64,000 nt of DNA, from the NCBI RefSeq assembly GCF_001428895.1, contig NZ_LMJA01000028.1, positions 67,972 to 131,971 of the forward strand. The letters are read 5' to 3'. The notes under the pieces were generated by a model, which was given only the letters and a program-made list of their open reading frames with translations, made no database searches and had not been told where the DNA came from. This DNA is from Mycobacterium sp. Root265 (GTDB lineage: Bacteria > Actinomycetota > Actinomycetes > Mycobacteriales > Mycobacteriaceae). Below are positions 1 through 64,000 of this stretch, piece after piece. Position 1 is the stretch's first letter; every line of letters starts with the position of its first letter. Both the position numbers and the translations under genes were made by a program.

Positions 1-640
1 ACACCGCCTCGGCCACCGAGTGGGTCACCAGCACGACGGTGGTTCCGGTCTCACGCCAGATGCGGTGCAACTCGACGTTCATCTTCTCCCGGGTGAGCGC
101 GTCGAGCGCACCGAACGGTTCGTCCATCAGCAACACACCGGGCTCGTGCAACAGCGCGCGGCACAGCGAAACACGTTGCTGCATACCACCGGACAGCTCG
201 TGCGGCAGGGCGTTCTCGAATCCGGTGAGCCCGGTCATCTCGATCAGGTAGTCGCAGCGGGCCTGGGCGGCCTTGCGGGGCATGCCGCGCATCTCGGCCT
301 GCAGCAGGATGTTGCGGCGCACCGAGCGCCACTCCAGCAGGGCGGCCCGCTGGAAGACGTAGCCGATCTCGCGCTGCGGGCCGCGCACCGCCTTGCCGCG
401 GAGCCGGACATCGCCGGAGGTGGCGTCGGTCAGACCGGCCACCACCTTGAGCAGTGTCGATTTGCCGCAGCCGGAGGGCCCTGCGATGGAGACGAATTCA
501 CCGTCGGTGACCCGCAGGCTGACGTTGTCGACGGCGGTCACGGTGGACCGTTTCGACGAGAAGGTCACGGTGAGGTTGTCGATGGTGATGGCGTCGGAGG
601 TCACGGTGGTCCTCGGTGCGGTGATGGTTGCGGAGGTCAT
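1..640 (-). CDS. ABC transporter ATP-binding protein (nitrate/sulfonate/NMT1-type), partial
   Basis: This is the cytoplasmic ATPase of the importer whose lipoprotein and permease lie just upstream. The reading frame starts at the ATG complementary to 638-640 and runs off the window, so the C-terminus is missing. About 213 residues are visible. They include Walker A (GPSGCGKST), the Q-loop (GYVFQRAALLEW), the signature motif (LSGGMQQRV), Walker B (LLMDEPFGALD) and the switch histidine (VTHSVAEAV). The YVFQ and DEPFGALDA motifs are typical of the TauB/SsuB/NrtD group rather than sugar-importer ATPases. It is the last visible gene of the permease-lipoprotein-ATPase operon, 11 bp after the lipoprotein gene. 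The substrate cannot be read from this subunit. Confidence 0.93.
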   Translation of the reverse strand, partial: MTSATITAPRTTVTSDAITIDNLTVTFSSKRSTVTAVDNVSLRVTDGEFVSIAGPSGCGKSTLLKVVAGLTDATSGDVRLRGKAVRGPQREIGYVFQRAALLEWRSVRRNILLQAEMRGMPRKAAQARCDYLIEMTGLTGFENALPHELSGGMQQRVSLCRALLHEPGVLLMDEPFGALDALTREKMNVELHRIWRETGTTVVLVTHSVAEAV

Positions 641-651
641 GGTGGGTTTCC

Positions 652-1695
652 CTATTCTCCGGCCGCGGGAACGAACGAGGAGGCCCAGTAGTCGGCCGGG
701 GCCTTGTTGGACGTGAGCAGGCCCGCCTCGTTCAGCGTGGCGATGGTCGAGGTCCAGTCCTCATCGGCGTTGGTGCCGGGGGCCTTACCGGTGGTGGCCG
801 GCGTGGTCAGCAGCGGAATGGTCTCCTGCCACTGCTGCAGCAGGACGTGCTCGGGCGGGGTCTGCGGATCCACGCCGACCATGGCCTTCGCCGCGGCCTC
901 GGGGTCTTCCTTGGCCGCCGCATAGGAAGCGCTGACGGCGTCGAGCATCGACTGGACCAGTTCGGGCTTGTCGCTGATCGTCGAATTGTGGGTGATCAGA
1001 CCGTTGCTGAAGAAGTTCAGGCCGGCATCGGAGTAGCGGAAGTAGCGCATCTCCCGTCCGCTCTTGTTGGCGATCGTCGGGCCCTGGTCGTGGGCGAAGC
1101 CGATCAGCCCGTCCACCCGGCCGGCCATCAGCGCGGCCATCTTGCCCGCGGAGTCCAGGTTCTGCTCCTTGACATCGCCGGGCGCCAGGCCGACGTCGGC
1201 GAGGAACATCGGGAAGGTGGTGGTGGGGGCGTCGCCGGCCGAGACGGCGATGGTGCGCCCGGCCAGGTCGGCCGGTTCCTCGATGCCGGAGTCGGCGAAG
1301 ACCTGCACCGCCGAGGGGGTGGTCTGCAGGAACACCCCGACACTCTTGATGTCGACGCCCTGGTCGATATTGCTCAGCACCGCGGCGGTGTCGGACCAGC
1401 CGAAGTCGACCTGCTTGCCGCCGACCGCCTGGGCGGTGCGGGTGGAGCCCTGCCCGGGATCGATGGTCAGGTCGATACCGTGCTCGGCAAAGATGCCCTC
1501 CTGCACGCCGTAGTAAAGCGGGGCGTGCTCACCGTAGGGATACCAGTTGAGCATCAGCGTGACCGGTGTCGTGCCTTCGGCGCCCTCGGCGGCCGAGTTG
1601 TTCTCGCCTGCACCTCCGCCGCCACAGGCGGCCAGGGTGAGAATGGCGGTGGTCGCGGCGACCGCGGTGGTGACGCGACGGCTGAATGAAAACAT
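652..1695 (-). CDS. ABC transporter substrate-binding lipoprotein, NMT1/THI5 family
   Basis: A 347-residue extracytoplasmic binding lipoprotein. The ATG at 1695 was chosen because it gives a full lipoprotein signal, RR at 6-7, a hydrophobic core and lipobox LAAC with Cys24, followed by a Gly-rich linker. Longer in-frame extensions upstream only shadow the permease gene. The mature protein opens with LMLNWYPYGEHAPLYYG, the hallmark of NMT1/THI5-like domains, whose members bind thiamine-pyrimidine precursors, riboflavin, sulfonates or other small organic ligands. Mid-protein it has PADLAGRTIAVSAGD, also family-typical. It is the middle gene of the importer operon. A palindromic LacI-type operator upstream of the operon ties it to the divergent catabolic genes. 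The ligand is unknown. Confidence 0.9.
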   Translation of the reverse strand: MFSFSRRVTTAVAATTAILTLAACGGGGAGENNSAAEGAEGTTPVTLMLNWYPYGEHAPLYYGVQEGIFAEHGIDLTIDPGQGSTRTAQAVGGKQVDFGWSDTAAVLSNIDQGVDIKSVGVFLQTTPSAVQVFADSGIEEPADLAGRTIAVSAGDAPTTTFPMFLADVGLAPGDVKEQNLDSAGKMAALMAGRVDGLIGFAHDQGPTIANKSGREMRYFRYSDAGLNFFSNGLITHNSTISDKPELVQSMLDAVSASYAAAKEDPEAAAKAMVGVDPQTPPEHVLLQQWQETIPLLTTPATTGKAPGTNADEDWTSTIATLNEAGLLTSNKAPADYWASSFVPAAGE

Positions 1696-1724
1696 GTGTG
1701 TCTCCTGATCGGGTTTCGGAAGGG

Positions 1725-2600
1725 TCAGACCGCGGTGGAGGCGGAGTTGGAGGTCCGGCGTGAGGCGTGCCAGGGGATGAGGAGCTTCTCGGCGATCTCG
1801 ATGATCGCGAACAACACGATCCCGAGCAGCGACATGATGATCAGCGCGGCGAAAAGCATTGCGGTGTCCAGGCTTCCGTTGGCCTGCAGAATGACGTAGC
1901 CGAGACCTTCGTTGGCGCCCACGAATTCGCCGACCACCGCACCGGTGACGGCCAGGGTGGCGGCCACCTTGAGCCCGGACATCAGCTGCGGCAGCGAGGC
2001 GGGGAAGCGGACCTTCATGAAGGTCCGGAACTTGCTGGCACCCATGGTCGAGGTGAGTTCCAGGATCTCCGGGTCCACCGAACGCAGGCCGGCCAGCCCG
2101 GAGATGACGATGGGGAAGAAGGCCATCAGCACGGCGACCAGGATCTTGGGGGAGGGGCCGAAACCGAGCCACACGATGAACAGTGGTGCGATGGCGATCT
2201 TCGGAATCACCTGGGCGAACAGGATGAGCGGGTAGACGGTCTTCTCGAAGCTCGACGAGTAGATCATCATCACCGCGAAGAAGATGCCGACCACGGTGGC
2301 GATGACGAAGCCGATCACCGTCTCCCAGGTGGTCACCCAGGTGTTCTGGGCGAGGTAGGCGGCGTTCTGCTGTGCCGCCGCCCAGGTGTCTCCGGGGGAC
2401 GGCAGGATGTAGGGCGCGACGAGTTCGGCCTCGGTGGCGGCCCACCAGCCGGCCAGGAGCGCGACGACCAGCACGACGGGTCGCCACAGGTTGGCCGCGG
2501 TGCGGCGCGGGGAGAAGGACCAACGTGCTCGTGGGGGTGCCGGCCGGGAGGCCGGGCCGGAGTCCGGTGACTGGACGCGGGCCGATGCGGTGACCGCCAT
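1725..2600 (-). CDS. ABC transporter permease (SsuC/TauC/ThiX-like)
   Basis: A 291-residue integral membrane permease and the first gene of the importer operon. After about 40 hydrophilic residues there are about six membrane segments, beginning with WRPVVLVVALLAGWWAA. The EAA loop that contacts the ATPase is visible as ELTSTMGASKFRTFMKVRFPA. The family is BPD_transp_1 of the nitrate/sulfonate/NMT1 type, usually 250-290 residues. The lipoprotein gene follows after 29 bp. The start at 2600 lies 48 bp downstream of the palindrome at 2649-2662, which recurs exactly in front of the catabolic operon at 3952, so the importer is probably co-regulated with it by the LacI protein. Confidence 0.92.
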   Translation of the reverse strand: MAVTASARVQSPDSGPASRPAPPRARWSFSPRRTAANLWRPVVLVVALLAGWWAATEAELVAPYILPSPGDTWAAAQQNAAYLAQNTWVTTWETVIGFVIATVVGIFFAVMMIYSSSFEKTVYPLILFAQVIPKIAIAPLFIVWLGFGPSPKILVAVLMAFFPIVISGLAGLRSVDPEILELTSTMGASKFRTFMKVRFPASLPQLMSGLKVAATLAVTGAVVGEFVGANEGLGYVILQANGSLDTAMLFAALIIMSLLGIVLFAIIEIAEKLLIPWHASRRTSNSASTAV

Positions 2601-2648
2601 GGATTGTCCTCAAGGTCGCAGTGGAACGGGTCTGATGTCCACCCGTTG

Positions 2649-2662
2649 GGAATGCGCTTTCC
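2649..2662. promoter_or_regulatory. Predicted LacI-family operator, importer side
   Basis: GGAATGCGCTTTCC, the exact reverse complement of the 14-mer at 3829-3842. Six of its seven base pairs are symmetric around a central CG, as in LacI-family operators. It sits between the divergent permease gene (start 2600) and the end of the lacI-type gene (2735). Confidence 0.7.
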
Positions 2663-2734
2663 GAAGCGAATCCGACACTAACGTGACCTGGCGCACACTG
2701 TCAACCAAGAGGTGACCCGTGCCTGAAGATCCAC

Positions 2735-3766
2735 TCAGCCAAGGCGCGTGCTGTCCCGCAGCACGATCCGCCCCGGGATCCGTTCCCGCAGGTCATCGGC
2801 ATCGGTGTCGATACGCAACGCCAATTCGACTGCGCGCGCGCCGATCTCCTCCAGCGGCAGCGCGACCGTGGTCAGGCTGGGGGTGTGGTCGCGCAGTGTC
2901 GGGATGTCGTCGAAACCGGCGATGCACACGTCGCGCGGCACGCTGAGGCCCTGCTCGCGCCAGGCGGCGATGGCCCCGATGGCCATCACGTCGGTGACCG
3001 CGAACACGCAGACCGGTTCGCGGGTGCCGCCGGGGCTGAGGTCGAGCGCGGCAGCGAGCCGGCGGGCGGCGGAATGGCCCCCGTCGCGGGTGAAGTCTCC
3101 GGACACCTCCACCAGCGTGGTCAGCCCGTGTCTGCCCAGCGCCTCGGTGAAACCGTTGCGGCGGTCCACCGAGGTCCGGATGTTTCCGGGCCCGCCGATC
3201 ACGGCGAACTGCCGGTGCCCGGCGGCCACCAGTGCATCGGCCAATTCGCTTGAGGCAAAGTGATTTTCCGGCTCGACGGCGCCGCCGAAGGCCAGTGGCT
3301 GCCCGATCACGACCACCCGCCCGCCGTTGGCGCGGTAGTGGCCGAACTCGGCTTCGAGTTCGCGGTCCAGGTCGCCGCTCTGCCGGGAGCCCGCGAGCAC
3401 GATGGCGTCGGCGCGGTGGGCGATGAAGGTGCTGACGGATTCCCGCTCGATGTCAAAGTCGCGGTCGGTGCCGGCCAGCAGCACCTGCTTGCGGGCGGCG
3501 CGGGCGGCGGACTGCACACCGCGCGCGATCGAGGAGAAGTACGGGTCGGCGATATCGTGCACGATCAGCCCGAGTAATCCGGTGGAGGCCCGCGCCAACG
3601 CCTGTGCCTGCGCGTTCGGCACATAGCCGAGCTCACGCGCCGCGGTGCGCACCCGATCGGCAACCCCCTCGCCGGGAACCCGATTCGAGCCGTTGAGCAC
3701 GCGTGATGCGGTGGCCTGGGAGACCCCGGCCCGCGTTGCCACGTCCAGCAGAGTGACCGCCGCCAT
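2735..3766 (-). CDS. LacI-family transcriptional regulator
   Basis: A 343-residue repressor. The N-terminal helix-turn-helix reads TLLDVATRAGVSQATASRVLNG (residues about 4-25), with the hinge AQALARASTGLLGLIV after it. A periplasmic-binding-protein-like effector domain follows, containing DIADPYFSSIARGVQ and FDDIPTLRDHTPSLTTV. The ATG at 3766 was chosen because the HTH begins at once and a GGGAG lies just upstream; the longer frame reading to 3961 would cross the operator. It lies between the importer operon and the divergent catabolic operon, and identical palindromes precede both. It therefore most likely represses both until the substrate or an intermediate binds. The effector is unknown. 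Confidence 0.93.
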   Translation of the reverse strand: MAAVTLLDVATRAGVSQATASRVLNGSNRVPGEGVADRVRTAARELGYVPNAQAQALARASTGLLGLIVHDIADPYFSSIARGVQSAARAARKQVLLAGTDRDFDIERESVSTFIAHRADAIVLAGSRQSGDLDRELEAEFGHYRANGGRVVVIGQPLAFGGAVEPENHFASSELADALVAAGHRQFAVIGGPGNIRTSVDRRNGFTEALGRHGLTTLVEVSGDFTRDGGHSAARRLAAALDLSPGGTREPVCVFAVTDVMAIGAIAAWREQGLSVPRDVCIAGFDDIPTLRDHTPSLTTVALPLEEIGARAVELALRIDTDADDLRERIPGRIVLRDSTRLG

Positions 3767-3828
3767 GCCCGCTCCCGCCCTTGTCGCCGAACCCCGGGGT
3801 TGACCGGAGCGCTCGCACAGCTTACCTT

Positions 3829-3842
3829 GGAAAGCGCATTCC
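3829..3842. promoter_or_regulatory. Predicted LacI-family operator, catabolic operon side
   Basis: GGAAAGCGCATTCC, identical (inverted) to 2649-2662. It lies in the 185-bp gap between the divergent lacI-type gene (start 3766) and the dehydrogenase gene (start 3952). It could therefore control both the catabolic operon and the regulator itself. Confidence 0.72.
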
Positions 3843-3951
3843 GAAGTGCTGACGGCGCCGCCGACTCCGTGACGAGTTCGGTGGGGGCGCCGGATCCCCT
3901 GTTCGCAACGTCCCGATAAGACGCCGTCTTCATCAGACAAGGAATTCGCAC

Positions 3952-5118
3952 ATGCCTGCATCTCCCGAAACGCCTCGCCGCACGCTGCGCATCGCCATGA
4001 ACGGCGTGACCGGCCGGATGGGCTACCGCCAGCACCTGCTGCGCTCCATCCTCCCGTTGCGCGAGACCGGCCTGCTGCTCGAAGACGGCACCCGTGTCGA
4101 CGTGGAGCCGATCCTCGTCGGGCGCAACGCCGAGAAGATCGCCGACCTCGCCGCCGAGCACGGCATCGACGCCTGGACCACCGACACCGCCTCCGTGATC
4201 GCCGACCCGACCGTCGACGTGTACTTCGACGCGCAGGTCACCTCGCGGCGGATGGAGGCGCTCTCCGGCGCCATCAAGGCCGGCAAGCACGTCTACACGG
4301 AGAAACCGACGGCCGAAACGCTCACCGAGGCAATCGAACTCGCTCGTATGGCGGAGAACGCCGGGGTGGTGGCCGGGGTGGTACACGACAAGCTGTACCT
4401 GCCGGGTCTGGTCAAACTGCGCAGACTCATCGACGAAGGCTTCTTCGGGCGCATCCTGTCGATGCGCGGCGAGTTCGGCTACTGGGTGTTCGAGGGCGAC
4501 GGCCAGCCCGCCCAGCGGCCCAGCTGGAACTACCGCGCCGAGGACGGCGGCGGTATCACCGTCGACATGTTCTGCCACTGGAACTACGTGATGGAGGGCC
4601 TGCTCGGCACCGTGCAGTCGGTGACCGCGCGCACCGCCACCCACATCCCGACCCGCTGGGACGAGCAGGGCAACGCCTACAAGGCGACCGCCGACGACGC
4701 CGCCTACGGCATCTTCGAGATCGAAGGCGGCGTCATCGCCCAGATCAACTCATCCTGGGCGGTCCGGGTACACCGCGACGAACTCGTCGAGTTCCAGATC
4801 GACGGCACGCACGGCTCGGCGGTCGCCGGGTTGCGCGGCTGCGTGGCACAGCAACGTGCCCACACCCCGAAACCGGTGTGGAATCCCGACCTTCCGGTCA
4901 CCGAGAAATTCCGCGACCAGTGGCTCGACGTCCCGGCCAACGCCGACCTCGACAACGGCTTCAAATTGCAGTGGGAGGAATACCTGCGCGATGTCGTCGC
5001 AGGACGGTCCCACCGTTTCGGCCTGCTGTCCGCCGCCCGCGGTGTGCAATTGGCCGAACTCGGCCTGCGCAGCTCCGTCGAAGGACGCCGCCTGGATGTC
5101 CCGGAGATCGTGCTGTGA
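3952..5118 (+). CDS. Gfo/Idh/MocA-family oxidoreductase
   Basis: A 388-residue cytoplasmic NAD(P)-dependent dehydrogenase, predicted to oxidise a sugar, polyol or sugar acid. The N-terminal Rossmann fold carries GVTGRMG near residues 19-25. The catalytic KHVYTEKPTA (EKP motif) is near residue 115 and a GGITVDMFCHWNY active-site segment near residue 203. Family members are usually 330-400 residues. It is the first gene of a four-gene operon in which every junction is a 4-bp stop-start overlap, so the four enzymes are probably made in fixed ratio. A LacI-type operator lies 110 bp upstream. The nearest functional subfamily is not recognisable from the sequence, so the substrate is left open. Confidence 0.9.
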   Translation: MPASPETPRRTLRIAMNGVTGRMGYRQHLLRSILPLRETGLLLEDGTRVDVEPILVGRNAEKIADLAAEHGIDAWTTDTASVIADPTVDVYFDAQVTSRRMEALSGAIKAGKHVYTEKPTAETLTEAIELARMAENAGVVAGVVHDKLYLPGLVKLRRLIDEGFFGRILSMRGEFGYWVFEGDGQPAQRPSWNYRAEDGGGITVDMFCHWNYVMEGLLGTVQSVTARTATHIPTRWDEQGNAYKATADDAAYGIFEIEGGVIAQINSSWAVRVHRDELVEFQIDGTHGSAVAGLRGCVAQQRAHTPKPVWNPDLPVTEKFRDQWLDVPANADLDNGFKLQWEEYLRDVVAGRSHRFGLLSAARGVQLAELGLRSSVEGRRLDVPEIVL

Positions 5119-6311
5119 CCGCCACGATCCGAGCCGGCGACACCGCGCTGCGGCTGCCGATCGACGGTGCGCTGCGTACCCACGTCCTGGGTGAGCCCGG
5201 TCCGTGGCGGCGGCCCGGCGGTCCGATCACCTCCCGGATCGCTTACGCGGCAGCCCATGTCGTTCCCAAGGCCACCGCCGACAGCAGCCCCGGCGCGCCC
5301 GCCGACCTGGACTGGGACATCACCATGGCCTACCGCCACGAGCTGTGGTCCTACGGACTGGGCGTGGCCGACGCGATGGACACCGCGCAACGCGGGATGG
5401 GACTGGACTGGGCCGCCACCCGCGAGCTGATCGCGCGCAGCGGCCGGGAAGCCGCCGCGGTGGGCGGACGGCTCTCCTGCGGCGCCGGTACCGACCAGCT
5501 GGTCACTGCCGACCTCCCGGCCGGGGCGGCGGGGCTGGCCGCCATCACCGATGCCTACCGGGCGCAGATCGAGGTGGTGCGCGACGCGGGTGCCCAGGTG
5601 ATCCTGATGGCCTCCCGGGCCCTGGCCACGGTTGCCGAGTCACCAGCGGACTATCTGTCGGTGTACGGCACGCTGCTCGCAGAGGTGGACCGACCGGTGA
5701 TCCTGCACTGGCTGGGGGACATGTTCGACCCGGCGCTGCGCGGCTACTGGGGCAGTGCCGATATCGACTCGGCGACAGCAACCTTCCGCGAGCTCATCGA
5801 AACCCACGCCGACAAGGTCGACGGCGTCAAGGTGTCGCTGCTGGACGCAGGACACGAGGTGGCGTTGCGCCGCGCGCTGCCCGCCGGGGTCCGGCTCTAC
5901 ACCGGAGACGATTTCAACTATCCCGAGCTGATCATCGGTGACCAGGCCGGGCATTCGGATGCCCTGCTGGGCATCTTCGCCGCCATCTACCCCGCGGCCT
6001 CGACCGCCCTGCAGGAACTCGATGCCGGTGACAGTGCGCGGGCGCACGAGATCCTGGCGTCCACCCAGGAACTGGGCAGGCACATCTTCGCCGCGCCGAC
6101 CTATTACTACAAGACCGGGATCGCCTTCCTGTCCTGGCTCAACGGTCACCAGCCCGGGTTCTCGATGGTCAACGGACTGGCGTCCGGCCGGTCGGTGGGG
6201 CACCTGTGCCGGCTCTTCGTGCTCGCCGACCGTGCCGGCCTGCTCGCCGATCCCGCGCTGGCCGCCGCGCGGATGCGCACCTATCTCGCACTGAACGGAG
6301 TCCACGGATGA
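5115..6311 (+). CDS. DUF993 family protein (DHDPS-like TIM barrel), predicted aldolase or lyase
   Basis: A 398-residue protein of the DUF993 family, which belongs to the dihydrodipicolinate-synthase-like TIM barrels. The GTG start at 5115 overlaps the preceding stop (GTGA); the longer in-frame reading from 4878 only shadows the dehydrogenase. Visible segments include LDWDITMAYRHELWSYGLGVADAMDT, TDAYRAQIEVVRDAGAQVILMASRAL, RPVILHWLGDMFDP, KVDGVKVSLLD and TGDDFNYPELI. The VDGVKVS lysine is placed like the Schiff-base lysine of DHDPS/NAL aldolases, so a retro-aldol or dehydratase role on the product of the preceding dehydrogenase is plausible. That is inference; to my knowledge no biochemical function is established for the family. 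Confidence 0.82.
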   Translation: MTATIRAGDTALRLPIDGALRTHVLGEPGPWRRPGGPITSRIAYAAAHVVPKATADSSPGAPADLDWDITMAYRHELWSYGLGVADAMDTAQRGMGLDWAATRELIARSGREAAAVGGRLSCGAGTDQLVTADLPAGAAGLAAITDAYRAQIEVVRDAGAQVILMASRALATVAESPADYLSVYGTLLAEVDRPVILHWLGDMFDPALRGYWGSADIDSATATFRELIETHADKVDGVKVSLLDAGHEVALRRALPAGVRLYTGDDFNYPELIIGDQAGHSDALLGIFAAIYPAASTALQELDAGDSARAHEILASTQELGRHIFAAPTYYYKTGIAFLSWLNGHQPGFSMVNGLASGRSVGHLCRLFVLADRAGLLADPALAAARMRTYLALNGVHG

Positions 6312-7138
6312 GCGCAACCTTCGCGCGGTTGTCACTGAACACCATGACGACGAAGTCCTGGAACCTGCGCCAGGCGGTCGAGGCGACCGCGGCGGCCGGC
6401 CTGCCCGCGATCGGGTTGTGGCGCGACAGGGTCGCCGAGGCCGGTGTGGACGAAGCGGCGAAGCTGGTACGTGACAACGGTCTTCGGGTGTCCAGCCTGT
6501 GCCGCGGCGGGTTCCTCACCGGAGTCGGGGACGGTGAGGCCGCACTCGCGGACAATCGCCGGGCCATCGATGAAGCCGCCACCCTGGGCGCACCGGAGCT
6601 GATCATGGTCGCCGGCGGCATCCCCGATCGCGATCTGCCCGGTGCGCGCGCCCGGTTGGCCGACCGGTTGGCCGCATTGGTTCCGTACGCCGCCGAGCGC
6701 GACGTGCGACTGGCGCTGGAGCCCCTGCATCCGGTGTTCTGCGCCGACCGTGCGGTGATCTCGACGCTGGGTCAGGCGCTGGCACTGGCCGCACCGCACC
6801 CGGCCACCGCGGTAGGGGTGGTTGTGGACACCTTCCACGTCTGGTGGGATCCGGATCTGGCGACGGGGATCGCGGCCGCCGGCGCGCAGGGCCGCATCAG
6901 TTCCTTCCAGATCTGCGACTGGCTGGTCCCGATGGCCGCCGACCCGCTGGTATCCCGCGGGATGATGGGCGACGGCGTCATCGACTTCGGCGCTGTCGCC
7001 GCACTGGTGACCGCCGCCGGGTACGACGGCGATATCGAGGTGGAGATCTTCAACGAGGAGGTCTGGGCGACCGACGGTCACACCGTGCTGGACACCATGA
7101 AGAACAGGTACCGCGACCTGGTGCTGCCCGGGCTGTGA
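6308..7138 (+). CDS. Sugar phosphate isomerase/epimerase-like TIM-barrel protein
   Basis: A 276-residue AP-endonuclease-2/xylose-isomerase-like TIM barrel. The ATG at 6308 overlaps the previous stop (ATGA). Metal-ligand segments of this superfamily are visible: LALEPLHP (Glu and His), VVDTFHVWWDP (Asp, His), SSFQICDW and DIEVEIFNEEVW (C-terminal Glu). Relatives include IolE/IolI, hydroxypyruvate isomerase and the KguE group, so it probably isomerises or epimerises a keto-sugar or keto-acid intermediate, or removes a labile one. It is the third gene of the coupled operon, between the DUF993 protein and glycerate kinase. The exact substrate is not predictable. Confidence 0.88.
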   Translation: MSATFARLSLNTMTTKSWNLRQAVEATAAAGLPAIGLWRDRVAEAGVDEAAKLVRDNGLRVSSLCRGGFLTGVGDGEAALADNRRAIDEAATLGAPELIMVAGGIPDRDLPGARARLADRLAALVPYAAERDVRLALEPLHPVFCADRAVISTLGQALALAAPHPATAVGVVVDTFHVWWDPDLATGIAAAGAQGRISSFQICDWLVPMAADPLVSRGMMGDGVIDFGAVAALVTAAGYDGDIEVEIFNEEVWATDGHTVLDTMKNRYRDLVLPGL

Positions 7139-8238
7139 AGGTCCTGATCGCCCCGGACTCGTTCAAGGGGACCGCCTCGGCCACCGAGGTGGCCGAGGCG
7201 CTCGCCCAGGGTTGGTCGGGGGTGTACCCCCATGATCACGTCATCGCACTGCCACAGGCCGATGGCGGCGAGGGCACGCTGGAAGCGGTTGCGGCGTCGG
7301 GGGTTTGGCGGTGGCACCAGAGCGAGGTCGACGGCCCGGACGGCCGGCCGGTGTCCGCACGCTGGCTTCTCGACCACGACGGGCAACGCGCCGTCATCGA
7401 GCTTGCCGAACCCTCCGGGATCGCGTTGCTGGACCGGCTGGAACCCTGGCGGGCCGACACCCACGGACTGGGCCGGCTCATCGGCACCGCGCTGGCCGCC
7501 GGTGTCCGGTCGGTGCAGATCGGGCTGGGCGGCTCGGCCAGTACCGACGGCGGTGCCGGCGCCCTGATGGCGCTGGGTCTCAAGGCCTTCGATGTGTCGG
7601 GCCGACCGATCGACCGTGGGGCGCACGGACTTCGCACCGTCGCATACGTCGACACCGACGGCCTGGCCCCGCTGCCCCCGGACGGTGTCGAGTTGCTGGT
7701 CGACACCGCGGCCCCGCTGCGTGGCCCACAGGGTGCCGCGGCGGTGTTCGGGCCGCAGAAGGGTGCGACACCGGCCGACGTCGAGCAGCTCGATGACGGC
7801 CTCATCCGGTGGGCCCGGATCCTGAATGCCGCAGGCCTGGAAGCCGACCCGGGCACCCCCGGCGCCGGCGCGGCCGGTGGTGCGGGCTTCGGCCTGATGG
7901 CCTGGGGTGCCGCAGCGACATCCGGTGCACAGCGCATCGCGGAACTCACCGGCCTGGAGGCCCAACTCGCGACGGCCGACCTGGTGCTCACCGGGGAGGG
8001 ACGTTTCGACGGCACTTCATGGACCGGCAAGCTCGTCGGCCACGTACTTGACGCGGCCGCCCGCCACGAGGTGCCCGCCGTGGTGGTGGCCGGGCAGGTC
8101 GCGGCGCGATGCGAAGTGCCGACGGTGTCCCTCACCGATATCGCGGGGTCGCCGGGGGCCGCGATGACCGACCCGCTGCACTGGCTGCGCGCAGCGGGTT
8201 CGGTGGCGGCGCGACGATTCGCCGGGACGATTCAGTAG
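7135..8238 (+). CDS. Glycerate kinase (GarK/GlxK type)
   Basis: A 367-residue kinase of the glycerate kinase type I family, which makes 2-phosphoglycerate from D-glycerate and ATP and so feeds glycolysis. The GTG at 7135 overlaps the preceding stop (GTGA). Family motifs are [19 protein letters not shown] at the N-terminus, [19 protein letters not shown] near residue 130 and [19 protein letters not shown] near residue 285. It is the last gene of the LacI-controlled operon. Its presence is the strongest hint that the upstream enzymes release glycerate. Its 3' end overlaps the 3' end of the convergent deoC by 7 bp. Confidence 0.93.
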
Positions 8239-8921
8239 CCCGACCCGGCCTCGCCACCGGCCGACGACAACAGCGCCCGAGACCCGGACACACCGAGCCG
8301 GGTGGCACCGGCGGCGATCATCGCGCGTGCCTGCTCGAGCGTGCGCACCCCGCCCGAGGCCTTCACGGCCAGTCCCGCATCGGCGACCGTGCGGTGCATC
8401 AGTTCCACGGCGTGCACGGTGGCACCGCCGGAGGGATGGAAGCCGGTCGAGGTCTTGACGAAATCGGCACCCGCGGCGACCGCTGCCCGGCAGACACCCA
8501 CGATCTCGTCGTCGGTCAGGGCGGCCGATTCGATGATCACCTTGAGCACCACCGGAGCGGGTGCGGCCGCGCGCACCGCGGCGATATCGGATTGCACCAG
8601 GTCGAAAGCACCGGCCTTGGCGGCGCCGATGTCGATGACCATGTCGATCTCGTCGGCGCCGTTGGCCAGCGCCTCGGCCGCCTCGGCGGCCTTTACCGCC
8701 GAGGTGTGCTTTCCGCTCGGGAAGCCGCACACCACCGCGACTTTCAGGGTGTCGGGCACGGTGATCGGCAGCATGGACGGCGAGACACACACCGAGTAGG
8801 TGCCGAGCTCGGCGGCCTCGGCCACCACGGCGGCGACATCGGCGGCGGTGGCCTCGGGCTTGAGCAGGGTGTGGTCGATCATCGCGGCCACGTCGGCGGC
8901 GGTGTCGGTGGGCGTGCTCAT
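8232..8921 (-). CDS. deoC: Deoxyribose-phosphate aldolase family protein
   Basis: A 229-residue class I aldolase. DERA splits 2-deoxyribose 5-phosphate into glyceraldehyde 3-phosphate and acetaldehyde through a lysine Schiff base. Visible motifs are [57 protein letters not shown] (catalytic Lys) and [13 protein letters not shown] (second active-site Lys). Length is normal for DERA. It is the last gene of the polyol-type operon, 39 bp after the permease. In that context it may cleave a related ketose or deoxy-sugar phosphate made by the dehydrogenase and FGGY kinase rather than serve nucleoside salvage. This assignment of substrate is inference. Confidence 0.92.
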
Positions 8922-8960
8922 GAATTCCTCTGTTCTGTCGTACGTGGATGAAAGGGAGTG

Positions 8961-9965
8961 TCAGGCGGCGCTCTTGGACTGCCTGTCGATCAGGTAGTTC
9001 ATGATGAGCGCGGCGATCAGGATCAGACCGGTCACCAGCATCTGGAAGAACGAGCTCAGCCCGAGCAGGTTGAACAGGTTGCGCAACACCGACAGCAGTA
9101 GGACGGCGATGAACGTGCCGAGCACACCGCCCTTTCCGCCGAACAGACTGGTCCCGCCGAGCACCACCGCGGCGATCGCGTCGAGTTCCAGCCCGGTGTT
9201 CGCGGTCGGCTGACCGATGGTAAGCCGTGCGGTCAGCAACACGCCGGTGAGGGCCGCCAGCCCGCCGCAGATGACATAGGCCGCGGTGGTGATGCGCTGC
9301 ACCGGCAGGCCGGACAGGCGCGCGGCCTGCGCGTTGCTGCCCACCGCGTAGATGTGTTCACCGAAGGTGGTGCGGCGCAGCACGAATCCGACGATGAGTG
9401 CCGTCGCGACGAAGATGACGCCGACCACCGGGATGCCGGCGATGGAGCCCGCGCCCAGGAACCGCAGGCCCATCGGGATTTCGGCGGTCGTGGGCGTGCC
9501 GTTGGTGGTCAGGTAGGTCATGCCCCGGATGCTCTGCATCCCGGCCAGGGTCACCATGAAAGCCGGCAGCACCAGATACGCGCTGAGACCGCCCATCACG
9601 CCGCCGAGCACCAGACCCGATCCGATCGCCAGGGCCATGGCCACCGGCCAGGGCAGTCCGATGCCGATGAAGATCGCCACCAGCATCCCGGACAGTGCCG
9701 CGACGCTGCCCACCGACAGGTCGATGCCCGATGTCAGGATCACCACGGTCATACCGATCGCGACGATGCCGGTGAGACTGGACTGCTGCAGCAGGTTGGC
9801 CATGTTCTGGGTGGTGAGGAACTGCGGTGCGGACACCGAGGCCACCACGAACAGTGCGATGAAGATGAACAGCAGGTTGAAGCGCATGATGATGCCGCGC
9901 CGCTGGCTCTTCGGTGTGGCGGCCGCCGGTTCAGGGGTGGCGGCGCGGTCGATCAGATCAGTCAT
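8961..9965 (-). CDS. Sugar ABC transporter permease (RbsC-like)
   Basis: A 334-residue membrane permease of the ribose/galactose/AI-2 importer group (BPD_transp_2). It has about eight to ten hydrophobic segments after a short cytoplasmic N-terminus. Family motifs include TSGIDLSVGSVAALSGM, YLVLPAFMVTLAGM, AVGSNAQAARLSG and ELDAIAAVVLGGTSLFGG. The start overlaps the end of the RbsA-like ATPase gene by 8 bp, so the two are translationally coupled. With only one permease gene present, it probably works as a homodimer, unlike the LsrC/LsrD pair. It belongs to the seven-gene SorC-controlled operon. Confidence 0.93.
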   Translation of the reverse strand: MTDLIDRAATPEPAAATPKSQRRGIIMRFNLLFIFIALFVVASVSAPQFLTTQNMANLLQQSSLTGIVAIGMTVVILTSGIDLSVGSVAALSGMLVAIFIGIGLPWPVAMALAIGSGLVLGGVMGGLSAYLVLPAFMVTLAGMQSIRGMTYLTTNGTPTTAEIPMGLRFLGAGSIAGIPVVGVIFVATALIVGFVLRRTTFGEHIYAVGSNAQAARLSGLPVQRITTAAYVICGGLAALTGVLLTARLTIGQPTANTGLELDAIAAVVLGGTSLFGGKGGVLGTFIAVLLLSVLRNLFNLLGLSSFFQMLVTGLILIAALIMNYLIDRQSKSAA

Positions 9966-11439
9966 TGGCGTACTTCGTTCTTCCGGTGACGATGCAGCGG
10001 GCGATATCCGCTGAGGGGGTGGTCAGGGGCTCGTACTGGGCAATGTTGAGTCCCTCGTGCAGAACCCAGATCCGATTGCAGTTCTCGGTGAGTTCACTCA
10101 GTTCGCTCGATGCCATCAGCACACCGACGCCCGCATCGGCGAGCGCATGGACCTGTTCGAAGAGGTCGGCCTTGGCGCCGATGTCCAGACCGCGGGTGGG
10201 CTCGTCCAGCAGCAGCAGGTCGATCCCGCGCGCCATCCACTTGGCGAGCACCACCTTCTGCTGGTTGCCGCCGGAGAGCTGGCCCACGGGCTGGTCGACG
10301 CTGGCAAATTTGACCCCCAGCCGGGTCAGCGGAGGGTGGCACACCTCGCGGGCCCGGGCCATCGGGTTGATCCGGAACGGTTTGAGCGCCGCGATCGCGG
10401 CATTGCGCAGAATGGACTGCTCCAGGAACAGGCCCTGCCGTTTGCGGTCCTCGGGCACCAGTCCGATACCGAGCCCGACGGCGGTCCGTGGCGTCAGTGA
10501 CACGATCTGCTGATCGCCCAGCGTCATGTCGAGTTCGGCCTTACGGTCACCGAAGATGGTGGCCAGCAAGGTGGATCGGCCGGCTCCGCCCAGGCCGGCG
10601 AGACCCACGATCTCACCGCGACCCACGGTGATGTCGCGGATGTCGATCACGCCGGGGATGCTGGCCCGACGCACGTGCAAGAGCGGGCCGGACCCGGGGC
10701 TGTGCCGCCGGGGCGGACGAACCTGCACGGCGCGGCCGATCATCGACTCGACGAGTTCCTCCTTGGTCACCGAGGCGATGTCGAACACACCCACCGTGGC
10801 GCCGTCACGCATGACGGTGGCCCGGTCACCGATCTCCTTCACCTCGTCGAGCCGGTGTGAGATGTAGATGACCGACTTTCCGGCCGCGGTGAGTTCGCGG
10901 ATGACCCGGAACACCGCCGCCAGATCGTGATCGGTGAGGGTGGCGCTGGGCTCGTCCATCACCACGATGCGGGCATCGGTGGTGAGTGCCTTGGCGATCG
11001 CGGTGAGCTGCTGATCCGATACCGACAGTTCGCCGACGACGGCGGTCGGGGAGAAGATGCCGCCGACCCGCGCGATCGCCTCGGCGGCACGCTCGTCGCG
11101 TTCCCTGCGGTTGACCAACGGGCCCCGACGCGGTTCGTGGCCGAGGAACAGGTTCTGCGCGACCGTCAGGTCGGGCACCAGGTCCAGCTCCTGGTAGATG
11201 GTGTTGATCCCGGCGCGCACCCCGTCGATCGGCGAGGTGAACGTCATGGGCTTCCCGCCCAGGGTGATGGTCCCGGAATCGGCTGTGTAGGAACCGGAAA
11301 GGATCTTCATCATGGTGCTCTTGCCTGCGCCGTTCTCGCCGAGCAGGCAGTGCACCTCACCCTGGGAGACCTGCAGGCTCGCGCCGTCACAGGCCTTGGT
11401 GCCGGGAAAGGCCTTGACGATATCGGTCATCGTCAGCAT
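9958..11439 (-). CDS. Sugar ABC transporter ATP-binding protein (RbsA-like, two ABC domains)
   Basis: A 493-residue double ATPase of the CUT2 sugar-importer class. Domain 1 carries Walker A GENGAGKST (about residue 34), signature LSVSDQQ and Walker B IVVMDEPSATL. Domain 2 carries the degenerate Walker A GLGGAGRST, signature LSGGNQQKVVLAKWM and LLLLDEPTRGLDIGAK. The Lys-to-Arg change in the second Walker A is normal for this family, so it is not a sign of damage. The gene lies between the SorC regulator (1 bp gap) and the permease (8-bp overlap). It energises uptake of the ligand captured by the RbsB-like lipoprotein at 15108. Confidence 0.94.
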   Translation of the reverse strand: MLTMTDIVKAFPGTKACDGASLQVSQGEVHCLLGENGAGKSTMMKILSGSYTADSGTITLGGKPMTFTSPIDGVRAGINTIYQELDLVPDLTVAQNLFLGHEPRRGPLVNRRERDERAAEAIARVGGIFSPTAVVGELSVSDQQLTAIAKALTTDARIVVMDEPSATLTDHDLAAVFRVIRELTAAGKSVIYISHRLDEVKEIGDRATVMRDGATVGVFDIASVTKEELVESMIGRAVQVRPPRRHSPGSGPLLHVRRASIPGVIDIRDITVGRGEIVGLAGLGGAGRSTLLATIFGDRKAELDMTLGDQQIVSLTPRTAVGLGIGLVPEDRKRQGLFLEQSILRNAAIAALKPFRINPMARAREVCHPPLTRLGVKFASVDQPVGQLSGGNQQKVVLAKWMARGIDLLLLDEPTRGLDIGAKADLFEQVHALADAGVGVLMASSELSELTENCNRIWVLHEGLNIAQYEPLTTPSADIARCIVTGRTKYAND

Positions 11440-11440
11440 G

Positions 11441-12412
11441 TCATGCCTCCAATGCCTCGGCGGTGCTGTGCTCCAGCACTGCGTTCACGGTGGGTTCGTC
11501 GGTGATCAGCACGGTGCACAACCCGCTGCGCAGCGCCGCGCGCACCACCGCAACCTTGTTCGGGCCTGCCGCGACGGCGATGGCGCATTTGGCGTTCCTG
11601 ACGTCATCGAGACCCAATCCCACTGTCCTGCTGTCGATATCCGGATGAGCGATCTCACCGTCGGCGGTGAGGTAGTGGGCCAGGATGTCCCCGCAGGCGC
11701 CTCGCGCCTCGAGCTCACGCAGTTCGGCGGGGGTCACCGCGCCGGACTCCACCAGCACCGAGGTCGGCCCCGGGGCGCCGAGTGAGAACAGCAGCGCGTC
11801 GGCCTGGCGGGCACCGGTGAGCACGTCACCGACAAAGCCCTCGGCGTAGAGCGCGTCGCGGGTCTCGATGCGTTCCACGATCGCCGGCACCGGGAGCAGG
11901 GTGGCGCGCCCGTTTCCGCTGTGCGCGATGCTGGTGGCGATGTTGGCCGCGGTGGTGGGGCGCACCGACCGGCTCACCCCGCCGTTGGCCTGGATGACCT
12001 CGATGCCGCTGGTCCATCCGGCCGGCAGTACGGCGGCGATGTGCTGCAACGTGTTTCCCCACGAGACGGCCAGCGTGGAGATGCCTGACGAGTTGGCCTG
12101 CAGATAGCCGGCGGCCGCCGCGGCGATGTGGGTGTCGGAGCCCGGCGACTCCGGTCCCGGGACCACGATGCATTCGCGCAGCCCGAACTCGCTGCGCATG
12201 GCGACCTCGAGCTGGGTGCGGCGGGCCTGCGGGTGCACGATCCTGATCTGCACGATGCCCACCTCGCGGGCCTCGTCGAGCAGCCTGCCCACCTTCCACC
12301 GGGTCAGGTGCAGTTCGCGGCCGATGTCCTCCTGGGTGCGGCCCTGCTCGTAGTAGTGCTGGGCCACGTGCAGCATGAGTTCGACGTGGCTCTTCTCGTG
12401 GGGTTGGGACAT
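11441..12412 (-). CDS. SorC-family transcriptional regulator (LsrR/EryD/DeoR-like)
   Basis: A 323-residue regulator. The N-terminal HTH reads YYEQGRTQEDIGRELHLTRWKVGRLLDEAREVGIVQIRI, and a large sugar-phosphate-binding domain follows with SWGNTLQHIAAVLP and QANGGVSRSVRPTTAANIA. SorC proteins sense phosphorylated sugars or polyols and usually control the operon that encodes them. The gene is inside that operon, sharing one base with the FGGY kinase stop. A perfect 20-bp palindrome, CTTTGCTCATATGAGCAAAG, lies 91 bp upstream of the first gene and is the likely operator. The kinase product is the natural candidate effector; this is inference. Confidence 0.93.
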   Translation of the reverse strand: MSQPHEKSHVELMLHVAQHYYEQGRTQEDIGRELHLTRWKVGRLLDEAREVGIVQIRIVHPQARRTQLEVAMRSEFGLRECIVVPGPESPGSDTHIAAAAAGYLQANSSGISTLAVSWGNTLQHIAAVLPAGWTSGIEVIQANGGVSRSVRPTTAANIATSIAHSGNGRATLLPVPAIVERIETRDALYAEGFVGDVLTGARQADALLFSLGAPGPTSVLVESGAVTPAELRELEARGACGDILAHYLTADGEIAHPDIDSRTVGLGLDDVRNAKCAIAVAAGPNKVAVVRAALRSGLCTVLITDEPTVNAVLEHSTAEALEA

Positions 12413-13965
12413 CAGCTCGGAACCCCCGTCGGAGCCGCGACCGGAACTCCGGCCAACCGGTCGGCACTGTCATGCATGAATGGCTGCAGAATCGCCGTCA
12501 GCCGTTGGTAGTCCTCGAAGGTGCCCTGATACAACGCGATCCGGTCCGGATCGGGTTCGATCAGCCGGACCTTCGGGGCGAAGAGCTGTGCGCCGTCGTG
12601 CAGCGAACCGGCGACGCCGGCCGCGGTGGCGGCAATGACCGCGCAAGCCCGAAGTGTCAGGTTCTCCCCGACGACGAGCTCGGCGGGCCGGCCGAGGACA
12701 TCCACGGTGACCTGCTGCCACAGCGGGTTCCGCTCGATACCTCCGGAGAACACCAGTCGTTCACACGACACTCCGGACCGCTCGAAGGAGTCGATGACGC
12801 TGCGGGTACCGCAGGCCACCGCCTCGACCATGGCGCGATACAACTCGGCCCTGGTGGTGCCCAGCGACAACCCCACCACGGCGCCGCGCAGCCGTGCCTC
12901 CCGGTACGGAGTGCGGTTACCCATGAAGTAGTCCAGCGCGCGTAGGCCGTGCGCGGCCGGATCGACCAGGGCGGCCTCATCGATGAGCGTCGACAGCTCG
13001 CCGCGGGGGACACCCATCACCGACTCGCCGGTCCACTTCAGCACCGAACCGCTGGTGACCTGCCCGCCCTCCACCAGCCACTTGTTCTGGCGCAACGCCC
13101 TCGGGTACGGGCCCCAGATCTCGTTCGTGCTGGTCGGCACGTCGATCTCGGCGGTGATCGCCGAGGAGGTGCCCGCGACTACGGAGACGAGCCCGTTCAG
13201 TTCACCTCCGCACGCCAGCAGGGAGACGTGCGCGTCGATACCGCCGACGGCGATGACCGGACGGGCGGTGATGCCGAGTTCGGTTGCGGCGGAGGCGGAC
13301 AGCGTGCCCGCGACACCCCCGACCTCGACGATGCGGTCGGGCAGCTTGTCGGCCAGATCCTGCACTCCCAGCGCGGCATACAACTCGACGGGCAGCCGCC
13401 CGGCGATCGGGTCGTAGTTGTACTTGCAGACGGCGTTCATCTGGGAGCCGACCCACTGGCCGGTGAGCCGGAACGTCACATAGTCGACGGCCTCGACGAT
13501 CCGTGCCGCGCGGTCGTAGTTGTCCGGGTCGTGCGCCCGCAGCCACATCGCCTTGGGCACCAGCCACTCCGCGGCATCCGAGCCGCCCGACCATTCCAGG
13601 ATCGGGTGGTCCGGTGCGAGCTGCGCGGTGCGCTCGGACTCCGCGCCGCTGCGGCAGTCCATCCACAGGATCGCCGGGCGCAGCGGTTCACCGGCGGCGT
13701 CGAGCACCGCCACGGTGGACGCGGTCGTCGCGGCGGCGATGGCGACGACCTCGCCGGCACGCCTGCACTCGTCGGAGCTCAGCAATTGGCGGGTGGCCGC
13801 GGTGATGGCCGCCCACCAGTCCCGCGGATCCTGTTCGGCCCAGCCCGGTCTGGGGAACCGTGTCTGGTACGGGCGGTGGGCGGTGCCCAGCGCGCGGCCG
13901 TCCTCGGTGAAGGCCCCGACCCGGGCACCCTCGGTGCCGAGATCGATCGACAGCAGAATTCCCAT
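12412..13965 (-). CDS. FGGY-family carbohydrate kinase
   Basis: A 517-residue sugar kinase of the FGGY fold (gluconate, xylulose, ribulose, erythritol and AI-2 kinases). The N-terminal phosphate motif is LLSIDLGTEGARVGAF. Mid-protein are WMDCRSGAESERTA and EAVDYVTFRLTG. The catalytic region is VGGIDAHVSLLACGG and the C-terminal signature FSGGIERNPLWQQVTVDVLGRPAE. Length suits ribulokinase-like and erythritol-kinase-like members. It lies between the dehydrogenase and the regulator, so it presumably phosphorylates either the imported polyol or the ketose made from it. Substrate specificity within FGGY is hard to read and is left open. Confidence 0.9.
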   Translation of the reverse strand: MGILLSIDLGTEGARVGAFTEDGRALGTAHRPYQTRFPRPGWAEQDPRDWWAAITAATRQLLSSDECRRAGEVVAIAAATTASTVAVLDAAGEPLRPAILWMDCRSGAESERTAQLAPDHPILEWSGGSDAAEWLVPKAMWLRAHDPDNYDRAARIVEAVDYVTFRLTGQWVGSQMNAVCKYNYDPIAGRLPVELYAALGVQDLADKLPDRIVEVGGVAGTLSASAATELGITARPVIAVGGIDAHVSLLACGGELNGLVSVVAGTSSAITAEIDVPTSTNEIWGPYPRALRQNKWLVEGGQVTSGSVLKWTGESVMGVPRGELSTLIDEAALVDPAAHGLRALDYFMGNRTPYREARLRGAVVGLSLGTTRAELYRAMVEAVACGTRSVIDSFERSGVSCERLVFSGGIERNPLWQQVTVDVLGRPAELVVGENLTLRACAVIAATAAGVAGSLHDGAQLFAPKVRLIEPDPDRIALYQGTFEDYQRLTAILQPFMHDSADRLAGVPVAAPTGVPS

Positions 13966-13967
13966 GC

Positions 13968-15056
13968 TCAGTCCTCGTTGGGTAGGAAGAGCACCTTCGA
14001 GGAGAAGATCGAACGCTCACCCAGTTGTTGCATGGTCCGCGGAAGTTCCGACAGCGGTAGCTCGTGGGTGATCATGAACTCCCACTCGAGTTGCCCGGTG
14101 GCCATCATCTTGGCCGATGTCCGCCACTCGTCGCCGGGAAACGGCGCAGAGAACGAGTTCCACGATCCGTGCAGTGTGGCCTCCTGCCGCATGAATTGGT
14201 TGAACGTCTCCTTGCCGAGCGGTACGGGTGCGTGCGGGATACCGATGAACACGGCATGGCCGTGCGGCCCGGTCAGGTTGGCGGCCATATCGGCGGTCGC
14301 CGGCACACCGGCGGATTCCAGCACGATGTCGAATCCGCGCCCGCCCAGTGCGCGGGCTTCCTCGGCGCCCTGGACCGCGGCCCCGGCACCGGCCTGGCGC
14401 GCCATGGCCGCCTTCTCTTCGCTGAGGTCGACCGCGACGACCTCGGTGGCGCCGTGCAACCGGGCCCACTGCACGGCGAAAAGCCCGATCGGGCCGGCAC
14501 CGATGACGAGTACCCGGTGCCCGGCCCGCAGGCCGGTTTTCCACAATCCGTGCAGAGCGATCGCGGCCGGGTCGAGCATGGCCGCCGCCCGCGGGTCGAT
14601 ACCGGCGGGCATCTTGAGCAGGTTGCCCACCGGCGACACCGTGTACTGCGCGTAGGCACCGTCGCAGCGGCTACCGAAGTAGTCGTAGTTCTCGCACAAC
14701 CCGAACGCACCCTTGAGGCAGTAATCGCATGTGCGGCAGGGGATCAGCGGCGGCACCGAGACCAGTTCGCCGATCTCGAAACCTGTGACACCGTCCCCGA
14801 GTTCGACCACCCAGCCGGAGAACTCGTGGCCGCAGATGATCGGCATGATGTAGCCACCGTTGCGCAGCATGCGCGGGATGTCGGACCCGCAGACCCCGCA
14901 GGCGGCGATCTTGAGCAGAACCTGGCCGGGCCCCGGGCGGGGCACCGCGACCTGTTCGACCCGGATGTCACCGGGTGCGTGCATCACGGCGGCGGTCATC
15001 GTCTGGGGAAGGGTCTCCCGGGTGGACAGATCCCGGGTGGGCGCTTCGGTTGTCAT
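13968..15056 (-). CDS. Zinc-dependent polyol dehydrogenase (GatD-like MDR family)
   Basis: A 362-residue medium-chain dehydrogenase. Catalytic-zinc residues lie in CGVCGSD and CGHEFSG. The structural zinc site is the four-cysteine stretch CRTCDYCLKGAFGLC. The nucleotide-binding loop is VLVIGAGPIGLFAVQWARL, with a downstream acidic residue that favours NAD. The C-terminal GSWNSFSAPFPGDEW block strongly resembles galactitol-1-phosphate 5-dehydrogenases. This supports a polyol, or polyol phosphate, oxidised to a ketose. It is the second gene of the operon, 51 bp after the binding protein. Sorbitol/xylitol-type dehydrogenase is an alternative label. Confidence 0.9.
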   Translation of the reverse strand: MTTEAPTRDLSTRETLPQTMTAAVMHAPGDIRVEQVAVPRPGPGQVLLKIAACGVCGSDIPRMLRNGGYIMPIICGHEFSGWVVELGDGVTGFEIGELVSVPPLIPCRTCDYCLKGAFGLCENYDYFGSRCDGAYAQYTVSPVGNLLKMPAGIDPRAAAMLDPAAIALHGLWKTGLRAGHRVLVIGAGPIGLFAVQWARLHGATEVVAVDLSEEKAAMARQAGAGAAVQGAEEARALGGRGFDIVLESAGVPATADMAANLTGPHGHAVFIGIPHAPVPLGKETFNQFMRQEATLHGSWNSFSAPFPGDEWRTSAKMMATGQLEWEFMITHELPLSELPRTMQQLGERSIFSSKVLFLPNED

Positions 15057-15107
15057 GAGGTGATGGCTCCTGAGGTGCTTCGTGGAAAGGGGGTGGCGGT
15101 GCGTGGA

Positions 15108-16109
15108 TCAGGCCGGAGGGGCCTGCGGCGCCTCGGCGAAGGTGGTGTCGCCCACCAGCGCCGGCGCATTGGACTTGTTGATCAAACCCGTTCCGGCGTC
15201 GATGAATTCGGCCACCGATTCACCCTTGGCGACCTTGACGGCCGTCTCGACCGCGAGCCGGCCTTCAGCATTGGGGTCATTGAGGGCGGTCGCGGTGTAC
15301 TGGTCGCCGTCGGCGATGGCGCGTACCGCCTCCATCAGTCCGTCGACGCCGAACACCTTGACGTCGCTGCGATTGTTCTCGGCGAGCACCTGCAGCGCAC
15401 CGAGCGCCATATCGTCGTTCTGCGCGTAGACGGCTCGCAGATCCGGGTGCGCCTGCAGCAGATCCTGCATGGCGGTGACGGCGTTGGACCGGATGTAGTC
15501 GCTGTACGGGCCGTCGATCACGGTGATGGTGGGCTGGGCTGCGACCGCGGCGGCGAATCCGTCGTGACGGTCGCGGGCCACCGCACCGCCGGCGTCGCCC
15601 TGGATCTCGATGATCTTGCCGCCCTCGGGGCCCAGCGCTGCGACAGCGGCCTCGCCGACGATCTGGCCCATGGCCTTGTTGTCGCGTCCGACGAACGACG
15701 CCGCGCCCGACTCGATGGGGCGGTCGACGGTGACGACCTCGATGCCCGCGGCGTCCGCGGCGGCCAGCGAGGGCGCGATGCCCTTGGGGTCGACGGGATT
15801 GATCACCAGCACGTTGATCCCGCGGGTGATCAAATCCTGCACATCGTTGTTCTGCTTGGTGACATCGCCGTTGGCATCGGCGAAGAAGAGCTCATTGCCG
15901 TCGCGTTCGGCGGTCTGCTTGGCCGCATCGGTGAGCGCCACATAGAACGGGCTCTGCTGGGTGGCTTGGCTGAAGCCGATCTTCAGTGCTCCCTCGGCGG
16001 GGGCGCTGCCGCCACCGGCGGTGTTCTCGCCGGGCATCGTGCACGCGGACGAACCGATCGCCACCGCGGCAGAGATTGCGCACCCCGCCATGACCTTTGC
16101 GAATCGCAT
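15108..16109 (-). CDS. Sugar ABC transporter substrate-binding lipoprotein (RbsB-like)
   Basis: A 333-residue type I periplasmic-binding-protein lipoprotein and the first gene of the operon. The signal peptide ends in the lipobox SSAC (Cys23), followed by a Gly/Ser linker. The fold is recognisable from IGFSQATQQSPFYVALTDA, DVQDLITRGINVLVINPVD, EVVTVDRPI and DPNAEGRLAVETAVKV. This family (Peripla_BP_4) binds ribose, xylose, polyols or AI-2-like molecules. It delivers ligand to the RbsC/RbsA pair encoded four to five genes downstream. The upstream gap holds the SorC palindrome and a CRP-like site. Confidence 0.93.
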   Translation of the reverse strand: MRFAKVMAGCAISAAVAIGSSACTMPGENTAGGGSAPAEGALKIGFSQATQQSPFYVALTDAAKQTAERDGNELFFADANGDVTKQNNDVQDLITRGINVLVINPVDPKGIAPSLAAADAAGIEVVTVDRPIESGAASFVGRDNKAMGQIVGEAAVAALGPEGGKIIEIQGDAGGAVARDRHDGFAAAVAAQPTITVIDGPYSDYIRSNAVTAMQDLLQAHPDLRAVYAQNDDMALGALQVLAENNRSDVKVFGVDGLMEAVRAIADGDQYTATALNDPNAEGRLAVETAVKVAKGESVAEFIDAGTGLINKSNAPALVGDTTFAEAPQAPPA

Positions 16110-16144
16110 TGTTGCTCCTTACTGGCGCCTCGACGTCGAAGCGC

Positions 16145-16158
16145 GTGACCTCCATCAC
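16145..16158. promoter_or_regulatory. CRP-like binding site
   Basis: GTGA-N6-TCAC, fully symmetric in its half sites and matching the mycobacterial CRP core. It lies 36-49 bp upstream of the RbsB-like gene start. It may link the sugar operon to cAMP. Short motifs of this kind also occur by chance. Confidence 0.45.
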
Positions 16159-16188
16159 CGTAGGAAGCATCGCCGTAACACGTCAACA

Positions 16189-16219
16189 TATGCGCATAAC
16201 TTTGCTCATATGAGCAAAG
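16189..16219. promoter_or_regulatory. Predicted SorC operator: 20-bp perfect palindrome with adjacent 10-bp palindrome
   Basis: CTTTGCTCATATGAGCAAAG at 16200-16219 is a perfect 20-bp palindrome. TATGCGCATA at 16189-16198 is a second palindrome one base away. The element lies between the enoyl-CoA hydratase stop (16247) and the RbsB-like start (16109) and is the natural target of the SorC regulator in the operon. Confidence 0.75.
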
Positions 16220-16246
16220 CGAAGGAGTGGCGGGGCGCGGGGACCC

Positions 16247-17014
16247 CTACGCCTGCACTTGCGACCTACCCCGCTCGATCACCGATGCCCGGCTCGCGGC
16301 GATATCGTCGCCGGTCGCGACGGACATCCAGGCCCGCGCCGATTCGGCCTCGATCCACAGTCCGGCCTGGGTCTGCTCGGCGTCGATGCGGTGGTAGGAA
16401 TCCAGCAGCGCTGCGACGGCGCGCTGGTTGTTGCCCACGATGGATGCGGCGATCCGCCGCGCCGCCGGCAGCAGATCGTCGTGCGCGACGACCTCGGTGA
16501 CCAGTCCGGTGCGCAGCGCATCGGCCGCCGAGAGGTAGTCACCGGTCAGGCTCATCCGGCGGGCCATGCCGACGCCGACCTTCTGCGGCAGCCGCACCGA
16601 CAGCCCCCAGGTCGGCAGCAGCCCGACCCGGGCGTGGGTGTCGGCGAAGCGGGCCTGCTCGGAGGCGATCAGCACATCGCAGTACAGCGCGATCTCCAGA
16701 CCGCCGGTGACCGCGGCGCCGTTGATCGCCCCGATCACCGGTTTACGCATGGCCGGCCACTTGGGGGAGATGTCGGGCAATTCGGTGGTGTCGCCCAGTT
16801 CTTTGAGATCGAGGCCTGCGCAGAACACCGGATCGGCGCCGGTCAGGATCACCACGTCGACCGCGTCATCGGTCTCGGCGGCGCGCAGCGCGGCGAACAG
16901 TTGGGTGCGCAGCGCCAGGGATAGCGCGTTACGCGCCTGCGGCCGGTTCAGCGTCAGGGTGCGCACCCGGTCGGCGGTCTCGATCAGCAGGACGTTTTCG
17001 GCAGCGTTGCTCAT
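16247..17014 (-). CDS. Enoyl-CoA hydratase/isomerase family protein
   Basis: A 255-residue crotonase-fold protein. Core motifs are LNRPQARNALS, the oxyanion-hole segment DPVFCAGLDLKEL and NGAAVTGGLEIALYCDVLIA. In the second active-site strand the sequence reads THARVGLLPTWGLS where classical hydratases carry a glutamate, so hydratase activity is uncertain and another crotonase reaction is possible. The ATG at 17014 is preferred; a GTG two codons upstream (17020) is the alternative. It runs in the same direction as the polyol operon, but the 137-bp gap with operator sites argues for separate transcription. Confidence 0.9.
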   Translation of the reverse strand: MSNAAENVLLIETADRVRTLTLNRPQARNALSLALRTQLFAALRAAETDDAVDVVILTGADPVFCAGLDLKELGDTTELPDISPKWPAMRKPVIGAINGAAVTGGLEIALYCDVLIASEQARFADTHARVGLLPTWGLSVRLPQKVGVGMARRMSLTGDYLSAADALRTGLVTEVVAHDDLLPAARRIAASIVGNNQRAVAALLDSYHRIDAEQTQAGLWIEAESARAWMSVATGDDIAASRASVIERGRSQVQA

Positions 17015-17045
17015 CGGCACACCGTATCGACACCCGTCAAGCGCC

Positions 17046-17051
17046 TATCGT
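17046..17051 (+). promoter_or_regulatory. Predicted -10 element, leaderless (DUF2277 gene)
   Basis: TATCGT, 7 nt before the ATG at 17059, so transcription would begin at the start codon. Confidence 0.45.
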
Positions 17052-17058
17052 GGAGGTC

Positions 17059-17322
17059 ATGTGCCGAAACATCACCGAGCTGCGTGGTCTGGAACCGGCA
17101 GCGACATCCGAAGAGATCGAGGCCGCCGCGCGGCAGTACATCCGCAAGATCAGCGGTGTCACCCGTCCCACCGCGGCCAATGCCGACGCGTTCGAGGCCG
17201 CCGTCGCCGAGGTCACCGCCACCACCGAACGGCTATTGGCGCAGTTGCCGCCGCGCAGGCAGCCACCCAAGACGGTGCCGCCGCTGCGTCGCCCCGAGGT
17301 GCGGGCCCGGCTGGGTCTGTGA
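17059..17322 (+). CDS. DUF2277 domain-containing protein
   Basis: An 87-residue protein of unknown function. The conserved DUF2277 opening MCRNI fixes the start at 17059 and is followed by TSEEIEAAARQYIRKISGVTRPTAANADAFEAAVAEV, all helical. A TANNNT hexamer 7 nt upstream suggests a leaderless transcript. The stop overlaps the GTG of the DUF1802 gene (GTGA), so the two are translationally coupled and may act together. Nothing in the sequence indicates an enzymatic site. Confidence 0.85.
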   Translation: MCRNITELRGLEPAATSEEIEAAARQYIRKISGVTRPTAANADAFEAAVAEVTATTERLLAQLPPRRQPPKTVPPLRRPEVRARLGL

Positions 17323-17867
17323 CGACCACCGCGCTCAAGGAATGGGGCGCGGCCGTGCACGCTCTGCTCGACGGCCGCCAGACGGTGCTGTTGCGCAAGG
17401 GCGGTATCCACGAGAAACGCTTCGATCTGGCGGCCGGGGAATTCCTGCTGTTCCCGACGGTCGCGCACAGCCACGCCCAGCGGGTGCGTCCCGAGCACCG
17501 CGAACTGCTCGACAGCGCGGCCGACAGCACCGAACAGGCGATCGTCGTGCGCGCCGGCGCGAAAGTGGTTGCCGCCATTGAGGTCAACCGGCCGGAGGCG
17601 ATCGCCGATATCGCCAATCTGCACATCTGGACCGAGGAGTCGGTGCGGGCCGACCGGCTGGATTTCCGCCCGAAGCGCCGGCTGACGGTGCTGGTGGTGC
17701 AGGCACGTGCGCTGGCCGAACCGGTGCGGCTGCCACGCATCCCCGACTACGGCGGCTGCTCCAGCTGGGTGCAGCTGCCGGTGCCCGAAACCTGTTATGC
17801 CGCACCGGTACACGACATCGACACCCTCAGCGCGGTCGCGCAGCGGGTACGCGACTCAGTGGGCTGA
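17319..17867 (+). CDS. DUF1802 family protein
   Basis: A 182-residue cytoplasmic protein. The GTG at 17319 overlaps the DUF2277 stop; the much longer in-frame reading from 16566 only shadows neighbours. It opens with LKEWGAAVHALLDGRQTVLLRKGGIHEKRF and has FLLFPTVAHSHAQRVRPEH, both typical of DUF1802. Function is unknown. Its last 12 bp overlap the 3' end of the convergent CocE-type hydrolase gene. Confidence 0.85.
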   Translation: MTTTALKEWGAAVHALLDGRQTVLLRKGGIHEKRFDLAAGEFLLFPTVAHSHAQRVRPEHRELLDSAADSTEQAIVVRAGAKVVAAIEVNRPEAIADIANLHIWTEESVRADRLDFRPKRRLTVLVVQARALAEPVRLPRIPDYGGCSSWVQLPVPETCYAAPVHDIDTLSAVAQRVRDSVG

Positions 17868-19505
17868 CGGCGGTCCCGCCGCGGCGGGCAGGATCAGCCT
17901 GGATCGGGCGTCATGGACGACGGTGTGGGTCGCCGGACGCAGCGCCTCGCCGGAGACCGCGGGTTCACCGGTGCCGAGGTTGCGGGCGTAACGCGGATGC
18001 GAGCCGCCGGCCACCAGCACGCGGATCCGGGAACCCGCCGGGAAGCGATGGGCGAGGGCATCGAGTTCGATACGTACCAGCCCTGATTCGGCACCGGCCG
18101 AGAATCTGCGGTACCCGTCGCTCACATTGGTCGAGCGGCCCCGGGCATCGACCTCGCTGATCCGGACGAACACATCATGGTGCGGGTTGTCGGAGCGATG
18201 CGCGAGTTCCAGCACCGGGACACCGACGGTATAGAGGTCGGCGGCCAACGGCTCACCGGTGAAGGTGAGCACATCGGGGCGGGTGGCCAGTGCCGAGTCG
18301 TCGCGGTAACCGCCGTCGGGGGACAGCAGCCGGCCACCGAGCGTGGGGGTGGGGTCCGCGGGGTGATAGGTGAAGCTCGAGGTCGCCCCCGGGTCGGCGG
18401 GCGGCGCATCGCCCAGCCGTGCCCCGGGCAGCAGGTACAGGTCGCGGTGCTCGGTGGCCGGCGGCCAGTCGGGCAGATCCACCCAGCCGTCACCGTGGAT
18501 GTTGATGCGCACCGGATTGCGCCGGGTATCTCTACCGCCGGAGGCCAGATGAGTGTCCAGCCACTGCAGGGTCTCCCGGATCACCGTCGGGCCGCCCTTG
18601 GTCATCATCTGGCTGTGCGTCCAGGGGCCGATCGTCATCGCGGTCGGCACCTCGCGTGCGCGCAGATGGCGGTACTGGTCCAGCGTCTGGTCGAGGAACA
18701 GGTCCTGCCACCCGCTGAGCAGCAGCACCGGGATGTTCACCCGGTCCAGTGCCTCGGTGGCGGCCAGCCGCCGCCAGTGCTCGGGGTCCTCCTCGGGTGG
18801 TTGCAGCCAGGACTCGTACCACTGGGCGCCGTCTCCGAGCAGGGCCCGTCCACCCGCGCCCAGCGGTAGATCCAGCGCGGCCGCGCCGACGCGGCGGCCC
18901 GCGGTGGCCTGACGGACCACGGCCTGGGCCAGGCCCGGCTCCTCCTGATGCGACACCATGTCGCTCCAGCCCAGGAAGTCGTTGAGCGAGAACGACCCGG
19001 TGCCCCATGAGGATTGGGCGAAATCGTGCGGACCGACGGTGATGACGGCGGCGGCCAGCTCCGGCGGTGGATCGGTGAGCAGTGCCCACTGGGTGAACCC
19101 CAGATAGGACAGGCCGATGGTGGCGAAGGTGCCGGTGAACCAGGGCTGTTCGCGCAGCCACCCGACGGTGTCTGCGCCGTCGTCGGCCTCGTTGACCATC
19201 GGGGTGAACTCGCCGCCGGAGCCGAATGTGCCTCGCACGCTCTGGAATACGACGTGGTAGCCACGCGTGGCATAGATGCTGCCGAACAGCACGGTGAACG
19301 GGAACCGTCGGCCGTAGGGTGCGCGGACCAGCAGGGTGCCCGCCGGGCGCGCGGTCAGCGGTTCGTAGTGGTCGGCGAGCAGTTCCACGCCGTCGCGCAT
19401 CGGCACCGGGACCCGGCGATGTACGACGTAGTCGGTGGTCGGGGTGGGCAGGTGCAGGGCCCGACTCAGTGCGTTCCGGGCATACCGCGAAGTTCGTGAG
19501 CTCAC
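17856..19505 (-). CDS. CocE/NonD-family hydrolase (X-Pro dipeptidyl-peptidase S15 fold)
   Basis: A 549-residue serine hydrolase. The alpha/beta-hydrolase domain carries the nucleophile in GLSYLGF (about residue 123), the acid in LSGWQDLF and the histidine in GPWTHSQM. The C-terminal half is the jelly-roll domain of the CocE/PepX_C group, ending with AGSRIRVLVAGGSHPRYARN. Relatives cleave esters, amides or X-Pro peptides; the substrate here is unknown. The GTG at 19505 is preceded at 7 nt by TAGCCT, consistent with a leaderless start. Confidence 0.9.
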   Translation of the reverse strand: MSSRTSRYARNALSRALHLPTPTTDYVVHRRVPVPMRDGVELLADHYEPLTARPAGTLLVRAPYGRRFPFTVLFGSIYATRGYHVVFQSVRGTFGSGGEFTPMVNEADDGADTVGWLREQPWFTGTFATIGLSYLGFTQWALLTDPPPELAAAVITVGPHDFAQSSWGTGSFSLNDFLGWSDMVSHQEEPGLAQAVVRQATAGRRVGAAALDLPLGAGGRALLGDGAQWYESWLQPPEEDPEHWRRLAATEALDRVNIPVLLLSGWQDLFLDQTLDQYRHLRAREVPTAMTIGPWTHSQMMTKGGPTVIRETLQWLDTHLASGGRDTRRNPVRINIHGDGWVDLPDWPPATEHRDLYLLPGARLGDAPPADPGATSSFTYHPADPTPTLGGRLLSPDGGYRDDSALATRPDVLTFTGEPLAADLYTVGVPVLELAHRSDNPHHDVFVRISEVDARGRSTNVSDGYRRFSAGAESGLVRIELDALAHRFPAGSRIRVLVAGGSHPRYARNLGTGEPAVSGEALRPATHTVVHDARSRLILPAAAGPPSAH

Positions 19506-19512
19506 CTAATAA

Positions 19513-19518
19513 AGGCTA
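19513..19518 (-). promoter_or_regulatory. Predicted -10 element, leaderless (CocE-type gene)
   Basis: TAGCCT on the minus strand, 7 nt before the GTG at 19505. Confidence 0.45.
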
Positions 19519-19525
19519 CGCGGGG

Positions 19526-20098
19526 CTAGAACTTGTAGTACGGCACCAGTTCGTGGGCCCGCTGCATGTTGATCTGCAGGCAGTCCGGCCGGTCCGGCGA
19601 ATGGATCGGGGAGTAGAACACCGACTGCTGCAACACGCCGTAGCTGGTCTTGAAGGCGATCATGCAGGTGACCCACCAGCGGTCGTTCCAGTCGGTGGGC
19701 TTCATGATCCAGAACTGGGCGGCGCGGTGCCCGTCGATGTCGAGTTCGACGGCGTCGGCGGGCAGGGTCGCCTCATAGGTTCGCCAGACGAATGCCTCGA
19801 CGGCCATCTGATAGTTGCCTGCGTCGTAATGGCAGCGCAGCCCGTCTTCGGGTGTGGGCGGGGTGACCGCCAGCCCGATCCGCTGCACGACGTCGAGCGG
19901 AATCTCGGCGCACGGGTCGAACGGCTTGGGATCGACGGTCTCGATGACCGGCCACTTGATGGTCGTGGACACGTTGGTCATCGGCAGGTCACTGGCCCGG
20001 ACCTGGGCGGGAGTCCCGACCGGATTGGCCTGCCACACCACGATCACCGCGGCGACGAGCGCACACAGCGCCGACAACAGCCGCAGCTTGGCAGCCAT
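19526..20098 (-). CDS. DUF3558-like secreted or membrane-anchored protein
   Basis: A 190-residue protein with an N-terminal hydrophobic segment (LLSALCALVAAVIVVWQA) that is either a signal peptide or an anchor. No lipobox cysteine is visible. The body has FDPCAEIPLDVVQRIGL and LRCHYDAGNYQMAVEAFVW, which resemble mycobacterial DUF3558 proteins, usually cell-envelope proteins of unknown role. The ATG at 20098 is preferred because of a G-rich stretch just upstream; an ATG at 20119 is the alternative. It is divergent from pptH with a KstR-like palindrome between them. Confidence 0.78.
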   Translation of the reverse strand: MAAKLRLLSALCALVAAVIVVWQANPVGTPAQVRASDLPMTNVSTTIKWPVIETVDPKPFDPCAEIPLDVVQRIGLAVTPPTPEDGLRCHYDAGNYQMAVEAFVWRTYEATLPADAVELDIDGHRAAQFWIMKPTDWNDRWWVTCMIAFKTSYGVLQQSVFYSPIHSPDRPDCLQINMQRAHELVPYYKF

Positions 20099-20157
20099 CA
20101 CACCCCCATACATCGTCATCCGACCCGAGGGTCCGAGCGGAGCCCTGCCGGGAGTCT

Positions 20158-20179
20158 AAACGAGAACAGGTTCTAGTTT
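20158..20179. promoter_or_regulatory. KstR-like palindrome between the DUF3558 gene and pptH
   Basis: Half sites AAACGAGAAC and GTTCTAGTTT, separated by AG, differ at one position. The core matches the KstR consensus TNNAACNNGTTNNA at all but the first fixed base. It lies about 40 bp upstream of the predicted pptH -10 element. Confidence 0.55.
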
Positions 20180-20218
20180 GCCTCCTTCGGTCATCTCGAA
20201 GGCAACCGGGGCTGCCAG

Positions 20219-20224
20219 TAGGCT
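20219..20224 (+). promoter_or_regulatory. Predicted -10 element (pptH)
   Basis: TAGGCT, 8 nt before the GTG at 20233; leaderless or nearly so. Confidence 0.4.
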
Positions 20225-20232
20225 GGACCGTT

Positions 20233-21195
20233 GTGTCCATGCCGTCACGAGAACAACGCCGACCGGTGCTGTGGGCGATCAGCGACCTGCACACCGGTCA
20301 CACCGGTAATAAGCCCGTCACCGAGTCGCTCTACCCGTCGAGCCCGGACGACTGGCTGATCGTCGCCGGCGACGTCGGGGAACGCACCGATGAGATCCGC
20401 TGGGCGCTCGATCTGCTGCGGAAACGGTTCGCCAAGGTGATCTGGGTGCCGGGCAACCACGAGCTGTGGACCACCAACAAGGACCCGATGCAGATCTTCG
20501 GGCGGGCCCGCTACGACTACCTGGTCGACATGTGCGACCAGATGGGCGTCGTGACGCCCGAGCATCCGTTCCCGGTGTGGAACGAAGAGGGCGGACCGGC
20601 GACCATCGTGCCGATGTTCGTGCTCTACGACTATTCGTTCCTGCCCGAGGGCACGGCCACCAAGGCCGAAGGTCTGGCGCTGGCCAAGGAGCGCAATATC
20701 GTGGGCACCGACGAGTACCTGCTCTCGGCCGAGCCGTACGCGACGCGCGACGCCTGGTGCCGCGACCGGGTGGCGCACACCCGCAAGCGGCTCGAAGACC
20801 TCGACTGGATGACGCCGACGGTGCTGGTGAACCATTTCCCGCTGGTGCGTGAACCCTGCGATGCGATGTTCTATCCGGAGTTCGCGCTGTGGTGCGGCAC
20901 CACGGCCACCAAGGACTGGCACACCCGCTACAACGCCATCTGCTCGGTGTACGGGCATCTGCACATTCCGCGGACCACCTGGTATGACGGGGTGCGGTTC
21001 GAGGAGGTCTCGGTCGGCTATCCGCGAGAATGGCGGCGCCGCAAGCCCTATCGCTGGCTGCGACAGATTCTGCCGGACCCGAAGTACGCCCCCGGGTATC
21101 TCAACGACTTCGGGGGACACTTCGAGATCACCGAGGAGATGCGGGAGAACGCCCAGAAGATGCAGGACAGGATCAAGTCGCGGAGGGGCGTCTAG
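20233..21195 (+). CDS. pptH: Metallophosphoesterase, PptH-like phosphopantetheinyl hydrolase
   Basis: A 320-residue calcineurin-type phosphoesterase. Metal-binding motifs are ISDLHTGH, VAGDVGE, VPGNHELW, VNHFPLVREP and YGHLHIPRT. It matches the Rv2795c position beside pptT. That M. tuberculosis enzyme, PptH, removes phosphopantetheine from carrier proteins and so opposes PptT. The GTG at 20233 is chosen because TAGGCT lies 8 nt upstream; an ATG two codons later (20239) is possible. The stop shares a base with the pptT start, so the transferase and hydrolase are made together. A KstR-like box lies upstream. Confidence 0.93.
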   Translation: MSMPSREQRRPVLWAISDLHTGHTGNKPVTESLYPSSPDDWLIVAGDVGERTDEIRWALDLLRKRFAKVIWVPGNHELWTTNKDPMQIFGRARYDYLVDMCDQMGVVTPEHPFPVWNEEGGPATIVPMFVLYDYSFLPEGTATKAEGLALAKERNIVGTDEYLLSAEPYATRDAWCRDRVAHTRKRLEDLDWMTPTVLVNHFPLVREPCDAMFYPEFALWCGTTATKDWHTRYNAICSVYGHLHIPRTTWYDGVRFEEVSVGYPREWRRRKPYRWLRQILPDPKYAPGYLNDFGGHFEITEEMRENAQKMQDRIKSRRGV

Positions 21196-21851
21196 TGCTG
21201 CTGCCCGCTGTGGTGCCGGACCTGGTGTTCACCGCCGAGTTGTACGACGATCCGCCGGACCTGGTGCCGCTGCCGGAGGAGGAGCCGCTGGTGGCGCGCT
21301 CGGTGGCCAAGCGCCGCAACGAGTTCGTCACCGTGCGGCACTGTGCCCGGATCGCCCTCGGTCAGATCGGGGTGGCGCCGGTGCCGATTCTCAAGGGCGA
21401 CAAGGGTGAGCCGTGCTGGCCCGACGGCGTCGTCGGGAGCCTCACGCACTGTGACGGTTTCCGCGGCGCGGTGGTCGGGCGCCAGAGCGAGATCCGGTCG
21501 GTGGGTATCGATGCCGAGCCGCACGATGTGCTGCCCAAGGGAGTGCTGGACGCGATCAGCCTGCCGGTCGAGCGCACGCAGCTCTCGACGCTTCCGCACG
21601 ATCTGCACTGGGATCGAATCCTGTTCTGCGCCAAGGAGGCCACCTACAAGGCCTGGTACCCGCTGACGCATCGCTGGCTGGGTTTCGAGGATGCGCACAT
21701 CACCTTCACCCTCGACGCCTCCGGCAGCGCGGGCACGTTCCGGTCCCGCATCCTGATCGATCCCGCGGCTGAGCACGGTCCGCCGCTGACCGCGCTGGAT
21801 GGTCGGTGGTCGGTGGCCGAAGGTATCGCGCTGACGGCGATCACACTGTGA
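21195..21851 (+). CDS. pptT: 4'-phosphopantetheinyl transferase PptT
   Basis: A 218-residue Sfp-type transferase that moves phosphopantetheine from CoA onto carrier domains of type I polyketide synthases, NRPS and carrier proteins needed for mycolate and siderophore synthesis. Motifs are [10 protein letters not shown], the Mg-binding [12 protein letters not shown] and the signature [20 protein letters not shown]. The GTG at 21195 has GGAGGGG upstream inside pptH. Length is close to M. tuberculosis PptT (about 227 residues). Its stop overlaps the truB start (GTGA), giving a pptH-pptT-truB operon. Confidence 0.95.
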
Positions 21852-22777
21852 GCAGGCCGCCGGCGGGCAGGAGCGCAGCGACCGGGGGATCGACGCAGCC
21901 CGAACCCGGTCTGGTGATCGTCGACAAGCCGGGCGGGATGACCAGTCATGACGTCGTGGGCCGCTGCCGGCGCCTGTTCGGCACCCGCAAGGTCGGCCAC
22001 GCCGGCACGCTGGACCCGATGGCCACCGGGGTGCTCGTCATCGGGATCGAGCGCGCCACCAAGATCCTCGGCCTGATCACCGGCACCGACAAGTCCTATG
22101 CCGCCACCATCCGGCTGGGGCAGACCACGTCCACCGAGGACGCCGAGGGAGACGTGCTGCAGACCGTCCCGGCCGAACAGGTGACCGATGACCAGATCGC
22201 TGCCGCGGTATCCGCGCTGCGCGGCAGCATCGACCAGGTGCCCTCGACGGTCAGTGCGATCAAGGTGGCCGGGGAGCGTTCCTACACGTTGGCCCGCGAG
22301 GGCCGCGCCGTCGAACTGCCCGCCCGGCCGGTGCGTATCGAACGCTTCGACGTGCTCGCGGTGCGCAGACACTCGGGCTTCGCCGATGTGGATGTGGTGG
22401 TCGACTGCTCGTCGGGCACCTACATCCGGGCGCTGGCCCGCGACGTGGGCGACGCCCTCGGGGTGGGTGGGCATCTCACGGCGCTGCGGCGCACCGCGGT
22501 CGGCCGGTACGGACTCGGCGAGGCCCGCACGCTCGATGATCTCGCCGAACAGGCCCAGTTGTCCTACAGCCTGGACGAGGCCTGCCTGCTGGGCTTCCCG
22601 CGCCGCGATCTCACCGAGTCGGAGGTGGTCGACACCAGTCACGGCCGCCCGCTGGCGCCGGCCGGGATCTCCGGGGTGTACGCGGCCACCGCCGCCGACG
22701 GACGGGTGATCGCGCTGCTGGAGGACGGCACCTCGCGCACCAAGCCCGTGGTCGTGCTGCGGCCGGCCACACTCTGA
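21848..22777 (+). CDS. truB: tRNA pseudouridine(55) synthase TruB
   Basis: A 309-residue enzyme forming pseudouridine 55 in the T-loop of tRNAs. The catalytic aspartate lies in [15 protein letters not shown]. Other family blocks are [28 protein letters not shown] and [13 protein letters not shown]. The GTG at 21848 overlaps the pptT stop. Translational coupling to pptT is conserved with the M. tuberculosis order Rv2795c-Rv2794c-Rv2793c. Confidence 0.96.
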
Positions 22778-22786
22778 GGAGCGAGC

Positions 22787-22870
22787 GTTGTGCGCCGCGC
22801 GCAGTTTGCTGAAGCGCCGGCTCGACGCCCCCGTACCGGTCTGCGGGACGGGTGCGGTTCGGCGCACAAC
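22787..22870. repeat. Long-range inverted repeat downstream of truB
   Basis: GTTGTGCGCCG at 22787-22797 is exactly complementary to CGGCGCACAAC at 22860-22870. A smaller CCCGT/ACGGG pairing lies inside the loop. It follows the truB stop by 9 nt and has no T-run. It may be a tract-less terminator or a structured RNA. Confidence 0.45.
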
Positions 22871-23016
22871 CGTTCACCCAAACTGCGACCCGGAACACAC
22901 GCCACGGGCCATTTCCGGCCCCGCCGCATGTCCATATGCCCCTTGCTGTGGAACGCAAACCCCGTTATCAGGTTCCCGTCAGCTTCCGGTGCGTTTTATT
23001 AGCCAAATCCCAGGCT

Positions 23017-23036
23017 TTCGGCGAACTTTTGCCGAA
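23017..23036. promoter_or_regulatory. Inverted repeat upstream of the SRPBCC gene
   Basis: TTCGGC, 8 nt, GCCGAA, ending 20 bp before the ATG at 23057. It is a candidate operator or a start-proximal hairpin. The rest of the 279-bp gap (22778-23056) holds the repeat at 22787-22870 and no gene. Confidence 0.35.
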
Positions 23037-23056
23037 CCTCGGGCGTTGTAACAGTC

Positions 23057-23677
23057 ATGAGCGCACATGCACCGATTTGCGACCACCCGCTGTTCAACTA
23101 CCAGCCCGCGTGGGCACAGGGCCGCGGCGCCGCCGTGGGCCACGTGACCCGGCACGCGAACCTGTCGGCCACCCCGGCCGCGCTGTGGTCGGTGCTCGCA
23201 GATCCGCGCACCTGGTCCGACTGGCTCACGGTGCACCAGCGCTGGATGGCCGAGCCGCGCGCACAGTTCGTGCCCGGCGCCCGCATGACGGCCGAGACCG
23301 TGATGCTGGGGGTCTCCAACACCGTCGAGTGGACGGTCGAGTCGGCGATCGCGCCCGGGACGCTGGTTCTCATCGGCGCCGGCGAGTCCGGCATGCGCAC
23401 CCGGCTGACGTTCTGGATCAGCCCCGCCGAGGAGGGCTCGCGGCTCACCATCACCTCCGAGGTGGCCGGTGAGCTGCTGAACGACGCCATCGTCGGAGCC
23501 ATCGAGCAGGACGGCGCCGAGCAGTTGGATCGCAGCATTGCGCTGCTGGAGGACCTCGCCATCGTGGTGCCCGAGCAGCAGCCTGTCCGTCCGTCGCTGC
23601 GTCTGGTGCATTCCGCGCCTGCCGCCACCGACGAGCCCCGGCGGACCGGCAGTGCGCACCTGAAGATGGCGCGTTAG
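23057..23677 (+). CDS. SRPBCC family protein
   Basis: A 206-residue protein with a START/polyketide-cyclase-like fold. Visible blocks are the opening strand and first helix, VTRHANLSATPAALWSVLADPRTWSDW, then the strand WTVESAIAPGTLVLIGAGE and the C-terminal helix GAEQLDRSIALLEDL. Such proteins bind hydrophobic ligands or act as cyclases or toxin-like factors. The last 45 residues are Pro/Ala-rich and probably disordered. It is convergent with mntR, overlapping it by 4 bp. The ligand is unknown. Confidence 0.85.
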   Translation: MSAHAPICDHPLFNYQPAWAQGRGAAVGHVTRHANLSATPAALWSVLADPRTWSDWLTVHQRWMAEPRAQFVPGARMTAETVMLGVSNTVEWTVESAIAPGTLVLIGAGESGMRTRLTFWISPAEEGSRLTITSEVAGELLNDAIVGAIEQDGAEQLDRSIALLEDLAIVVPEQQPVRPSLRLVHSAPAATDEPRRTGSAHLKMAR

Positions 23678-24372
23678 ACGACCCAGATCGCTTCTGCGGC
23701 AGGGCTGCCCAAGTCCACCGTGGTGACGGATCCCTCGGTGTCGGCCGGACTGTGCACGGCCACCGAGATCATCCCGGCGAAATCGCGGCGGGCGACCACC
23801 TGCAGACGCGAATCCAAGGCGATACCGACACTGTCGAAATAGCGCAGCATCTCGGGGTCGGCATCGGAGATGCGGGCCACGGTGCCGTCCTCGCCGTCGG
23901 CGCAGATGGAGAGCTGGCGTGCCGGCGGTGTCGGAACCCGCCCGTCGGGCGCCGGAATCGGATCGCCGTGCGGATCGCGGGTCGGGAACCCCAGCTTGGC
24001 GTCGATCCGGTCCAGCATCCGGTCGGACACCGCGTGTTCGAGGATCTCGGCCTCGTCGTGCACCTCGTCCCAGCCGTAGCCGAGTTCGCGCACCAGGAAC
24101 GTCTCCATCAGGCGGTGCCTGCGCACCATCGCCAACGCGGCCTGCCGGCCCGCTTCGGTGAGCGTCACCGCGCCGTACTTCGCGTGATCGACCAACCCCT
24201 GATCGGCCAGCTTGCGGATGGATTCCGATGCGGTGCTCGCCGAGACGCCGATGCGCTCGGCCAGCAGCTTGGTGCTGACCTTGTCCGGTGACCATTCCTG
24301 GGCCGTCCAGATCACTTTCAGGTAATCCTGCGCAACCGTCGTCAAGTCCTGCGGGTTGCTGTTGGAATCCAC
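23674..24372 (-). CDS. mntR: DtxR-family manganese-dependent regulator (MntR/SirR)
   Basis: A 232-residue metal-dependent repressor, ortholog by position of Rv2788 (SirR/MntR). The winged HTH reads STKLLAERIGVSASTASESIRKLADQGLVDHAKYG. The dimerisation/metal domain contains RRHRLMETFLVRELG, DEVHDEAEILEHAVSDRMLDRID and a C-terminal SH3-like (FeoA) domain with LDSRLQVVARRDF. It is expected to repress manganese uptake genes when Mn is sufficient. The GTG at 24372 follows TAAACT at 8 nt. An AGGCAA/TTGCCT palindrome immediately upstream overlaps that -10, indicating autoregulation. Confidence 0.93.
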   Translation of the reverse strand: MDSNSNPQDLTTVAQDYLKVIWTAQEWSPDKVSTKLLAERIGVSASTASESIRKLADQGLVDHAKYGAVTLTEAGRQAALAMVRRHRLMETFLVRELGYGWDEVHDEAEILEHAVSDRMLDRIDAKLGFPTRDPHGDPIPAPDGRVPTPPARQLSICADGEDGTVARISDADPEMLRYFDSVGIALDSRLQVVARRDFAGMISVAVHSPADTEGSVTTVDLGSPAAEAIWVV

Positions 24373-24380
24373 GGTTACTG

Positions 24381-24386
24381 AGTTTA
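24381..24386 (-). promoter_or_regulatory. Predicted -10 element (mntR)
   Basis: TAAACT on the minus strand, 8 nt before the GTG at 24372. It abuts the MntR-box palindrome. Confidence 0.4.
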
Positions 24387-24400
24387 GGCAATCTTTGCCT
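24386..24400. promoter_or_regulatory. Predicted MntR box
   Basis: AGGCAA-TCT-TTGCCT, a perfect inverted repeat with a 3-nt spacer. It resembles mycobacterial MntR boxes (TTAGGCAA-type half sites) and lies between the mntR start (24372) and the ribF -10 element (24441). Confidence 0.65.
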
Positions 24401-24440
24401 CATCCGGGTATCCGAAGCTGACGGCGGCGACCGCGCGCCG

Positions 24441-24446
24441 TAGGCT
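24441..24446 (+). promoter_or_regulatory. Predicted -10 element, leaderless (ribF)
   Basis: TAGGCT, 7 nt before the GTG at 24454. Confidence 0.5.
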
Positions 24447-24453
24447 TGCGGCT

Positions 24454-25428
24454 GTGCAGCGGTGGCGGGGCCGGGACGACATCCCCACAGACTGGGGCCG
24501 ATGTGTCCTCACGATCGGCGTGTTCGACGGTGTCCACCGTGGCCACGCCGAACTGATCAGCCATGCCGTGAAGTCCGGGCGGTCGCGCGGAGTTCCCACG
24601 GTGCTGATGACCTTCGACCCGCACCCCATGGAAGTGGTGTTCCCGGGCAGTCATCCGGCGCAGCTGACGACGCTGACCCGGCGGGCCGAACTCGTCGAGG
24701 AAACCGGCATCGACGTCTTTCTGGTGATGCCGTTCACCGCCGACTTCATGAAGCTCACCCCGGAGCGCTACATCCACGAGCTGCTCGTCGAGAGCCTGCA
24801 TGTGGTCGAGGTCGTGGTGGGGGAGAACTTCACCTTCGGCAAGAAGGCCGCGGGCAACGTCAACCTGCTGCGCAAGGCCGGTGAACGATTCGGTTTCGCC
24901 GTGGAAGGGATGACGCTGGTGTCCGAGTCTGACCGCGACGAGTCCGTCACCTTCTCTTCCACCTATATCCGGTCCTGCGTGGACGCCGGTGACGTGGTCG
25001 CCGCCGCCGAGGCGCTGGGCCGACCGCACCGGGTCGAGGGTGTCGTGGTCCGCGGTGACGGCCGCGGCCGGGTCCTGGGTTTCCCGACCGCCAATGTGGC
25101 GCCGCCCATGCATTCGGCCATTCCGGCCGACGGCGTGTACGCGGCGTGGTTCACCGTGCTCGGGCACGGACCGGTGGTCGGCACCGTGACTCCCGGGGAG
25201 CGCTATCAGGCGGCGGTGTCGGTGGGCACCAACCCGACGTTCTCCGGGCGCACCCGCACCGTTGAGGCCTTCGTGCTGGACACCGAGGCCGACCTGTACG
25301 GCCAGCATGTCGCCGTCGACTTCGTGGCGCGCATCCGCGGGCAGGAGAAGTTCGATTCGGTCGACGATCTGGTGGTGGCCATGGGTGGTGACACCGACCG
25401 GGCCCGCACGATTCTCGCCGCGGGTTGA
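24454..25428 (+). CDS. ribF: Bifunctional riboflavin kinase/FAD synthetase RibF
   Basis: A 324-residue enzyme converting riboflavin to FMN and then FAD. The N-terminal nucleotidyltransferase domain has TIGVFDGVHRGH and MTFDPHPMEVVFPG, then FSSTYIRS. The C-terminal kinase domain (from about residue 185) has GRGRVLGFPTANV, GVYAAWFTV and VSVGTNPTF. The GTG start at 24454 has no Shine-Dalgarno sequence but a TAGGCT 7 nt upstream, consistent with a leaderless mRNA. It is followed after 97 bp by rpsO, the conserved order. Confidence 0.96.
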   Translation: MQRWRGRDDIPTDWGRCVLTIGVFDGVHRGHAELISHAVKSGRSRGVPTVLMTFDPHPMEVVFPGSHPAQLTTLTRRAELVEETGIDVFLVMPFTADFMKLTPERYIHELLVESLHVVEVVVGENFTFGKKAAGNVNLLRKAGERFGFAVEGMTLVSESDRDESVTFSSTYIRSCVDAGDVVAAAEALGRPHRVEGVVVRGDGRGRVLGFPTANVAPPMHSAIPADGVYAAWFTVLGHGPVVGTVTPGERYQAAVSVGTNPTFSGRTRTVEAFVLDTEADLYGQHVAVDFVARIRGQEKFDSVDDLVVAMGGDTDRARTILAAG

Positions 25429-25525
25429 CCAGCTGCTAATATCTCCTGCGACCCAGCGCGCGCTGCAGTTCGCGGCGGCCGCGCCTTCGTTAACCTTCGC
25501 GGACCTATTTTGATGGAGTTGTTTC

Positions 25526-25795
25526 GTGGCGCTCACAGCCGAACAGAAAAAAGAGATCCTCGGCCAGTACGGCCTGCATGACACCGATACCGGTTCGCCG
25601 GAGGCTCAGGTCGCACTGCTGACCAAGCGGATCTTGGATCTCACCGAACACCTCAAGCTGCACAAGCACGATCACCACTCGCGGCGGGGGCTGCTGCTGT
25701 TGGTCGGTCGCCGGCGCCGGCTGCTCAAGTACGTCGCTCAGGTCGACGTCGCGCGCTACCGGTCGCTGATCGAGCGCCTCGGTCTGCGTCGCTGA
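25526..25795 (+). CDS. rpsO: 30S ribosomal protein S15
   Basis: An 89-residue ribosomal protein that binds the 16S rRNA central domain and forms inter-subunit bridges. The conserved core is visible: [48 protein letters not shown]. The GTG start at 25526 has a GGAG about 10 nt upstream. The 97-bp leader before it is likely to hold the promoter and any S15 autoregulatory RNA structure, although no pseudoknot was proven by eye. Its TGA overlaps a CTG that is the best start for lppU. Confidence 0.97.
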
Positions 25796-26295
25796 CACAG
25801 CGTCGCTCAACCTGCGCCGTTCTCGGCGTCCTGGTTGTTGGAGTCATGGGGGGACTCACCGGTTGTTCGTCGGCCGCTGCCGCCGCTTTTCAGGCCGGAG
25901 ACTGCCTGAAAGTGGGCGGCACCCCCGACAAGCCGGACGCTGTCAAAGCCGAATGCGGTACCCCCGACTCGACTTTCAAGGTCATCGCCACGGTCGCAGA
26001 CAGTGATCAGTGCCCCACCGATGTGGATTCCTACTACGCCACGCACAGCACGTTCAGCGATACCAGCAACACCGTGTGCATGGATATCGACTGGGTGGTG
26101 GGGCAGTGCATGAGTATCGATCCCGAGAACGGCCGTGATCCGGTGCGCGTCGACTGCAGTGACGGCAACCAGCCGCACCGCCAGCGGGCCACCGAGATCC
26201 TGCAGGGGGTGGCCAACGCCGACCAGTGCCGCAGCGGCACGGGCTATCCCTATGACCAACGGCAGTTCACCGTGTGCGTCGACGACGTCGATTGA
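25792..26295 (+). CDS. lppU: Lipoprotein LppU (probable CTG start overlapping rpsO stop)
   Basis: A 167-residue lipoprotein, ortholog by content and position of Rv2784c. The only in-frame ATG (25846) would leave just seven residues before the lipobox Cys. No ATG, GTG or TTG occurs in frame upstream back to at least 25621. Reading from the CTG at 25792, in a CTGA overlap with the rpsO stop, gives [20 protein letters not shown] and lipobox LTGC (Cys25), a complete signal peptide. The mature part has [22 protein letters not shown] and [19 protein letters not shown], with about eight cysteines. Function is unknown. Confidence 0.8.
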
Positions 26296-26566
26296 CGGTC
26301 GGTGATCAGCCCCGGTGTAGCATGGAATCGTTTTGGGCCACCAATTCTGTCGAGTGGTCCGAACAGGGTGCGGTTCGCGCAGTACCGCGTGCACCGTTCC
26401 CGCGCGTCACAGCAGTACCCGCCTGATCGGGCGGTCTTCGGTAGTGGTGGCCGGAGCGTTCCTTCAATGGATCCGCCCCGGCCGCTTCGATCGACGGCCG
26501 TAGCCGAGTTCAGGGCATCGCTGGCGCGTGACGACGCAAAACAGTTGAATACCCAGAAAGGCTGCT

Positions 26567-28804
26567 ATGTCTGCAGTTGAAACCGACGAAGGCGTGTTCG
26601 AATCCACCGCCGTCATCGACAACGGGAGCTTCGGCACCCGCACCATCCGTTTCGAGACCGGACGGCTGGCCCAGCAGGCCGCCGGCGCCGTCGTCGCCTA
26701 CCTCGACGACGAGACCATGCTGCTGAGCGCCACGACCGCCAGCAAGACCCCGAAAGACCATTTCGACTTCTTCCCGCTGACCATCGACGTCGAGGAGCGG
26801 ATGTACGCCGCGGGCCGCATCCCCGGCTCGTTCTTCCGTCGTGAGGGCCGTCCCTCCACCGATGCGATCCTGACCTGTCGCCTGATCGACCGGCCGCTGC
26901 GCCCGACCTTCGTGTCCGGTCTGCGCAACGAGATCCAGGTCGTCGTCACCATCCTGAGCCTGGATCCCAAGGATCTGTATGACGTGCTCGCCATCAACGC
27001 CGCGTCGGCATCCACCCAGATCTCCGGCCTGCCGTTCTCCGGCCCGGTCGGCGGTGTGCGCGTCGCGCTGATCAACGGCCAGTGGGTGGCGTTCCCCACC
27101 GTCGAGCAGCTGGAAGACGCCGTGTTCGACATGGTGGTCGCCGGCCGTAAGGCAGGCGATGACGTCGCGATCATGATGGTCGAGGCCGAGGCCACCGACA
27201 AGGTCATCGAGCTGATCGCCGGCGGTGCCGGTGCCCCGACCGAGGCCGTCGTCGCCGAGGGACTGGAAGCGGCCAAGCCGTTCATCGCTGCGCTGTGCAC
27301 CGCGCAGGAAGAGCTGCACGCCGCCGCCGGTAAGGCGACCGCGGAGTACCCGCTGTTCCCCGATTACCAGGACGACGTCTACACCCAGGTCGCCGCGGTG
27401 GCCACCGATGCGCTGTCGCAGGCGTTGACCATCTCCGGCAAGGCCGAGCGCGATGACCGCACCAACGAGCTCAAGGGTGAGGTGCTCGAGCGCCTGGCCG
27501 ACACCTTCGCCGGTCGTGAGAAGGAGATCGGCGCGGCGTACCGCTCGCTGACCAAGAAGCTTGTGCGCCAGCGCATCCTGACCGACCACTTCCGCATCGA
27601 CGGCCGTGGCGTTACCGATATCCGCGCGCTGTCCGCCGAGGTCGCCATCATCCCGCGGGCGCACGGCAGTGCTCTGTTCGAGCGCGGCGAGACCCAGATC
27701 ATGGGTGTCACCACGCTGGACATGGTCAAGATGGCCCAGCAGATCGACTCGCTGGGACCCGAGACCTCCAAGCGCTACATGCACCACTACAACTTCCCGC
27801 CGTTCTCGACCGGTGAGACCGGCCGGGTGGGCTCGCCCAAGCGTCGCGAGATCGGCCACGGCGCGCTGGCAGAGCGGGCCCTGATGCCCGTGCTGCCGAG
27901 CGTCGAAGAGTTCCCCTACGCCATCCGCCAGGTGTCGGAAGCGTTGAGCTCCAACGGTTCCACCTCGATGGGCTCGGTGTGCGCCTCGACGCTGTCGCTG
28001 CTGAACGCCGGTGTGCCGCTGAAGGCTCCGGTCGCCGGTATCGCGATGGGTCTGGTCTCCGATGAGGTCGACGGTGAGACCCGCTACGTCACGCTCACCG
28101 ACATCCTCGGTGCCGAGGACGCGTTCGGCGACATGGACTTCAAGTGCGCAGGCACCAAGGACTTCGTCACCGCCCTGCAGCTGGACACCAAGCTCGACGG
28201 CATCCCGTCCAAGGTGCTGGCCGGTGCGCTGGCCCAGGCCAAGGACGCGCGTATCACCATTCTCGAGGTCATGGCCGAGGCCATCGACGAGCCCGACGAG
28301 ATGAGCCCGTACGCGCCGCGCATCACCACCATCAAGGTGCCGGTCGACAAGATCGGTGAGGTGATCGGGCCCAAGGGCAAGATGATCAACTCGATCACCG
28401 AGCAGACCGGGGCGTCGATCTCGATAGAGGACGACGGCACCATCTTCGTCGGCGCCAGCAATGGCGAGTCGGCTCAGGCCGCGATCGATCTGATCAACGC
28501 GATCGCCAACCCGCAGCTGCCCAAGGTCGGCGAGCGGTTCCTCGGAACCGTGGTCAAGACCACCGATTTCGGTGCGTTCGTGTCGCTGCTCCCGGGTCGC
28601 GACGGCCTGGTGCACATCTCGAAGCTGGGTCGCGGCAAGCGCATCGCCAAGGTCGAGGATGTGGCCACGGTCGGCGACAAGCTGCGCGTCGAGATCGCCG
28701 ATATCGACAACCGCGGCAAGATCTCGCTGGTGCTCGTCGCCGAAGATGAGGCAACCGAGGCTCCGGCCGAGGCCCCCACTGAGGCCGCGACCGCTGACGC
28801 CTAA
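26567..28804 (+). CDS. gpsI: Polyribonucleotide nucleotidyltransferase (PNPase/GpsI)
   Basis: A 745-residue 3'-5' phosphorolytic exoribonuclease. It carries two RNase PH domains (about residues 10-240 and 340-560), a KH domain ([20 protein letters not shown], about residue 590) and an S1 domain ([20 protein letters not shown], about residue 655). The acidic tail is Glu/Ala-rich. An AAAGG lies before the ATG at 26567. The 271-bp leader (26296-26566) has no gene and probably holds the promoter and a PNPase-type autoregulatory leader. The CCGCC-TGATCG-GGCGG hairpin near 26420 is the clearest structure there. Confidence 0.97.
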
Positions 28805-28850
28805 GCCGGCTTTACGCCGCGCAACCCGCGGCGCAGACACCTCCGAGGCA

Positions 28851-30125
28851 GTGCGGGTGACCGCACTGCCCGGAGGGTTGCGGGTGGTCACCGAATACAT
28901 CCCCTCGGTGCACTCGGCCTCGGTGGGTGTGTGGGTGGGTGTCGGTTCACGCGACGAGGGAAGTTCGGTCGCGGGGGCCGCACACTTCCTGGAACACCTG
29001 CTGTTCAAGTCCACGCCGACGCGCAGCGCGGTCGAGATCGCCCAGGCCGTCGACGCGGTCGGTGGTGAGCTCAACGCCTTCACTGCGCGCGAACACACCT
29101 GCTATTACGCGCATGTGCTCGATTCGGATCTGGAATTGGCCGTCGACCTGGTGGCCGATGTCGTCCTGCGTGGCCAGTGCGCCGCTGATGATGTCGAGAT
29201 CGAGCGCGACGTCGTGCTCGAAGAGATCGCCATGCGCGACGACGATCCCGAGGACACCCTGGGTGATGTTTTCCTGTCGGCGATGTTCGGCTCGCACCCG
29301 GTCGGACGGCCCGTCATCGGCAGTGTGGAGTCGATCTCGGCGATGACCCGCACGCAGTTGCATTCGTTTCACCAGCGCCGCTACACGCCGGAGCGGATGA
29401 TCCTCGCGGTGGCGGGCAATATCGATCACGGCGAGGTCGTTGCCCTGGCGCGTGAGTACTTCGGGCCACGGCTGGTCCGCGGCCGCACCGCGGTCCCACA
29501 CCGCAAAGGCACCGGACGGGTGACGGGCAAGCCTGGTCTGCAACTGGTCAACAAAGATGCCGAGCAGACCCATCTGTCGCTCGGGGTCCGGACACCGGGC
29601 CGGCAGTGGGATCACCGCTGGGCCCTGTCGGTTCTGAACTCCGCACTCGGCGGCGGCCTGAGTTCGCGTCTGTTCCAACAGATTCGGGAAACCCGCGGGC
29701 TGGCGTACTCCGTCTACTCCACGATCGACACATTTTCCGACACCGGGGCGTTCTCGGTGTACGCGGCCTGTCTGCCGGAGCGTTTCGACGAGGTGGTGCG
29801 GGTGGCGACCGACGTGCTGGCCGATGTGGCTCGTGACGGCATCACCGAATCCGAATGCCGGATCGCCAAGGGATCGCTGCGTGGCGGCCTGGTGCTCGGC
29901 CTGGAGGATTCCGGGTCGCGGATGCACCGGATCGGCCGCAGCGAACTGAATTACGGAGCGCACCGCACCATCGCGCAAACCCTTGAGCAGATCGACGCGG
30001 TGAGCCTCGACGAGGTCAACAGCGTGGCGCGCCGTTTGCTGGCTCGGCCGATGGGCGCGGCGGTGCTGGGCCCGCACAGATCCAGAAAGTCCTTGCCGCA
30101 GCGGCTTCGGGATATTGCGGGGTAG
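28851..30125 (+). CDS. pepR: M16-family zinc metalloprotease PepR
   Basis: A 424-residue peptidase (Rv2782c counterpart). The inverted zinc motif [11 protein letters not shown] (HxxEH) is near residue 45, with the third ligand in [15 protein letters not shown]. The C-terminal half has the R/Y pair in [24 protein letters not shown]. The start is uncertain. GTG at 28851 is used, while GTG at 28857 has a better-spaced GAGG. A CTG at 28794 would add a basic leader similar in length to the M. tuberculosis N-terminus. It follows gpsI directly and is likely co-transcribed. Confidence 0.92.
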
Positions 30126-30130
30126 GTGGG

Positions 30131-30136
30131 TACAGT
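30131..30136 (+). promoter_or_regulatory. Predicted -10 element, leaderless (beta-lactamase)
   Basis: TACAGT, 6 nt before the ATG at 30143. Confidence 0.45.
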
Positions 30137-30142
30137 CGGGTG

Positions 30143-31042
30143 ATGCTCCTGTCACGACGAAGAGTTCTGTTCGGCGGTATGGCATTGGCGGCGGCAGGGG
30201 CGCTGGCCGGCTGCGCGGACGAATCCGCGTTGGCGGCTCCGGCGCTCACACTCGAAGAGCAGATCCGTGAGCTCGAGGCGCGCTACAACGCCTTCGTCGG
30301 TCTGTACGCGGTGAATCTGCAGTCCGGCTTCGCGGTGGAGAATCGTGCCGACGAGGCCTTTGCGCTCTGCTCGACCTTCAAGACCTATGCCGCCGCCCGG
30401 GTGCTACGCGGCGTCGCCGACGGTGAATTGACCTTGGAGCAGCAGGTTTTCGTGAAACCCGAAGGCTTGCTGCCGAATTCGCCGGTGACCGGCGAACGTC
30501 TGGGCCAGGAGATGACGCTGGCCGAGCTGTCCCAGGCGGCCCTGCAGCGCAGCGACAACCTCGCGGCGAATCTGTTGTTGGAGACCATCGGCGGACCGCA
30601 GGAGATCACCGCGTTCGCCCGCAGCGTCGGCGATGACCGGACCCGGCTGGACCGCTGGGAGATCGAGTTGAACTCGGCGATACCGGGGGATCCCCGCGAC
30701 ACCACCACACCGCGGGCACTGGCGGCCGGCTTCCGCAATCTGTTGGCCGGTGACGCTTTACCGCCCGCGCAGCGCGAAATACTCGACGGCTGGATGCGCG
30801 CAAACCAGACCTCCAGCATGCGGGCCGGTCTACCGCCCGGGTGGACCACCGCCGACAAGACCGGTAGCGGGGACTACGCGACCACCAACGATTCCGGTGT
30901 GGCGTACGGGCCCGACGGCGCACGGGTGCTCCTGACCATCATGACCCGGACACAGTCCGCCGATCCCGAGGCCGAAGGCTTGCGACCGTTGGTCGGTGAG
31001 GTCACGGCCCTGGTGCTACCGCATCTGCTCGGGCGGCGATGA
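30143..31042 (+). CDS. blaS: Class A beta-lactamase (BlaS-like lipoprotein)
   Basis: A 299-residue exported serine beta-lactamase. The signal has a twin-arginine run (SRRRVLF) and lipobox LAGC (Cys24), so it is probably Tat-exported and lipidated. Catalytic motifs are STFK (Ser70/Lys73), SDN (130 loop), the omega-loop glutamate in RWEIELNSA and KTGSG (234). M. tuberculosis BlaC has SDG where SDN is seen here. M. smegmatis BlaS lies in the same gpsI-pepR-ald neighbourhood. The ATG at 30143 sits 6 nt after TACAGT; the GTG one codon earlier is unlikely. Confidence 0.93.
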
Positions 31043-31097
31043 GTTTTCGTCGGCGCCGCCGTCTGTTCTGATGACGATGCCGACGAAAGGAACTCAG

Positions 31098-31898
31098 ATG
31101 TCCGATTACTCCGCCCCCGTGGGGGCACCCGTCTGGTTCGACCTGGTGAGCAGTGATCCCGCCGTGGCCGCCGAGTTCTATCGGGCGATCTTCGGCTGGG
31201 AGCTCGAGGGGCCGGCCCAACCGGAGTTCGGTGGATACCAGAACTTCCTGCACCACGGGAAGCGCGTGGCCGGCCTGGTCCCGTACATGGCCGAGGCCGG
31301 CGGCGTCGCCAACGTGTGGTCGGTGTATCTGCACACCGAGGACGCCAGGGCGACCGCCGACACCATCGTGGCCGCCGGTGGGTCGGTGATGGTGCCGCCG
31401 ATGCCCGTCGGCGACATGGGCTCGATGATGGTCGCGACCGACACCGCGGGCGCGGTCATCGGTTTCTGGCAGCCGGGAACGCACGTCGGCTTCACCGAGT
31501 GGGGCGAGCACGGCACGCCGTACTGGTTCGAGTGCCAGAGCAAGGACTATGACAAGTCGGTGGCGTTCTACTCCGATGTCATCGGGGCACGCCTGGAGGA
31601 GATCGGCACCGGCGGCGATCCCGCCGCGGTGGGCCCCGACCGCTACTCACAGGTGTTCGTCGGCGAGAGCGCCTATTCGGGGATCATGGATTCCGCCACG
31701 CTGTTTCCGCCCGAGGTGCCGTCGTTCTGGCAGGTCTACGTGATGGTCGACGATGTGGCGGCGACCGTCGCGCTGGCCGAGTCCCTGGGCGCGGAGAGCC
31801 CCATGCCGGGCGAAGAGACCCCGTACGGCACGTTGGCCGTGATCAAGGACCCGCTCGGCGCGATCATCTGCCTCGGTCATCCACCGGCCGGCATGTGA
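31098..31898 (+). CDS. VOC-family protein (tandem glyoxalase-like domains)
   Basis: A 266-residue protein with two vicinal-oxygen-chelate domains. The first starts VWFDLVSSDPAVAAEFYRAIFGWELEG and the second YWFECQSKDYDKSVAFYSDVIGARLEE. Each has the beta-alpha-beta-beta-beta pattern and ends in an ATDTAGAVIGFWQPG or IKDPLGAIICLG strand. Relatives include glyoxalases, dioxygenases and bleomycin-binding proteins. No specific activity can be assigned. The ATG at 31098 has AAAGGA upstream. A strong hairpin terminator follows and separates it from the convergent ald gene. Confidence 0.9.
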   Translation: MSDYSAPVGAPVWFDLVSSDPAVAAEFYRAIFGWELEGPAQPEFGGYQNFLHHGKRVAGLVPYMAEAGGVANVWSVYLHTEDARATADTIVAAGGSVMVPPMPVGDMGSMMVATDTAGAVIGFWQPGTHVGFTEWGEHGTPYWFECQSKDYDKSVAFYSDVIGARLEEIGTGGDPAAVGPDRYSQVFVGESAYSGIMDSATLFPPEVPSFWQVYVMVDDVAATVALAESLGAESPMPGEETPYGTLAVIKDPLGAIICLGHPPAGM

Positions 31899-31921
31899 GA
31901 TACACCGGTATCTGAAATACA

Positions 31922-31955
31922 CGTCGCCCGGCCGGATTGCTCCAGCCGGGCGACG
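31922..31955. terminator. Bidirectional hairpin terminator between the VOC gene and ald
   Basis: An 11-bp perfect stem, CGTCGCCCGGC pairing with GCCGGGCGACG, with a 12-nt loop. It is placed between two convergent stops (31898 and 31970). No U-tract follows, as is common for mycobacterial terminators. Confidence 0.75.
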
Positions 31956-31969
31956 GTGGGGGTCGGCGG

Positions 31970-33097
31970 TTACGCCAGCAGTTTCGCGGGGTCGGTGAAC
32001 GGCAGATCCAGGTCGGCCGCCACCTGCTCGGACAGCAGTGCGCCCTCGTGGGTGGACAGACCCTTCGCGAGGGCACTGTCAGCACGACTGGCCTCGCGCC
32101 AACCCTTGTCGGCCAGCTTGAGCACGTAGGGCATCGTCGCGTTGGTGAGCGCGTAGGTCGATGTCCGCGGCACGGCACCGGGCATGTTCGCCACGCAGTA
32201 GAAGACCGTGTCATGCACTGCGAACGTCGGGTCGTCGTGGGTGGTGGGCCGGGAATCCTCGAAGCAGCCACCCTGGTCGATCGCGATGTCGACCAGTACC
32301 GCACCGGACTTCATCTGGGCGACAGTCGCATTGGTGACCAGCTTGGGGGCCTTGGCGCCGGGCACCAGGACCGCACCGATGACCAGGTCGGCCTGCTTGA
32401 CCGCGTCCTCCAGGTCCAGGCTCGACGAGTAGCGGGTCTCGATGGCGCCGCCGTACTCGGCGTCGATCTTGCGCAGGATGTTGATGTTGAGGTCGAACAC
32501 GGTCACGTGCGCGCCCATGCCCCAGGCCACCGCGGCCGCGTTGTCGCCGGCCATGCCGCCGCCGATGACCACGACCTTGGCCGGGGCGACACCGGGAACA
32601 CCGCCCATCAGGACGCCGCGACCGCCCTGGGTGCGCATCAGGTGGTAGGCACCGACCTGTGCGGCCAGTCGTCCGGCGACCTCGCTCATCGGTGCCAAGA
32701 GAGGAAGTGCGACAGAGTTGTCCGGGCCGGCGGTCTGCACGGTCTCGTACGCGATGGACGTGGTGCCGGAGGCCAGCAGCGCGTCGGTGCACGGCTTGGA
32801 CGCGGCCAGGTGCAGGTAGGTGAACAGCGTCTGGCCCTTGCGCAGGCGCGCGTATTCGGCCTCGATCGGTTCCTTCACCTTGAGCAGCAGGTCGGCCTCG
32901 GCCCACACCTGTTCGGCGGTGGCGACGATCTGCGCGCCGGCAGCCTTGAAGTCGTTGTCGGAGATGGCAGAACCGTCACCGGCGCCGGCCTGGATGACGA
33001 CGTCGTGGCCGCGGCGGCTGAGTTCGGCAACGCCGGCCGGGGTGATGGCGACGCGGAATTCGTTGTTCTTGATCTCGGTCGGGATGCCGACGAGCAT
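31970..33097 (-). CDS. ald: L-alanine dehydrogenase
   Basis: A 375-residue NAD-dependent enzyme interconverting L-alanine and pyruvate plus ammonia (Rv2780 counterpart). It opens with LVGIPTEIKNNEFRVAITPAGV. Catalytic Lys is in DLLLKVKEP and His in FTYLHLAAS. The nucleotide-binding loop is VVVIGGGMAGDNAA. The ATG at 33097 matches the family N-terminus; upstream in-frame residues belong to the promoter region. It is divergent from aldR across 92 bp, the known arrangement in which AldR controls ald. Confidence 0.96.
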   Translation of the reverse strand: MLVGIPTEIKNNEFRVAITPAGVAELSRRGHDVVIQAGAGDGSAISDNDFKAAGAQIVATAEQVWAEADLLLKVKEPIEAEYARLRKGQTLFTYLHLAASKPCTDALLASGTTSIAYETVQTAGPDNSVALPLLAPMSEVAGRLAAQVGAYHLMRTQGGRGVLMGGVPGVAPAKVVVIGGGMAGDNAAAVAWGMGAHVTVFDLNINILRKIDAEYGGAIETRYSSSLDLEDAVKQADLVIGAVLVPGAKAPKLVTNATVAQMKSGAVLVDIAIDQGGCFEDSRPTTHDDPTFAVHDTVFYCVANMPGAVPRTSTYALTNATMPYVLKLADKGWREASRADSALAKGLSTHEGALLSEQVAADLDLPFTDPAKLLA

Positions 33098-33189
33098 GAT
33101 CGCTCCTTGCGATTGAGGTGGTGAGACAATTGTGAAGAAACTCCGGGACTGTGGCAATAAATATGGCGACACTTCGTTAAAGTCGTCCT

Positions 33190-33705
33190 ATGGGTGAACA
33201 ATCATCAACGCCGAGGGCTCGCCTGGCACCAGCTCCGAAGGATGTTCGGCCGGCCGAGCTCGACGACATCGACCGGCGCATGCTGCTGGCGCTGCACGCC
33301 GACGCCCGCATCTCCAACAGTGCGCTGGCCGAGACCGTCGGCATTGCGCCCTCGACCTGTCACGGTCGGCTGCGGCGGCTGCAGGATCTGGGCGTGATCC
33401 GGGGTTTCTTCACCGATATCGATCCCGCGGCGGTCGGGCTGACTCTGCAGGCGATGATTTCGGTGAGCCTGAATTCCACTGCCCGGGGCCGGATCCGCGA
33501 TTTCATCCAGCAGATCCGCCGGCGACCCCAGGTGATGAACGTGTACTTCCTGGCCGGCGGCGATGACTTCATCCTGCACGTCGCCGCGCGCGACACCGAG
33601 GATCTGCGAGCCTTCGTGGTCGAGAACCTCAACGCCGACGCCGATGTCGCGGGCACCCAGACCTCGCTGATCTTCGAGCATCTGCGCGGGGCCTCGCCGC
33701 TGTGA
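33190..33705 (+). CDS. aldR: Lrp/AsnC-family regulator AldR
   Basis: A 171-residue feast/famine regulator. The N-terminal HTH is LDDIDRRMLLALHADARISNSALAETVGIAPSTCHGRLRRLQDLGVI. The C-terminal RAM domain runs from LTLQAMISVSLN to VAGTQTSLIFEHL. Position opposite ald identifies it as the Rv2779c counterpart, which senses amino acids and regulates alanine dehydrogenase. The shared 92-bp gap contains an AT-rich patch (AATAAATAT near 33163) where operators are expected. The stop overlaps the next gene's GTG (GTGA). Confidence 0.93.
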   Translation: MGEQSSTPRARLAPAPKDVRPAELDDIDRRMLLALHADARISNSALAETVGIAPSTCHGRLRRLQDLGVIRGFFTDIDPAAVGLTLQAMISVSLNSTARGRIRDFIQQIRRRPQVMNVYFLAGGDDFILHVAARDTEDLRAFVVENLNADADVAGTQTSLIFEHLRGASPL

Positions 33706-34487
33706 GCGTCGAGGACGAGTTGGCGACCCTCTACGGCGTACCGCCCGAGGAGTTCACCGCGCTGCGCAAGGAACTGGCGAACGCGGCCAAGAAGCGCGGC
33801 GATAACGACGCGGCGCGGGTGATCGCAGCCGCTCGGCGCCCGACCACGGCGGCCTGGGTGGTCAACGAACTCATCCGGTCCGACCGGACCGCCAAAGACC
33901 GGATCGCGGAGTTGAACGCACAGCTGCGGGCCGCGCACGCGGCGATGGATGGTGTCCGGATCCGCGAACTGTCCACGCAGCAGCGAAAACTGGTGAGTCA
34001 GTTGGCGCGTACCGGGTTCGCAGCGGTCGGTATGCCCAACCCGTCGGCGGCGATCCGCGAGGATGTCACCGGCACGCTGCAGGCCGCGATCGCCGACCCC
34101 GAGGTGGCGAAACAGCTGGGCCGGCTGGAGAAGGCCCAGGAGTGGTCGGGTTTCGGCGACTTCGGCGCTCCGACGGAAAGTGCCTCACCGCGCCGGAAGG
34201 CCGAACCGGAACCGGCACCGGAACCCAAGGTCGACCGTCGCGCCGCCGAGAAGCGGCGTCGCGCCCTGGCTGCCGCCCAACGTGCACACCACGACGCGAC
34301 GGCGGCGGTGTCGGACCGGACGACCGCCCTCGCGACGGCTCGGCGCCGCTACGAGGAGGTGCTGCACGCCCTGAGCACCGCGGAGCAGGCCGTGGCCAGT
34401 GCGGAGGAACAGCTGCAGAGGGCGAATGTCGATCTCGACCAAGCTGATTCGGCGCTCGCCGAGCTCAGGGGTGAGTCGCCGACCTGA
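33702..34487 (+). CDS. Hypothetical coiled-coil protein
   Basis: A 261-residue protein of unknown function, not recognised as a named family. The N-terminal half is helical and contains YGVPPEEFTALRKELANAAKKRGD and ARRPTTAAWVVNELIRSD, a pattern seen in uncharacterised actinobacterial proteins. A Pro/Glu linker near residues 160-175 is followed by a long Ala-rich coiled coil (residues about 178-255) rich in Arg, Gln and Glu. No signal peptide or membrane segment is present. The GTG at 33702 overlaps the aldR stop, so it is coupled to aldR. Its 3' end overlaps the convergent tetR gene by 23 bp. Confidence 0.8.
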   Translation: MSVEDELATLYGVPPEEFTALRKELANAAKKRGDNDAARVIAAARRPTTAAWVVNELIRSDRTAKDRIAELNAQLRAAHAAMDGVRIRELSTQQRKLVSQLARTGFAAVGMPNPSAAIREDVTGTLQAAIADPEVAKQLGRLEKAQEWSGFGDFGAPTESASPRRKAEPEPAPEPKVDRRAAEKRRRALAAAQRAHHDATAAVSDRTTALATARRRYEEVLHALSTAEQAVASAEEQLQRANVDLDQADSALAELRGESPT

Positions 34488-35025
34488 GTTCGGCCAGTGA
34501 CTCGCCGATGAGATCGGTCAGCGGCCGCTCGGCGGGATCATCGAGCCAGCGCTCGAATGCCACCTTGAAGACCGCCACACCCGTCTGGGCCAGCAGGTCG
34601 GCCGCCGGGTCGCTGACACCGCGTCTGCGCAGCGCATCGGCCATGGTCGTGGCCAGGGATGCAAGCTTGATGAGCTCACGCTCCTGCAGGGCGGGGTGGG
34701 CATTGATGACGGTCTGGCGGGTGCGGGCGTGCGGGCGGCGGTCGCGGAAGAAGTCCGATGTCGCATCGAGTGCCGCGGCCACCGCGTCCAGCGGTGCGGT
34801 TCCCTCGGGCACGGCGTCGATCGCGCCGGCCATGGCCTCGGCGAGTTCTTCACCGCGGAACAGCACCTCGCGTTTGTCGGTGAAATGGCGGAAGAAGGTG
34901 CGCTCGGTGAGTCCGGCGCGGCCGGCGATCTCGGCGACCGTCGTCTGGTCGTAGCCGCTCTCCAGATAGAGCTCGAGCGCGGCCCGCTCCAGGCGTCCGC
35001 GCGCATCCGGTTCCCAGCGACCCAT
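34465..35025 (-). CDS. TetR-family transcriptional regulator
   Basis: A 186-residue regulator. The N-terminal DNA-binding domain reads RGRLERAALELYLESGYDQTTVAEIAGRAGLTERTFFRHFTDKREVLF, a classic TetR HTH. The ligand-binding domain is Ala/Leu-rich and unassigned. The ATG at 35025 lies 6 nt after TAGACT, suggesting a leaderless transcript. It is divergent from an epimerase-like gene, and the 86-bp gap holds a GATGTCA/TGACATC inverted repeat that is the likely operator. It probably represses the epimerase and itself. Confidence 0.92.
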   Translation of the reverse strand: MGRWEPDARGRLERAALELYLESGYDQTTVAEIAGRAGLTERTFFRHFTDKREVLFRGEELAEAMAGAIDAVPEGTAPLDAVAAALDATSDFFRDRRPHARTRQTVINAHPALQERELIKLASLATTMADALRRRGVSDPAADLLAQTGVAVFKVAFERWLDDPAERPLTDLIGESLAELRSATHP

Positions 35026-35031
35026 GTACGG

Positions 35032-35037
35032 AGTCTA
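35032..35037 (-). promoter_or_regulatory. Predicted -10 element, leaderless (tetR)
   Basis: TAGACT on the minus strand, 6 nt before the ATG at 35025. Confidence 0.45.
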
Positions 35038-35074
35038 GGTGATGACAGCGACTGACTTCGCGAGTAGCGTCGGT

Positions 35075-35093
35075 GATGTCATTGACTGACATC
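35075..35093. promoter_or_regulatory. Candidate TetR operator
   Basis: GATGTCA, 5 nt, TGACATC: a perfect 7-bp inverted repeat between the divergent tetR gene and the epimerase-like gene, 19 bp before the latter's ATG. Confidence 0.55.
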
Positions 35094-35111
35094 GACGAGG
35101 GAGAAGTGCAC

Positions 35112-36020
35112 ATGCGTGTTTTCGTCACCGGCGCCAGCGGCCACATCGGTTCGCTGGTGGTCACCGAACTGCTGACCGCCGGCCATCAGGTCACCGGCCT
35201 GGCCCGATCCGACGCGTCGGAGGCGGCGTTGCGGTCGGCCGGGGCGCAGGTCCGGCGCGGAGCGCTGCAGGATCTCGACGTCCTGGCTGCGGGGGCGGCG
35301 GATGCCGACGGGGTGATTCACCTGGCGTTCATCCACGACTTCGCCGACTACGCCGCTGCCGGAGCCGCCGACCTGGCGGCCATCGAGGCCATCGGATCGG
35401 CCCTGGCCGACTCGGGCAAACCGTTCGTGACCACCTCGGGAACGGCGATGCTGGCTTTCGGGTTCGGCGGTTCGGCCACCCTGGGCACCGAGGACAGTGA
35501 AGTCGATCCGTCCGGGCCGCGGGTGGCCTCCGAGAACGCCACCGTCGCACTGGCCGGCCGCGGGGTGCGCTCCTCGGTCATCCGGCTCGCGCCCACGGTC
35601 CACGGCCCGACCGACCGGCGCGGCTTCGTGCCCACCCTCATCGCGAACGCGCGTGAGACGGGCCGGTCACTCTATATCGGCGACGGGGCCAACCGCTGGC
35701 CCGCTGTGCACAATCTGGATGCGGCACACCTGTACCGGCTGGCGCTGGAAACCGCACCCGCCGGATCGCGGCTCCACGGCGCGGCGGAGTCGGGCATCGC
35801 CTTCCGTGAGATCGCGCAGGTGATCGGTGACCGTCTCGGGGTGCCCACACTCAGCGTCACCGCCGAGCAGGCGCTCGACGAGATCGGTTTCGTGGGCGCG
35901 ATTGCGGCACTGGACAATCCAACGTCCAGCGATGTCACCCGCACCCTGCTCGACTGGCATCCCGAGCACCCGGGGCTGCTCGAGGATCTGCGTTCGGGAC
36001 GCTACTTCGACGCGGCCTAG
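35112..36020 (+). CDS. NAD(P)-dependent epimerase/reductase-like protein (atypical extended SDR)
   Basis: A 302-residue Rossmann protein. The cofactor loop is VTGASGHIGSLVV at the N-terminus. The usual YxxxK pair is replaced by SENATVALAGRG, as in a known subgroup of SDR-like NAD-binding proteins with IRLAPTVHGPTD. Its role may therefore be reductase-like or non-catalytic. The ATG at 35112 has GGGAGAAG upstream. It is the sole plus-strand target beside the divergent TetR gene. The substrate is unknown. It is convergent with the next epimerase with a 4-bp overlap. Confidence 0.88.
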   Translation: MRVFVTGASGHIGSLVVTELLTAGHQVTGLARSDASEAALRSAGAQVRRGALQDLDVLAAGAADADGVIHLAFIHDFADYAAAGAADLAAIEAIGSALADSGKPFVTTSGTAMLAFGFGGSATLGTEDSEVDPSGPRVASENATVALAGRGVRSSVIRLAPTVHGPTDRRGFVPTLIANARETGRSLYIGDGANRWPAVHNLDAAHLYRLALETAPAGSRLHGAAESGIAFREIAQVIGDRLGVPTLSVTAEQALDEIGFVGAIAALDNPTSSDVTRTLLDWHPEHPGLLEDLRSGRYFDAA

Positions 36021-36919
36021 GTTCCGACCAGGTCGGGGTGGAACTTCGTCACCATCCGGCGGATGCCGTCGCGCCAGTCCACCGAGGTGGTGCCAACCAG
36101 CTCGTGCATCCGCGTCGTATCGGTCGGGCCACCGCGCAAGGCCTGCGCACTCTCCTCGAACACCGGTGCGCTGCCGACGAGTTCGCCGATGTAGGCACAC
36201 CACTCCTGCAGACTGACCGTCTGGTCGCCACACCAGTTGACCGTCGTCGCGGGCACCGACGCGGCTTCCAGCATCTTGGGCAGCGTCGCGATGATGTCGT
36301 CCTCGTGGATCGGGTTGTAGCGGGCGGGTCCACCGGGCGGGACGGGGATCGGCACGCCGGCGCGCAGCATCTCCATCTGATAGAACGGCCAGCCGCCGTT
36401 GTCGCCGTAGGGCACGTTCAGCCGGGCGATCACCGTCGGCACACCCAGCGCGCGGGCCATCGTCCGGGCCACCACCTCGCCGGCGATCTTGGAGATCGAG
36501 TACGTCGGGAACAGCGCCTTGTGGTTGTCGCCGAGTGCCGCGGCCTCGGTGCGGGGTTCGTCGTCCGGCGGGTCGTACACCGCGGCCGACGAGCAGTGCA
36601 GGAAGGCTTTGGCGTCCGCGCAGTGCGCCATCAGCAGGCCCACCGATTCGGCGTTGGCGCCCAGGTCCTTGTCCCAGCGTCCGCTCTTGGCGACCGCCAG
36701 GTTCAGGACGTAGTCGAAATCCGACGGGATGCCGCTGAAGTCGCCGGCGGCCAGGTTGACCTTCTCGCAACGAATTCCGGCGCGCTCCAGGTTCTCCCGG
36801 GCCGCGGCATCGGTGAAGCGGGCGATACCCCACACCTCGTTGTCGGCCGCCAGCGATAACGCCAGCGGTGCCGCGACCTGTCCGGTGGGGCCGGTGATGA
36901 GGATCTTTGAGCCACGCAT
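36017..36919 (-). CDS. NAD-dependent epimerase/dehydratase (extended SDR)
   Basis: A 300-residue extended SDR. The N-terminal loop is ILITGPTGQVAAPLA. Catalytic Tyr/Lys are in YSISKIAGE, and the substrate-binding half includes RLNVPYGDNGGWPFYQM and YNPIHEDDIIATLPKMLE. It resembles nucleotide-sugar epimerases and related reductases; the substrate is unknown. It is the last gene of a minus-strand run (SDR, TctC-type lipoprotein, DMT transporter, META lipoprotein, epimerase), following the META gene by 9 bp. Confidence 0.9.
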   Translation of the reverse strand: MRGSKILITGPTGQVAAPLALSLAADNEVWGIARFTDAAARENLERAGIRCEKVNLAAGDFSGIPSDFDYVLNLAVAKSGRWDKDLGANAESVGLLMAHCADAKAFLHCSSAAVYDPPDDEPRTEAAALGDNHKALFPTYSISKIAGEVVARTMARALGVPTVIARLNVPYGDNGGWPFYQMEMLRAGVPIPVPPGGPARYNPIHEDDIIATLPKMLEAASVPATTVNWCGDQTVSLQEWCAYIGELVGSAPVFEESAQALRGGPTDTTRMHELVGTTSVDWRDGIRRMVTKFHPDLVGT

Positions 36920-36928
36920 GGCCAGATG

Positions 36929-37684
36929 CTACTCGGCGCGCAGCACCAGTCCGTCGCCTTTGGCGCCGCTCAGTGTCAGCCGGTCGGCATCGACGATGGC
37001 CTCGACGGGACCGTCGAGCACGCGCCGAACCGCCTGTTCGATCTCGCCGACTTCACCGGCACAGACCGGGCCGCTGACGTTCATCGGCCCGAACGTGATG
37101 GTGTCGTCGAGGACGTCGGCGCGGCCGTAGAAGGTGTTGCAACCGGTCCACCCGGTGACGCTCTGATCGGCGCGGACGGTTAGCCCCGGCCTCGACTGCT
37201 CCAGTGCCACCGAGGTCATCACGGCCTGGCCGGAGATCAGGCTCTCCACCCGCCAGCTGGTGCCGATGAGCGGACGATCCGGGTCCACTACCGCCTTGTC
37301 GCGCAGCGTGACGGTGGTGGCATCGGTGGTCAGCGTCAGGGTGTCCGCGCTCAGCGACCATGCGGGCCGGGCCTCCAGGAACCGCCCCATCCACGCATCG
37401 GCGTCACCGAAGGGCGGCGGGCAGCCCATCATCGTGGTCGCCAGCCGCGTGCTCAGGTGCCCGTCGGAGAGTTCGGCCGGACCGGATCCGCGGTTGCAGC
37501 CCGCGTAGGCCGACAGCTGGCCGTCGGCGAAGCTCAGCGTCAGCGGGCCGCCGCCGGGGATCTGCTCGCCCGCTACCGTGACCGACACGAAGGTGCGGCC
37601 TTCCGGCGACGTCTCGTCGGCCGCGGCGGTACTCGTACAGCCGGCGGTCATCAACGCGGCCAGGAGCAACACGATCAGACGCAT
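36929..37684 (-). CDS. META-domain (HslJ-like) lipoprotein
   Basis: A 251-residue lipoprotein with signal MRLIVLLLAALMTAGC (Cys16). Two META/HslJ-like repeats are visible. The first runs from LTLSFADGQLSAYAGCNRGSG to LATTMMGCPP, the second from GTSWRVESLI through GWTGCNTFYGRA. The paired cysteines in each repeat fit the HslJ fold, linked in E. coli to heat-shock and novobiocin tolerance. Its start overlaps the end of the DMT transporter gene by 10 bp, so co-expression is likely. Confidence 0.88.
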   Translation of the reverse strand: MRLIVLLLAALMTAGCTSTAAADETSPEGRTFVSVTVAGEQIPGGGPLTLSFADGQLSAYAGCNRGSGPAELSDGHLSTRLATTMMGCPPPFGDADAWMGRFLEARPAWSLSADTLTLTTDATTVTLRDKAVVDPDRPLIGTSWRVESLISGQAVMTSVALEQSRPGLTVRADQSVTGWTGCNTFYGRADVLDDTITFGPMNVSGPVCAGEVGEIEQAVRRVLDGPVEAIVDADRLTLSGAKGDGLVLRAE

Positions 37685-38556
37685 GGGTCCACGGTACGTC
37701 GGCTACGGACGGCGACGATACCGCCGGCGATGACCAAGGCCGACCCGAGATAGCTGAACAGGGTCGGCGGATGGTCCCAGATGACCCAGTCGATCACCGC
37801 GGTGAACACGATGACCGAGTAGATGAACGGGCCGACCTTCTCGGCCGAGGCGTACCGGTAGGCCAGCACGATGAGGGCCTGCGAGAGCAGCTGTGCGACA
37901 CCGAGTCCGATCAGCCATCCCCATGCGGGCACGGGAATCGGAGCTCGGTCGATCGCCGCAATGGGAATGGACAGGACGGTGGACAGCAGGAAGTAGTAGA
38001 ACAGGACTCTGGTGATGGGTTCGGTGGCGCCGAGCCAGCGCACCGACATCATCGCGATGGCCAGCATGAGTGCGCCTGCGAGAGCAGAGATTTCGCCGAG
38101 CCCGAAGGTTCGGTTCTGCGGCTGCAGGACGAGCAGTACTCCGACGAATCCGATGCCGGCTCCCAGCCAGGTCCGCCCGGCCACCGGTTGGCGCGTCACC
38201 GCCCAGGCGATCAGCGGCATCCACAGTGGGGCGCTGTAGGTCAGCAAGGTGGCATTGGACAACGGAATTCGGGTGATGGCGAAGAACAACGCATACCAGC
38301 ACGCGGTACCCGCGGCGGCCCGCACGACGTGCAGCCCGGCCCGGCTGGTCCGCAGCGACGCCCAGCCGCCGCGCGCCGCCACCGGGATGATGAAGACCAG
38401 GCAGATCGCGTTCTGGAAGAGCAGCAGCACCCCGGTCGAGGTGTACTGTCCCGCCACCTTCGCCAGCGTGCCGACCATCGCGACACAGAAGAACGCCGCC
38501 GTGGTCAAGACCGCTCCCAGCGGCAGGTTCTCGGGTCTGCGGCCGGCCTGGGTCAC
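37675..38556 (-). CDS. EamA/DMT-superfamily transporter
   Basis: A 293-residue membrane protein with ten predicted helices in two EamA repeats. The first starts GAVLTTAAFFCVAMVGTLAKV, the second GLGEISALAGALMLAIAMMSV. The conserved repeat ends LSNATLLTYSAPLWMPLIAW and KVGPFIYSVIVFTAVIDW are visible. DMT proteins export or import small metabolites; RhaT/SAM-type specificity cannot be assigned. The start overlaps the TctC-type lipoprotein gene by 4 bp. Confidence 0.9.
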   Translation of the reverse strand: MTQAGRRPENLPLGAVLTTAAFFCVAMVGTLAKVAGQYTSTGVLLLFQNAICLVFIIPVAARGGWASLRTSRAGLHVVRAAAGTACWYALFFAITRIPLSNATLLTYSAPLWMPLIAWAVTRQPVAGRTWLGAGIGFVGVLLVLQPQNRTFGLGEISALAGALMLAIAMMSVRWLGATEPITRVLFYYFLLSTVLSIPIAAIDRAPIPVPAWGWLIGLGVAQLLSQALIVLAYRYASAEKVGPFIYSVIVFTAVIDWVIWDHPPTLFSYLGSALVIAGGIVAVRSRRTVDPCV

Positions 38557-39515
38557 CGGCCCGCTTCCGCGAGGGCCTCCTCGACATCGGCCTGGGTTTC
38601 GGCCAGAAAGCCCTCGAACTCCGCCCCGGTCATGAAGGTGGTGGTGAACCCGCTGCGCTCGGCGATCCGCTGCCAGGCGGGTGTGGCCACCATTGTTTGG
38701 AGTGCCTGCTGCCAGTAGGTGACCGCCGTCGGCGGCATGTCCGGCGGTCCGTACAGGCCGCGCCAGTTCGACAGGGTGACGTCGAATCCCTGCTCGGCGG
38801 CGGTGGGTACGTCGAGTCCGGGCAGCCGTTGCTCGGCGAGCACCCCGAGCCCCTGTAACTCCCGGTCGCTCAACAGGTCGACGAACTCGCTGACCCCGCC
38901 GATGGCCACGTCGATGGTTCCGTCACGCAGGGCGGCGATCTGGTCGCCGCCGCCTTCGAAGCCGACGTAGCCGACCGAGGACGGATCGCCCCCGGCGGCC
39001 GCCACCAGCAGGTCGAACGGCGCCTGATCGTCGTTGGCGGCGCCGACGGTGACGCTGCCGGGGTCGGCGGCGATGGCCGCCATCACCTCGCCGAGGGTGT
39101 TGAGCGGGGAGTCTGGACGCGTGACGACGACGTAGTACTCGGTCATCAGCCGGGCGATCATGGTGACATCGGGGTATCCGTAGTCGGACTGCCCGCGCAG
39201 CTTGTTCACCATGATCGACAGCGAGGTGACCGAGATCTGGTCATCGTGGCCGCGGTACTGCTCGACCATGGTGGCCAGGAAATCGGCGCCGCTGGCACCG
39301 GGACGGTTCTGGATCGGCAGCGCCACCTCCACGATCTTGTCCTGTTGCAGGGCCTCGACAACCCCGCGGATGGTCAGGTCGAAGCCGCTTCCCGGGTTGG
39401 CCCCGGCGGTCATGGTGACCGGGCCCGATGGATAGTCCTGGGCCTCGGCCCGCTGGCAGCCGGTCAGCACCACGGCCGCGGTCAGCGCGATGCCCATGGC
39501 GGTTTTGATCCTCAA
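38553..39515 (-). CDS. Orphan tripartite-tricarboxylate-transporter substrate-binding lipoprotein (TctC/Bug family)
   Basis: A 320-residue extracytoplasmic binding protein. The TTG at 39515 is chosen because it overlaps the preceding stop (TTGA), has an AGGGAG upstream and starts a complete lipoprotein signal with lipobox LTGC (Cys20). Bug-family blocks are YPSGPVTMTAGANPGSGFDLTIRGV, VALPIQNRPGASGADFLATM and TAAEQGFDVTLSNWRGLYGPPDMP. The membrane partners TctA and TctB are absent from the window. It may serve as a ligand sensor, or partner a distant transporter. Bug proteins are uncommon in mycobacteria, which hints at acquisition. Confidence 0.88.
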   Translation of the reverse strand: MRIKTAMGIALTAAVVLTGCQRAEAQDYPSGPVTMTAGANPGSGFDLTIRGVVEALQQDKIVEVALPIQNRPGASGADFLATMVEQYRGHDDQISVTSLSIMVNKLRGQSDYGYPDVTMIARLMTEYYVVVTRPDSPLNTLGEVMAAIAADPGSVTVGAANDDQAPFDLLVAAAGGDPSSVGYVGFEGGGDQIAALRDGTIDVAIGGVSEFVDLLSDRELQGLGVLAEQRLPGLDVPTAAEQGFDVTLSNWRGLYGPPDMPPTAVTYWQQALQTMVATPAWQRIAERSGFTTTFMTGAEFEGFLAETQADVEEALAEAGR

Positions 39516-40384
39516 TGTGGTTCTCTCCCTCTGGAGTTCATCCGATCGGTTTCGCGCTCGAGCAGCTCGTTCAGCAGGCGCGGCGCCACCACGTCGAGCG
39601 CCCGCAGTGCGAGGGCCTTGCGGGGTGCGATGCGGATCGGTCTGGTCCGGGCGGCGGTCACCAGCCAGTCGGCGGCCTCGTCTGCGCTCAGTGCGGCGAT
39701 ACCGTCGTAGGCGCGGGTGGGGGCGATCATCGGGGTGGCCACCAGCGGGTAGTACACCGTGGTGGAATGCACGCCTGCGTGCCCCCATTCGGTGTCGATG
39801 ACACGACTGACGGCACTGAGCGCCGCCTTGGATGCGTTGTAGGCGGCGAACATCGGTGAGGATTCCGGCAGCACCCGCCAGGTCGCGATGTTGATGATGT
39901 GACCATCGCCGCGGTCGATCATCCCCGGGACCACGCCCCGGATGAGTCGCAGCGGCGCGTAGTAGTTCAGTGCCATCACGCGCTCGATATCGTGCCAGCG
40001 GTCCAGCGATTCGAGCAGCGGCCTGCGGATGGACCGCGCCGCGTTGTTGATCAGGATGTCTACCGGGCCAACGGCTTTCACCAGCTCGTCCACCTGTGCC
40101 AGGTCGGACAGGTCGGCCGGGATTGCGGTGGCGGTGCCGCCGCGAGCGGTGATCTGTCCGACCACCTCGGCGAGCAGATTCTCCCGGCGCGCGACCGCGG
40201 TGACATGCGCGCCCAGTGCGGCGAGTTTGTGCGCCGCGACCGCCCCGATACCCGAGGACGCGCCGGTCAGCAGGATGCGTCGGCCGCGCAGGTCCACCGG
40301 ATTGCGGTCGGGCCATCGGGGCAGGGGGCGCATGCCGGCCAGCCGCAGGGCCCGTCTGACGTCGGCCACCTTCCCTGCGGTCAT
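39512..40384 (-). CDS. SDR-family oxidoreductase
   Basis: A 290-residue classical SDR with an N-terminal extension of about 30 residues. The cofactor loop is LLTGASSGIGAVAA, then NNAARS, and the active site is Ser in NIATWRVLPESS with YNASKAAL. It resembles mycobacterial short-chain dehydrogenases of the Rv0484c/acyl-reductase type, but the substrate is not predictable. It is the first gene of the minus-strand run and is translationally coupled to the TctC-type gene. It is divergent from dapB across 104 bp. Confidence 0.9.
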   Translation of the reverse strand: MTAGKVADVRRALRLAGMRPLPRWPDRNPVDLRGRRILLTGASSGIGAVAAHKLAALGAHVTAVARRENLLAEVVGQITARGGTATAIPADLSDLAQVDELVKAVGPVDILINNAARSIRRPLLESLDRWHDIERVMALNYYAPLRLIRGVVPGMIDRGDGHIINIATWRVLPESSPMFAAYNASKAALSAVSRVIDTEWGHAGVHSTTVYYPLVATPMIAPTRAYDGIAALSADEAADWLVTAARTRPIRIAPRKALALRALDVVAPRLLNELLERETDRMNSRGREPH

Positions 40385-40428
40385 CCAGATGTTCCGATCT
40401 GCCGCAGCGGGTGATGCCCGAACAGTAG

Positions 40429-41689
<1,261 letters not shown>

Positions 41690-41693
<4 letters not shown>

Positions 41694-42139
41694 GGCTGCT
41701 CGTGGTGCATCACACGCCGTCGCCGCACTGCCACGAGATGTTCGAAGCCGTCATCGCCGGCGCCACCGACCCTGAGATCGAGGGGGTGGAGGTCATCCGC
41801 CGCCCGGCGCTCACGGTGTCGCCGGCGGAGATGCTCGAGGCCGACGGTTACCTGCTGGGCTCTCCGGTCAATCTCGGCTACATCTCCGGCGCACTCAAAC
41901 ACGCTTTCGACGGGGCCTACTACCAGTTGCTGGACAGCACCCGAGGCCGGCCGTTCGGGCTGTACCTGCACGGCAACGAGGGCGCCGAAGGCGCCGAGCG
42001 GGCGGTCGACGGCATCACCGCCGGGCTGGGCTGGGTGCAGGCAGTCGAGCATGTAGTGGTCTCCGGCAAACCCACCAAGGCCGACCTGGAGGCATGCTGG
42101 AATCTCGGTGCCACCGTTGCCGCGCAGCTGATGCAGTGA
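41690..42139 (+). CDS. Flavodoxin-like/NAD(P)H-dependent oxidoreductase family protein
   Basis: A 149-residue flavodoxin-fold protein (Rv2771c position). It opens with LLVVHHTPSPHCHEMFEAV in the phosphate-binding position and continues with LEADGYLLGSPVNLGYISGALKHAFDG, typical of NADPH-dependent FMN reductases. It probably binds FMN and carries electrons or reduces quinones. The GTG at 41690 overlaps the previous stop (GTGA), placing it third in the dapB operon. Confidence 0.85.
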
Positions 42140-42210
42140 GGCGGGTCTCAGGGACCCAACCAGGTGGCACACTGGCCGCGACGCTGACGTAACGACGACA
42201 GGGGGAACAC

Positions 42211-42663
42211 ATGCCGGGAATCGCCGAACTCGCGCTGGGGGCGGCGCCGATCGCCGGCGGCGCGATGCTGGGTGTCATCGCGGGCAACCTGAAACCGCCG
42301 GACGTGCGGGGGTTGATCGCCAAGGACATGGATCTGCTCGAACGCCTCCCGGCGGACCAGCCAGAACGCCGCGCCCGGTTGCAGGCGAGCATCGATCAGC
42401 GCATCGACGAGCTGATCACCGCCGGTGAACGCAGCCGCGAACTGCGCGATGCGGCGCTGTCCTACCGCGGGAACTGGCGCGACATCGTGCTGTTCCTGTG
42501 CGCGGTGCTGTTCACCATCGTCTGGTGGAACGTCAGTCACGCCCGGACGAACTGGCTGGTGATGTTCATCGCGATGATTCTGTTGTCGGCAGCCACCGGC
42601 ATCTATGCGGGCCGCGGGATCGCGCGCGCGATTCGCACCTTCCTGCACCGCGACGACGCGTAG
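42211..42663 (+). CDS. Small membrane protein of unknown function
   Basis: A 150-residue protein. A Gly/Ala-rich N-terminal hydrophobic stretch is followed by a charged helical region (LLERLPADQPERRARLQASIDQRIDELITAGE). Two clear membrane helices near the C-terminus are RDIVLFLCAVLFTIVWWNV and WLVMFIAMILLSAATGIYAG. No family is recognised. A GGGGG lies before the ATG at 42211. It lies 71 bp after the dapB operon, and its stop abuts the convergent hydrolase gene exactly. Confidence 0.78.
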   Translation: MPGIAELALGAAPIAGGAMLGVIAGNLKPPDVRGLIAKDMDLLERLPADQPERRARLQASIDQRIDELITAGERSRELRDAALSYRGNWRDIVLFLCAVLFTIVWWNVSHARTNWLVMFIAMILLSAATGIYAGRGIARAIRTFLHRDDA

Positions 42664-43401
42664 TCAGCTCAGCGTGCTGCCGAACACCTGGCTCATCGCC
42701 TCCCAGTGCTGCCGGGCCGCCGCCTCGTCATAAGGCAGGTTGTCCGGCACCGCGAAACCATGTGCGGCGGAATAGAACTCGATGGTGTGATCGACTCCGG
42801 CCTCGGTGAGCGCCGCTTCCAGGATCAGCGAGTGCTCGACGGTGAACGAGGTATCGTCGCGGGCGCCGCCCACGTAGACCCTGGCCTTGATCTTGTCGGC
42901 GAGCAGGTGCGGGCTGCCCGGATCGTCGGCGGCCAGGCCGCCGCCGTGAAACGACATCGCGGCCGCCACCCGGTCGGGGACGCGCCCCGCGACCACCAGG
43001 GAGGTCCGTCCGCCCATGCAGTACCCGGTGGTGCCGAACGTGTCGCCGGAGACGTCGGGACGGGACTGCAGATAGTCGAAGAATTCGGTCGCGTCGGCGG
43101 CCATGATGTCCGGGGTGACCTTGGCGATCATCCCGAACAGCCGCTTGCGTTCCTCGTCATCGCCGAACACCGAACCCATGTCGAACGGCGCCCACCCGGC
43201 GTCGCGGTAGTAGACGTCGGGAACCAGCACGACGTAGCCGTACCCGGCCAGCTGGGCGGCCATCTCGTCGAAGGTGTCCCGGACACCGCCGGCGTCGGGG
43301 TACATCACCACTGCGGGCCAGGGCCCGTCCCCGTCGGGCGTCGCGACGGTGACCCGGCATGCGCCGTCGGCGGTGGTGATGGTGTCTGCGGTGGTCGGCA
43401 T
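42664..43401 (-). CDS. Dienelactone hydrolase family protein
   Basis: A 245-residue alpha/beta hydrolase (Rv2765 counterpart). The nucleophile is the cysteine in GTTGYCMGGRTSL, the DLH hallmark in place of serine. The acid is in YVGGARDDTSF and the histidine in YSAAHGFAVPDN. Dienelactone hydrolases act on lactones in chlorocatechol degradation, but mycobacterial homologs are of unsettled substrate. It is convergent with the small membrane protein and divergent from thyA across 138 bp. Confidence 0.92.
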   Translation of the reverse strand: MPTTADTITTADGACRVTVATPDGDGPWPAVVMYPDAGGVRDTFDEMAAQLAGYGYVVLVPDVYYRDAGWAPFDMGSVFGDDEERKRLFGMIAKVTPDIMAADATEFFDYLQSRPDVSGDTFGTTGYCMGGRTSLVVAGRVPDRVAAAMSFHGGGLAADDPGSPHLLADKIKARVYVGGARDDTSFTVEHSLILEAALTEAGVDHTIEFYSAAHGFAVPDNLPYDEAAARQHWEAMSQVFGSTLS

Positions 43402-43527
43402 AGGTCCGTTCTACCCGACGGCGCTGAACATCGGTCACGCAATGTCACCCTGACAGCGTCGCCGTAGATATATATGCCTGGCGCCGCTCTCAGCGCGACA
43501 TTGCGATCGAGAACGCGCGGTCCCACG

Positions 43528-43533
43528 TAAGCT
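43528..43533 (+). promoter_or_regulatory. Predicted -10 element, leaderless (thyA)
   Basis: TAAGCT, 6 nt before the GTG at 43540. Confidence 0.5.
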
Positions 43534-43539
43534 GACCGT

Positions 43540-44340
43540 GTGCCGATTGCGACCCCTTATGAGGATCTGCTGCGCCTGGTGATGGACCGGGGGACTCCGA
43601 AATCCGATCGCACCGGCACGGGGACCCGCAGCCTGTTCGGTCATCAGCTGCGCTACGACCTGACGGCCGGTTTTCCGCTGATCACCACCAAGAAGGTGCA
43701 CACCAAGTCGATCGTCTACGAGCTGCTGTGGTTCCTGCGCGGCGATTCGAACGTGCGCTGGCTGCAGGAGCGCGGGGTCACGATTTGGGACGAATGGGCC
43801 TCCGACACAGGCGATCTGGGTCCGGTGTACGGAGTACAGTGGCGATCCTGGCCGACACCGTCTGGCGAGCACATCGATCAGATCAGCGCCTCGCTCGAAC
43901 TGCTGAAGCGCGACCCCGACAGCCGCCGCAACATCGTCTCGGCCTGGAACGTCGGCGAGATCCCGCAGATGGCGCTGCCCCCGTGCCACGCGTTTTTCCA
44001 GTTTTACGTCGCCGACGGCAAGCTGTCCTGCCAGCTGTACCAGCGCAGCGCGGACCTGTTCCTCGGCGTGCCGTTCAACATCGCCAGCTACGCGCTGCTG
44101 ACCCACATGATGGCGGCCCAGGCCGGCCTGGAGGTCGGCGAGTTCGTCTGGACCGGCGGGGACTGCCATATCTACGACAACCACGTCGACCAGGTGCAGC
44201 TGCAGCTGTCCCGCGATCCGCGGCCTTACCCCGAACTCGTTCTGGCGCCGCGAGATTCGATCTTCGACTACACCTATGAGGACATCGCCATCGTGAACTA
44301 CGACCCGCACCCGGGCATCAAGGCCCCGGTGGCGGTATGA
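43540..44340 (+). CDS. thyA: Thymidylate synthase ThyA
   Basis: A 266-residue enzyme making dTMP from dUMP with methylene-tetrahydrofolate, which becomes dihydrofolate. It opens with [30 protein letters not shown]. Motifs are [10 protein letters not shown], the catalytic cysteine in [14 protein letters not shown] and the dUMP-binding [10 protein letters not shown] and [10 protein letters not shown]. The GTG start has TAAGCT 6 nt upstream, consistent with a leaderless transcript. The stop overlaps dfrA (ATGA), coupling dTMP synthesis to dihydrofolate recycling. The flavin-dependent alternative ThyX is not encoded in the window. Confidence 0.97.
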
Positions 44341-44804
44341 GATTGATCTGGGCGCAGTCGACCTCAGGGGTGATCGGGCGGAACAACGGAATTCCGTGGC
44401 GGCTGCCGGAGGACCAGGCCCGCTTCAAGGAGCTGACGACGGGCCAGACCGTGGTCATGGGCAGGCTGACCTGGGAGTCGCTGCCGCCCAAGGTGCGCCC
44501 GCTGCCCGGCCGCCGCAACGTGGTGGTCTCGCGGGATCCCGATTACCGCGCCGACGGGGCGGACGTGGTGACCGAACTGCCCGCGTCGCGGGACATCTGG
44601 GTGATCGGCGGCGCGCAACTCTATGCGCTGGCGCTGCCGCTGGCCGACCGGTGCGAGATCACCGAGGTCGACATCGACCTTCCGCGCGATGACGACGACG
44701 CGACCGCACCCGTGCTCGACGAAACCTGGGTGGGCACCGAGGGGGACTGGCTGACCAGCGACTCGGGCCTGCGATACCGGTTCAGCAGCTACCTGCGGAC
44801 CTGA
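44337..44804 (+). CDS. dfrA: Dihydrofolate reductase
   Basis: A 155-residue NADPH-dependent enzyme regenerating tetrahydrofolate. Motifs are [27 protein letters not shown] (substrate Asp/Glu region), [22 protein letters not shown] and [15 protein letters not shown]. It is coupled to thyA by a 4-bp overlap, the same order as Rv2764c-Rv2763c. Length is close to the family norm of about 159 residues. Confidence 0.96.
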
Positions 44805-44847
44805 CCGCGCCGACCGGTTTGTCGGTGCCGTAGGGAACGATGACGGC

Positions 44848-46056
44848 GTGCCTACTCTGACCTCCGCGCAGGCCCGGCGGGTCGCCGTCGCCGCCCAGGG
44901 CTTCCACGAGCCCAAGCCGGGCGTGTTGACCCGCGGACACCTGAAACGCCTCATTTCCAGGATTCAGGTGCTGCAACTGGATTCGGTCTCGGTCGCGGTG
45001 CGCGCCCACTACGCGCCGGTGTTCAGCCGGCTGGGCCCCTATGACCGCGAGGTGCTGGACCGGGCGGCGTGGACACACACCGCACGGGCGCCCCGCCTGC
45101 TGGTCGAGTACTGGGCGCATGAGGCCGCACTGATGGCCGTCGACGACTGGCCGCTGCTGCGGTGGCGGATGGCCGAGTACGAACACGGCCGCTGGGGCAC
45201 CGAGATCGTCAAGCGCAACGCCCGGCTGGCCGAGAACATCGTCAACGCGATCGCCGAGCTGGGCCCGTCCACCGCGGGGCAGATCGAGGCGCATCTGGAG
45301 GCCGAACCCCGGGGCCGCAAAGGTCCGTGGTGGGACCGCAGCGACACCAAGTGGGTGGCCGAAGCGCTGTGGTCCGCAGGCGTGCTCACCACCGCGACGC
45401 GCGTCGGGTTCGCCCGGCACTACGACCTCACCGAACGCGTCCTGCCCCCGGAGGTGCTGGCCCGCACGGTCTCGGACGAGGAGGCGGTGCGCGAGCTGAT
45501 CCTGCGGGCCGCCGGCGCGCTGGGGGTGGGCACCGAACCGGATCTGCGTGACTATTTCCGGCTCAACCCCAAACAGAGCAAGCCCGCGGTCGCCGCACTG
45601 GTGGCCGAGGGCAAGTTGGAGCCGGTCGAGGTGGCGGGCTGGAATGCCCTGGCCTACCTGCGTGCCGGGCAGAAGGTGCCCCGCCGCGACCGGGGCACGG
45701 CGCTGCTGTGCCCGTTCGATCCACTGGTCTTCTTCCGGCCCCGGATGGAGCGCCTGTTCGACGGGTTCCACTATCGGATAGAGATCTACACGCCGGCCCA
45801 CAAACGCCAATTCGGTTACTACGTGTGGCCTTTCCTGCTCGATGGCGATCTCGTGGGTCGCGTCGACCTCAAGCGCGCCGACGGGGTGCTCAACGTGGTG
45901 GGCGCGTTCACCGAGGACGGCCGGGATCGGTCCCGGGTGGCCGCGGGGATGGCCGCCGAACTGCGATCGATGGCCGGGTGGCTGGGCCTGCAGGACGTGG
46001 TGGTCGGTGATCGCGGCGATTTGGTGACCGAACTGCGGGCGGCCTTGGTTAGCTGA
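44848..46056 (+). CDS. YcaQ-like DNA glycosylase (winged-helix, HTH_42 family)
   Basis: A 402-residue protein of the YcaQ/AlkX family, DNA glycosylases that excise bulky alkyl lesions and interstrand crosslinks. The QxD-type active-site motif is in IQVLQLDSVSVAVRAHYAPVFSRLG. Three winged-helix segments follow, then the C-terminal PFDPLVFFRPRMERLFDGFHYRIEIYTPAHKRQFGYYVWPFLL block typical of the family. The GTG start is at 44848. It lies 43 bp after dfrA and 3 bp before the dehalogenase gene, so these may share a transcript. Confidence 0.9.
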   Translation: MPTLTSAQARRVAVAAQGFHEPKPGVLTRGHLKRLISRIQVLQLDSVSVAVRAHYAPVFSRLGPYDREVLDRAAWTHTARAPRLLVEYWAHEAALMAVDDWPLLRWRMAEYEHGRWGTEIVKRNARLAENIVNAIAELGPSTAGQIEAHLEAEPRGRKGPWWDRSDTKWVAEALWSAGVLTTATRVGFARHYDLTERVLPPEVLARTVSDEEAVRELILRAAGALGVGTEPDLRDYFRLNPKQSKPAVAALVAEGKLEPVEVAGWNALAYLRAGQKVPRRDRGTALLCPFDPLVFFRPRMERLFDGFHYRIEIYTPAHKRQFGYYVWPFLLDGDLVGRVDLKRADGVLNVVGAFTEDGRDRSRVAAGMAAELRSMAGWLGLQDVVVGDRGDLVTELRAALVS

Positions 46057-46059
46057 GCC

Positions 46060-46965
46060 ATGGACGTTCTGCGCACCCCCGACGACCGCTTCGCCGATCT
46101 GCCGGACTTTCCGTTCGCGCCGCACTACGTGGAGGTGGACGGGCTGCGGGTGCATCACCTCGACGAGGGTCCCGCCGATGCGCCGGTGGTGCTGTTGCTG
46201 CACGGCGAGCCGTCCTGGAGCTATCTGTACCGCTGGATGATCCCGGTGCTCGTCGATGCCGGACTGCGCGCGGTGGCGATCGATCTCATCGGATTCGGGC
46301 GCAGCGACAAACCCGCGGCACGGGAGGACTACACCTATCAGTCGCATGTCGACTGGACCTGGGCGGCCGTCGAGGCGATCGGGCTCACCGACATCACCCT
46401 GGTCTGCCAGGACTGGGGCGGGCTCATAGGGTTGCGCCTGGTCGGCGAGCACCCGGAGCGCTTCGCCGGGGTGGTGGCCGCCAACACCACCCTGCCGACG
46501 GGCGACCAGCATCCCGGCGAGGCGTTCCTGGCCTGGCAGCGCTTCAGCCAGGAGACGCCGGAGTTCCCGGTCGGCGCCATCGTCAACGGCGGCTGCGTAT
46601 CCGAGCTGTCGGCCGAGGTGATCGCGGCCTACGACGCGCCGTTCCCGGACGACACCTTCAAGGCCGGCGCGCGTCAGTTCCCGACGCTGGTGCCGACCAG
46701 CCCCGACGACCCGGCCGCCGGTCCCAACCGGGCTGCCTGGGAGGGGCTGCGGCGGTTCGACCGGCCGTTCCTGTGCGCGTTCTCCGACGCGGACCCGATC
46801 ACCCGCGGCGCTGATGCGCCGCTGCGAAAACTCATCCCCGGCGCCGCCGGGCAGGCCCATGTCACGATCGGCGGCGGCGGCCACTTCCTGCAGGAGGACA
46901 AGGGCCGCGAACTCGCCGGCGTGGTGGCCGACTTCGTCCACCGCGGGGCGCCGGGTACGGGGTGA
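46060..46965 (+). CDS. Haloalkane dehalogenase (HLD-I subfamily)
   Basis: A 301-residue alpha/beta hydrolase that hydrolyses carbon-halogen bonds. The HGEPSW motif (Glu50) of DhlA/DmbA-type enzymes is followed by the nucleophile Asp118 in CQDWGG, with the halide-stabilising Trp119. The acid is near 245 in FSDADPITRG and the base His275 in GGGGHFLQ. The acid after strand beta-7 and the HGEPSW context place it in subfamily I. The natural substrate is unknown; haloalcohols or haloacetals are possible. It lies 3 bp after the YcaQ-like gene. Confidence 0.9.
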   Translation: MDVLRTPDDRFADLPDFPFAPHYVEVDGLRVHHLDEGPADAPVVLLLHGEPSWSYLYRWMIPVLVDAGLRAVAIDLIGFGRSDKPAAREDYTYQSHVDWTWAAVEAIGLTDITLVCQDWGGLIGLRLVGEHPERFAGVVAANTTLPTGDQHPGEAFLAWQRFSQETPEFPVGAIVNGGCVSELSAEVIAAYDAPFPDDTFKAGARQFPTLVPTSPDDPAAGPNRAAWEGLRRFDRPFLCAFSDADPITRGADAPLRKLIPGAAGQAHVTIGGGGHFLQEDKGRELAGVVADFVHRGAPGTG

Positions 46966-46997
46966 CGGATACGTAAATAACGGGCAGACTGTTCCAG

Positions 46998-48089
46998 ATG
47001 GCGGGGCGGGGCGGCCGATGGTGGCAACAGGCCGACCAATTCCATTGGTTCAGCGTCTACCTGCAGGACCGCGGTCTGGACCTGCCGTGGCGGCTGGCCA
47101 CCTTCGTGTTCACCCTGTTGTTCGCCGCGGTGCCGGTGGTGATGCTGACCAGTCCCTATGGGCCCGACACGGCGCCGACACGTGCCGCGGCGATCGTGGC
47201 ATCGGTATGTGGCCTGGCGGTGAGCTCCATCTGGTTGGTCGGCTGGCCCACCCGCAGACAGTCGCTGATCTATCACGCGGTGTGCTGCCTGTCGATCGCC
47301 GCGGGCACCTTGACGCTGTCGACCTCCTACGGCGCCCTGATGGGCTGCGCGATGTTCGCGGCCATCGGCGGCCTGCTCGCCTACTTCCATGCGCTGGTGC
47401 ACGTGTTCGCCAACTTCGCCGTGGCGGTGGTCTGCGCGGTGGTCGCGGCCGCCCGGTTGTTCGCCGACACCGGTGACCCCGCGGTCGTGGTGGCGTCGCT
47501 GCTGCTGGTGCTGGGGCTCAATCTCGGGGTGCCGTTCGGCATCCATGCGCTCGTGCATTCGTTGCACACGGAGTTGCGGTCATCGGACTTCGACCCGCTG
47601 ACCGGGCTGCCCAACCGCCGGTCCTTCTACAACTCCGTGCACGAGATGCTCCTGGCGCGCCGCGGCGAACACACCGAGCTGAACGTGACGATGATCGACA
47701 TCGATGACTTCAAGCGGCTCAACGACACCAGGGGACACGCGGCCGGTGATGAAGCGCTGGTCGGCATCGGTGCGGTGCTGATCCAGAACTGCGGTGCGGA
47801 GGCGGTCGTGGGGCGCCTGGGCGGCGAGGAGTTCATCATCGCCGACACGGCGAGTGCTGAGCGCCACGCCGAGACCGTCGAACGGATCCGGCTCGGGATT
47901 GCCGCGCTGCCCGTGCACATCACCGCCAGCCTGGGCACCTGCGGCACGGTGATCGGCCCCGGCGCCACGGCGGATCCACCGGAATTCCTAGACCAGCTCA
48001 TCCGGGCGGCCGATCTGGCGATGTACCGCTCGAAACGCGCAGGTGGAAACCGGATACACCGCAGCGACGCGACCGCTGCCTCACCGTGA
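46998..48089 (+). CDS. Membrane-bound GGDEF diguanylate cyclase
   Basis: A 363-residue protein. About six membrane helices (residues about 30-185) precede a GGDEF domain that starts DFDPLTGLPNRRSFYNSV and carries the active site GRLGGEEF near residue 277, so it should make c-di-GMP. The inhibitory RxxD I-site expected five residues before GGEEF is absent (AEAVVG), suggesting little product inhibition. No EAL domain is attached. The membrane region is not a recognised sensor type. An AT-rich patch follows its stop. Confidence 0.92.
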   Translation: MAGRGGRWWQQADQFHWFSVYLQDRGLDLPWRLATFVFTLLFAAVPVVMLTSPYGPDTAPTRAAAIVASVCGLAVSSIWLVGWPTRRQSLIYHAVCCLSIAAGTLTLSTSYGALMGCAMFAAIGGLLAYFHALVHVFANFAVAVVCAVVAAARLFADTGDPAVVVASLLLVLGLNLGVPFGIHALVHSLHTELRSSDFDPLTGLPNRRSFYNSVHEMLLARRGEHTELNVTMIDIDDFKRLNDTRGHAAGDEALVGIGAVLIQNCGAEAVVGRLGGEEFIIADTASAERHAETVERIRLGIAALPVHITASLGTCGTVIGPGATADPPEFLDQLIRAADLAMYRSKRAGGNRIHRSDATAASP

Positions 48090-48090
48090 C

Positions 48091-48120
48091 CTTAAAGATC
48101 TCTTATTTTTCTTAAATTGG
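48091..48120. promoter_or_regulatory. AT-rich island upstream of the SDR gene
   Basis: Thirty bases, about 80% A+T, in a genome of roughly 68% G+C. It contains TTAAA, TTATTTTT and TTAAATT. It follows the diguanylate cyclase stop and ends 51 bp before the SDR ATG, so it may be a promoter UP-like region, an operator or part of a terminator. Confidence 0.4.
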
Positions 48121-48171
48121 GTGTACCGTGAGCCGAGTACGTGACGTGACGGCCTGGTGAAAGGACCCAAC

Positions 48172-48894
48172 ATGCACGAACCACAGATCGCCCTGGTGAC
48201 CAGCGCATCGCGCGGAATCGGCGCGGAGGTCGCACACCAGCTCGCCCATCCGGGCACCCATGTGATCGTCAACTACCGGGAGAAGGCGGGCCGGGCACAT
48301 GCGGTGGCCGACGCCATCCGGGAGGCCGGGGGACACGCCTCCGCGGTGGCTGCCGACATCTCCGATCAGTCGGCCGCCGAGGCGATGATCGCCGGCATCC
48401 GGCAGCGCTTCGGCCGGCTGGACACTTTGGTGCTCAACGCGTCCGGTGGCCTGGAGCGTGACGCCGAGCCCGGTTACGCCATGCGGCTCAACCGCGATGC
48501 ACAGCGGCGCCTGGTCGCGCTGGCGTTGCCGCTGATGCCGGCCGGTGCCCGCGTCGTGTTCGTCACCAGCCACCAGGCGCACTTCTACCCGCACAAGGCG
48601 GTGCCGATGGGGTACGCCCCGATCGCGGCGAGCATGCGTGCGGGCGAAACCGCGATGTACGGCATGCGCTACGAATTCGCCCGACGGGGAATCCATTTCA
48701 CGGTTGTCTCCGGTGACATGATCGACGGCACGAACGTGCTGACCCGGCTCCATGGCCCGGCGCTCGAACCGCGCCGCAGCACACCGCTGCCGTCGACGGA
48801 CGAGTTCGCGGCCGCCATCGCCGGGGCTGCCAACTCTCAGTACCACCCGGGCATCGTCTACGTGGGCGGCTCGGAGTACCTGCGCACGGCGTAA
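48172..48894 (+). CDS. SDR-like protein lacking the catalytic lysine
   Basis: A 240-residue Rossmann protein. The cofactor loop is LVTSASRGIGAEVAHQL, with NASGG after the fourth strand. The expected catalytic tyrosine is in MGYAPIAASM, where YxxxK would need a lysine four residues on but has alanine. It may therefore be a binding protein or use other chemistry. The ATG at 48172 has AAAGGA at good spacing; a GTG at 48157 is in frame but less likely. It is unlinked to neighbouring operons and preceded by an AT-rich patch. Confidence 0.87.
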   Translation: MHEPQIALVTSASRGIGAEVAHQLAHPGTHVIVNYREKAGRAHAVADAIREAGGHASAVAADISDQSAAEAMIAGIRQRFGRLDTLVLNASGGLERDAEPGYAMRLNRDAQRRLVALALPLMPAGARVVFVTSHQAHFYPHKAVPMGYAPIAASMRAGETAMYGMRYEFARRGIHFTVVSGDMIDGTNVLTRLHGPALEPRRSTPLPSTDEFAAAIAGAANSQYHPGIVYVGGSEYLRTA

Positions 48895-48914
48895 TCAGAC
48901 TCCAGCTCGCCGAG

Positions 48915-48964
48915 TGTGGGGCCCGTGTACGGAATTCCCCCATTGTGCGTGCGCGGGGCCCACA
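48915..48964. terminator. Hairpin between convergent SDR and deaminase genes
   Basis: TGTGGGGCCCG pairs with CGGGGCCCACA, 11 of 13 positions over the extended stem, with a loop of about 24 nt. No T-run is present. It lies in the 89-bp gap between two convergent stops. Confidence 0.45.
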
Positions 48965-48983
48965 GTCGCGCTGTGCGGGTGGC

Positions 48984-52205
<3,222 letters not shown>

Positions 52206-52209
<4 letters not shown>

Positions 52210-53081
52210 TCCGAACGCACCGCCACAGCGGTCCATTCGATGGGCGAGGCGCTGATCGTGCGCCCCGTGGGCCGGATGTAGAGATCCCGGTAGTAACTGG
52301 GGCCGACCTGTTCGACCACCCGCCAGCCGTAGCCGCGCAGGATCTCCTCGACACGTTCGGGTTCCATCCCGGTCTTCCAGACCTGCCGGCGCTTCCGGAA
52401 CTTCCGGTAGACCGCTTCGGCGCCATGGAGATTCGTGCCGTCGATGAAATCCTGCCGCACGTAGGTGAAGACCAGGCGGCTGCCCGGCACGACGGACCGC
52501 AGCTGCTCGAACGTGCCGTGTACCGCTTCCGGGGTGAGGTACTGGGTGACGCCTTCCCAGATGAACAGCGACCGCCCGGTATCGCGAAACCCGTTGTCGG
52601 CCAGCACGGTCATCACATCGTCACGCTCGAAATCCACGCCCGCCAGATGCACCGATGCGGGTATGCCGCCCAGGGCGCGTTGCACCGCGGCGGTCTTGCG
52701 TTCGATGTTGACGGGCTGATCGACCTCGTAGACGGGCAGATCGCTGTACCGGGCGATCCGGTACGGCCGGGTGTCCAGCCCCGACCCGAGGATGACGACG
52801 GTGTCGATCTCACTGGCCGGGTCGGACACCTTGTCGTCGATGAACCGCTTGCGGCAGGCGATGCCGGCCCACAGACCCGGACCGGCGCGTTCGGAGGCCG
52901 CGATCATCGCCGCGCGCAGCGGGCCGGACCGGGTCAGCCGCACCAGGGTACGCAGCCGGGCGGGCAGGAACGATTCGGCCAGATCGTCGTCGACCAACCG
53001 CCGGCCGGGTGCCTCGTTGTGTTCGACGGCAGCCAGCACCATCGGCCCGAAGGCCGTCTGCGCAGCCGGGTTCGATGCCAC
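52206..53081 (-). CDS. SAM-dependent methyltransferase (LCM/SAM-omt family)
   Basis: A 291-residue class I methyltransferase of the leucine-carboxyl-methyltransferase-like group that is expanded in mycobacteria (Rv2751 position). The SAM site is in IDTVVILGSGLDTRPYRI, with YEVDQPVNIERK after it and FIWEGVTQYLTPEAVHGTF further on. The substrate is unknown. It is convergent with rnj (4-bp overlap), and its start touches the stop of the mycofactocin-type SDR, so the two form an operon. Confidence 0.92.
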
Positions 53082-53899
53082 TAGCGTTTGTTCACGTACC
53101 CGGCGTCCAGCGGCAGCGCGACCCCGGTGACGTAACGGGAGGCATCGGTGACCAGCCAGAGCACCGCGTTGGCGATGTCCTCGACCTTCAGCGTCTGCAC
53201 CGGCAGGGCGTTGGACATGTCCGGCCCGCGCTGGGACTGCTGGGCCATGCCTTCGAGCCAGCTGCGGGTGAAGTCGTTGTCGATCATCGGGGTGTCCACA
53301 CCGGCAGGGTGGATCGAATTCACCCGGATGTTGAACTGTGCCAGCACATTCGCATACACCCGCATCAGGCCGACGATGCCGTGTTTGGCGGCGGCGTAGC
53401 CGACCGAGCCCGCGATGGGGGAGCCCAGCCCGACCAGTCCGGCCACCGAACTGGTCAGCACGATCGAACCACCGTTGCCGAACTTCACCATCGGTTTCAT
53501 CGCCACATCCACGGTGTTGTAGACGCCGGTGAGGTTCACATCGATCACGTCCTGCCAGGCGTCCTCACCGGCCATCGGGGCGATCCCGGCGTTGGCGATG
53601 ACGATGTCCAGACGGTCCCCGAGTAGCTCGGTTCCGGCACGTAGCGCGCTCTTGAGCGAATCACGTTCGCGGACATCGGCTTCAGTGGCATAGATACGCG
53701 CCCCCGTTTCCTCGACGAGTTTGACCGTGGCCGCGAGGTCATCGGGGCTCGCCAACGGGTAGGGCACCGAGGCGATCTGGTCGCACAGATCCACGGCGAT
53801 GATGTCGGCGCCCTCGGATGCCAGCGTCACGGCGTGCGCGCGACCCTGGCCGCGCGCCGCCCCGGTGATGAACGCGACCTTGCCGGATAGGGATCCCAT
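53081..53899 (-). CDS. Mycofactocin-coupled SDR family oxidoreductase
   Basis: A 272-residue SDR (Rv2750 counterpart) of the group whose tightly held nicotinamide is re-oxidised by mycofactocin. The cofactor loop is [15 protein letters not shown], followed by the group-typical insertion after IIAVDLCDQ with [18 protein letters not shown]. The active site is in LTSSVAGL and [10 protein letters not shown]. The start GTG/ATG region at 53899 lies 8 bp after the monooxygenase stop. It is probably an alcohol dehydrogenase of unknown substrate. Confidence 0.92.
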
Positions 53900-53907
53900 G
53901 TCCGCGA

Positions 53908-54222
53908 CTAGCCGCGCAGCTGACCCTTGGCGGGATCCCCGGCGACAACCGGCGTCAGCATCTTGATGTCGGGCGCGCCGTCGAGGTGTTCACCCACCGC
54001 GCCGAACAGCTTGCCGATGGCGGGCGCGGTGCTGTGCGTCTTGAGTGCGTCGGCGTCGGCCCACTGTTCGACGAACACGAAGGTGCCGTCGGCCTCGTGC
54101 AGCGAGTACAGCTCGCAGCCCGGCTCGCCGTGCACCTCGGCGATGGCATCGGTACAGGCCGCGCGGACGAGGTCCACGGACTCGGGCTTGGCGGTCATGG
54201 TGGCGACGACGACAACAGGCAT
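53908..54222 (-). CDS. Antibiotic biosynthesis monooxygenase-like protein (putative quinol monooxygenase)
   Basis: A 104-residue ABM-domain protein (Rv2749 counterpart). The ferredoxin-like fold shows as [53 protein letters not shown] and [11 protein letters not shown]. Members are cofactor-independent monooxygenases or haem-degrading enzymes; lack of a clear haem motif favours the quinol-type group. The ATG at 54222 has AGGAGC upstream. It heads the short operon with the SDR and methyltransferase. Confidence 0.88.
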
Positions 54223-54290
54223 ACAGGAGCTCCTCGATGAGTCTGACTGAACACAGTCACCGTACTGTCTGCAGCCGGGGCCCTCACGGG

Positions 54291-56504
54291 TTACCGGGGT
54301 TCGGCCGGCTCGAGGTCCTCGGCGGAGGTGAATTCGACGAACGCATCGGCGCTCACATGGAAGAGCCGCGCGGTGGGCAGGTCGAGGAACAGGCCCACGA
54401 CCGTCACCGTTCCATCGGCGATGCGGGGTCCCGCCAGTGGATGCCGCTGCAATCGTTCCAGCTGGATCGCCACGTTCACCGCACTGAGGGCGTCTGCCTC
54501 CTCCAGTCCGGCGTCGCGGGCGGCCGCGGCAACGGGGTGGCCCTCGCGCAGCGCCGTCAGGCTGGCCTCGCCTTCGTGCAGCCACTCCCGGACGGCGCCG
54601 TCGCAGTCACCGCTGAGCAGGTCGTGCATCGCCTCGCACCCCGAGTGGCCGCAGACCACGATCGATGTCACCGCCAGCGGGCCGAGGGCGTATTCCAGCG
54701 CCGACTCGACCGACAGGCTGCCGTGGCCGGTGGGTACCAGGTTGCCGACATTGCGGACGTTGAGCACGTCGCCCGGGCCGCCGTCGAGAATCAGGTTGGG
54801 CAGGATGCGCGCATCGGAACAGCTCAGCAGCATCGAGTGTGGTTGGTGATCGGCCGCCATCTCGGCCATCTGCCCCCGCACCAGGGGCGCGATTCCGTTC
54901 TTGAAGCGTTCTATCCCGCCTGCCAGCTGCGGTGGCCAGATCAGCCGCAACGCCGAGACCGCTCGGCGGCCCTCGGTATCGCGGCGCGGTGGTGCGCTGG
55001 ACGCGAAGATCATTCGGGCCGTGCCGGTCTCGGTGATATCGATGGTCGCGCCGCCGGCCCGATGCTGGCGGATCCAGTCTTCGAGGGTCTCCATGGCGGC
55101 GTGGTCGAGGTAGTCGACATTCAGATCGATCAGGACATCGGCGCCATCGGGCACGCTGGCCAGCGCGGCCGATAGCCGCGGCAGTGCGAGGAAACTGCAG
55201 GAGCCGCTGATCGTGACCTGCCAGCGTGCCTGCCTGCCGTTGGGTGCGCGCAGTTCCTCGGCGTCGATGCTGACCCGGATGATGCGCCAGGCGGCGAAAC
55301 CGATGGCGAGGGCCAGACCGATCGCCACCCCCTCGAGCAGGTTGAGGAACACCACCGACAGCAGCGTGACGAGGTAGATCAGCAGTTCGCCGGTGCGCCG
55401 CGCCAGGTTGACGTGCGCGAGTTTGACCAGCTGGATACCGATGACGATGAGCAGGCCGGCCAGCGCGGCCGACGGGATCATCTCCACCACGTTGACGAAG
55501 AACACCGAGAAGATCAGTAGCCAGACGCCGTGCAGGGCCGCCGATGCCCGTGTCTTTGCCCCGGCCCCGACGTTGGCGGTGCTGCGCACGATCACACCGG
55601 TGACCGGGAGTCCGCCCAGCAGGCCGGACGAGACGTTGGCGGTGCCCTGGCCGAGGAGTTCGCGATTGAAATCGGTGCGCGCACCGGTGTGCATCTTGTC
55701 CACCGCGGTCGCCGACAGCAGGCTCTCGACGCTGGCGATCAGCGCGACGGTCAGCACGGCCACGGAGATGGAGGTCCAGCTGCCCGTCGGCATCGTGGGC
55801 AGGCCGATGGCGTCGATCACCGAGGCGTCCAGCTGGATACGTTCGACCGAGGAGAACCAGAGGTAGGACATCGCGGTCGCGGTGACCACGGCGGCCAGCG
55901 CGCCGGGCACGGCCTGCACCGGCTTGGGCAGGTACTTCCAGCCCAGCATGATGGCGATGACGGTGACACCGATGATCATCGGCGCCACGTGCAGTGAGCC
56001 CAGCTGAGCGGGCAGTCCGGTGAGGTTCTGCCAGGCATTGCTGGCCGGGCCGCCGCCGAGCAGCACGTGTACCTGCTGCAGGGCGATGGTGATACCGATG
56101 CCCGCCAGCATCGCGTGCACGACGATCGGGGCGATGGCCAGCGCGGCGCGAGCGACGCGACTCAGCCCGAACAGGATCTGCAGCACGCCCGCGGCCGCGG
56201 TGATCGCGCAGGTGGCCTTCCATCCGAAGGTGACCACCAGCTCGGCGACGACCACAGTGAGGCCGGCTGCCGGCCCGCTGACCTGCAACGGGGATCCGCC
56301 GACGACGGCGCAGACGATGCCGCCGACGATCGCGGCGATCAGGCCCGCCACCACCGGCGCCCCCGAGGCGACCGCGATACCGATGGACAGGGGCAGGGCC
56401 ACCAGAAACACCACCAGCGAGGCCGGGACGTCATAGCGAAAGACTGTGTGTAACAAAGATTTAACGTCTTGCTGAGGCGCGTTCGGAGGGGTCACCGGCT
56501 CCAC
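54291..56504 (-). CDS. SulP anion transporter-carbonic anhydrase fusion
   Basis: A 737-residue fusion. The N-terminal part (about residues 25-400) is a SulP/SLC26 transporter with SGPAAGLTVVVAELV and LLGGLPVTGVIVRSTANVGAGAKTR. A STAS domain follows (about 425-510, VLIDLNVDYLDHAAMETLEDWI). The C-terminal beta-carbonic anhydrase carries zinc ligands in SCSDARI (about 563) and CGHSGC (about 620). The combination suggests bicarbonate uptake linked to CO2 hydration. M. tuberculosis Rv3273 has this architecture, but it is not at this locus there. The GTG start is at 56504. Confidence 0.93.
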   Translation of the reverse strand: MEPVTPPNAPQQDVKSLLHTVFRYDVPASLVVFLVALPLSIGIAVASGAPVVAGLIAAIVGGIVCAVVGGSPLQVSGPAAGLTVVVAELVVTFGWKATCAITAAAGVLQILFGLSRVARAALAIAPIVVHAMLAGIGITIALQQVHVLLGGGPASNAWQNLTGLPAQLGSLHVAPMIIGVTVIAIMLGWKYLPKPVQAVPGALAAVVTATAMSYLWFSSVERIQLDASVIDAIGLPTMPTGSWTSISVAVLTVALIASVESLLSATAVDKMHTGARTDFNRELLGQGTANVSSGLLGGLPVTGVIVRSTANVGAGAKTRASAALHGVWLLIFSVFFVNVVEMIPSAALAGLLIVIGIQLVKLAHVNLARRTGELLIYLVTLLSVVFLNLLEGVAIGLALAIGFAAWRIIRVSIDAEELRAPNGRQARWQVTISGSCSFLALPRLSAALASVPDGADVLIDLNVDYLDHAAMETLEDWIRQHRAGGATIDITETGTARMIFASSAPPRRDTEGRRAVSALRLIWPPQLAGGIERFKNGIAPLVRGQMAEMAADHQPHSMLLSCSDARILPNLILDGGPGDVLNVRNVGNLVPTGHGSLSVESALEYALGPLAVTSIVVCGHSGCEAMHDLLSGDCDGAVREWLHEGEASLTALREGHPVAAAARDAGLEEADALSAVNVAIQLERLQRHPLAGPRIADGTVTVVGLFLDLPTARLFHVSADAFVEFTSAEDLEPAEPR

Positions 56505-56614
56505 GGTACCGACGGTTGCGGAATCCGTCGGCGCCAGCGACCGTGACCCTGATTACGTTTCTTTCGCACCAGTTCGTGGGCATGAAAGCAGGCTGCGGAT
56601 TTCGTTGTCGCGTG

Positions 56615-57040
56615 TTACAGCACGTTCACCCAGACGGTCGCACCCAGCACGCCCACGGCGACGGCGACCAGCAGCACCTTGTCGATCGCGGTCAGTTGAT
56701 CCGGGTAGGTGCCACCGGTCCGGAGTTCGCGGGCGATGAGGAACAGCGGGAAGGTGACACTGATGGCTATCAGTAGGCCTCCGGCGATATACGCCCAGAC
56801 AAACGGGATGCCGTGCTTGCGTGCCTCGATCACCATCAGGATGCTCACGGCGAGAAACAACAGCAGTATGTCCACGGTGATGGAGCGGGTCCCGGCGTTG
56901 ACCTTCAGATCAGTCAGGAAGTCGCCGAGGAAGGTGGCGGGGGAGTCCAGGTAGGCGATGTTCTGACTCCAGGTCGCGACCAGCGCGATCACGGCGATTG
57001 CGGCGTAGATCCCGCATCGGATCCTGCTGACGGTGGTCAT
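56615..57040 (-). CDS. DUF2834 membrane protein
   Basis: A 141-residue integral membrane protein with about four helices: CGIYAAIAVIALVATWSQN, ITVDILLLFLAVSILMVIEA, FVWAYIAGGLLIAISVTFPLFLIA and VLLVAVAVGVLGATVWV. The DUF2834 pattern includes the FLTDLKVN and SITVDILLLF segments. Function is unknown. The ATG at 57040 has TAACCT 6 nt upstream, so a leaderless start is likely. It is divergent from ftsK across 96 bp. Confidence 0.83.
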   Translation of the reverse strand: MTTVSRIRCGIYAAIAVIALVATWSQNIAYLDSPATFLGDFLTDLKVNAGTRSITVDILLLFLAVSILMVIEARKHGIPFVWAYIAGGLLIAISVTFPLFLIARELRTGGTYPDQLTAIDKVLLVAVAVGVLGATVWVNVL

Positions 57041-57046
57041 TCGGGC

Positions 57047-57052
57047 AGGTTA
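57047..57052 (-). promoter_or_regulatory. Predicted -10 element, leaderless (DUF2834 gene)
   Basis: TAACCT on the minus strand, 6 nt before the ATG at 57040. Confidence 0.45.
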
Positions 57053-57123
57053 GGCCGTAATCGGGCATATTGATGCACTTCTGTGACCCGTGTGGCAGAT
57101 GGTGAAATTGGGGCGCAAGCGAC

Positions 57124-57129
57124 TAGGCT
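57124..57129 (+). promoter_or_regulatory. Predicted -10 element, leaderless (ftsK)
   Basis: TAGGCT, 7 nt before the ATG at 57137. Confidence 0.5.
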
Positions 57130-57136
57130 GACACCC

Positions 57137-59656
57137 ATGGCTAATAAGACCGCCGCCCGGTCCGGAGCCCGTTCGAGCAGGTCAAAGGCCAGTTCCAGCT
57201 CGCGGACCGGATCGAAGCCGGCCCGCCCGGCGGCTCCTCGCCGCAAGCCGGCGCCCCGACGTCAAACCTCGCGCTTCGCCTCCGCGGGCTCCGCAGTGGG
57301 CCGAGGCACCCGCGCCGGCTGGCTGATGGTGGCCAAGGGCGCCGGTTCCACCGCCCGCTCCGTCGGCCGCGCCCGCGACCTGGAACCCGGCCACCGTCGC
57401 GACGGGATAGCGCTGGCGCTGCTCGGCATCGCCGTCGTCGTCGCCGCGAGTTCATGGTTCGACGCGGCGCGACCGGTCGGCGGCTGGATCGACACCGTCG
57501 TGCGCACCGTCATCGGTGGTGCGGTGGTGCTGGTGCCGATCATCCTGGGCGTCATCGCCGTGACGCTGATGCGCACCGAACCCGATCTCGACGCCCGGCC
57601 GAGGCTCATCCTGGGCTCGGCGATGATCGCTCTGCCGGTGCTCGGTCTGTGGCATATCTGGTCCGGCGCCCCGCTCGATCCGGCGGCGCGGCGCGATGCC
57701 GCCGGCTTCATCGGCTTCGTCCTGGGCGGGCCGCTCTCGGACGGGCTGACGGTGTGGATCGCCACCCCGCTGCTCGTCATCGGCGTGCTGTTCGGTCTGC
57801 TGTTGTTGACCGGAACGACCATCCGCGAACTGCCCGAGGCGTTGCGCTCGATGTTCAGCACTCGCGGATACGACGATTACGACGACGAGAACGCCGAATA
57901 CGACGACGAGGCCGCCACCGAGGACTTCTCCGACGGCTACTACGACGATGACTACGGTGACGCCCAGCAGTGGCCGACCCCCGAACTGCCCGCCGGTTCG
58001 CCGCTGGACAACTACCCGCTGCCCGAGGTGGCGGATACTCCGACCATCCCGGAACCCGTTGCGGCCAAACCGCGTAAGCCCAAGGCCGACCCGCCGAAGA
58101 AGCCGAAGAAGGCCGAGGAGACCCTGGTCATGGACCGGGTGGTCGAGGGCCCCTACGTGCTGCCGTCGCTGGGGCTGTTGGTCGCCGGTGATCCGCCGAA
58201 GACGCTCACCGCCGCCAACGAGACCATGAAGGACGCCATCACCTCGGTGCTGCAGCAGTTCAAGGTCGACGCCGCCGTCACCGGTTGCCTCCGCGGGCCG
58301 ACCGTCACCCGCTACGAGGTCGAACTCGGCCCCGGCGTCAAGGTCGAGAAGATCACTGCCCTGCACCGCAATATCGCCTACGCGGTGGCCACCGAGAGCG
58401 TCCGCATGCTGGCGCCCATCCCCGGTAAATCGGCGGTCGGCATCGAGGTGCCCAACACCGACCGCGAGATGGTGCGCCTGGCCGACGTGCTGACCGCGCC
58501 GACGACACGGGCCGATCACCACCCGCTGGTGATCGGGCTCGGCAAGGACATCGAGGGCGAGTACGTCAAGGCCAACCTGGCGAAGATGCCGCACCTGCTG
58601 GTGGCCGGTTCCACCGGCTCGGGTAAGTCCAGCTTCGTGAACTCGATGCTGGTGTCTCTGCTGGCGCGGGCCACCCCCGAAGAGGTCCGGATGATCCTCA
58701 TCGACCCGAAGATGGTGGAACTGACGCCGTATGAAGGCATTCCGCACCTGATCACACCGATCATCACCCAGCCAAAGAAGGCCGCCGCGGCGCTGGCCTG
58801 GCTGGTCGAGGAGATGGAACAGCGCTACCAGGACATGCAGGCCTCGCGGGTGCGTCATATCGACGTGTTCAACGAGAAGGTGCGTTCAGGGGAGATCACC
58901 ACACCGCTGGGCAGCGAGCGGGTCTACAAGCCCTACCCCTACATCCTGGCGATCGTCGATGAGCTCGCCGATCTGATGATGACGGCTCCGCGCGAAGTCG
59001 AGGAGTCCATCGTGCGGATCACCCAGAAGGCCCGTGCCGCCGGTATCCACCTGGTGCTGGCCACCCAGCGGCCCTCGGTCGATGTCGTCACCGGTCTGAT
59101 CAAGACGAATGTGCCCTCGCGGCTGGCGTTCGCCACCTCGTCGCTGACCGATTCGCGCGTCATCCTGGACCAGCCCGGTGCCGAGAAGCTCATCGGTATG
59201 GGCGACGGGCTGTTCCTGCCGATGGGTGCGAACAAGCCACAGCGCATGCAGGGCGCGTTCATCACCGACGAGGAGATCCAGGCCGTCGTCGAGGCCACCA
59301 AGGCGCAGGCCGAACCCGAGTTCGTCGAGGGTGTCACCAAGGCCAAGCCGACCGGCGAACGTACCGACGTGGATCCCGACATCGGCGACGATATGGATGT
59401 CTTCCTGCAGGCCGTCGAGCTGGTGGTCTCGAGCCAGTTCGGGTCCACCTCGATGCTGCAGCGCAAGCTGCGGGTCGGCTTCGCCAAGGCGGGCCGGCTG
59501 ATGGACCTGATGGAGACCCGCCAGATCGTCGGGCCGTCGGAGGGCTCCAAGGCGCGCGAGGTGCTGGTCAAGCCCGACGAACTGGCGGGCACCCTGGCGC
59601 TCATCCGCGGCGGCGCGGACGCCAACGGCGCCGACGCGGAGGACGACGACTTTTAG
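57137..59656 (+). CDS. ftsK: DNA translocase FtsK
   Basis: An 839-residue septal motor that pumps chromosomal DNA during division. A basic Ser/Arg/Pro-rich tail (1-75) precedes four to five membrane helices (about 95-235). An acidic Asp/Tyr/Glu linker with many YDD repeats (about 245-280) leads to the motor. Walker A is GSTGSGKSS (about 492-499), Walker B MILIDPKMVEL, and the C-terminal gamma winged helix QFGSTSMLQRKLRVGFAKAGRLMD reads KOPS-type sites. The ATG at 57137 has TAGGCT 7 nt upstream. Confidence 0.96.
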   Translation: MANKTAARSGARSSRSKASSSSRTGSKPARPAAPRRKPAPRRQTSRFASAGSAVGRGTRAGWLMVAKGAGSTARSVGRARDLEPGHRRDGIALALLGIAVVVAASSWFDAARPVGGWIDTVVRTVIGGAVVLVPIILGVIAVTLMRTEPDLDARPRLILGSAMIALPVLGLWHIWSGAPLDPAARRDAAGFIGFVLGGPLSDGLTVWIATPLLVIGVLFGLLLLTGTTIRELPEALRSMFSTRGYDDYDDENAEYDDEAATEDFSDGYYDDDYGDAQQWPTPELPAGSPLDNYPLPEVADTPTIPEPVAAKPRKPKADPPKKPKKAEETLVMDRVVEGPYVLPSLGLLVAGDPPKTLTAANETMKDAITSVLQQFKVDAAVTGCLRGPTVTRYEVELGPGVKVEKITALHRNIAYAVATESVRMLAPIPGKSAVGIEVPNTDREMVRLADVLTAPTTRADHHPLVIGLGKDIEGEYVKANLAKMPHLLVAGSTGSGKSSFVNSMLVSLLARATPEEVRMILIDPKMVELTPYEGIPHLITPIITQPKKAAAALAWLVEEMEQRYQDMQASRVRHIDVFNEKVRSGEITTPLGSERVYKPYPYILAIVDELADLMMTAPREVEESIVRITQKARAAGIHLVLATQRPSVDVVTGLIKTNVPSRLAFATSSLTDSRVILDQPGAEKLIGMGDGLFLPMGANKPQRMQGAFITDEEIQAVVEATKAQAEPEFVEGVTKAKPTGERTDVDPDIGDDMDVFLQAVELVVSSQFGSTSMLQRKLRVGFAKAGRLMDLMETRQIVGPSEGSKAREVLVKPDELAGTLALIRGGADANGADAEDDDF

Positions 59657-60177
59657 GTCTGGTGCGCCGGGAGGGTGAGCAGCATCCGGGAGTTGCCGAG
59701 AATGTTGGGCTTCACGTAGGAGAGGTCCAGGAACTCGGCCACACCGGTGTCATAGGACCGGCACATCTCCTCGTAGACCTCCGCGGTGACCGGGGTGCCC
59801 TCGATCTCGGTGAAGCCATGCCTGCCGAAGAAGTCGGTCTCGAAGGTCAGCACGAAGATCCGGCGCAGGTGCAGATCCCGCGCGACCTTCAGCAGCTGGG
59901 CCACCACGCGGTAACCGACACCGTGTCCGCGCACCTTGGGATTGACCGCCACGGTGCGCACCTCGCCGAGATCGGCCCACAGCACGTGCAGCGCCCCGCA
60001 GCCGACGATCTCGCCGGCCAGCTCGGCCACCCAGAACTCCTGGACCGCCTCGTACAGCGTGACCAGGTTCTTTTCCAGCAGAATCTTGCCCGCATAGATG
60101 TCCACGAGCGCCTTGATGGCCGGCACATCGGACGTATTGGCACGACGAACCGTCACCTGTTCAACCACCTCGCTCAC
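59653..60177 (-). CDS. argA: Amino-acid N-acetyltransferase (ArgA-type, GNAT)
   Basis: A 174-residue GNAT enzyme matching Rv2747, which acetylates glutamate (or glutamine) for arginine synthesis. Motifs are VRRANTSDVPAIKALVDIYAGKILLEKNLVTLYE, VGCGALHVLWADLGEVRTVAV and the acetyl-CoA loop VRGHGVGYRVV. The GTG at 60177 gives the same length as the M. tuberculosis protein and has TACTCT 7 nt upstream. The stop overlaps the ftsK stop by 4 bp on the other strand. It is divergent from pgsA3, with interlocked promoters. Confidence 0.93.
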   Translation of the reverse strand: MSEVVEQVTVRRANTSDVPAIKALVDIYAGKILLEKNLVTLYEAVQEFWVAELAGEIVGCGALHVLWADLGEVRTVAVNPKVRGHGVGYRVVAQLLKVARDLHLRRIFVLTFETDFFGRHGFTEIEGTPVTAEVYEEMCRSYDTGVAEFLDLSYVKPNILGNSRMLLTLPAHQT

Positions 60178-60184
60178 AGCAGCG

Positions 60185-60190
60185 AGAGTA
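60185..60190 (-). promoter_or_regulatory. Predicted -10 element, leaderless (argA)
   Basis: TACTCT on the minus strand, 7 nt before the GTG at 60177. Confidence 0.5.
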
Positions 60191-60207
60191 TCGGTTCGCG
60201 CTACCGA

Positions 60208-60213
60208 TATTCT
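60208..60213 (+). promoter_or_regulatory. Predicted -10 element, leaderless (pgsA3)
   Basis: TATTCT, 6 nt before the GTG at 60220. Only 17 nt separate it from the divergent argA -10. Confidence 0.5.
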
Positions 60214-60219
60214 GTTGCG

Positions 60220-60813
60220 GTGCCGGGCCAATCAGATACCGATCCAGTGGTGCCCCGGGCGTCCGTCGCGAACGTCGCCAACCTGTTGACCGGCATCCGG
60301 TTCCTGCTCGTCCCGGTGTTCGTGGTGGCGCTGTTCGTCGGGGACGGTCATCAGACATTCTGGCGAACAACCGCTTTCGTGGTCTTCGCGGTGGCCGTCA
60401 TCACCGACCATTTCGACGGGGCCCTGGCGCGGGCCTACGGCATGGTCACCGAGTTCGGGAAACTCGCCGATCCGATCGCGGACAAACTTCTCATCGGGTC
60501 CGCGCTGATCGGGCTGTCGATGCTCGGCGATCTGCCCTGGTGGATCACCGGGGTCATCATGGTGCGCGAGATCGGCGTCACCGTGCTGCGGCTGGTGGTG
60601 CTGCGGCACGGAGTCATCCCGGCCAGCCGGGGCGGCAAGCTGAAAACGCTGGTCCAGGCCGTGGCGATCGGCCTGTTCATCCTGCCGATATCGGGTGCCT
60701 GGCTCACCGTGGCCATGGCGATCATGTTGCTGGCGGTGCTGCTGACGGTGCTCACCGGGGTGGACTACGTCGTCTCGGCGGCGCGTGACTCCCGGACCCG
60801 CCCGGCAACCTGA
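60220..60813 (+). CDS. pgsA3: CDP-alcohol phosphatidyltransferase PgsA3
   Basis: A 197-residue membrane enzyme, annotated as CDP-diacylglycerol-glycerol-3-phosphate phosphatidyltransferase. The full family motif DGx2ARx8Gx3Dx3D is present from DGALAR to ADPIAD. Further landmarks are [18 protein letters not shown] and [24 protein letters not shown], with about five membrane helices. The GTG at 60220 is chosen because TATTCT ends 6 nt before it and no ATG is in frame nearby. The gene stands just before clgR, as in M. tuberculosis. Confidence 0.93.
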
Positions 60814-60821
60814 GGGATTCG

Positions 60822-60848
60822 GGAACCAGCGGCCACCCGGTGGCGTTG
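60822..60848 (+). promoter_or_regulatory. Predicted SigE (ECF) promoter of clgR
   Basis: GGAAC, 17 nt, CGTTG, matching the mycobacterial SigE pattern. The -10 ends 8 nt before the clgR ATG (60857), so the mRNA would have almost no leader. SigE control of clgR is known in M. tuberculosis. Confidence 0.65.
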
Positions 60849-60856
60849 ATCCTTGT

Positions 60857-61165
60857 ATGACGACACTGATGCGCGAGGTGATCGGCGACGTGCTGCGCGA
60901 AGCCCGGACGACTCAGGGTCGCACCCTGCGTGAGGTGTCCGATTCCGCGCGGGTCAGCCTGGGCTACCTGTCCGAAGTGGAACGTGGCCGGAAAGAGGCC
61001 TCCAGCGAGCTGCTCAGCGCCATCTGCGACGCCCTCGACATCCCGATGTCGCGCGTGCTCTTCACTGCCGGTGAGCAGATGGCCCGACAAGAGGGCGGCG
61101 TCACCGGTATCGACGCCACCACCAAGGTCGTGATTCCGCAGGTTGTGTCCATGGCGGTGGCCTGA
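60857..61165 (+). CDS. clgR: Transcriptional activator ClgR
   Basis: A 102-residue Cro/CI-type HTH regulator that activates clp protease genes and the psp envelope-stress genes. The HTH is [45 protein letters not shown]. The C-terminus ends [12 protein letters not shown], whose Ala/Val end fits recognition by ClpP in related ClgR proteins. The linker is shorter than in M. tuberculosis (112 residues). The ATG at 60857 was chosen over the upstream frame because it follows the SigE-like promoter directly. pspA follows after 88 bp. Confidence 0.95.
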
Positions 61166-61253
61166 CCGGGTGCTGAACCGATAGGTTGGCACCCAAAGAA
61201 GTTCCCACTGCAGTAGTGCGCACACTCGAACTTATGTAAGGCGGAATGAACCC

Positions 61254-62063
61254 ATGGCCAATCCGTTCGTCAAGGCGTGGAAATACCTCATGGCGCTGTT
61301 CAGCTCGAAGGTCGACGAATACGCCGACCCGAAGGTGCAGATTCAGCAGGCCATCGAGGATGCTCAGCGCCAGCACCAGGGGCTGACCCAGCAGGCCGCC
61401 CAGGTCATCGGCAACCAGCGTCAGCTGGAGATGCGGCTCAACCGTCAGCTCGCCGATATCGAGAAGCTGCAGGCCAATGTCCGCCAGGCTCTGACGCTGG
61501 CAGATCAGGCCGCCGGCACCGGCGACGCCGCCAAGGCCACCGAATACACCAACGCCGCCGAGGCGTTCGCGGCCCAGCTGGTGACCGCCGAGCAGAGTGT
61601 CGAAGACCTCAAGTCCCTGCATGACCAGTCGCTGCAAGCCGCCGGACAGGCCAAGAAGGCCGTCGAGCAGAACGCGATGGTGCTGCAGCAGAAGATCGCC
61701 GAGCGCACCAAGCTGCTCAGCCAGCTGGAGCAGGCCAAGATGCAGGAGCAGGTCAGCGCCTCGCTGCGGTCGATGAGCGAGATCGCCGCGCCGGGCACCA
61801 CGCCCAACCTCGACGAGGTGCGCGAGAAGATCGAACGTCGCTACGCCAACGCGATGGGCGCCACCGAGCTGGCGCAGAACTCGGTGCAGGGCCGGATGAT
61901 GGAAGTCCAGTCCGCCAGTGTGCAGATGGCCGGACACTCCCGCCTCGAGCAGATCCGTGCGTCCATGCGCGGTGACGCGCTGCCGTCCGGTGGGGCCACC
62001 ACGCCCGCCACGCCGGCCGCCAATCCGCCCGCCGCTGCACCCGAAAACCCCCTCCAGCAATAG
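61254..62063 (+). CDS. pspA: PspA/IM30-family envelope-stress protein (35 kDa antigen)
   Basis: A 269-residue peripheral membrane protein that protects membrane integrity (Rv2744c counterpart). The amphipathic N-terminal helix [18 protein letters not shown] is followed by long coiled coils from [20 protein letters not shown] to about residue 180. A Pro/Ala-rich tail ends the protein. Helices contain the PspA pattern [18 protein letters not shown]. It is the second gene of the clgR-pspA-pspM operon, so SigE and ClgR are the likely regulators. Confidence 0.95.
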
Positions 62064-62071
62064 GTTTGGAC

Positions 62072-62896
62072 ATGGCGACGAATCCGAGAGCAGGGCGCCC
62101 GCGCGGCTGGCGAGCGCTGGCCGAGCGTGGCGTGCAGGGCGGTATCGACACCGCTGCCGAGTTCTCCGGTGTGCTCGCCCAGAAGCTCGCCGCCCTGGCC
62201 GATCCGCGCGCCAAGTTGCTGCGCAAGCGCCGGTGGGCGCTGCGGCTGGCAGTGTTCTTCGGTGTCAGCAGCCTGTTCTGGATCCTGGTCACCGCGGTGC
62301 TGGCGTCCTGGAGCACCCCGGTCTGGGCACTCATCGTCACCGGCGTGATCGCCGCCGGCGCCGCCTTTCCGGCGACGCTGCTGTTCCTGCGCTACCGCTG
62401 GCTGCGCGCCGAACCACTGCCGGTCGGGCCGACGGCCCGCCGGATGCCGCCCTTCGGGTCGGCGGCCCGTAAACCGATGGCCGCCCTGGCGTCCTCGGAA
62501 CGGGGCCTGTTCTCGCTGCTGGGTGTGCTCGAACGCGGCCGGCTGCTGCCCGCCGCGGAACTGCGCGAGATCGCGGACACGGCCGGGCAGACGGCCGCCA
62601 CCATGGCGGTGACCGCCAACGAGGTGGTCGCGATGGAGCGGGCGGCCGCGGCGTCCCCGCAGTCGCGGGCCCATCTGACACCCACCATCCAGGCGTTCAC
62701 CGTGCAGCTGCACCAGGGCGCCCGCCAGTACGACGAAATGGTCACCGCTGCAGCGCAGTTGGTGTCCTCGGTGAATGCGGGTGCGAACAATCCGCTGGCC
62801 GGCCGGCGCTACCGCGACGAGCTCGTCAATGCGACCGATCGGCTGCAGGGCTGGGCGCAGGCCTACAGCGAGTTGGGACAGCTGCGCGGCGCCTAG
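62072..62896 (+). CDS. pspM: PspM-like membrane protein (Rv2743c homolog)
   Basis: A 274-residue membrane protein. Two helices, WALRLAVFFGVSSLFWILVTAVLA and WALIVTGVIAAGAAFPATLLFL, form a hairpin after about 50 basic residues. The C-terminal two-thirds is soluble and helical and has SSERGLFSLLGVLERGRLLP. In M. tuberculosis the homolog tethers PspA to the membrane. The ATG at 62072 is preferred over a TTG two codons upstream. The M. tuberculosis fourth gene (pspN, Rv2742c) is not found here; the next gene is on the other strand. Confidence 0.9.
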   Translation: MATNPRAGRPRGWRALAERGVQGGIDTAAEFSGVLAQKLAALADPRAKLLRKRRWALRLAVFFGVSSLFWILVTAVLASWSTPVWALIVTGVIAAGAAFPATLLFLRYRWLRAEPLPVGPTARRMPPFGSAARKPMAALASSERGLFSLLGVLERGRLLPAAELREIADTAGQTAATMAVTANEVVAMERAAAASPQSRAHLTPTIQAFTVQLHQGARQYDEMVTAAAQLVSSVNAGANNPLAGRRYRDELVNATDRLQGWAQAYSELGQLRGA

Positions 62897-62899
62897 ACG

Positions 62900-63310
62900 T
62901 CAGATGTCGTGGGTGCCCAGCTCCGCGGAATCCGGGCGGGGCCCGAACCGATCGATATAGGACTGGTGCTTGGCGGCGTCGCGCTTGCGGGCCAGCGCGT
63001 CGACCAGCGACGGGTCCAGGCCGTGCACCCGCAACATGTGCCGGCGCCAGATCTTGTTCAGCGCATGCGAGAAGTAGACGAACGGGATCAGGATCGGCAC
63101 CGTCATGCTCAGGTGCACGTAGAGCGTCGTCGGGATCAGCCAGAACGGCGCGAGGATCAGCACCGCCGGGATCAGCACCCGCAGCATCAGCCGCCGGGTG
63201 GCTCCCGGCCCGGCCAGGTCGTTGCGCACCCAATCCAGCATCGAATCGGGCAGCCGCTTACCCAGGCAGTAGCCGACCAGCTGGAAGAAGCTGGGTTTGG
63301 TCCTGCTCAC
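62900..63310 (-). CDS. DUF5313 membrane protein
   Basis: A 136-residue protein of a mycobacterial family of unknown function. The N-terminus is FFQLVGYCLGKRLPDSMLDWVRNDLAG. Two helices, LMLRVLIPAVLILAPFWLIP and LYVHLSMTVPILIPFVYFSH, are followed by a basic C-terminal region (LNKIWRRHMLRVHGLD). The GTG at 63310 overlaps the stop of the epoxide-hydrolase-like gene (GTGA), so it is coupled to it. It is convergent with pspM, with 3 bp between stops. Confidence 0.85.
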   Translation of the reverse strand: MSRTKPSFFQLVGYCLGKRLPDSMLDWVRNDLAGPGATRRLMLRVLIPAVLILAPFWLIPTTLYVHLSMTVPILIPFVYFSHALNKIWRRHMLRVHGLDPSLVDALARKRDAAKHQSYIDRFGPRPDSAELGTHDI

Positions 63311-63750
63311 AGCGTGGGGCGCAGCGACGGGATGACCGCTCCCACCAGACCTCGCACGATCGCCTTGGCGAAGTCGAACTGGTCGAAGTAGTCGCGCCAC
63401 AGCGTGATGCGGCCGTCGTGCACCTCGAACACCCCGCACACCCAGAACTGCAGGCGGACCGGGCCGAACGCGAGCACGTCGGTGCGCTCATTGAGGACCA
63501 CGGCGCCGTCGGCGGCGGTGCGGTGGATCGCCACGTCGAAGGCGAAGCCCGGCCGGTCGAGCGACTTGAACACCTTGAGGGTGCGCTGCCTGCCCCGGAT
63601 GGTCGGGAATCCGACGTTCTGATAGACGAGGTTCTCGTCGATTAGTTCGCCGGCGGTATCCAGATCGGGTCCGCGCAGCGAGAACAGAAACTTCTCCACC
63701 GTCGCGATGTTGTCGGCTTCGGTGCTGGTGGGCGATACCTGGTCGGTCAT
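63307..63750 (-). CDS. Limonene-1,2-epoxide hydrolase family protein (EphG-like)
   Basis: A 147-residue SnoaL/LEH-fold protein matching Rv2740 (EphG), an epoxide hydrolase active on sterol- and fatty-acid-type epoxides. LEH catalysis uses an Asp-Arg-Asp triad. The likely residues are in ELIDENLVYQNVGFPTIRGRQ and ALNERTDVLAFGPVRLQFWVCGVFEVHDGRITLWRDYFD. The ATG at 63750 lies 7 nt after TACCCT, suggesting a leaderless transcript. It is followed by the coupled DUF5313 gene. Confidence 0.9.
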   Translation of the reverse strand: MTDQVSPTSTEADNIATVEKFLFSLRGPDLDTAGELIDENLVYQNVGFPTIRGRQRTLKVFKSLDRPGFAFDVAIHRTAADGAVVLNERTDVLAFGPVRLQFWVCGVFEVHDGRITLWRDYFDQFDFAKAIVRGLVGAVIPSLRPTL

Positions 63751-63757
63751 ACCCCAC

Positions 63758-63763
63758 AGGGTA
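63758..63763 (-). promoter_or_regulatory. Predicted -10 element, leaderless (EphG-like gene)
   Basis: TACCCT on the minus strand, 7 nt before the ATG at 63750. Confidence 0.45.
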
Positions 63764-63809
63764 GAGCGTTCGGGCTGTGGCAGGGTGAGCGCGTGCGGGT
63801 CGCCTTCTC

Positions 63810-64000
63810 ATGAAAATCGCGGTGGTCGCCGGGCCCGATCCCGGACATGCGTTCCCGGCGATCGCGCTGTGCCTGAAATTCCTGGCGGCCGGCGATACCG
63901 CGACGCTGCTGACCGGCCGGAAGTGGCTCGATACCGCCCGGGCGGCCGGCGTGGACGCGGTTCTGCTCGAGGGTCTCGACCTCGAGGTCGGCGATGACGA
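63810..64000 (+). CDS. Glycosyltransferase (UGT/MGT type), partial
   Basis: The first 63 residues of a protein cut by the window end. The start KIAVVAGPDPGHAFPAIALCLKFLAAGDTATLLTG is the N-terminal Rossmann strand-loop-helix of GT-B, family 1 glycosyltransferases, with the PGHAFPA loop as in macrolide and sterol glycosyltransferases. It occupies the Rv2739c position next to the EphG-like gene. The sugar donor and acceptor cannot be judged without the C-terminal half. Confidence 0.82.
   Translation, partial: MKIAVVAGPDPGHAFPAIALCLKFLAAGDTATLLTGRKWLDTARAAGVDAVLLEGLDLEVGDD

Follow-up and report, generated by a model that had tools for sequence, protein, structure and literature searches.

A LacI-controlled operon of Mycobacterium with a DUF993 protein as candidate divergent aldolase of a glycerate-yielding sugar or sugar-acid route

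The 64,000 nucleotides of Mycobacterium sp. Root265 analysed here (the window) carry a LacI-controlled unit which, we hold with moderate confidence, would serve the uptake and breakdown of a sugar or a sugar acid, its DUF993 protein acting as a divergent aldolase that yields glycerate. It comprises a catabolic operon, the LacI gene and an NMT1-type importer, with two copies of one 14-bp operator among them, as follows (nucleotide positions in the window):

2..640, minus strand: ATPase of the ABC importer, running past the window start and entire in the genome (271 codons including the stop); 7 of 81 loci, counting the window, have relatives close to DUF993
652..1695, minus strand: solute-binding lipoprotein of the NMT1/THI5 type (PF09084, E 4e-44)
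1725..2600, minus strand: permease of the ABC importer (PF00528, E 6e-32)
2649..2662, no strand: operator copy 1, GGAATGCGCTTTCC, 5' of the importer operon
2735..3766, minus strand: LacI-family regulator (PF00356, PF13377)
3829..3842, no strand: operator copy 2, GGAATGCGCTTTCC reversed, between lacI and the catabolic operon
3952..5118, plus strand: Gfo/Idh/MocA dehydrogenase (PF01408, PF22725; best Pfam E 1e-24)
5115..6311, plus strand: DUF993 protein, the proposed divergent class I aldolase (PF06187, E 3e-180)
6308..7138, plus strand: xylose-isomerase-like TIM barrel (AP_endonuc_2; PF01261, E 6e-35), a proposed isomerase or epimerase
7135..8238, plus strand: glycerate 2-kinase (PF02595, E 3e-102), of GarK type by a TIGR00045 score of 304.3 bits, above the cut-off of 168.45

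As the initial annotation had it, the last four genes are tightly coupled, each junction being a 4-bp stop/start overlap. Scanning positions 2500-8600 for promoters and terminators gave nothing above chance. A DeoC/FGGY block in the window was taken as a neighbouring operon and no part of the unit.

In the scheme that we propose, the NMT1-type ABC importer would take in the sugar or sugar acid, the Gfo/Idh enzyme would oxidize a secondary alcohol to a ketone, and the metal-dependent barrel would isomerize or epimerize the keto-intermediate, which DUF993, as a divergent class I (Schiff-base) aldolase of the dihydrodipicolinate synthase (DHDPS) superfamily, would split. A three-carbon fragment would then give D-glycerate, sent by the kinase into glycolysis as 2-phosphoglycerate. 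Here we infer the reactions, their order and the substrate alike: a cleavage ending in glycerate is plausible, and our best guess for the substrate class makes DUF993 a keto-sugar-acid aldolase. The scheme resembles the glucarate/galactarate and glyoxylate routes in its GarK-type kinase feeding 2-phosphoglycerate. Those routes end in GarK/GlxK, and their carbon-carbon enzyme is GarL or Gcl, of families other than DUF993.

The central protein matches PF06187 with 599.5 bits, for a cut-off of 24. Compared with 34 DHDPS sequences, the DUF993 profile gives a probability of 95.8 (E 8e-9) over 231 columns, and four control profile pairs reach 0.4-2.9%. An earlier, shallower comparison using five DHDPS sequences was not significant, and the Pfam DHDPS model PF00701 had no significant match among 17 DUF993 members (best E 0.17, in one of the 17). 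Lysine K239, invariant in 90 of 90 DUF993 sequences, aligns with the Schiff-base lysine region of DapA. It is in the profile match and in this conserved lysine that the likeness to the DHDPS/N-acetylneuraminate lyase superfamily (PF00701) lies, and both bear out the DHDPS-like character first ascribed to the protein. DUF993 is a distant member of that superfamily, with a barrel fold predicted from profile comparison only, and it keeps K239 as a putative Schiff-base lysine. By contrast with DHDPS and N-acetylneuraminate lyase (NAL), it is about 100 residues longer and lacks both the GxxGE motif and the YxxP tyrosine. The corresponding stretch of the former reads MDTAQR (M88, D89, T90, Q92 and R93 in 90 of 90), and the strand of the latter reads ILHWLG (H198 and W199 in 90 of 90), the local alignment being gapped there. 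In DHDPS/NAL we take GxxGE to be the carboxylate-binding motif and the tyrosine to be catalytic; since both are absent, the chemistry of DUF993 may differ from that usual in DHDPS.

A full-length relative of the protein has a solved structure (4dnh), whose record gives no tested function. In a literature text search neither DUF993 nor PF06187 was mentioned, and 'dihydrodipicolinate synthase family', 'glycerate kinase' and 'Gfo' sought together returned nothing. Texts on a Paenibacillus isomerase or on pAO1 gave nothing about the function of the DUF993 unit, and those on PDB codes 4dnh, 3oqb, 3ju2, 3qc0 and 7vpf nothing relevant to function. The Sinorhizobium meliloti tags SMc04130-04135, of which SMc04132 is probably the DUF993 gene, led to PMC12542648, with a regulation table, and to PMC11387232.

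The initial annotation had proposed to look at DUF993 neighbourhoods at large. Reading 81 loci, window included (80 relatives read of at least 596 found), revealed a conserved core of three genes and lent no support to the kinase as a fixed member of the operon: Gfo lies immediately 5' of DUF993 in 79 of the 81 and the barrel immediately 3' in all 81, over 29-30 genus-level labels. Gfo and DUF993 fall within one open frame in locus L085, and a short-chain dehydrogenase replaces Gfo immediately 5' of DUF993 in seven proteobacterial loci. Comparable sets of genes are found in several phyla of bacteria.

Glycerate kinase was found near DUF993 in 6 of the 81 loci; within seven genes none was seen in the other 75, some of which end at contig ends. 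When 453 neighbour families, counting the core and the singletons (103 occur in two or more loci), are ordered by genus spread, it nevertheless comes top after the core and LacI, with six genera, four other families coming next at five and more. Of 20 annotated proteobacterial plasmid loci, 9 have a second, unrelated glycerate kinase family near DUF993, and in the remaining 11 no glycerate kinase was seen; in Paracoccus yeei the four-gene order is identical, but the kinase is unrelated. Kinase presence changes at least 14 times on the DUF993 tree. What holds of the kinase's supposed place in the pathway is its recurrence near DUF993 in many lineages and from two unrelated families, which we see as the best evidence for glycerate as the probable product; what lacks support is a fixed association. 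Because so many loci show no kinase, the product may be other than glycerate in some of them. On pAO1 and in Microvirga, DUF993 adjoins a glycerate kinase and no relative of the barrel was found in the region examined, so that the kinase appears to track DUF993 rather than the barrel.

The two remaining core enzymes both have solved relatives, and the dehydrogenase is close to 3oqb (E 1e-137). It belongs to the Gfo/Idh/MocA family by its Pfam domains and its EKP and D-x3-H residues (K118, D205 and H209, invariant in 88 sequences), presumably the functional residues of these dehydrogenases. The barrel, of the AP_endonuc_2 family, has E138, D174, H177 and E246 invariant in 98 sequences, which we take to be metal-site residues. 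Its solved relatives are 7vpf, 3ju2 and 3qc0, with ketose 3-epimerases among the PDB matches; the records of the full-length relatives 3oqb, 3ju2 and 3qc0 give no tested function. Its best family score is against 3-dehydroshikimate dehydratase, not IolO. The IolO epimerase is the best NCBIfam match of two related barrels, far below cut-off, and for the S. meliloti barrel it is the sole NCBIfam match at E 1e-5 or better (E 1e-8). The unit thus recalls the myo-inositol/5-keto-gluconate enzymes IolG and IolO in joining a Gfo-family protein with an AP_endonuc_2 epimerase, whereas all matches to the models are far below cut-offs.

As to control, perfect GGAATGCGCTTTCC occurs only at 2649-2662 and, reversed, at 3829-3842. 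With up to three mismatches there are 8 matches for 5.75 expected, and a looser pattern gives 8 for 5.96; neither count is above chance, and the operator claim therefore rests on the perfect copies. With at most one mismatch, GGAAWGCGCWTTCC occurs at four places in the whole 6.67-Mb genome (its reversed control pattern at one), namely the two locus sites, both perfect, and two sites with one mismatch, both within called coding regions. A wider LacI regulon was rejected, there being no other perfect operator and the one-mismatch sites lying inside called genes. A matching pair of sites is present in loci L050-L054, and 70 of 78 loci have an operator-like site (at most one mismatch) within 300 bp 5' of Gfo, for 0.1 expected in shuffles. 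Importer and regulator had been thought to share one operator: the sequence is indeed identical, but importer and catabolic operon have one copy apiece, on either side of lacI. From this arrangement the importer is very probably part of the catabolic operon's regulon.

The NMT1 type of the importer had been read as pointing away from sugars, and this did not survive comparison. The nearest solved structure of the binding lipoprotein is 3ix1, a pyrimidine-binding protein, at only E 2e-17, and the SsuA and taurine NCBIfam models of binding proteins give it 74.9 bits of the 163.5, and 22.8 of the 304.25, at which they are cut off. Some sister DUF993 loci bear sugar-type ABC importers and others TTT transporters, and the binding protein of one sister importer is closely related to sugar-binding proteins of solved structure. 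With sugar importers at some sister loci, the importer type no longer argues against a sugar.

A close relative of the unit lies on pAO1 of Paenarthrobacter nicotinovorans, a plasmid reported to encode an oxidative pathway for xylose, to judge by the title in the reference list of PMC6305408. In view of this relative, the pathway can be called undescribed only with a qualification. In the pAO1 cluster Gfo, DUF993 and a GarK-type kinase follow one another (76%, 68% and 41% identical to the window proteins), with no barrel gene between; the cluster has a sugar-type ABC importer, a GntR gene nearby in place of LacI, and genes for a GMC oxidoreductase and AldH beside it, both missing from the window unit. 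If, as we assume, the report concerns these very genes, the identities would favour an oxidative pentose route, in which Gfo would be a D-xylose dehydrogenase and DUF993 would act on keto-deoxy-xylonate. We think this unlikely: the pAO1 region examined has no annotated xylonate dehydratase (the annotation table is incomplete), no protein of the window unit matches that family, DUF993 lacks the pyruvate-aldolase motifs, and the AldH and GMC genes have no counterpart in the window unit.

The kinase and the barrel bear on two further readings. Modelled on gcl-hyi-glxR-glxK, a three-carbon-acid module, the unit would have DUF993 make hydroxypyruvate or tartronate semialdehyde, the barrel interconvert them, Gfo reduce to glycerate and the kinase phosphorylate it. 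Each of the four roles could fall to one protein, and the barrel weakly matches the hydroxypyruvate isomerase model (E 3e-4; Erwinia barrel E 1.5e-6), far below cut-off; it scores higher against 3-dehydroshikimate dehydratase, the IolO epimerase and PDB ketose 3-epimerases, and Gfo and barrel are retained with no kinase nearby in most loci, which makes this reading improbable too. Alternatively, Gfo might act on a glycoside, for instance glucosylglycerate, by oxidizing its C3, with the barrel eliminating the aglycone and DUF993 handling the remaining keto-sugar. Glycerate would then be the aglycone itself; Gfo is weakly similar to levoglucosan dehydrogenase and to DgpA, and at least 9 of 150 loci have a GMC oxidoreductase relative in the vicinity of DUF993. 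The pairing of DUF993 with a kinase but no barrel relative on pAO1 and in Microvirga speaks against it, and we consider it very unlikely.

Within the favoured reading of a sugar or sugar-acid route, cleavage of a 5-keto-hexonate to tartronate semialdehyde and dihydroxyacetone would fit the missing pyruvate-type carboxylate motif; it is a doubtful guess. Tentatively, and with the balance of probability against it, DUF993 may found a new class I aldolase family that would turn keto-aldonates into a glycerate precursor and a ketone such as dihydroxyacetone, the core of a non-phosphorylating route for sugar acids shared by several phyla, with two unrelated glycerate kinases recruited to it by actinobacteria and proteobacteria. 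For two tartronate-semialdehyde-reductase-like proteins, chosen by eye, relatives were confined to the two source loci, and a dihydroxyacetone kinase has relatives in 2 of 150 loci, its source locus included. Both were dropped as evidence, because 47 of the 150 loci have flanks of at most 1.5 kb and the counts have no chance level. The IolO matches of the two related barrels, a DkgB-like reductase (below cut-off) and a gluconate 2-dehydrogenase subunit 3 with a GMC oxidoreductase are weak hints of keto-gluconate; the 'gluconolactonase' near the S. meliloti DUF993 locus matched no gluconolactonase model.

The family is highly conserved and of solved structure, with no assigned reaction found in the literature, and the operator, the three-gene core and the recurrent kinases reduce the question to a handful of assays. 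Should the aldolase role be true, many proteins of the 'dihydrodipicolinate synthase family' would be renamed, and common soil bacteria would gain a sugar-acid route. Several proteobacterial clusters also hold genes for CoA-transferase, enoyl-CoA hydratase and acyl-CoA dehydrogenase, without a place in the proposed scheme; in Streptomyces, the ribose-type ABC, RbsD and PfkB genes close to DUF993 were taken as neighbouring operons and not as parts. Among 396 genomes sampled from the window's phylum, 29 gave DUF993 matches, some of them partial and one borderline; the family also occurs in 147 plasmid records, of which Sinorhizobium or Rhizobium account for 88, and viral contigs yielded one partial relative.

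The stretch from the operator at 2649 to the end of the glycerate kinase gene at 8238 is an orderly catabolic unit built around DUF993, an enzyme family that has no established reaction.

Features of the unit and of the neighbouring importer (window positions)
from 640 downward, past the window start, minus strand: importer ATPase
652-1695, minus strand: NMT1-type binding protein of the importer
1725-2600, minus strand: importer permease
2649-2662: operator copy 1, GGAATGCGCTTTCC, upstream of the importer operon
2735-3766, minus strand: LacI regulator gene
3829-3842: operator copy 2, GGAATGCGCTTTCC reversed, between lacI and the catabolic operon
3952-5118, plus strand: Gfo/Idh/MocA dehydrogenase (Gfo; Pfam)
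5115-6311, plus strand: DUF993 protein (Pfam)
6308-7138, plus strand: AP_endonuc_2 barrel (Pfam)
7135-8238, plus strand: glycerate kinase (Gly_kinase; Pfam)

The four plus-strand genes between 3952 and 8238 are coupled by 4-bp overlaps at all three junctions, which confirms what the initial annotation observed; its interpretation is supported in part. In the genome the ATPase gene is complete and is followed by a gene on the opposite strand. Importer and catabolic operon had been said to share the regulator's operator. They do have the same sequence, in two copies rather than as one site: GGAATGCGCTTTCC occurs without mismatch in the window at these two places only, while pattern counts allowing up to three mismatches stay at chance level there. 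In the 6.67-Mb genome GGAAWGCGCWTTCC is matched perfectly at the two operators and nowhere else; one mismatch adds two further sites, both within called coding regions, and the reversed control pattern occurs at one place. The pair is also present in L050-L054 (loci of Mycolicibacterium, Nocardia, Rhodococcoides and Rhodococcus), and in 70 of the 78 loci examined, against 0.1 expected from shuffled sequence, the 300 bp 5' of Gfo hold an operator-like site that differs from a degenerate form of the operator by one mismatch or none; L070 and L087, both with a kinase, are among the eight loci lacking it. This pattern, in the window, the genome and other loci, makes it very likely that importer and catabolic operon form one regulon in the window.

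DUF993 was found in 17 of 148 genomes of the genus and, at phylum level, in 29 of the 396 genomes sampled. We read the window and the best 80 of at least 596 confirmed relatives (81 loci; own gene caller, BLASTP labels). The barrel is immediately 3' of DUF993 in all 81 and Gfo immediately 5' in 79, with 4-bp overlaps at the Gfo-DUF993 junction in 57 of 79 and at the DUF993-barrel junction in 67 of 81. Of the exceptions, L103 has Gfo in two pieces, farther upstream, and L085 (8783-11164, a Gemmatimonadetes contig) has Gfo and DUF993 in a single open frame of 793 residues, possibly a sequencing error since the assembly is metagenomic; 5' of this frame are an ORF 28% identical to a GMC oxidoreductase and, by eye, an MFS-like ORF. 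Genes at most seven away group into 453 families (with core and singletons counted), of which 103 occur in at least two loci. Core and LacI aside, glycerate kinase has the widest spread (six genera), followed by several families at five, the three importer genes included.

The kinase as a constant member of the operon is not supported: it lies near DUF993 in six of the 81 loci (the window, L051, L070, L074, L087 and L091), some of the 81 being shortened by contig ends, and its placement relative to DUF993 takes three forms. Without the window, five of 80 loci carry it against 0.72 expected (Poisson P 0.0009), a figure that takes the window's genome as typical in kinase density and treats loci as independent. 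In 23 plasmid-collection regions, picked non-randomly from hit lists for annotation and variety and including one unannotated, a kinase is near DUF993 in nine of the 20 annotated proteobacterial regions and absent from 11, tblastn being concordant, and it is present in both annotated actinobacterial ones (Glaciihabitans, and pAO1 of Paenarthrobacter nicotinovorans). The nine proteobacterial kinases form one family (43-63% identity to that of L135), of MOFRL type by Pfam in both of the two scanned; no similarity to eight kinases of the GarK type, the window's own, was found (hhalign probability 0.2%). Paracoccus yeei has the window's order, Gfo-DUF993-barrel-kinase, with the kinase from the unrelated family. 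Mapped on a tree of 90 DUF993 proteins, the kinase, present at 17 of 90 loci (a share slightly inflated by short-flank loci kept only when kinase-bearing), changes between presence and absence at least 14 times. No other finding points as strongly to the production of glycerate, or of a similar compound, as this linkage, which recurs in actinobacteria and proteobacteria with two unrelated families named for one reaction.

The proposed likeness of DUF993 to the dihydrodipicolinate synthase (DHDPS) superfamily is upheld by a profile match and an invariant lysine. The Pfam DHDPS model matched none of 17 members significantly, and a shallow profile comparison was not significant; hhalign of 90 DUF993 against 34 DHDPS sequences gives probability 95.8 (E 8e-9, 231 columns), with four control pairs at 0.4-2.9%. 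K239, the candidate Schiff-base lysine, aligns with the DapA lysine region and is invariant (90/90). DUF993 reads MDTAQR where DHDPS has GxxGE, and ILHWLG at the tyrosine strand, two motifs with known roles in DHDPS. Lysine kept and motifs replaced would suit a Schiff-base enzyme acting on a ketone not beside a carboxylate, for example a dihydroxyacetone-type donor. A full-length relative has been solved (4dnh, labelled uncharacterised). Gfo and barrel retain the residues, of known roles, expected of active enzymes. A distant relative in L029 (1462-2418; 24.7 bits, cut-off 24) retains both lysine and MDT motif; as a single sequence it matches the DHDPS profile, and it possibly bridges the two families.

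The best account would have the dehydrogenase oxidise the substrate, an isomerase or epimerase act on the product, DUF993 cleave it as a Schiff-base aldolase, and glycerate kinase act last. An obligatory oxidation fits the short-chain dehydrogenase that replaces Gfo immediately 5' of DUF993 in seven proteobacterial loci. Weak hints, every model match among them scoring under its cut-off, point to keto-gluconate chemistry: an IolO-type epimerase as best match of the Sinorhizobium meliloti and Erwinia barrels, a DkgB-like reductase, and, at one sister locus, gluconate 2-dehydrogenase subunit 3 with a GMC oxidoreductase. Against it, the window barrel's top-scoring model is 3-dehydroshikimate dehydratase; the S. 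meliloti 'gluconolactonase', some 9 kb from the DUF993 gene, matches no gluconolactonase model. Across 150 loci no recurrent linkage of subsequent-step genes to DUF993 was found, as reductase-like queries matched their own two loci only and dihydroxyacetone kinase two of 150, its own included. Several proteobacterial clusters also hold CoA-type genes, for which the aldolase scheme does not account. Plasmids of Roseateles, Paracoccus and Sinorhizobium (L153, L154, L160) have in common a gene row with CoA-transferase, enoyl-CoA hydratase, MOFRL-family kinase and acyl-CoA dehydrogenase, together with short-chain dehydrogenase, DUF993, barrel and electron-transfer flavoproteins. In L134, L137 and L161 an annotated enolase or enolase-like protein (462, 465 and 477 residues) is immediately 5' of Gfo; those of L134 and L137, the two scanned, have no Pfam match up to E 10.

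That an NMT1-type importer implies a non-sugar substrate does not follow. Importers whose NMT1-type binding protein is related to the window's are near DUF993 in eight of 90 loci (the window, L050-L054, L087 of Micromonospora and L134 of the alphaproteobacterium Chelatococcus, the last with 34%, 43% and 53% identity to the window's binding protein, permease and ATPase); other loci have sugar-type ABC, TTT, TRAP or MFS transporters. A structure presumably solved with glucose, 4r2b, is a very close match (E 9e-202) of the binding protein from Peteryoungia, which also matches glucose-binding protein 2b3b (E 1e-38).

A literature search found no mention of DUF993 or PF06187. The pAO1 row Gfo-DUF993-kinase resembles the window's (76%, 68% and 41% identity, respectively), and a published account of a pAO1 oxidative xylose pathway reportedly concerns these genes, so that an earlier publication may already have dealt with the cluster in passing, under another reading. 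A table in a 2025 regulation study lists S. meliloti SMc04132 as an uncharacterised protein and SMc04133 as a putative oxidoreductase (PMC12542648). From gene order, and since 3ju2 is SMc04130, SMc04132 would be the DUF993 protein.

Immediately downstream in the window, convergent with the kinase gene, is a second catabolic block (8232-16109, minus strand) with DeoC aldolase, CUT2-type permease and ATPase, SorC-type sugar-binding regulator, FGGY kinase, zinc alcohol dehydrogenase and Peripla_BP_4 binding protein. It appears to be an operon of its own, for a sugar or a polyol. The whole block from importer to alcohol dehydrogenase (L195, window 1-21851) has housekeeping-like genes on both sides (RbfA-like and NrnA-like ORFs, by eye; TruB, 21914-22777), an arrangement suggestive of an inserted catabolic island.
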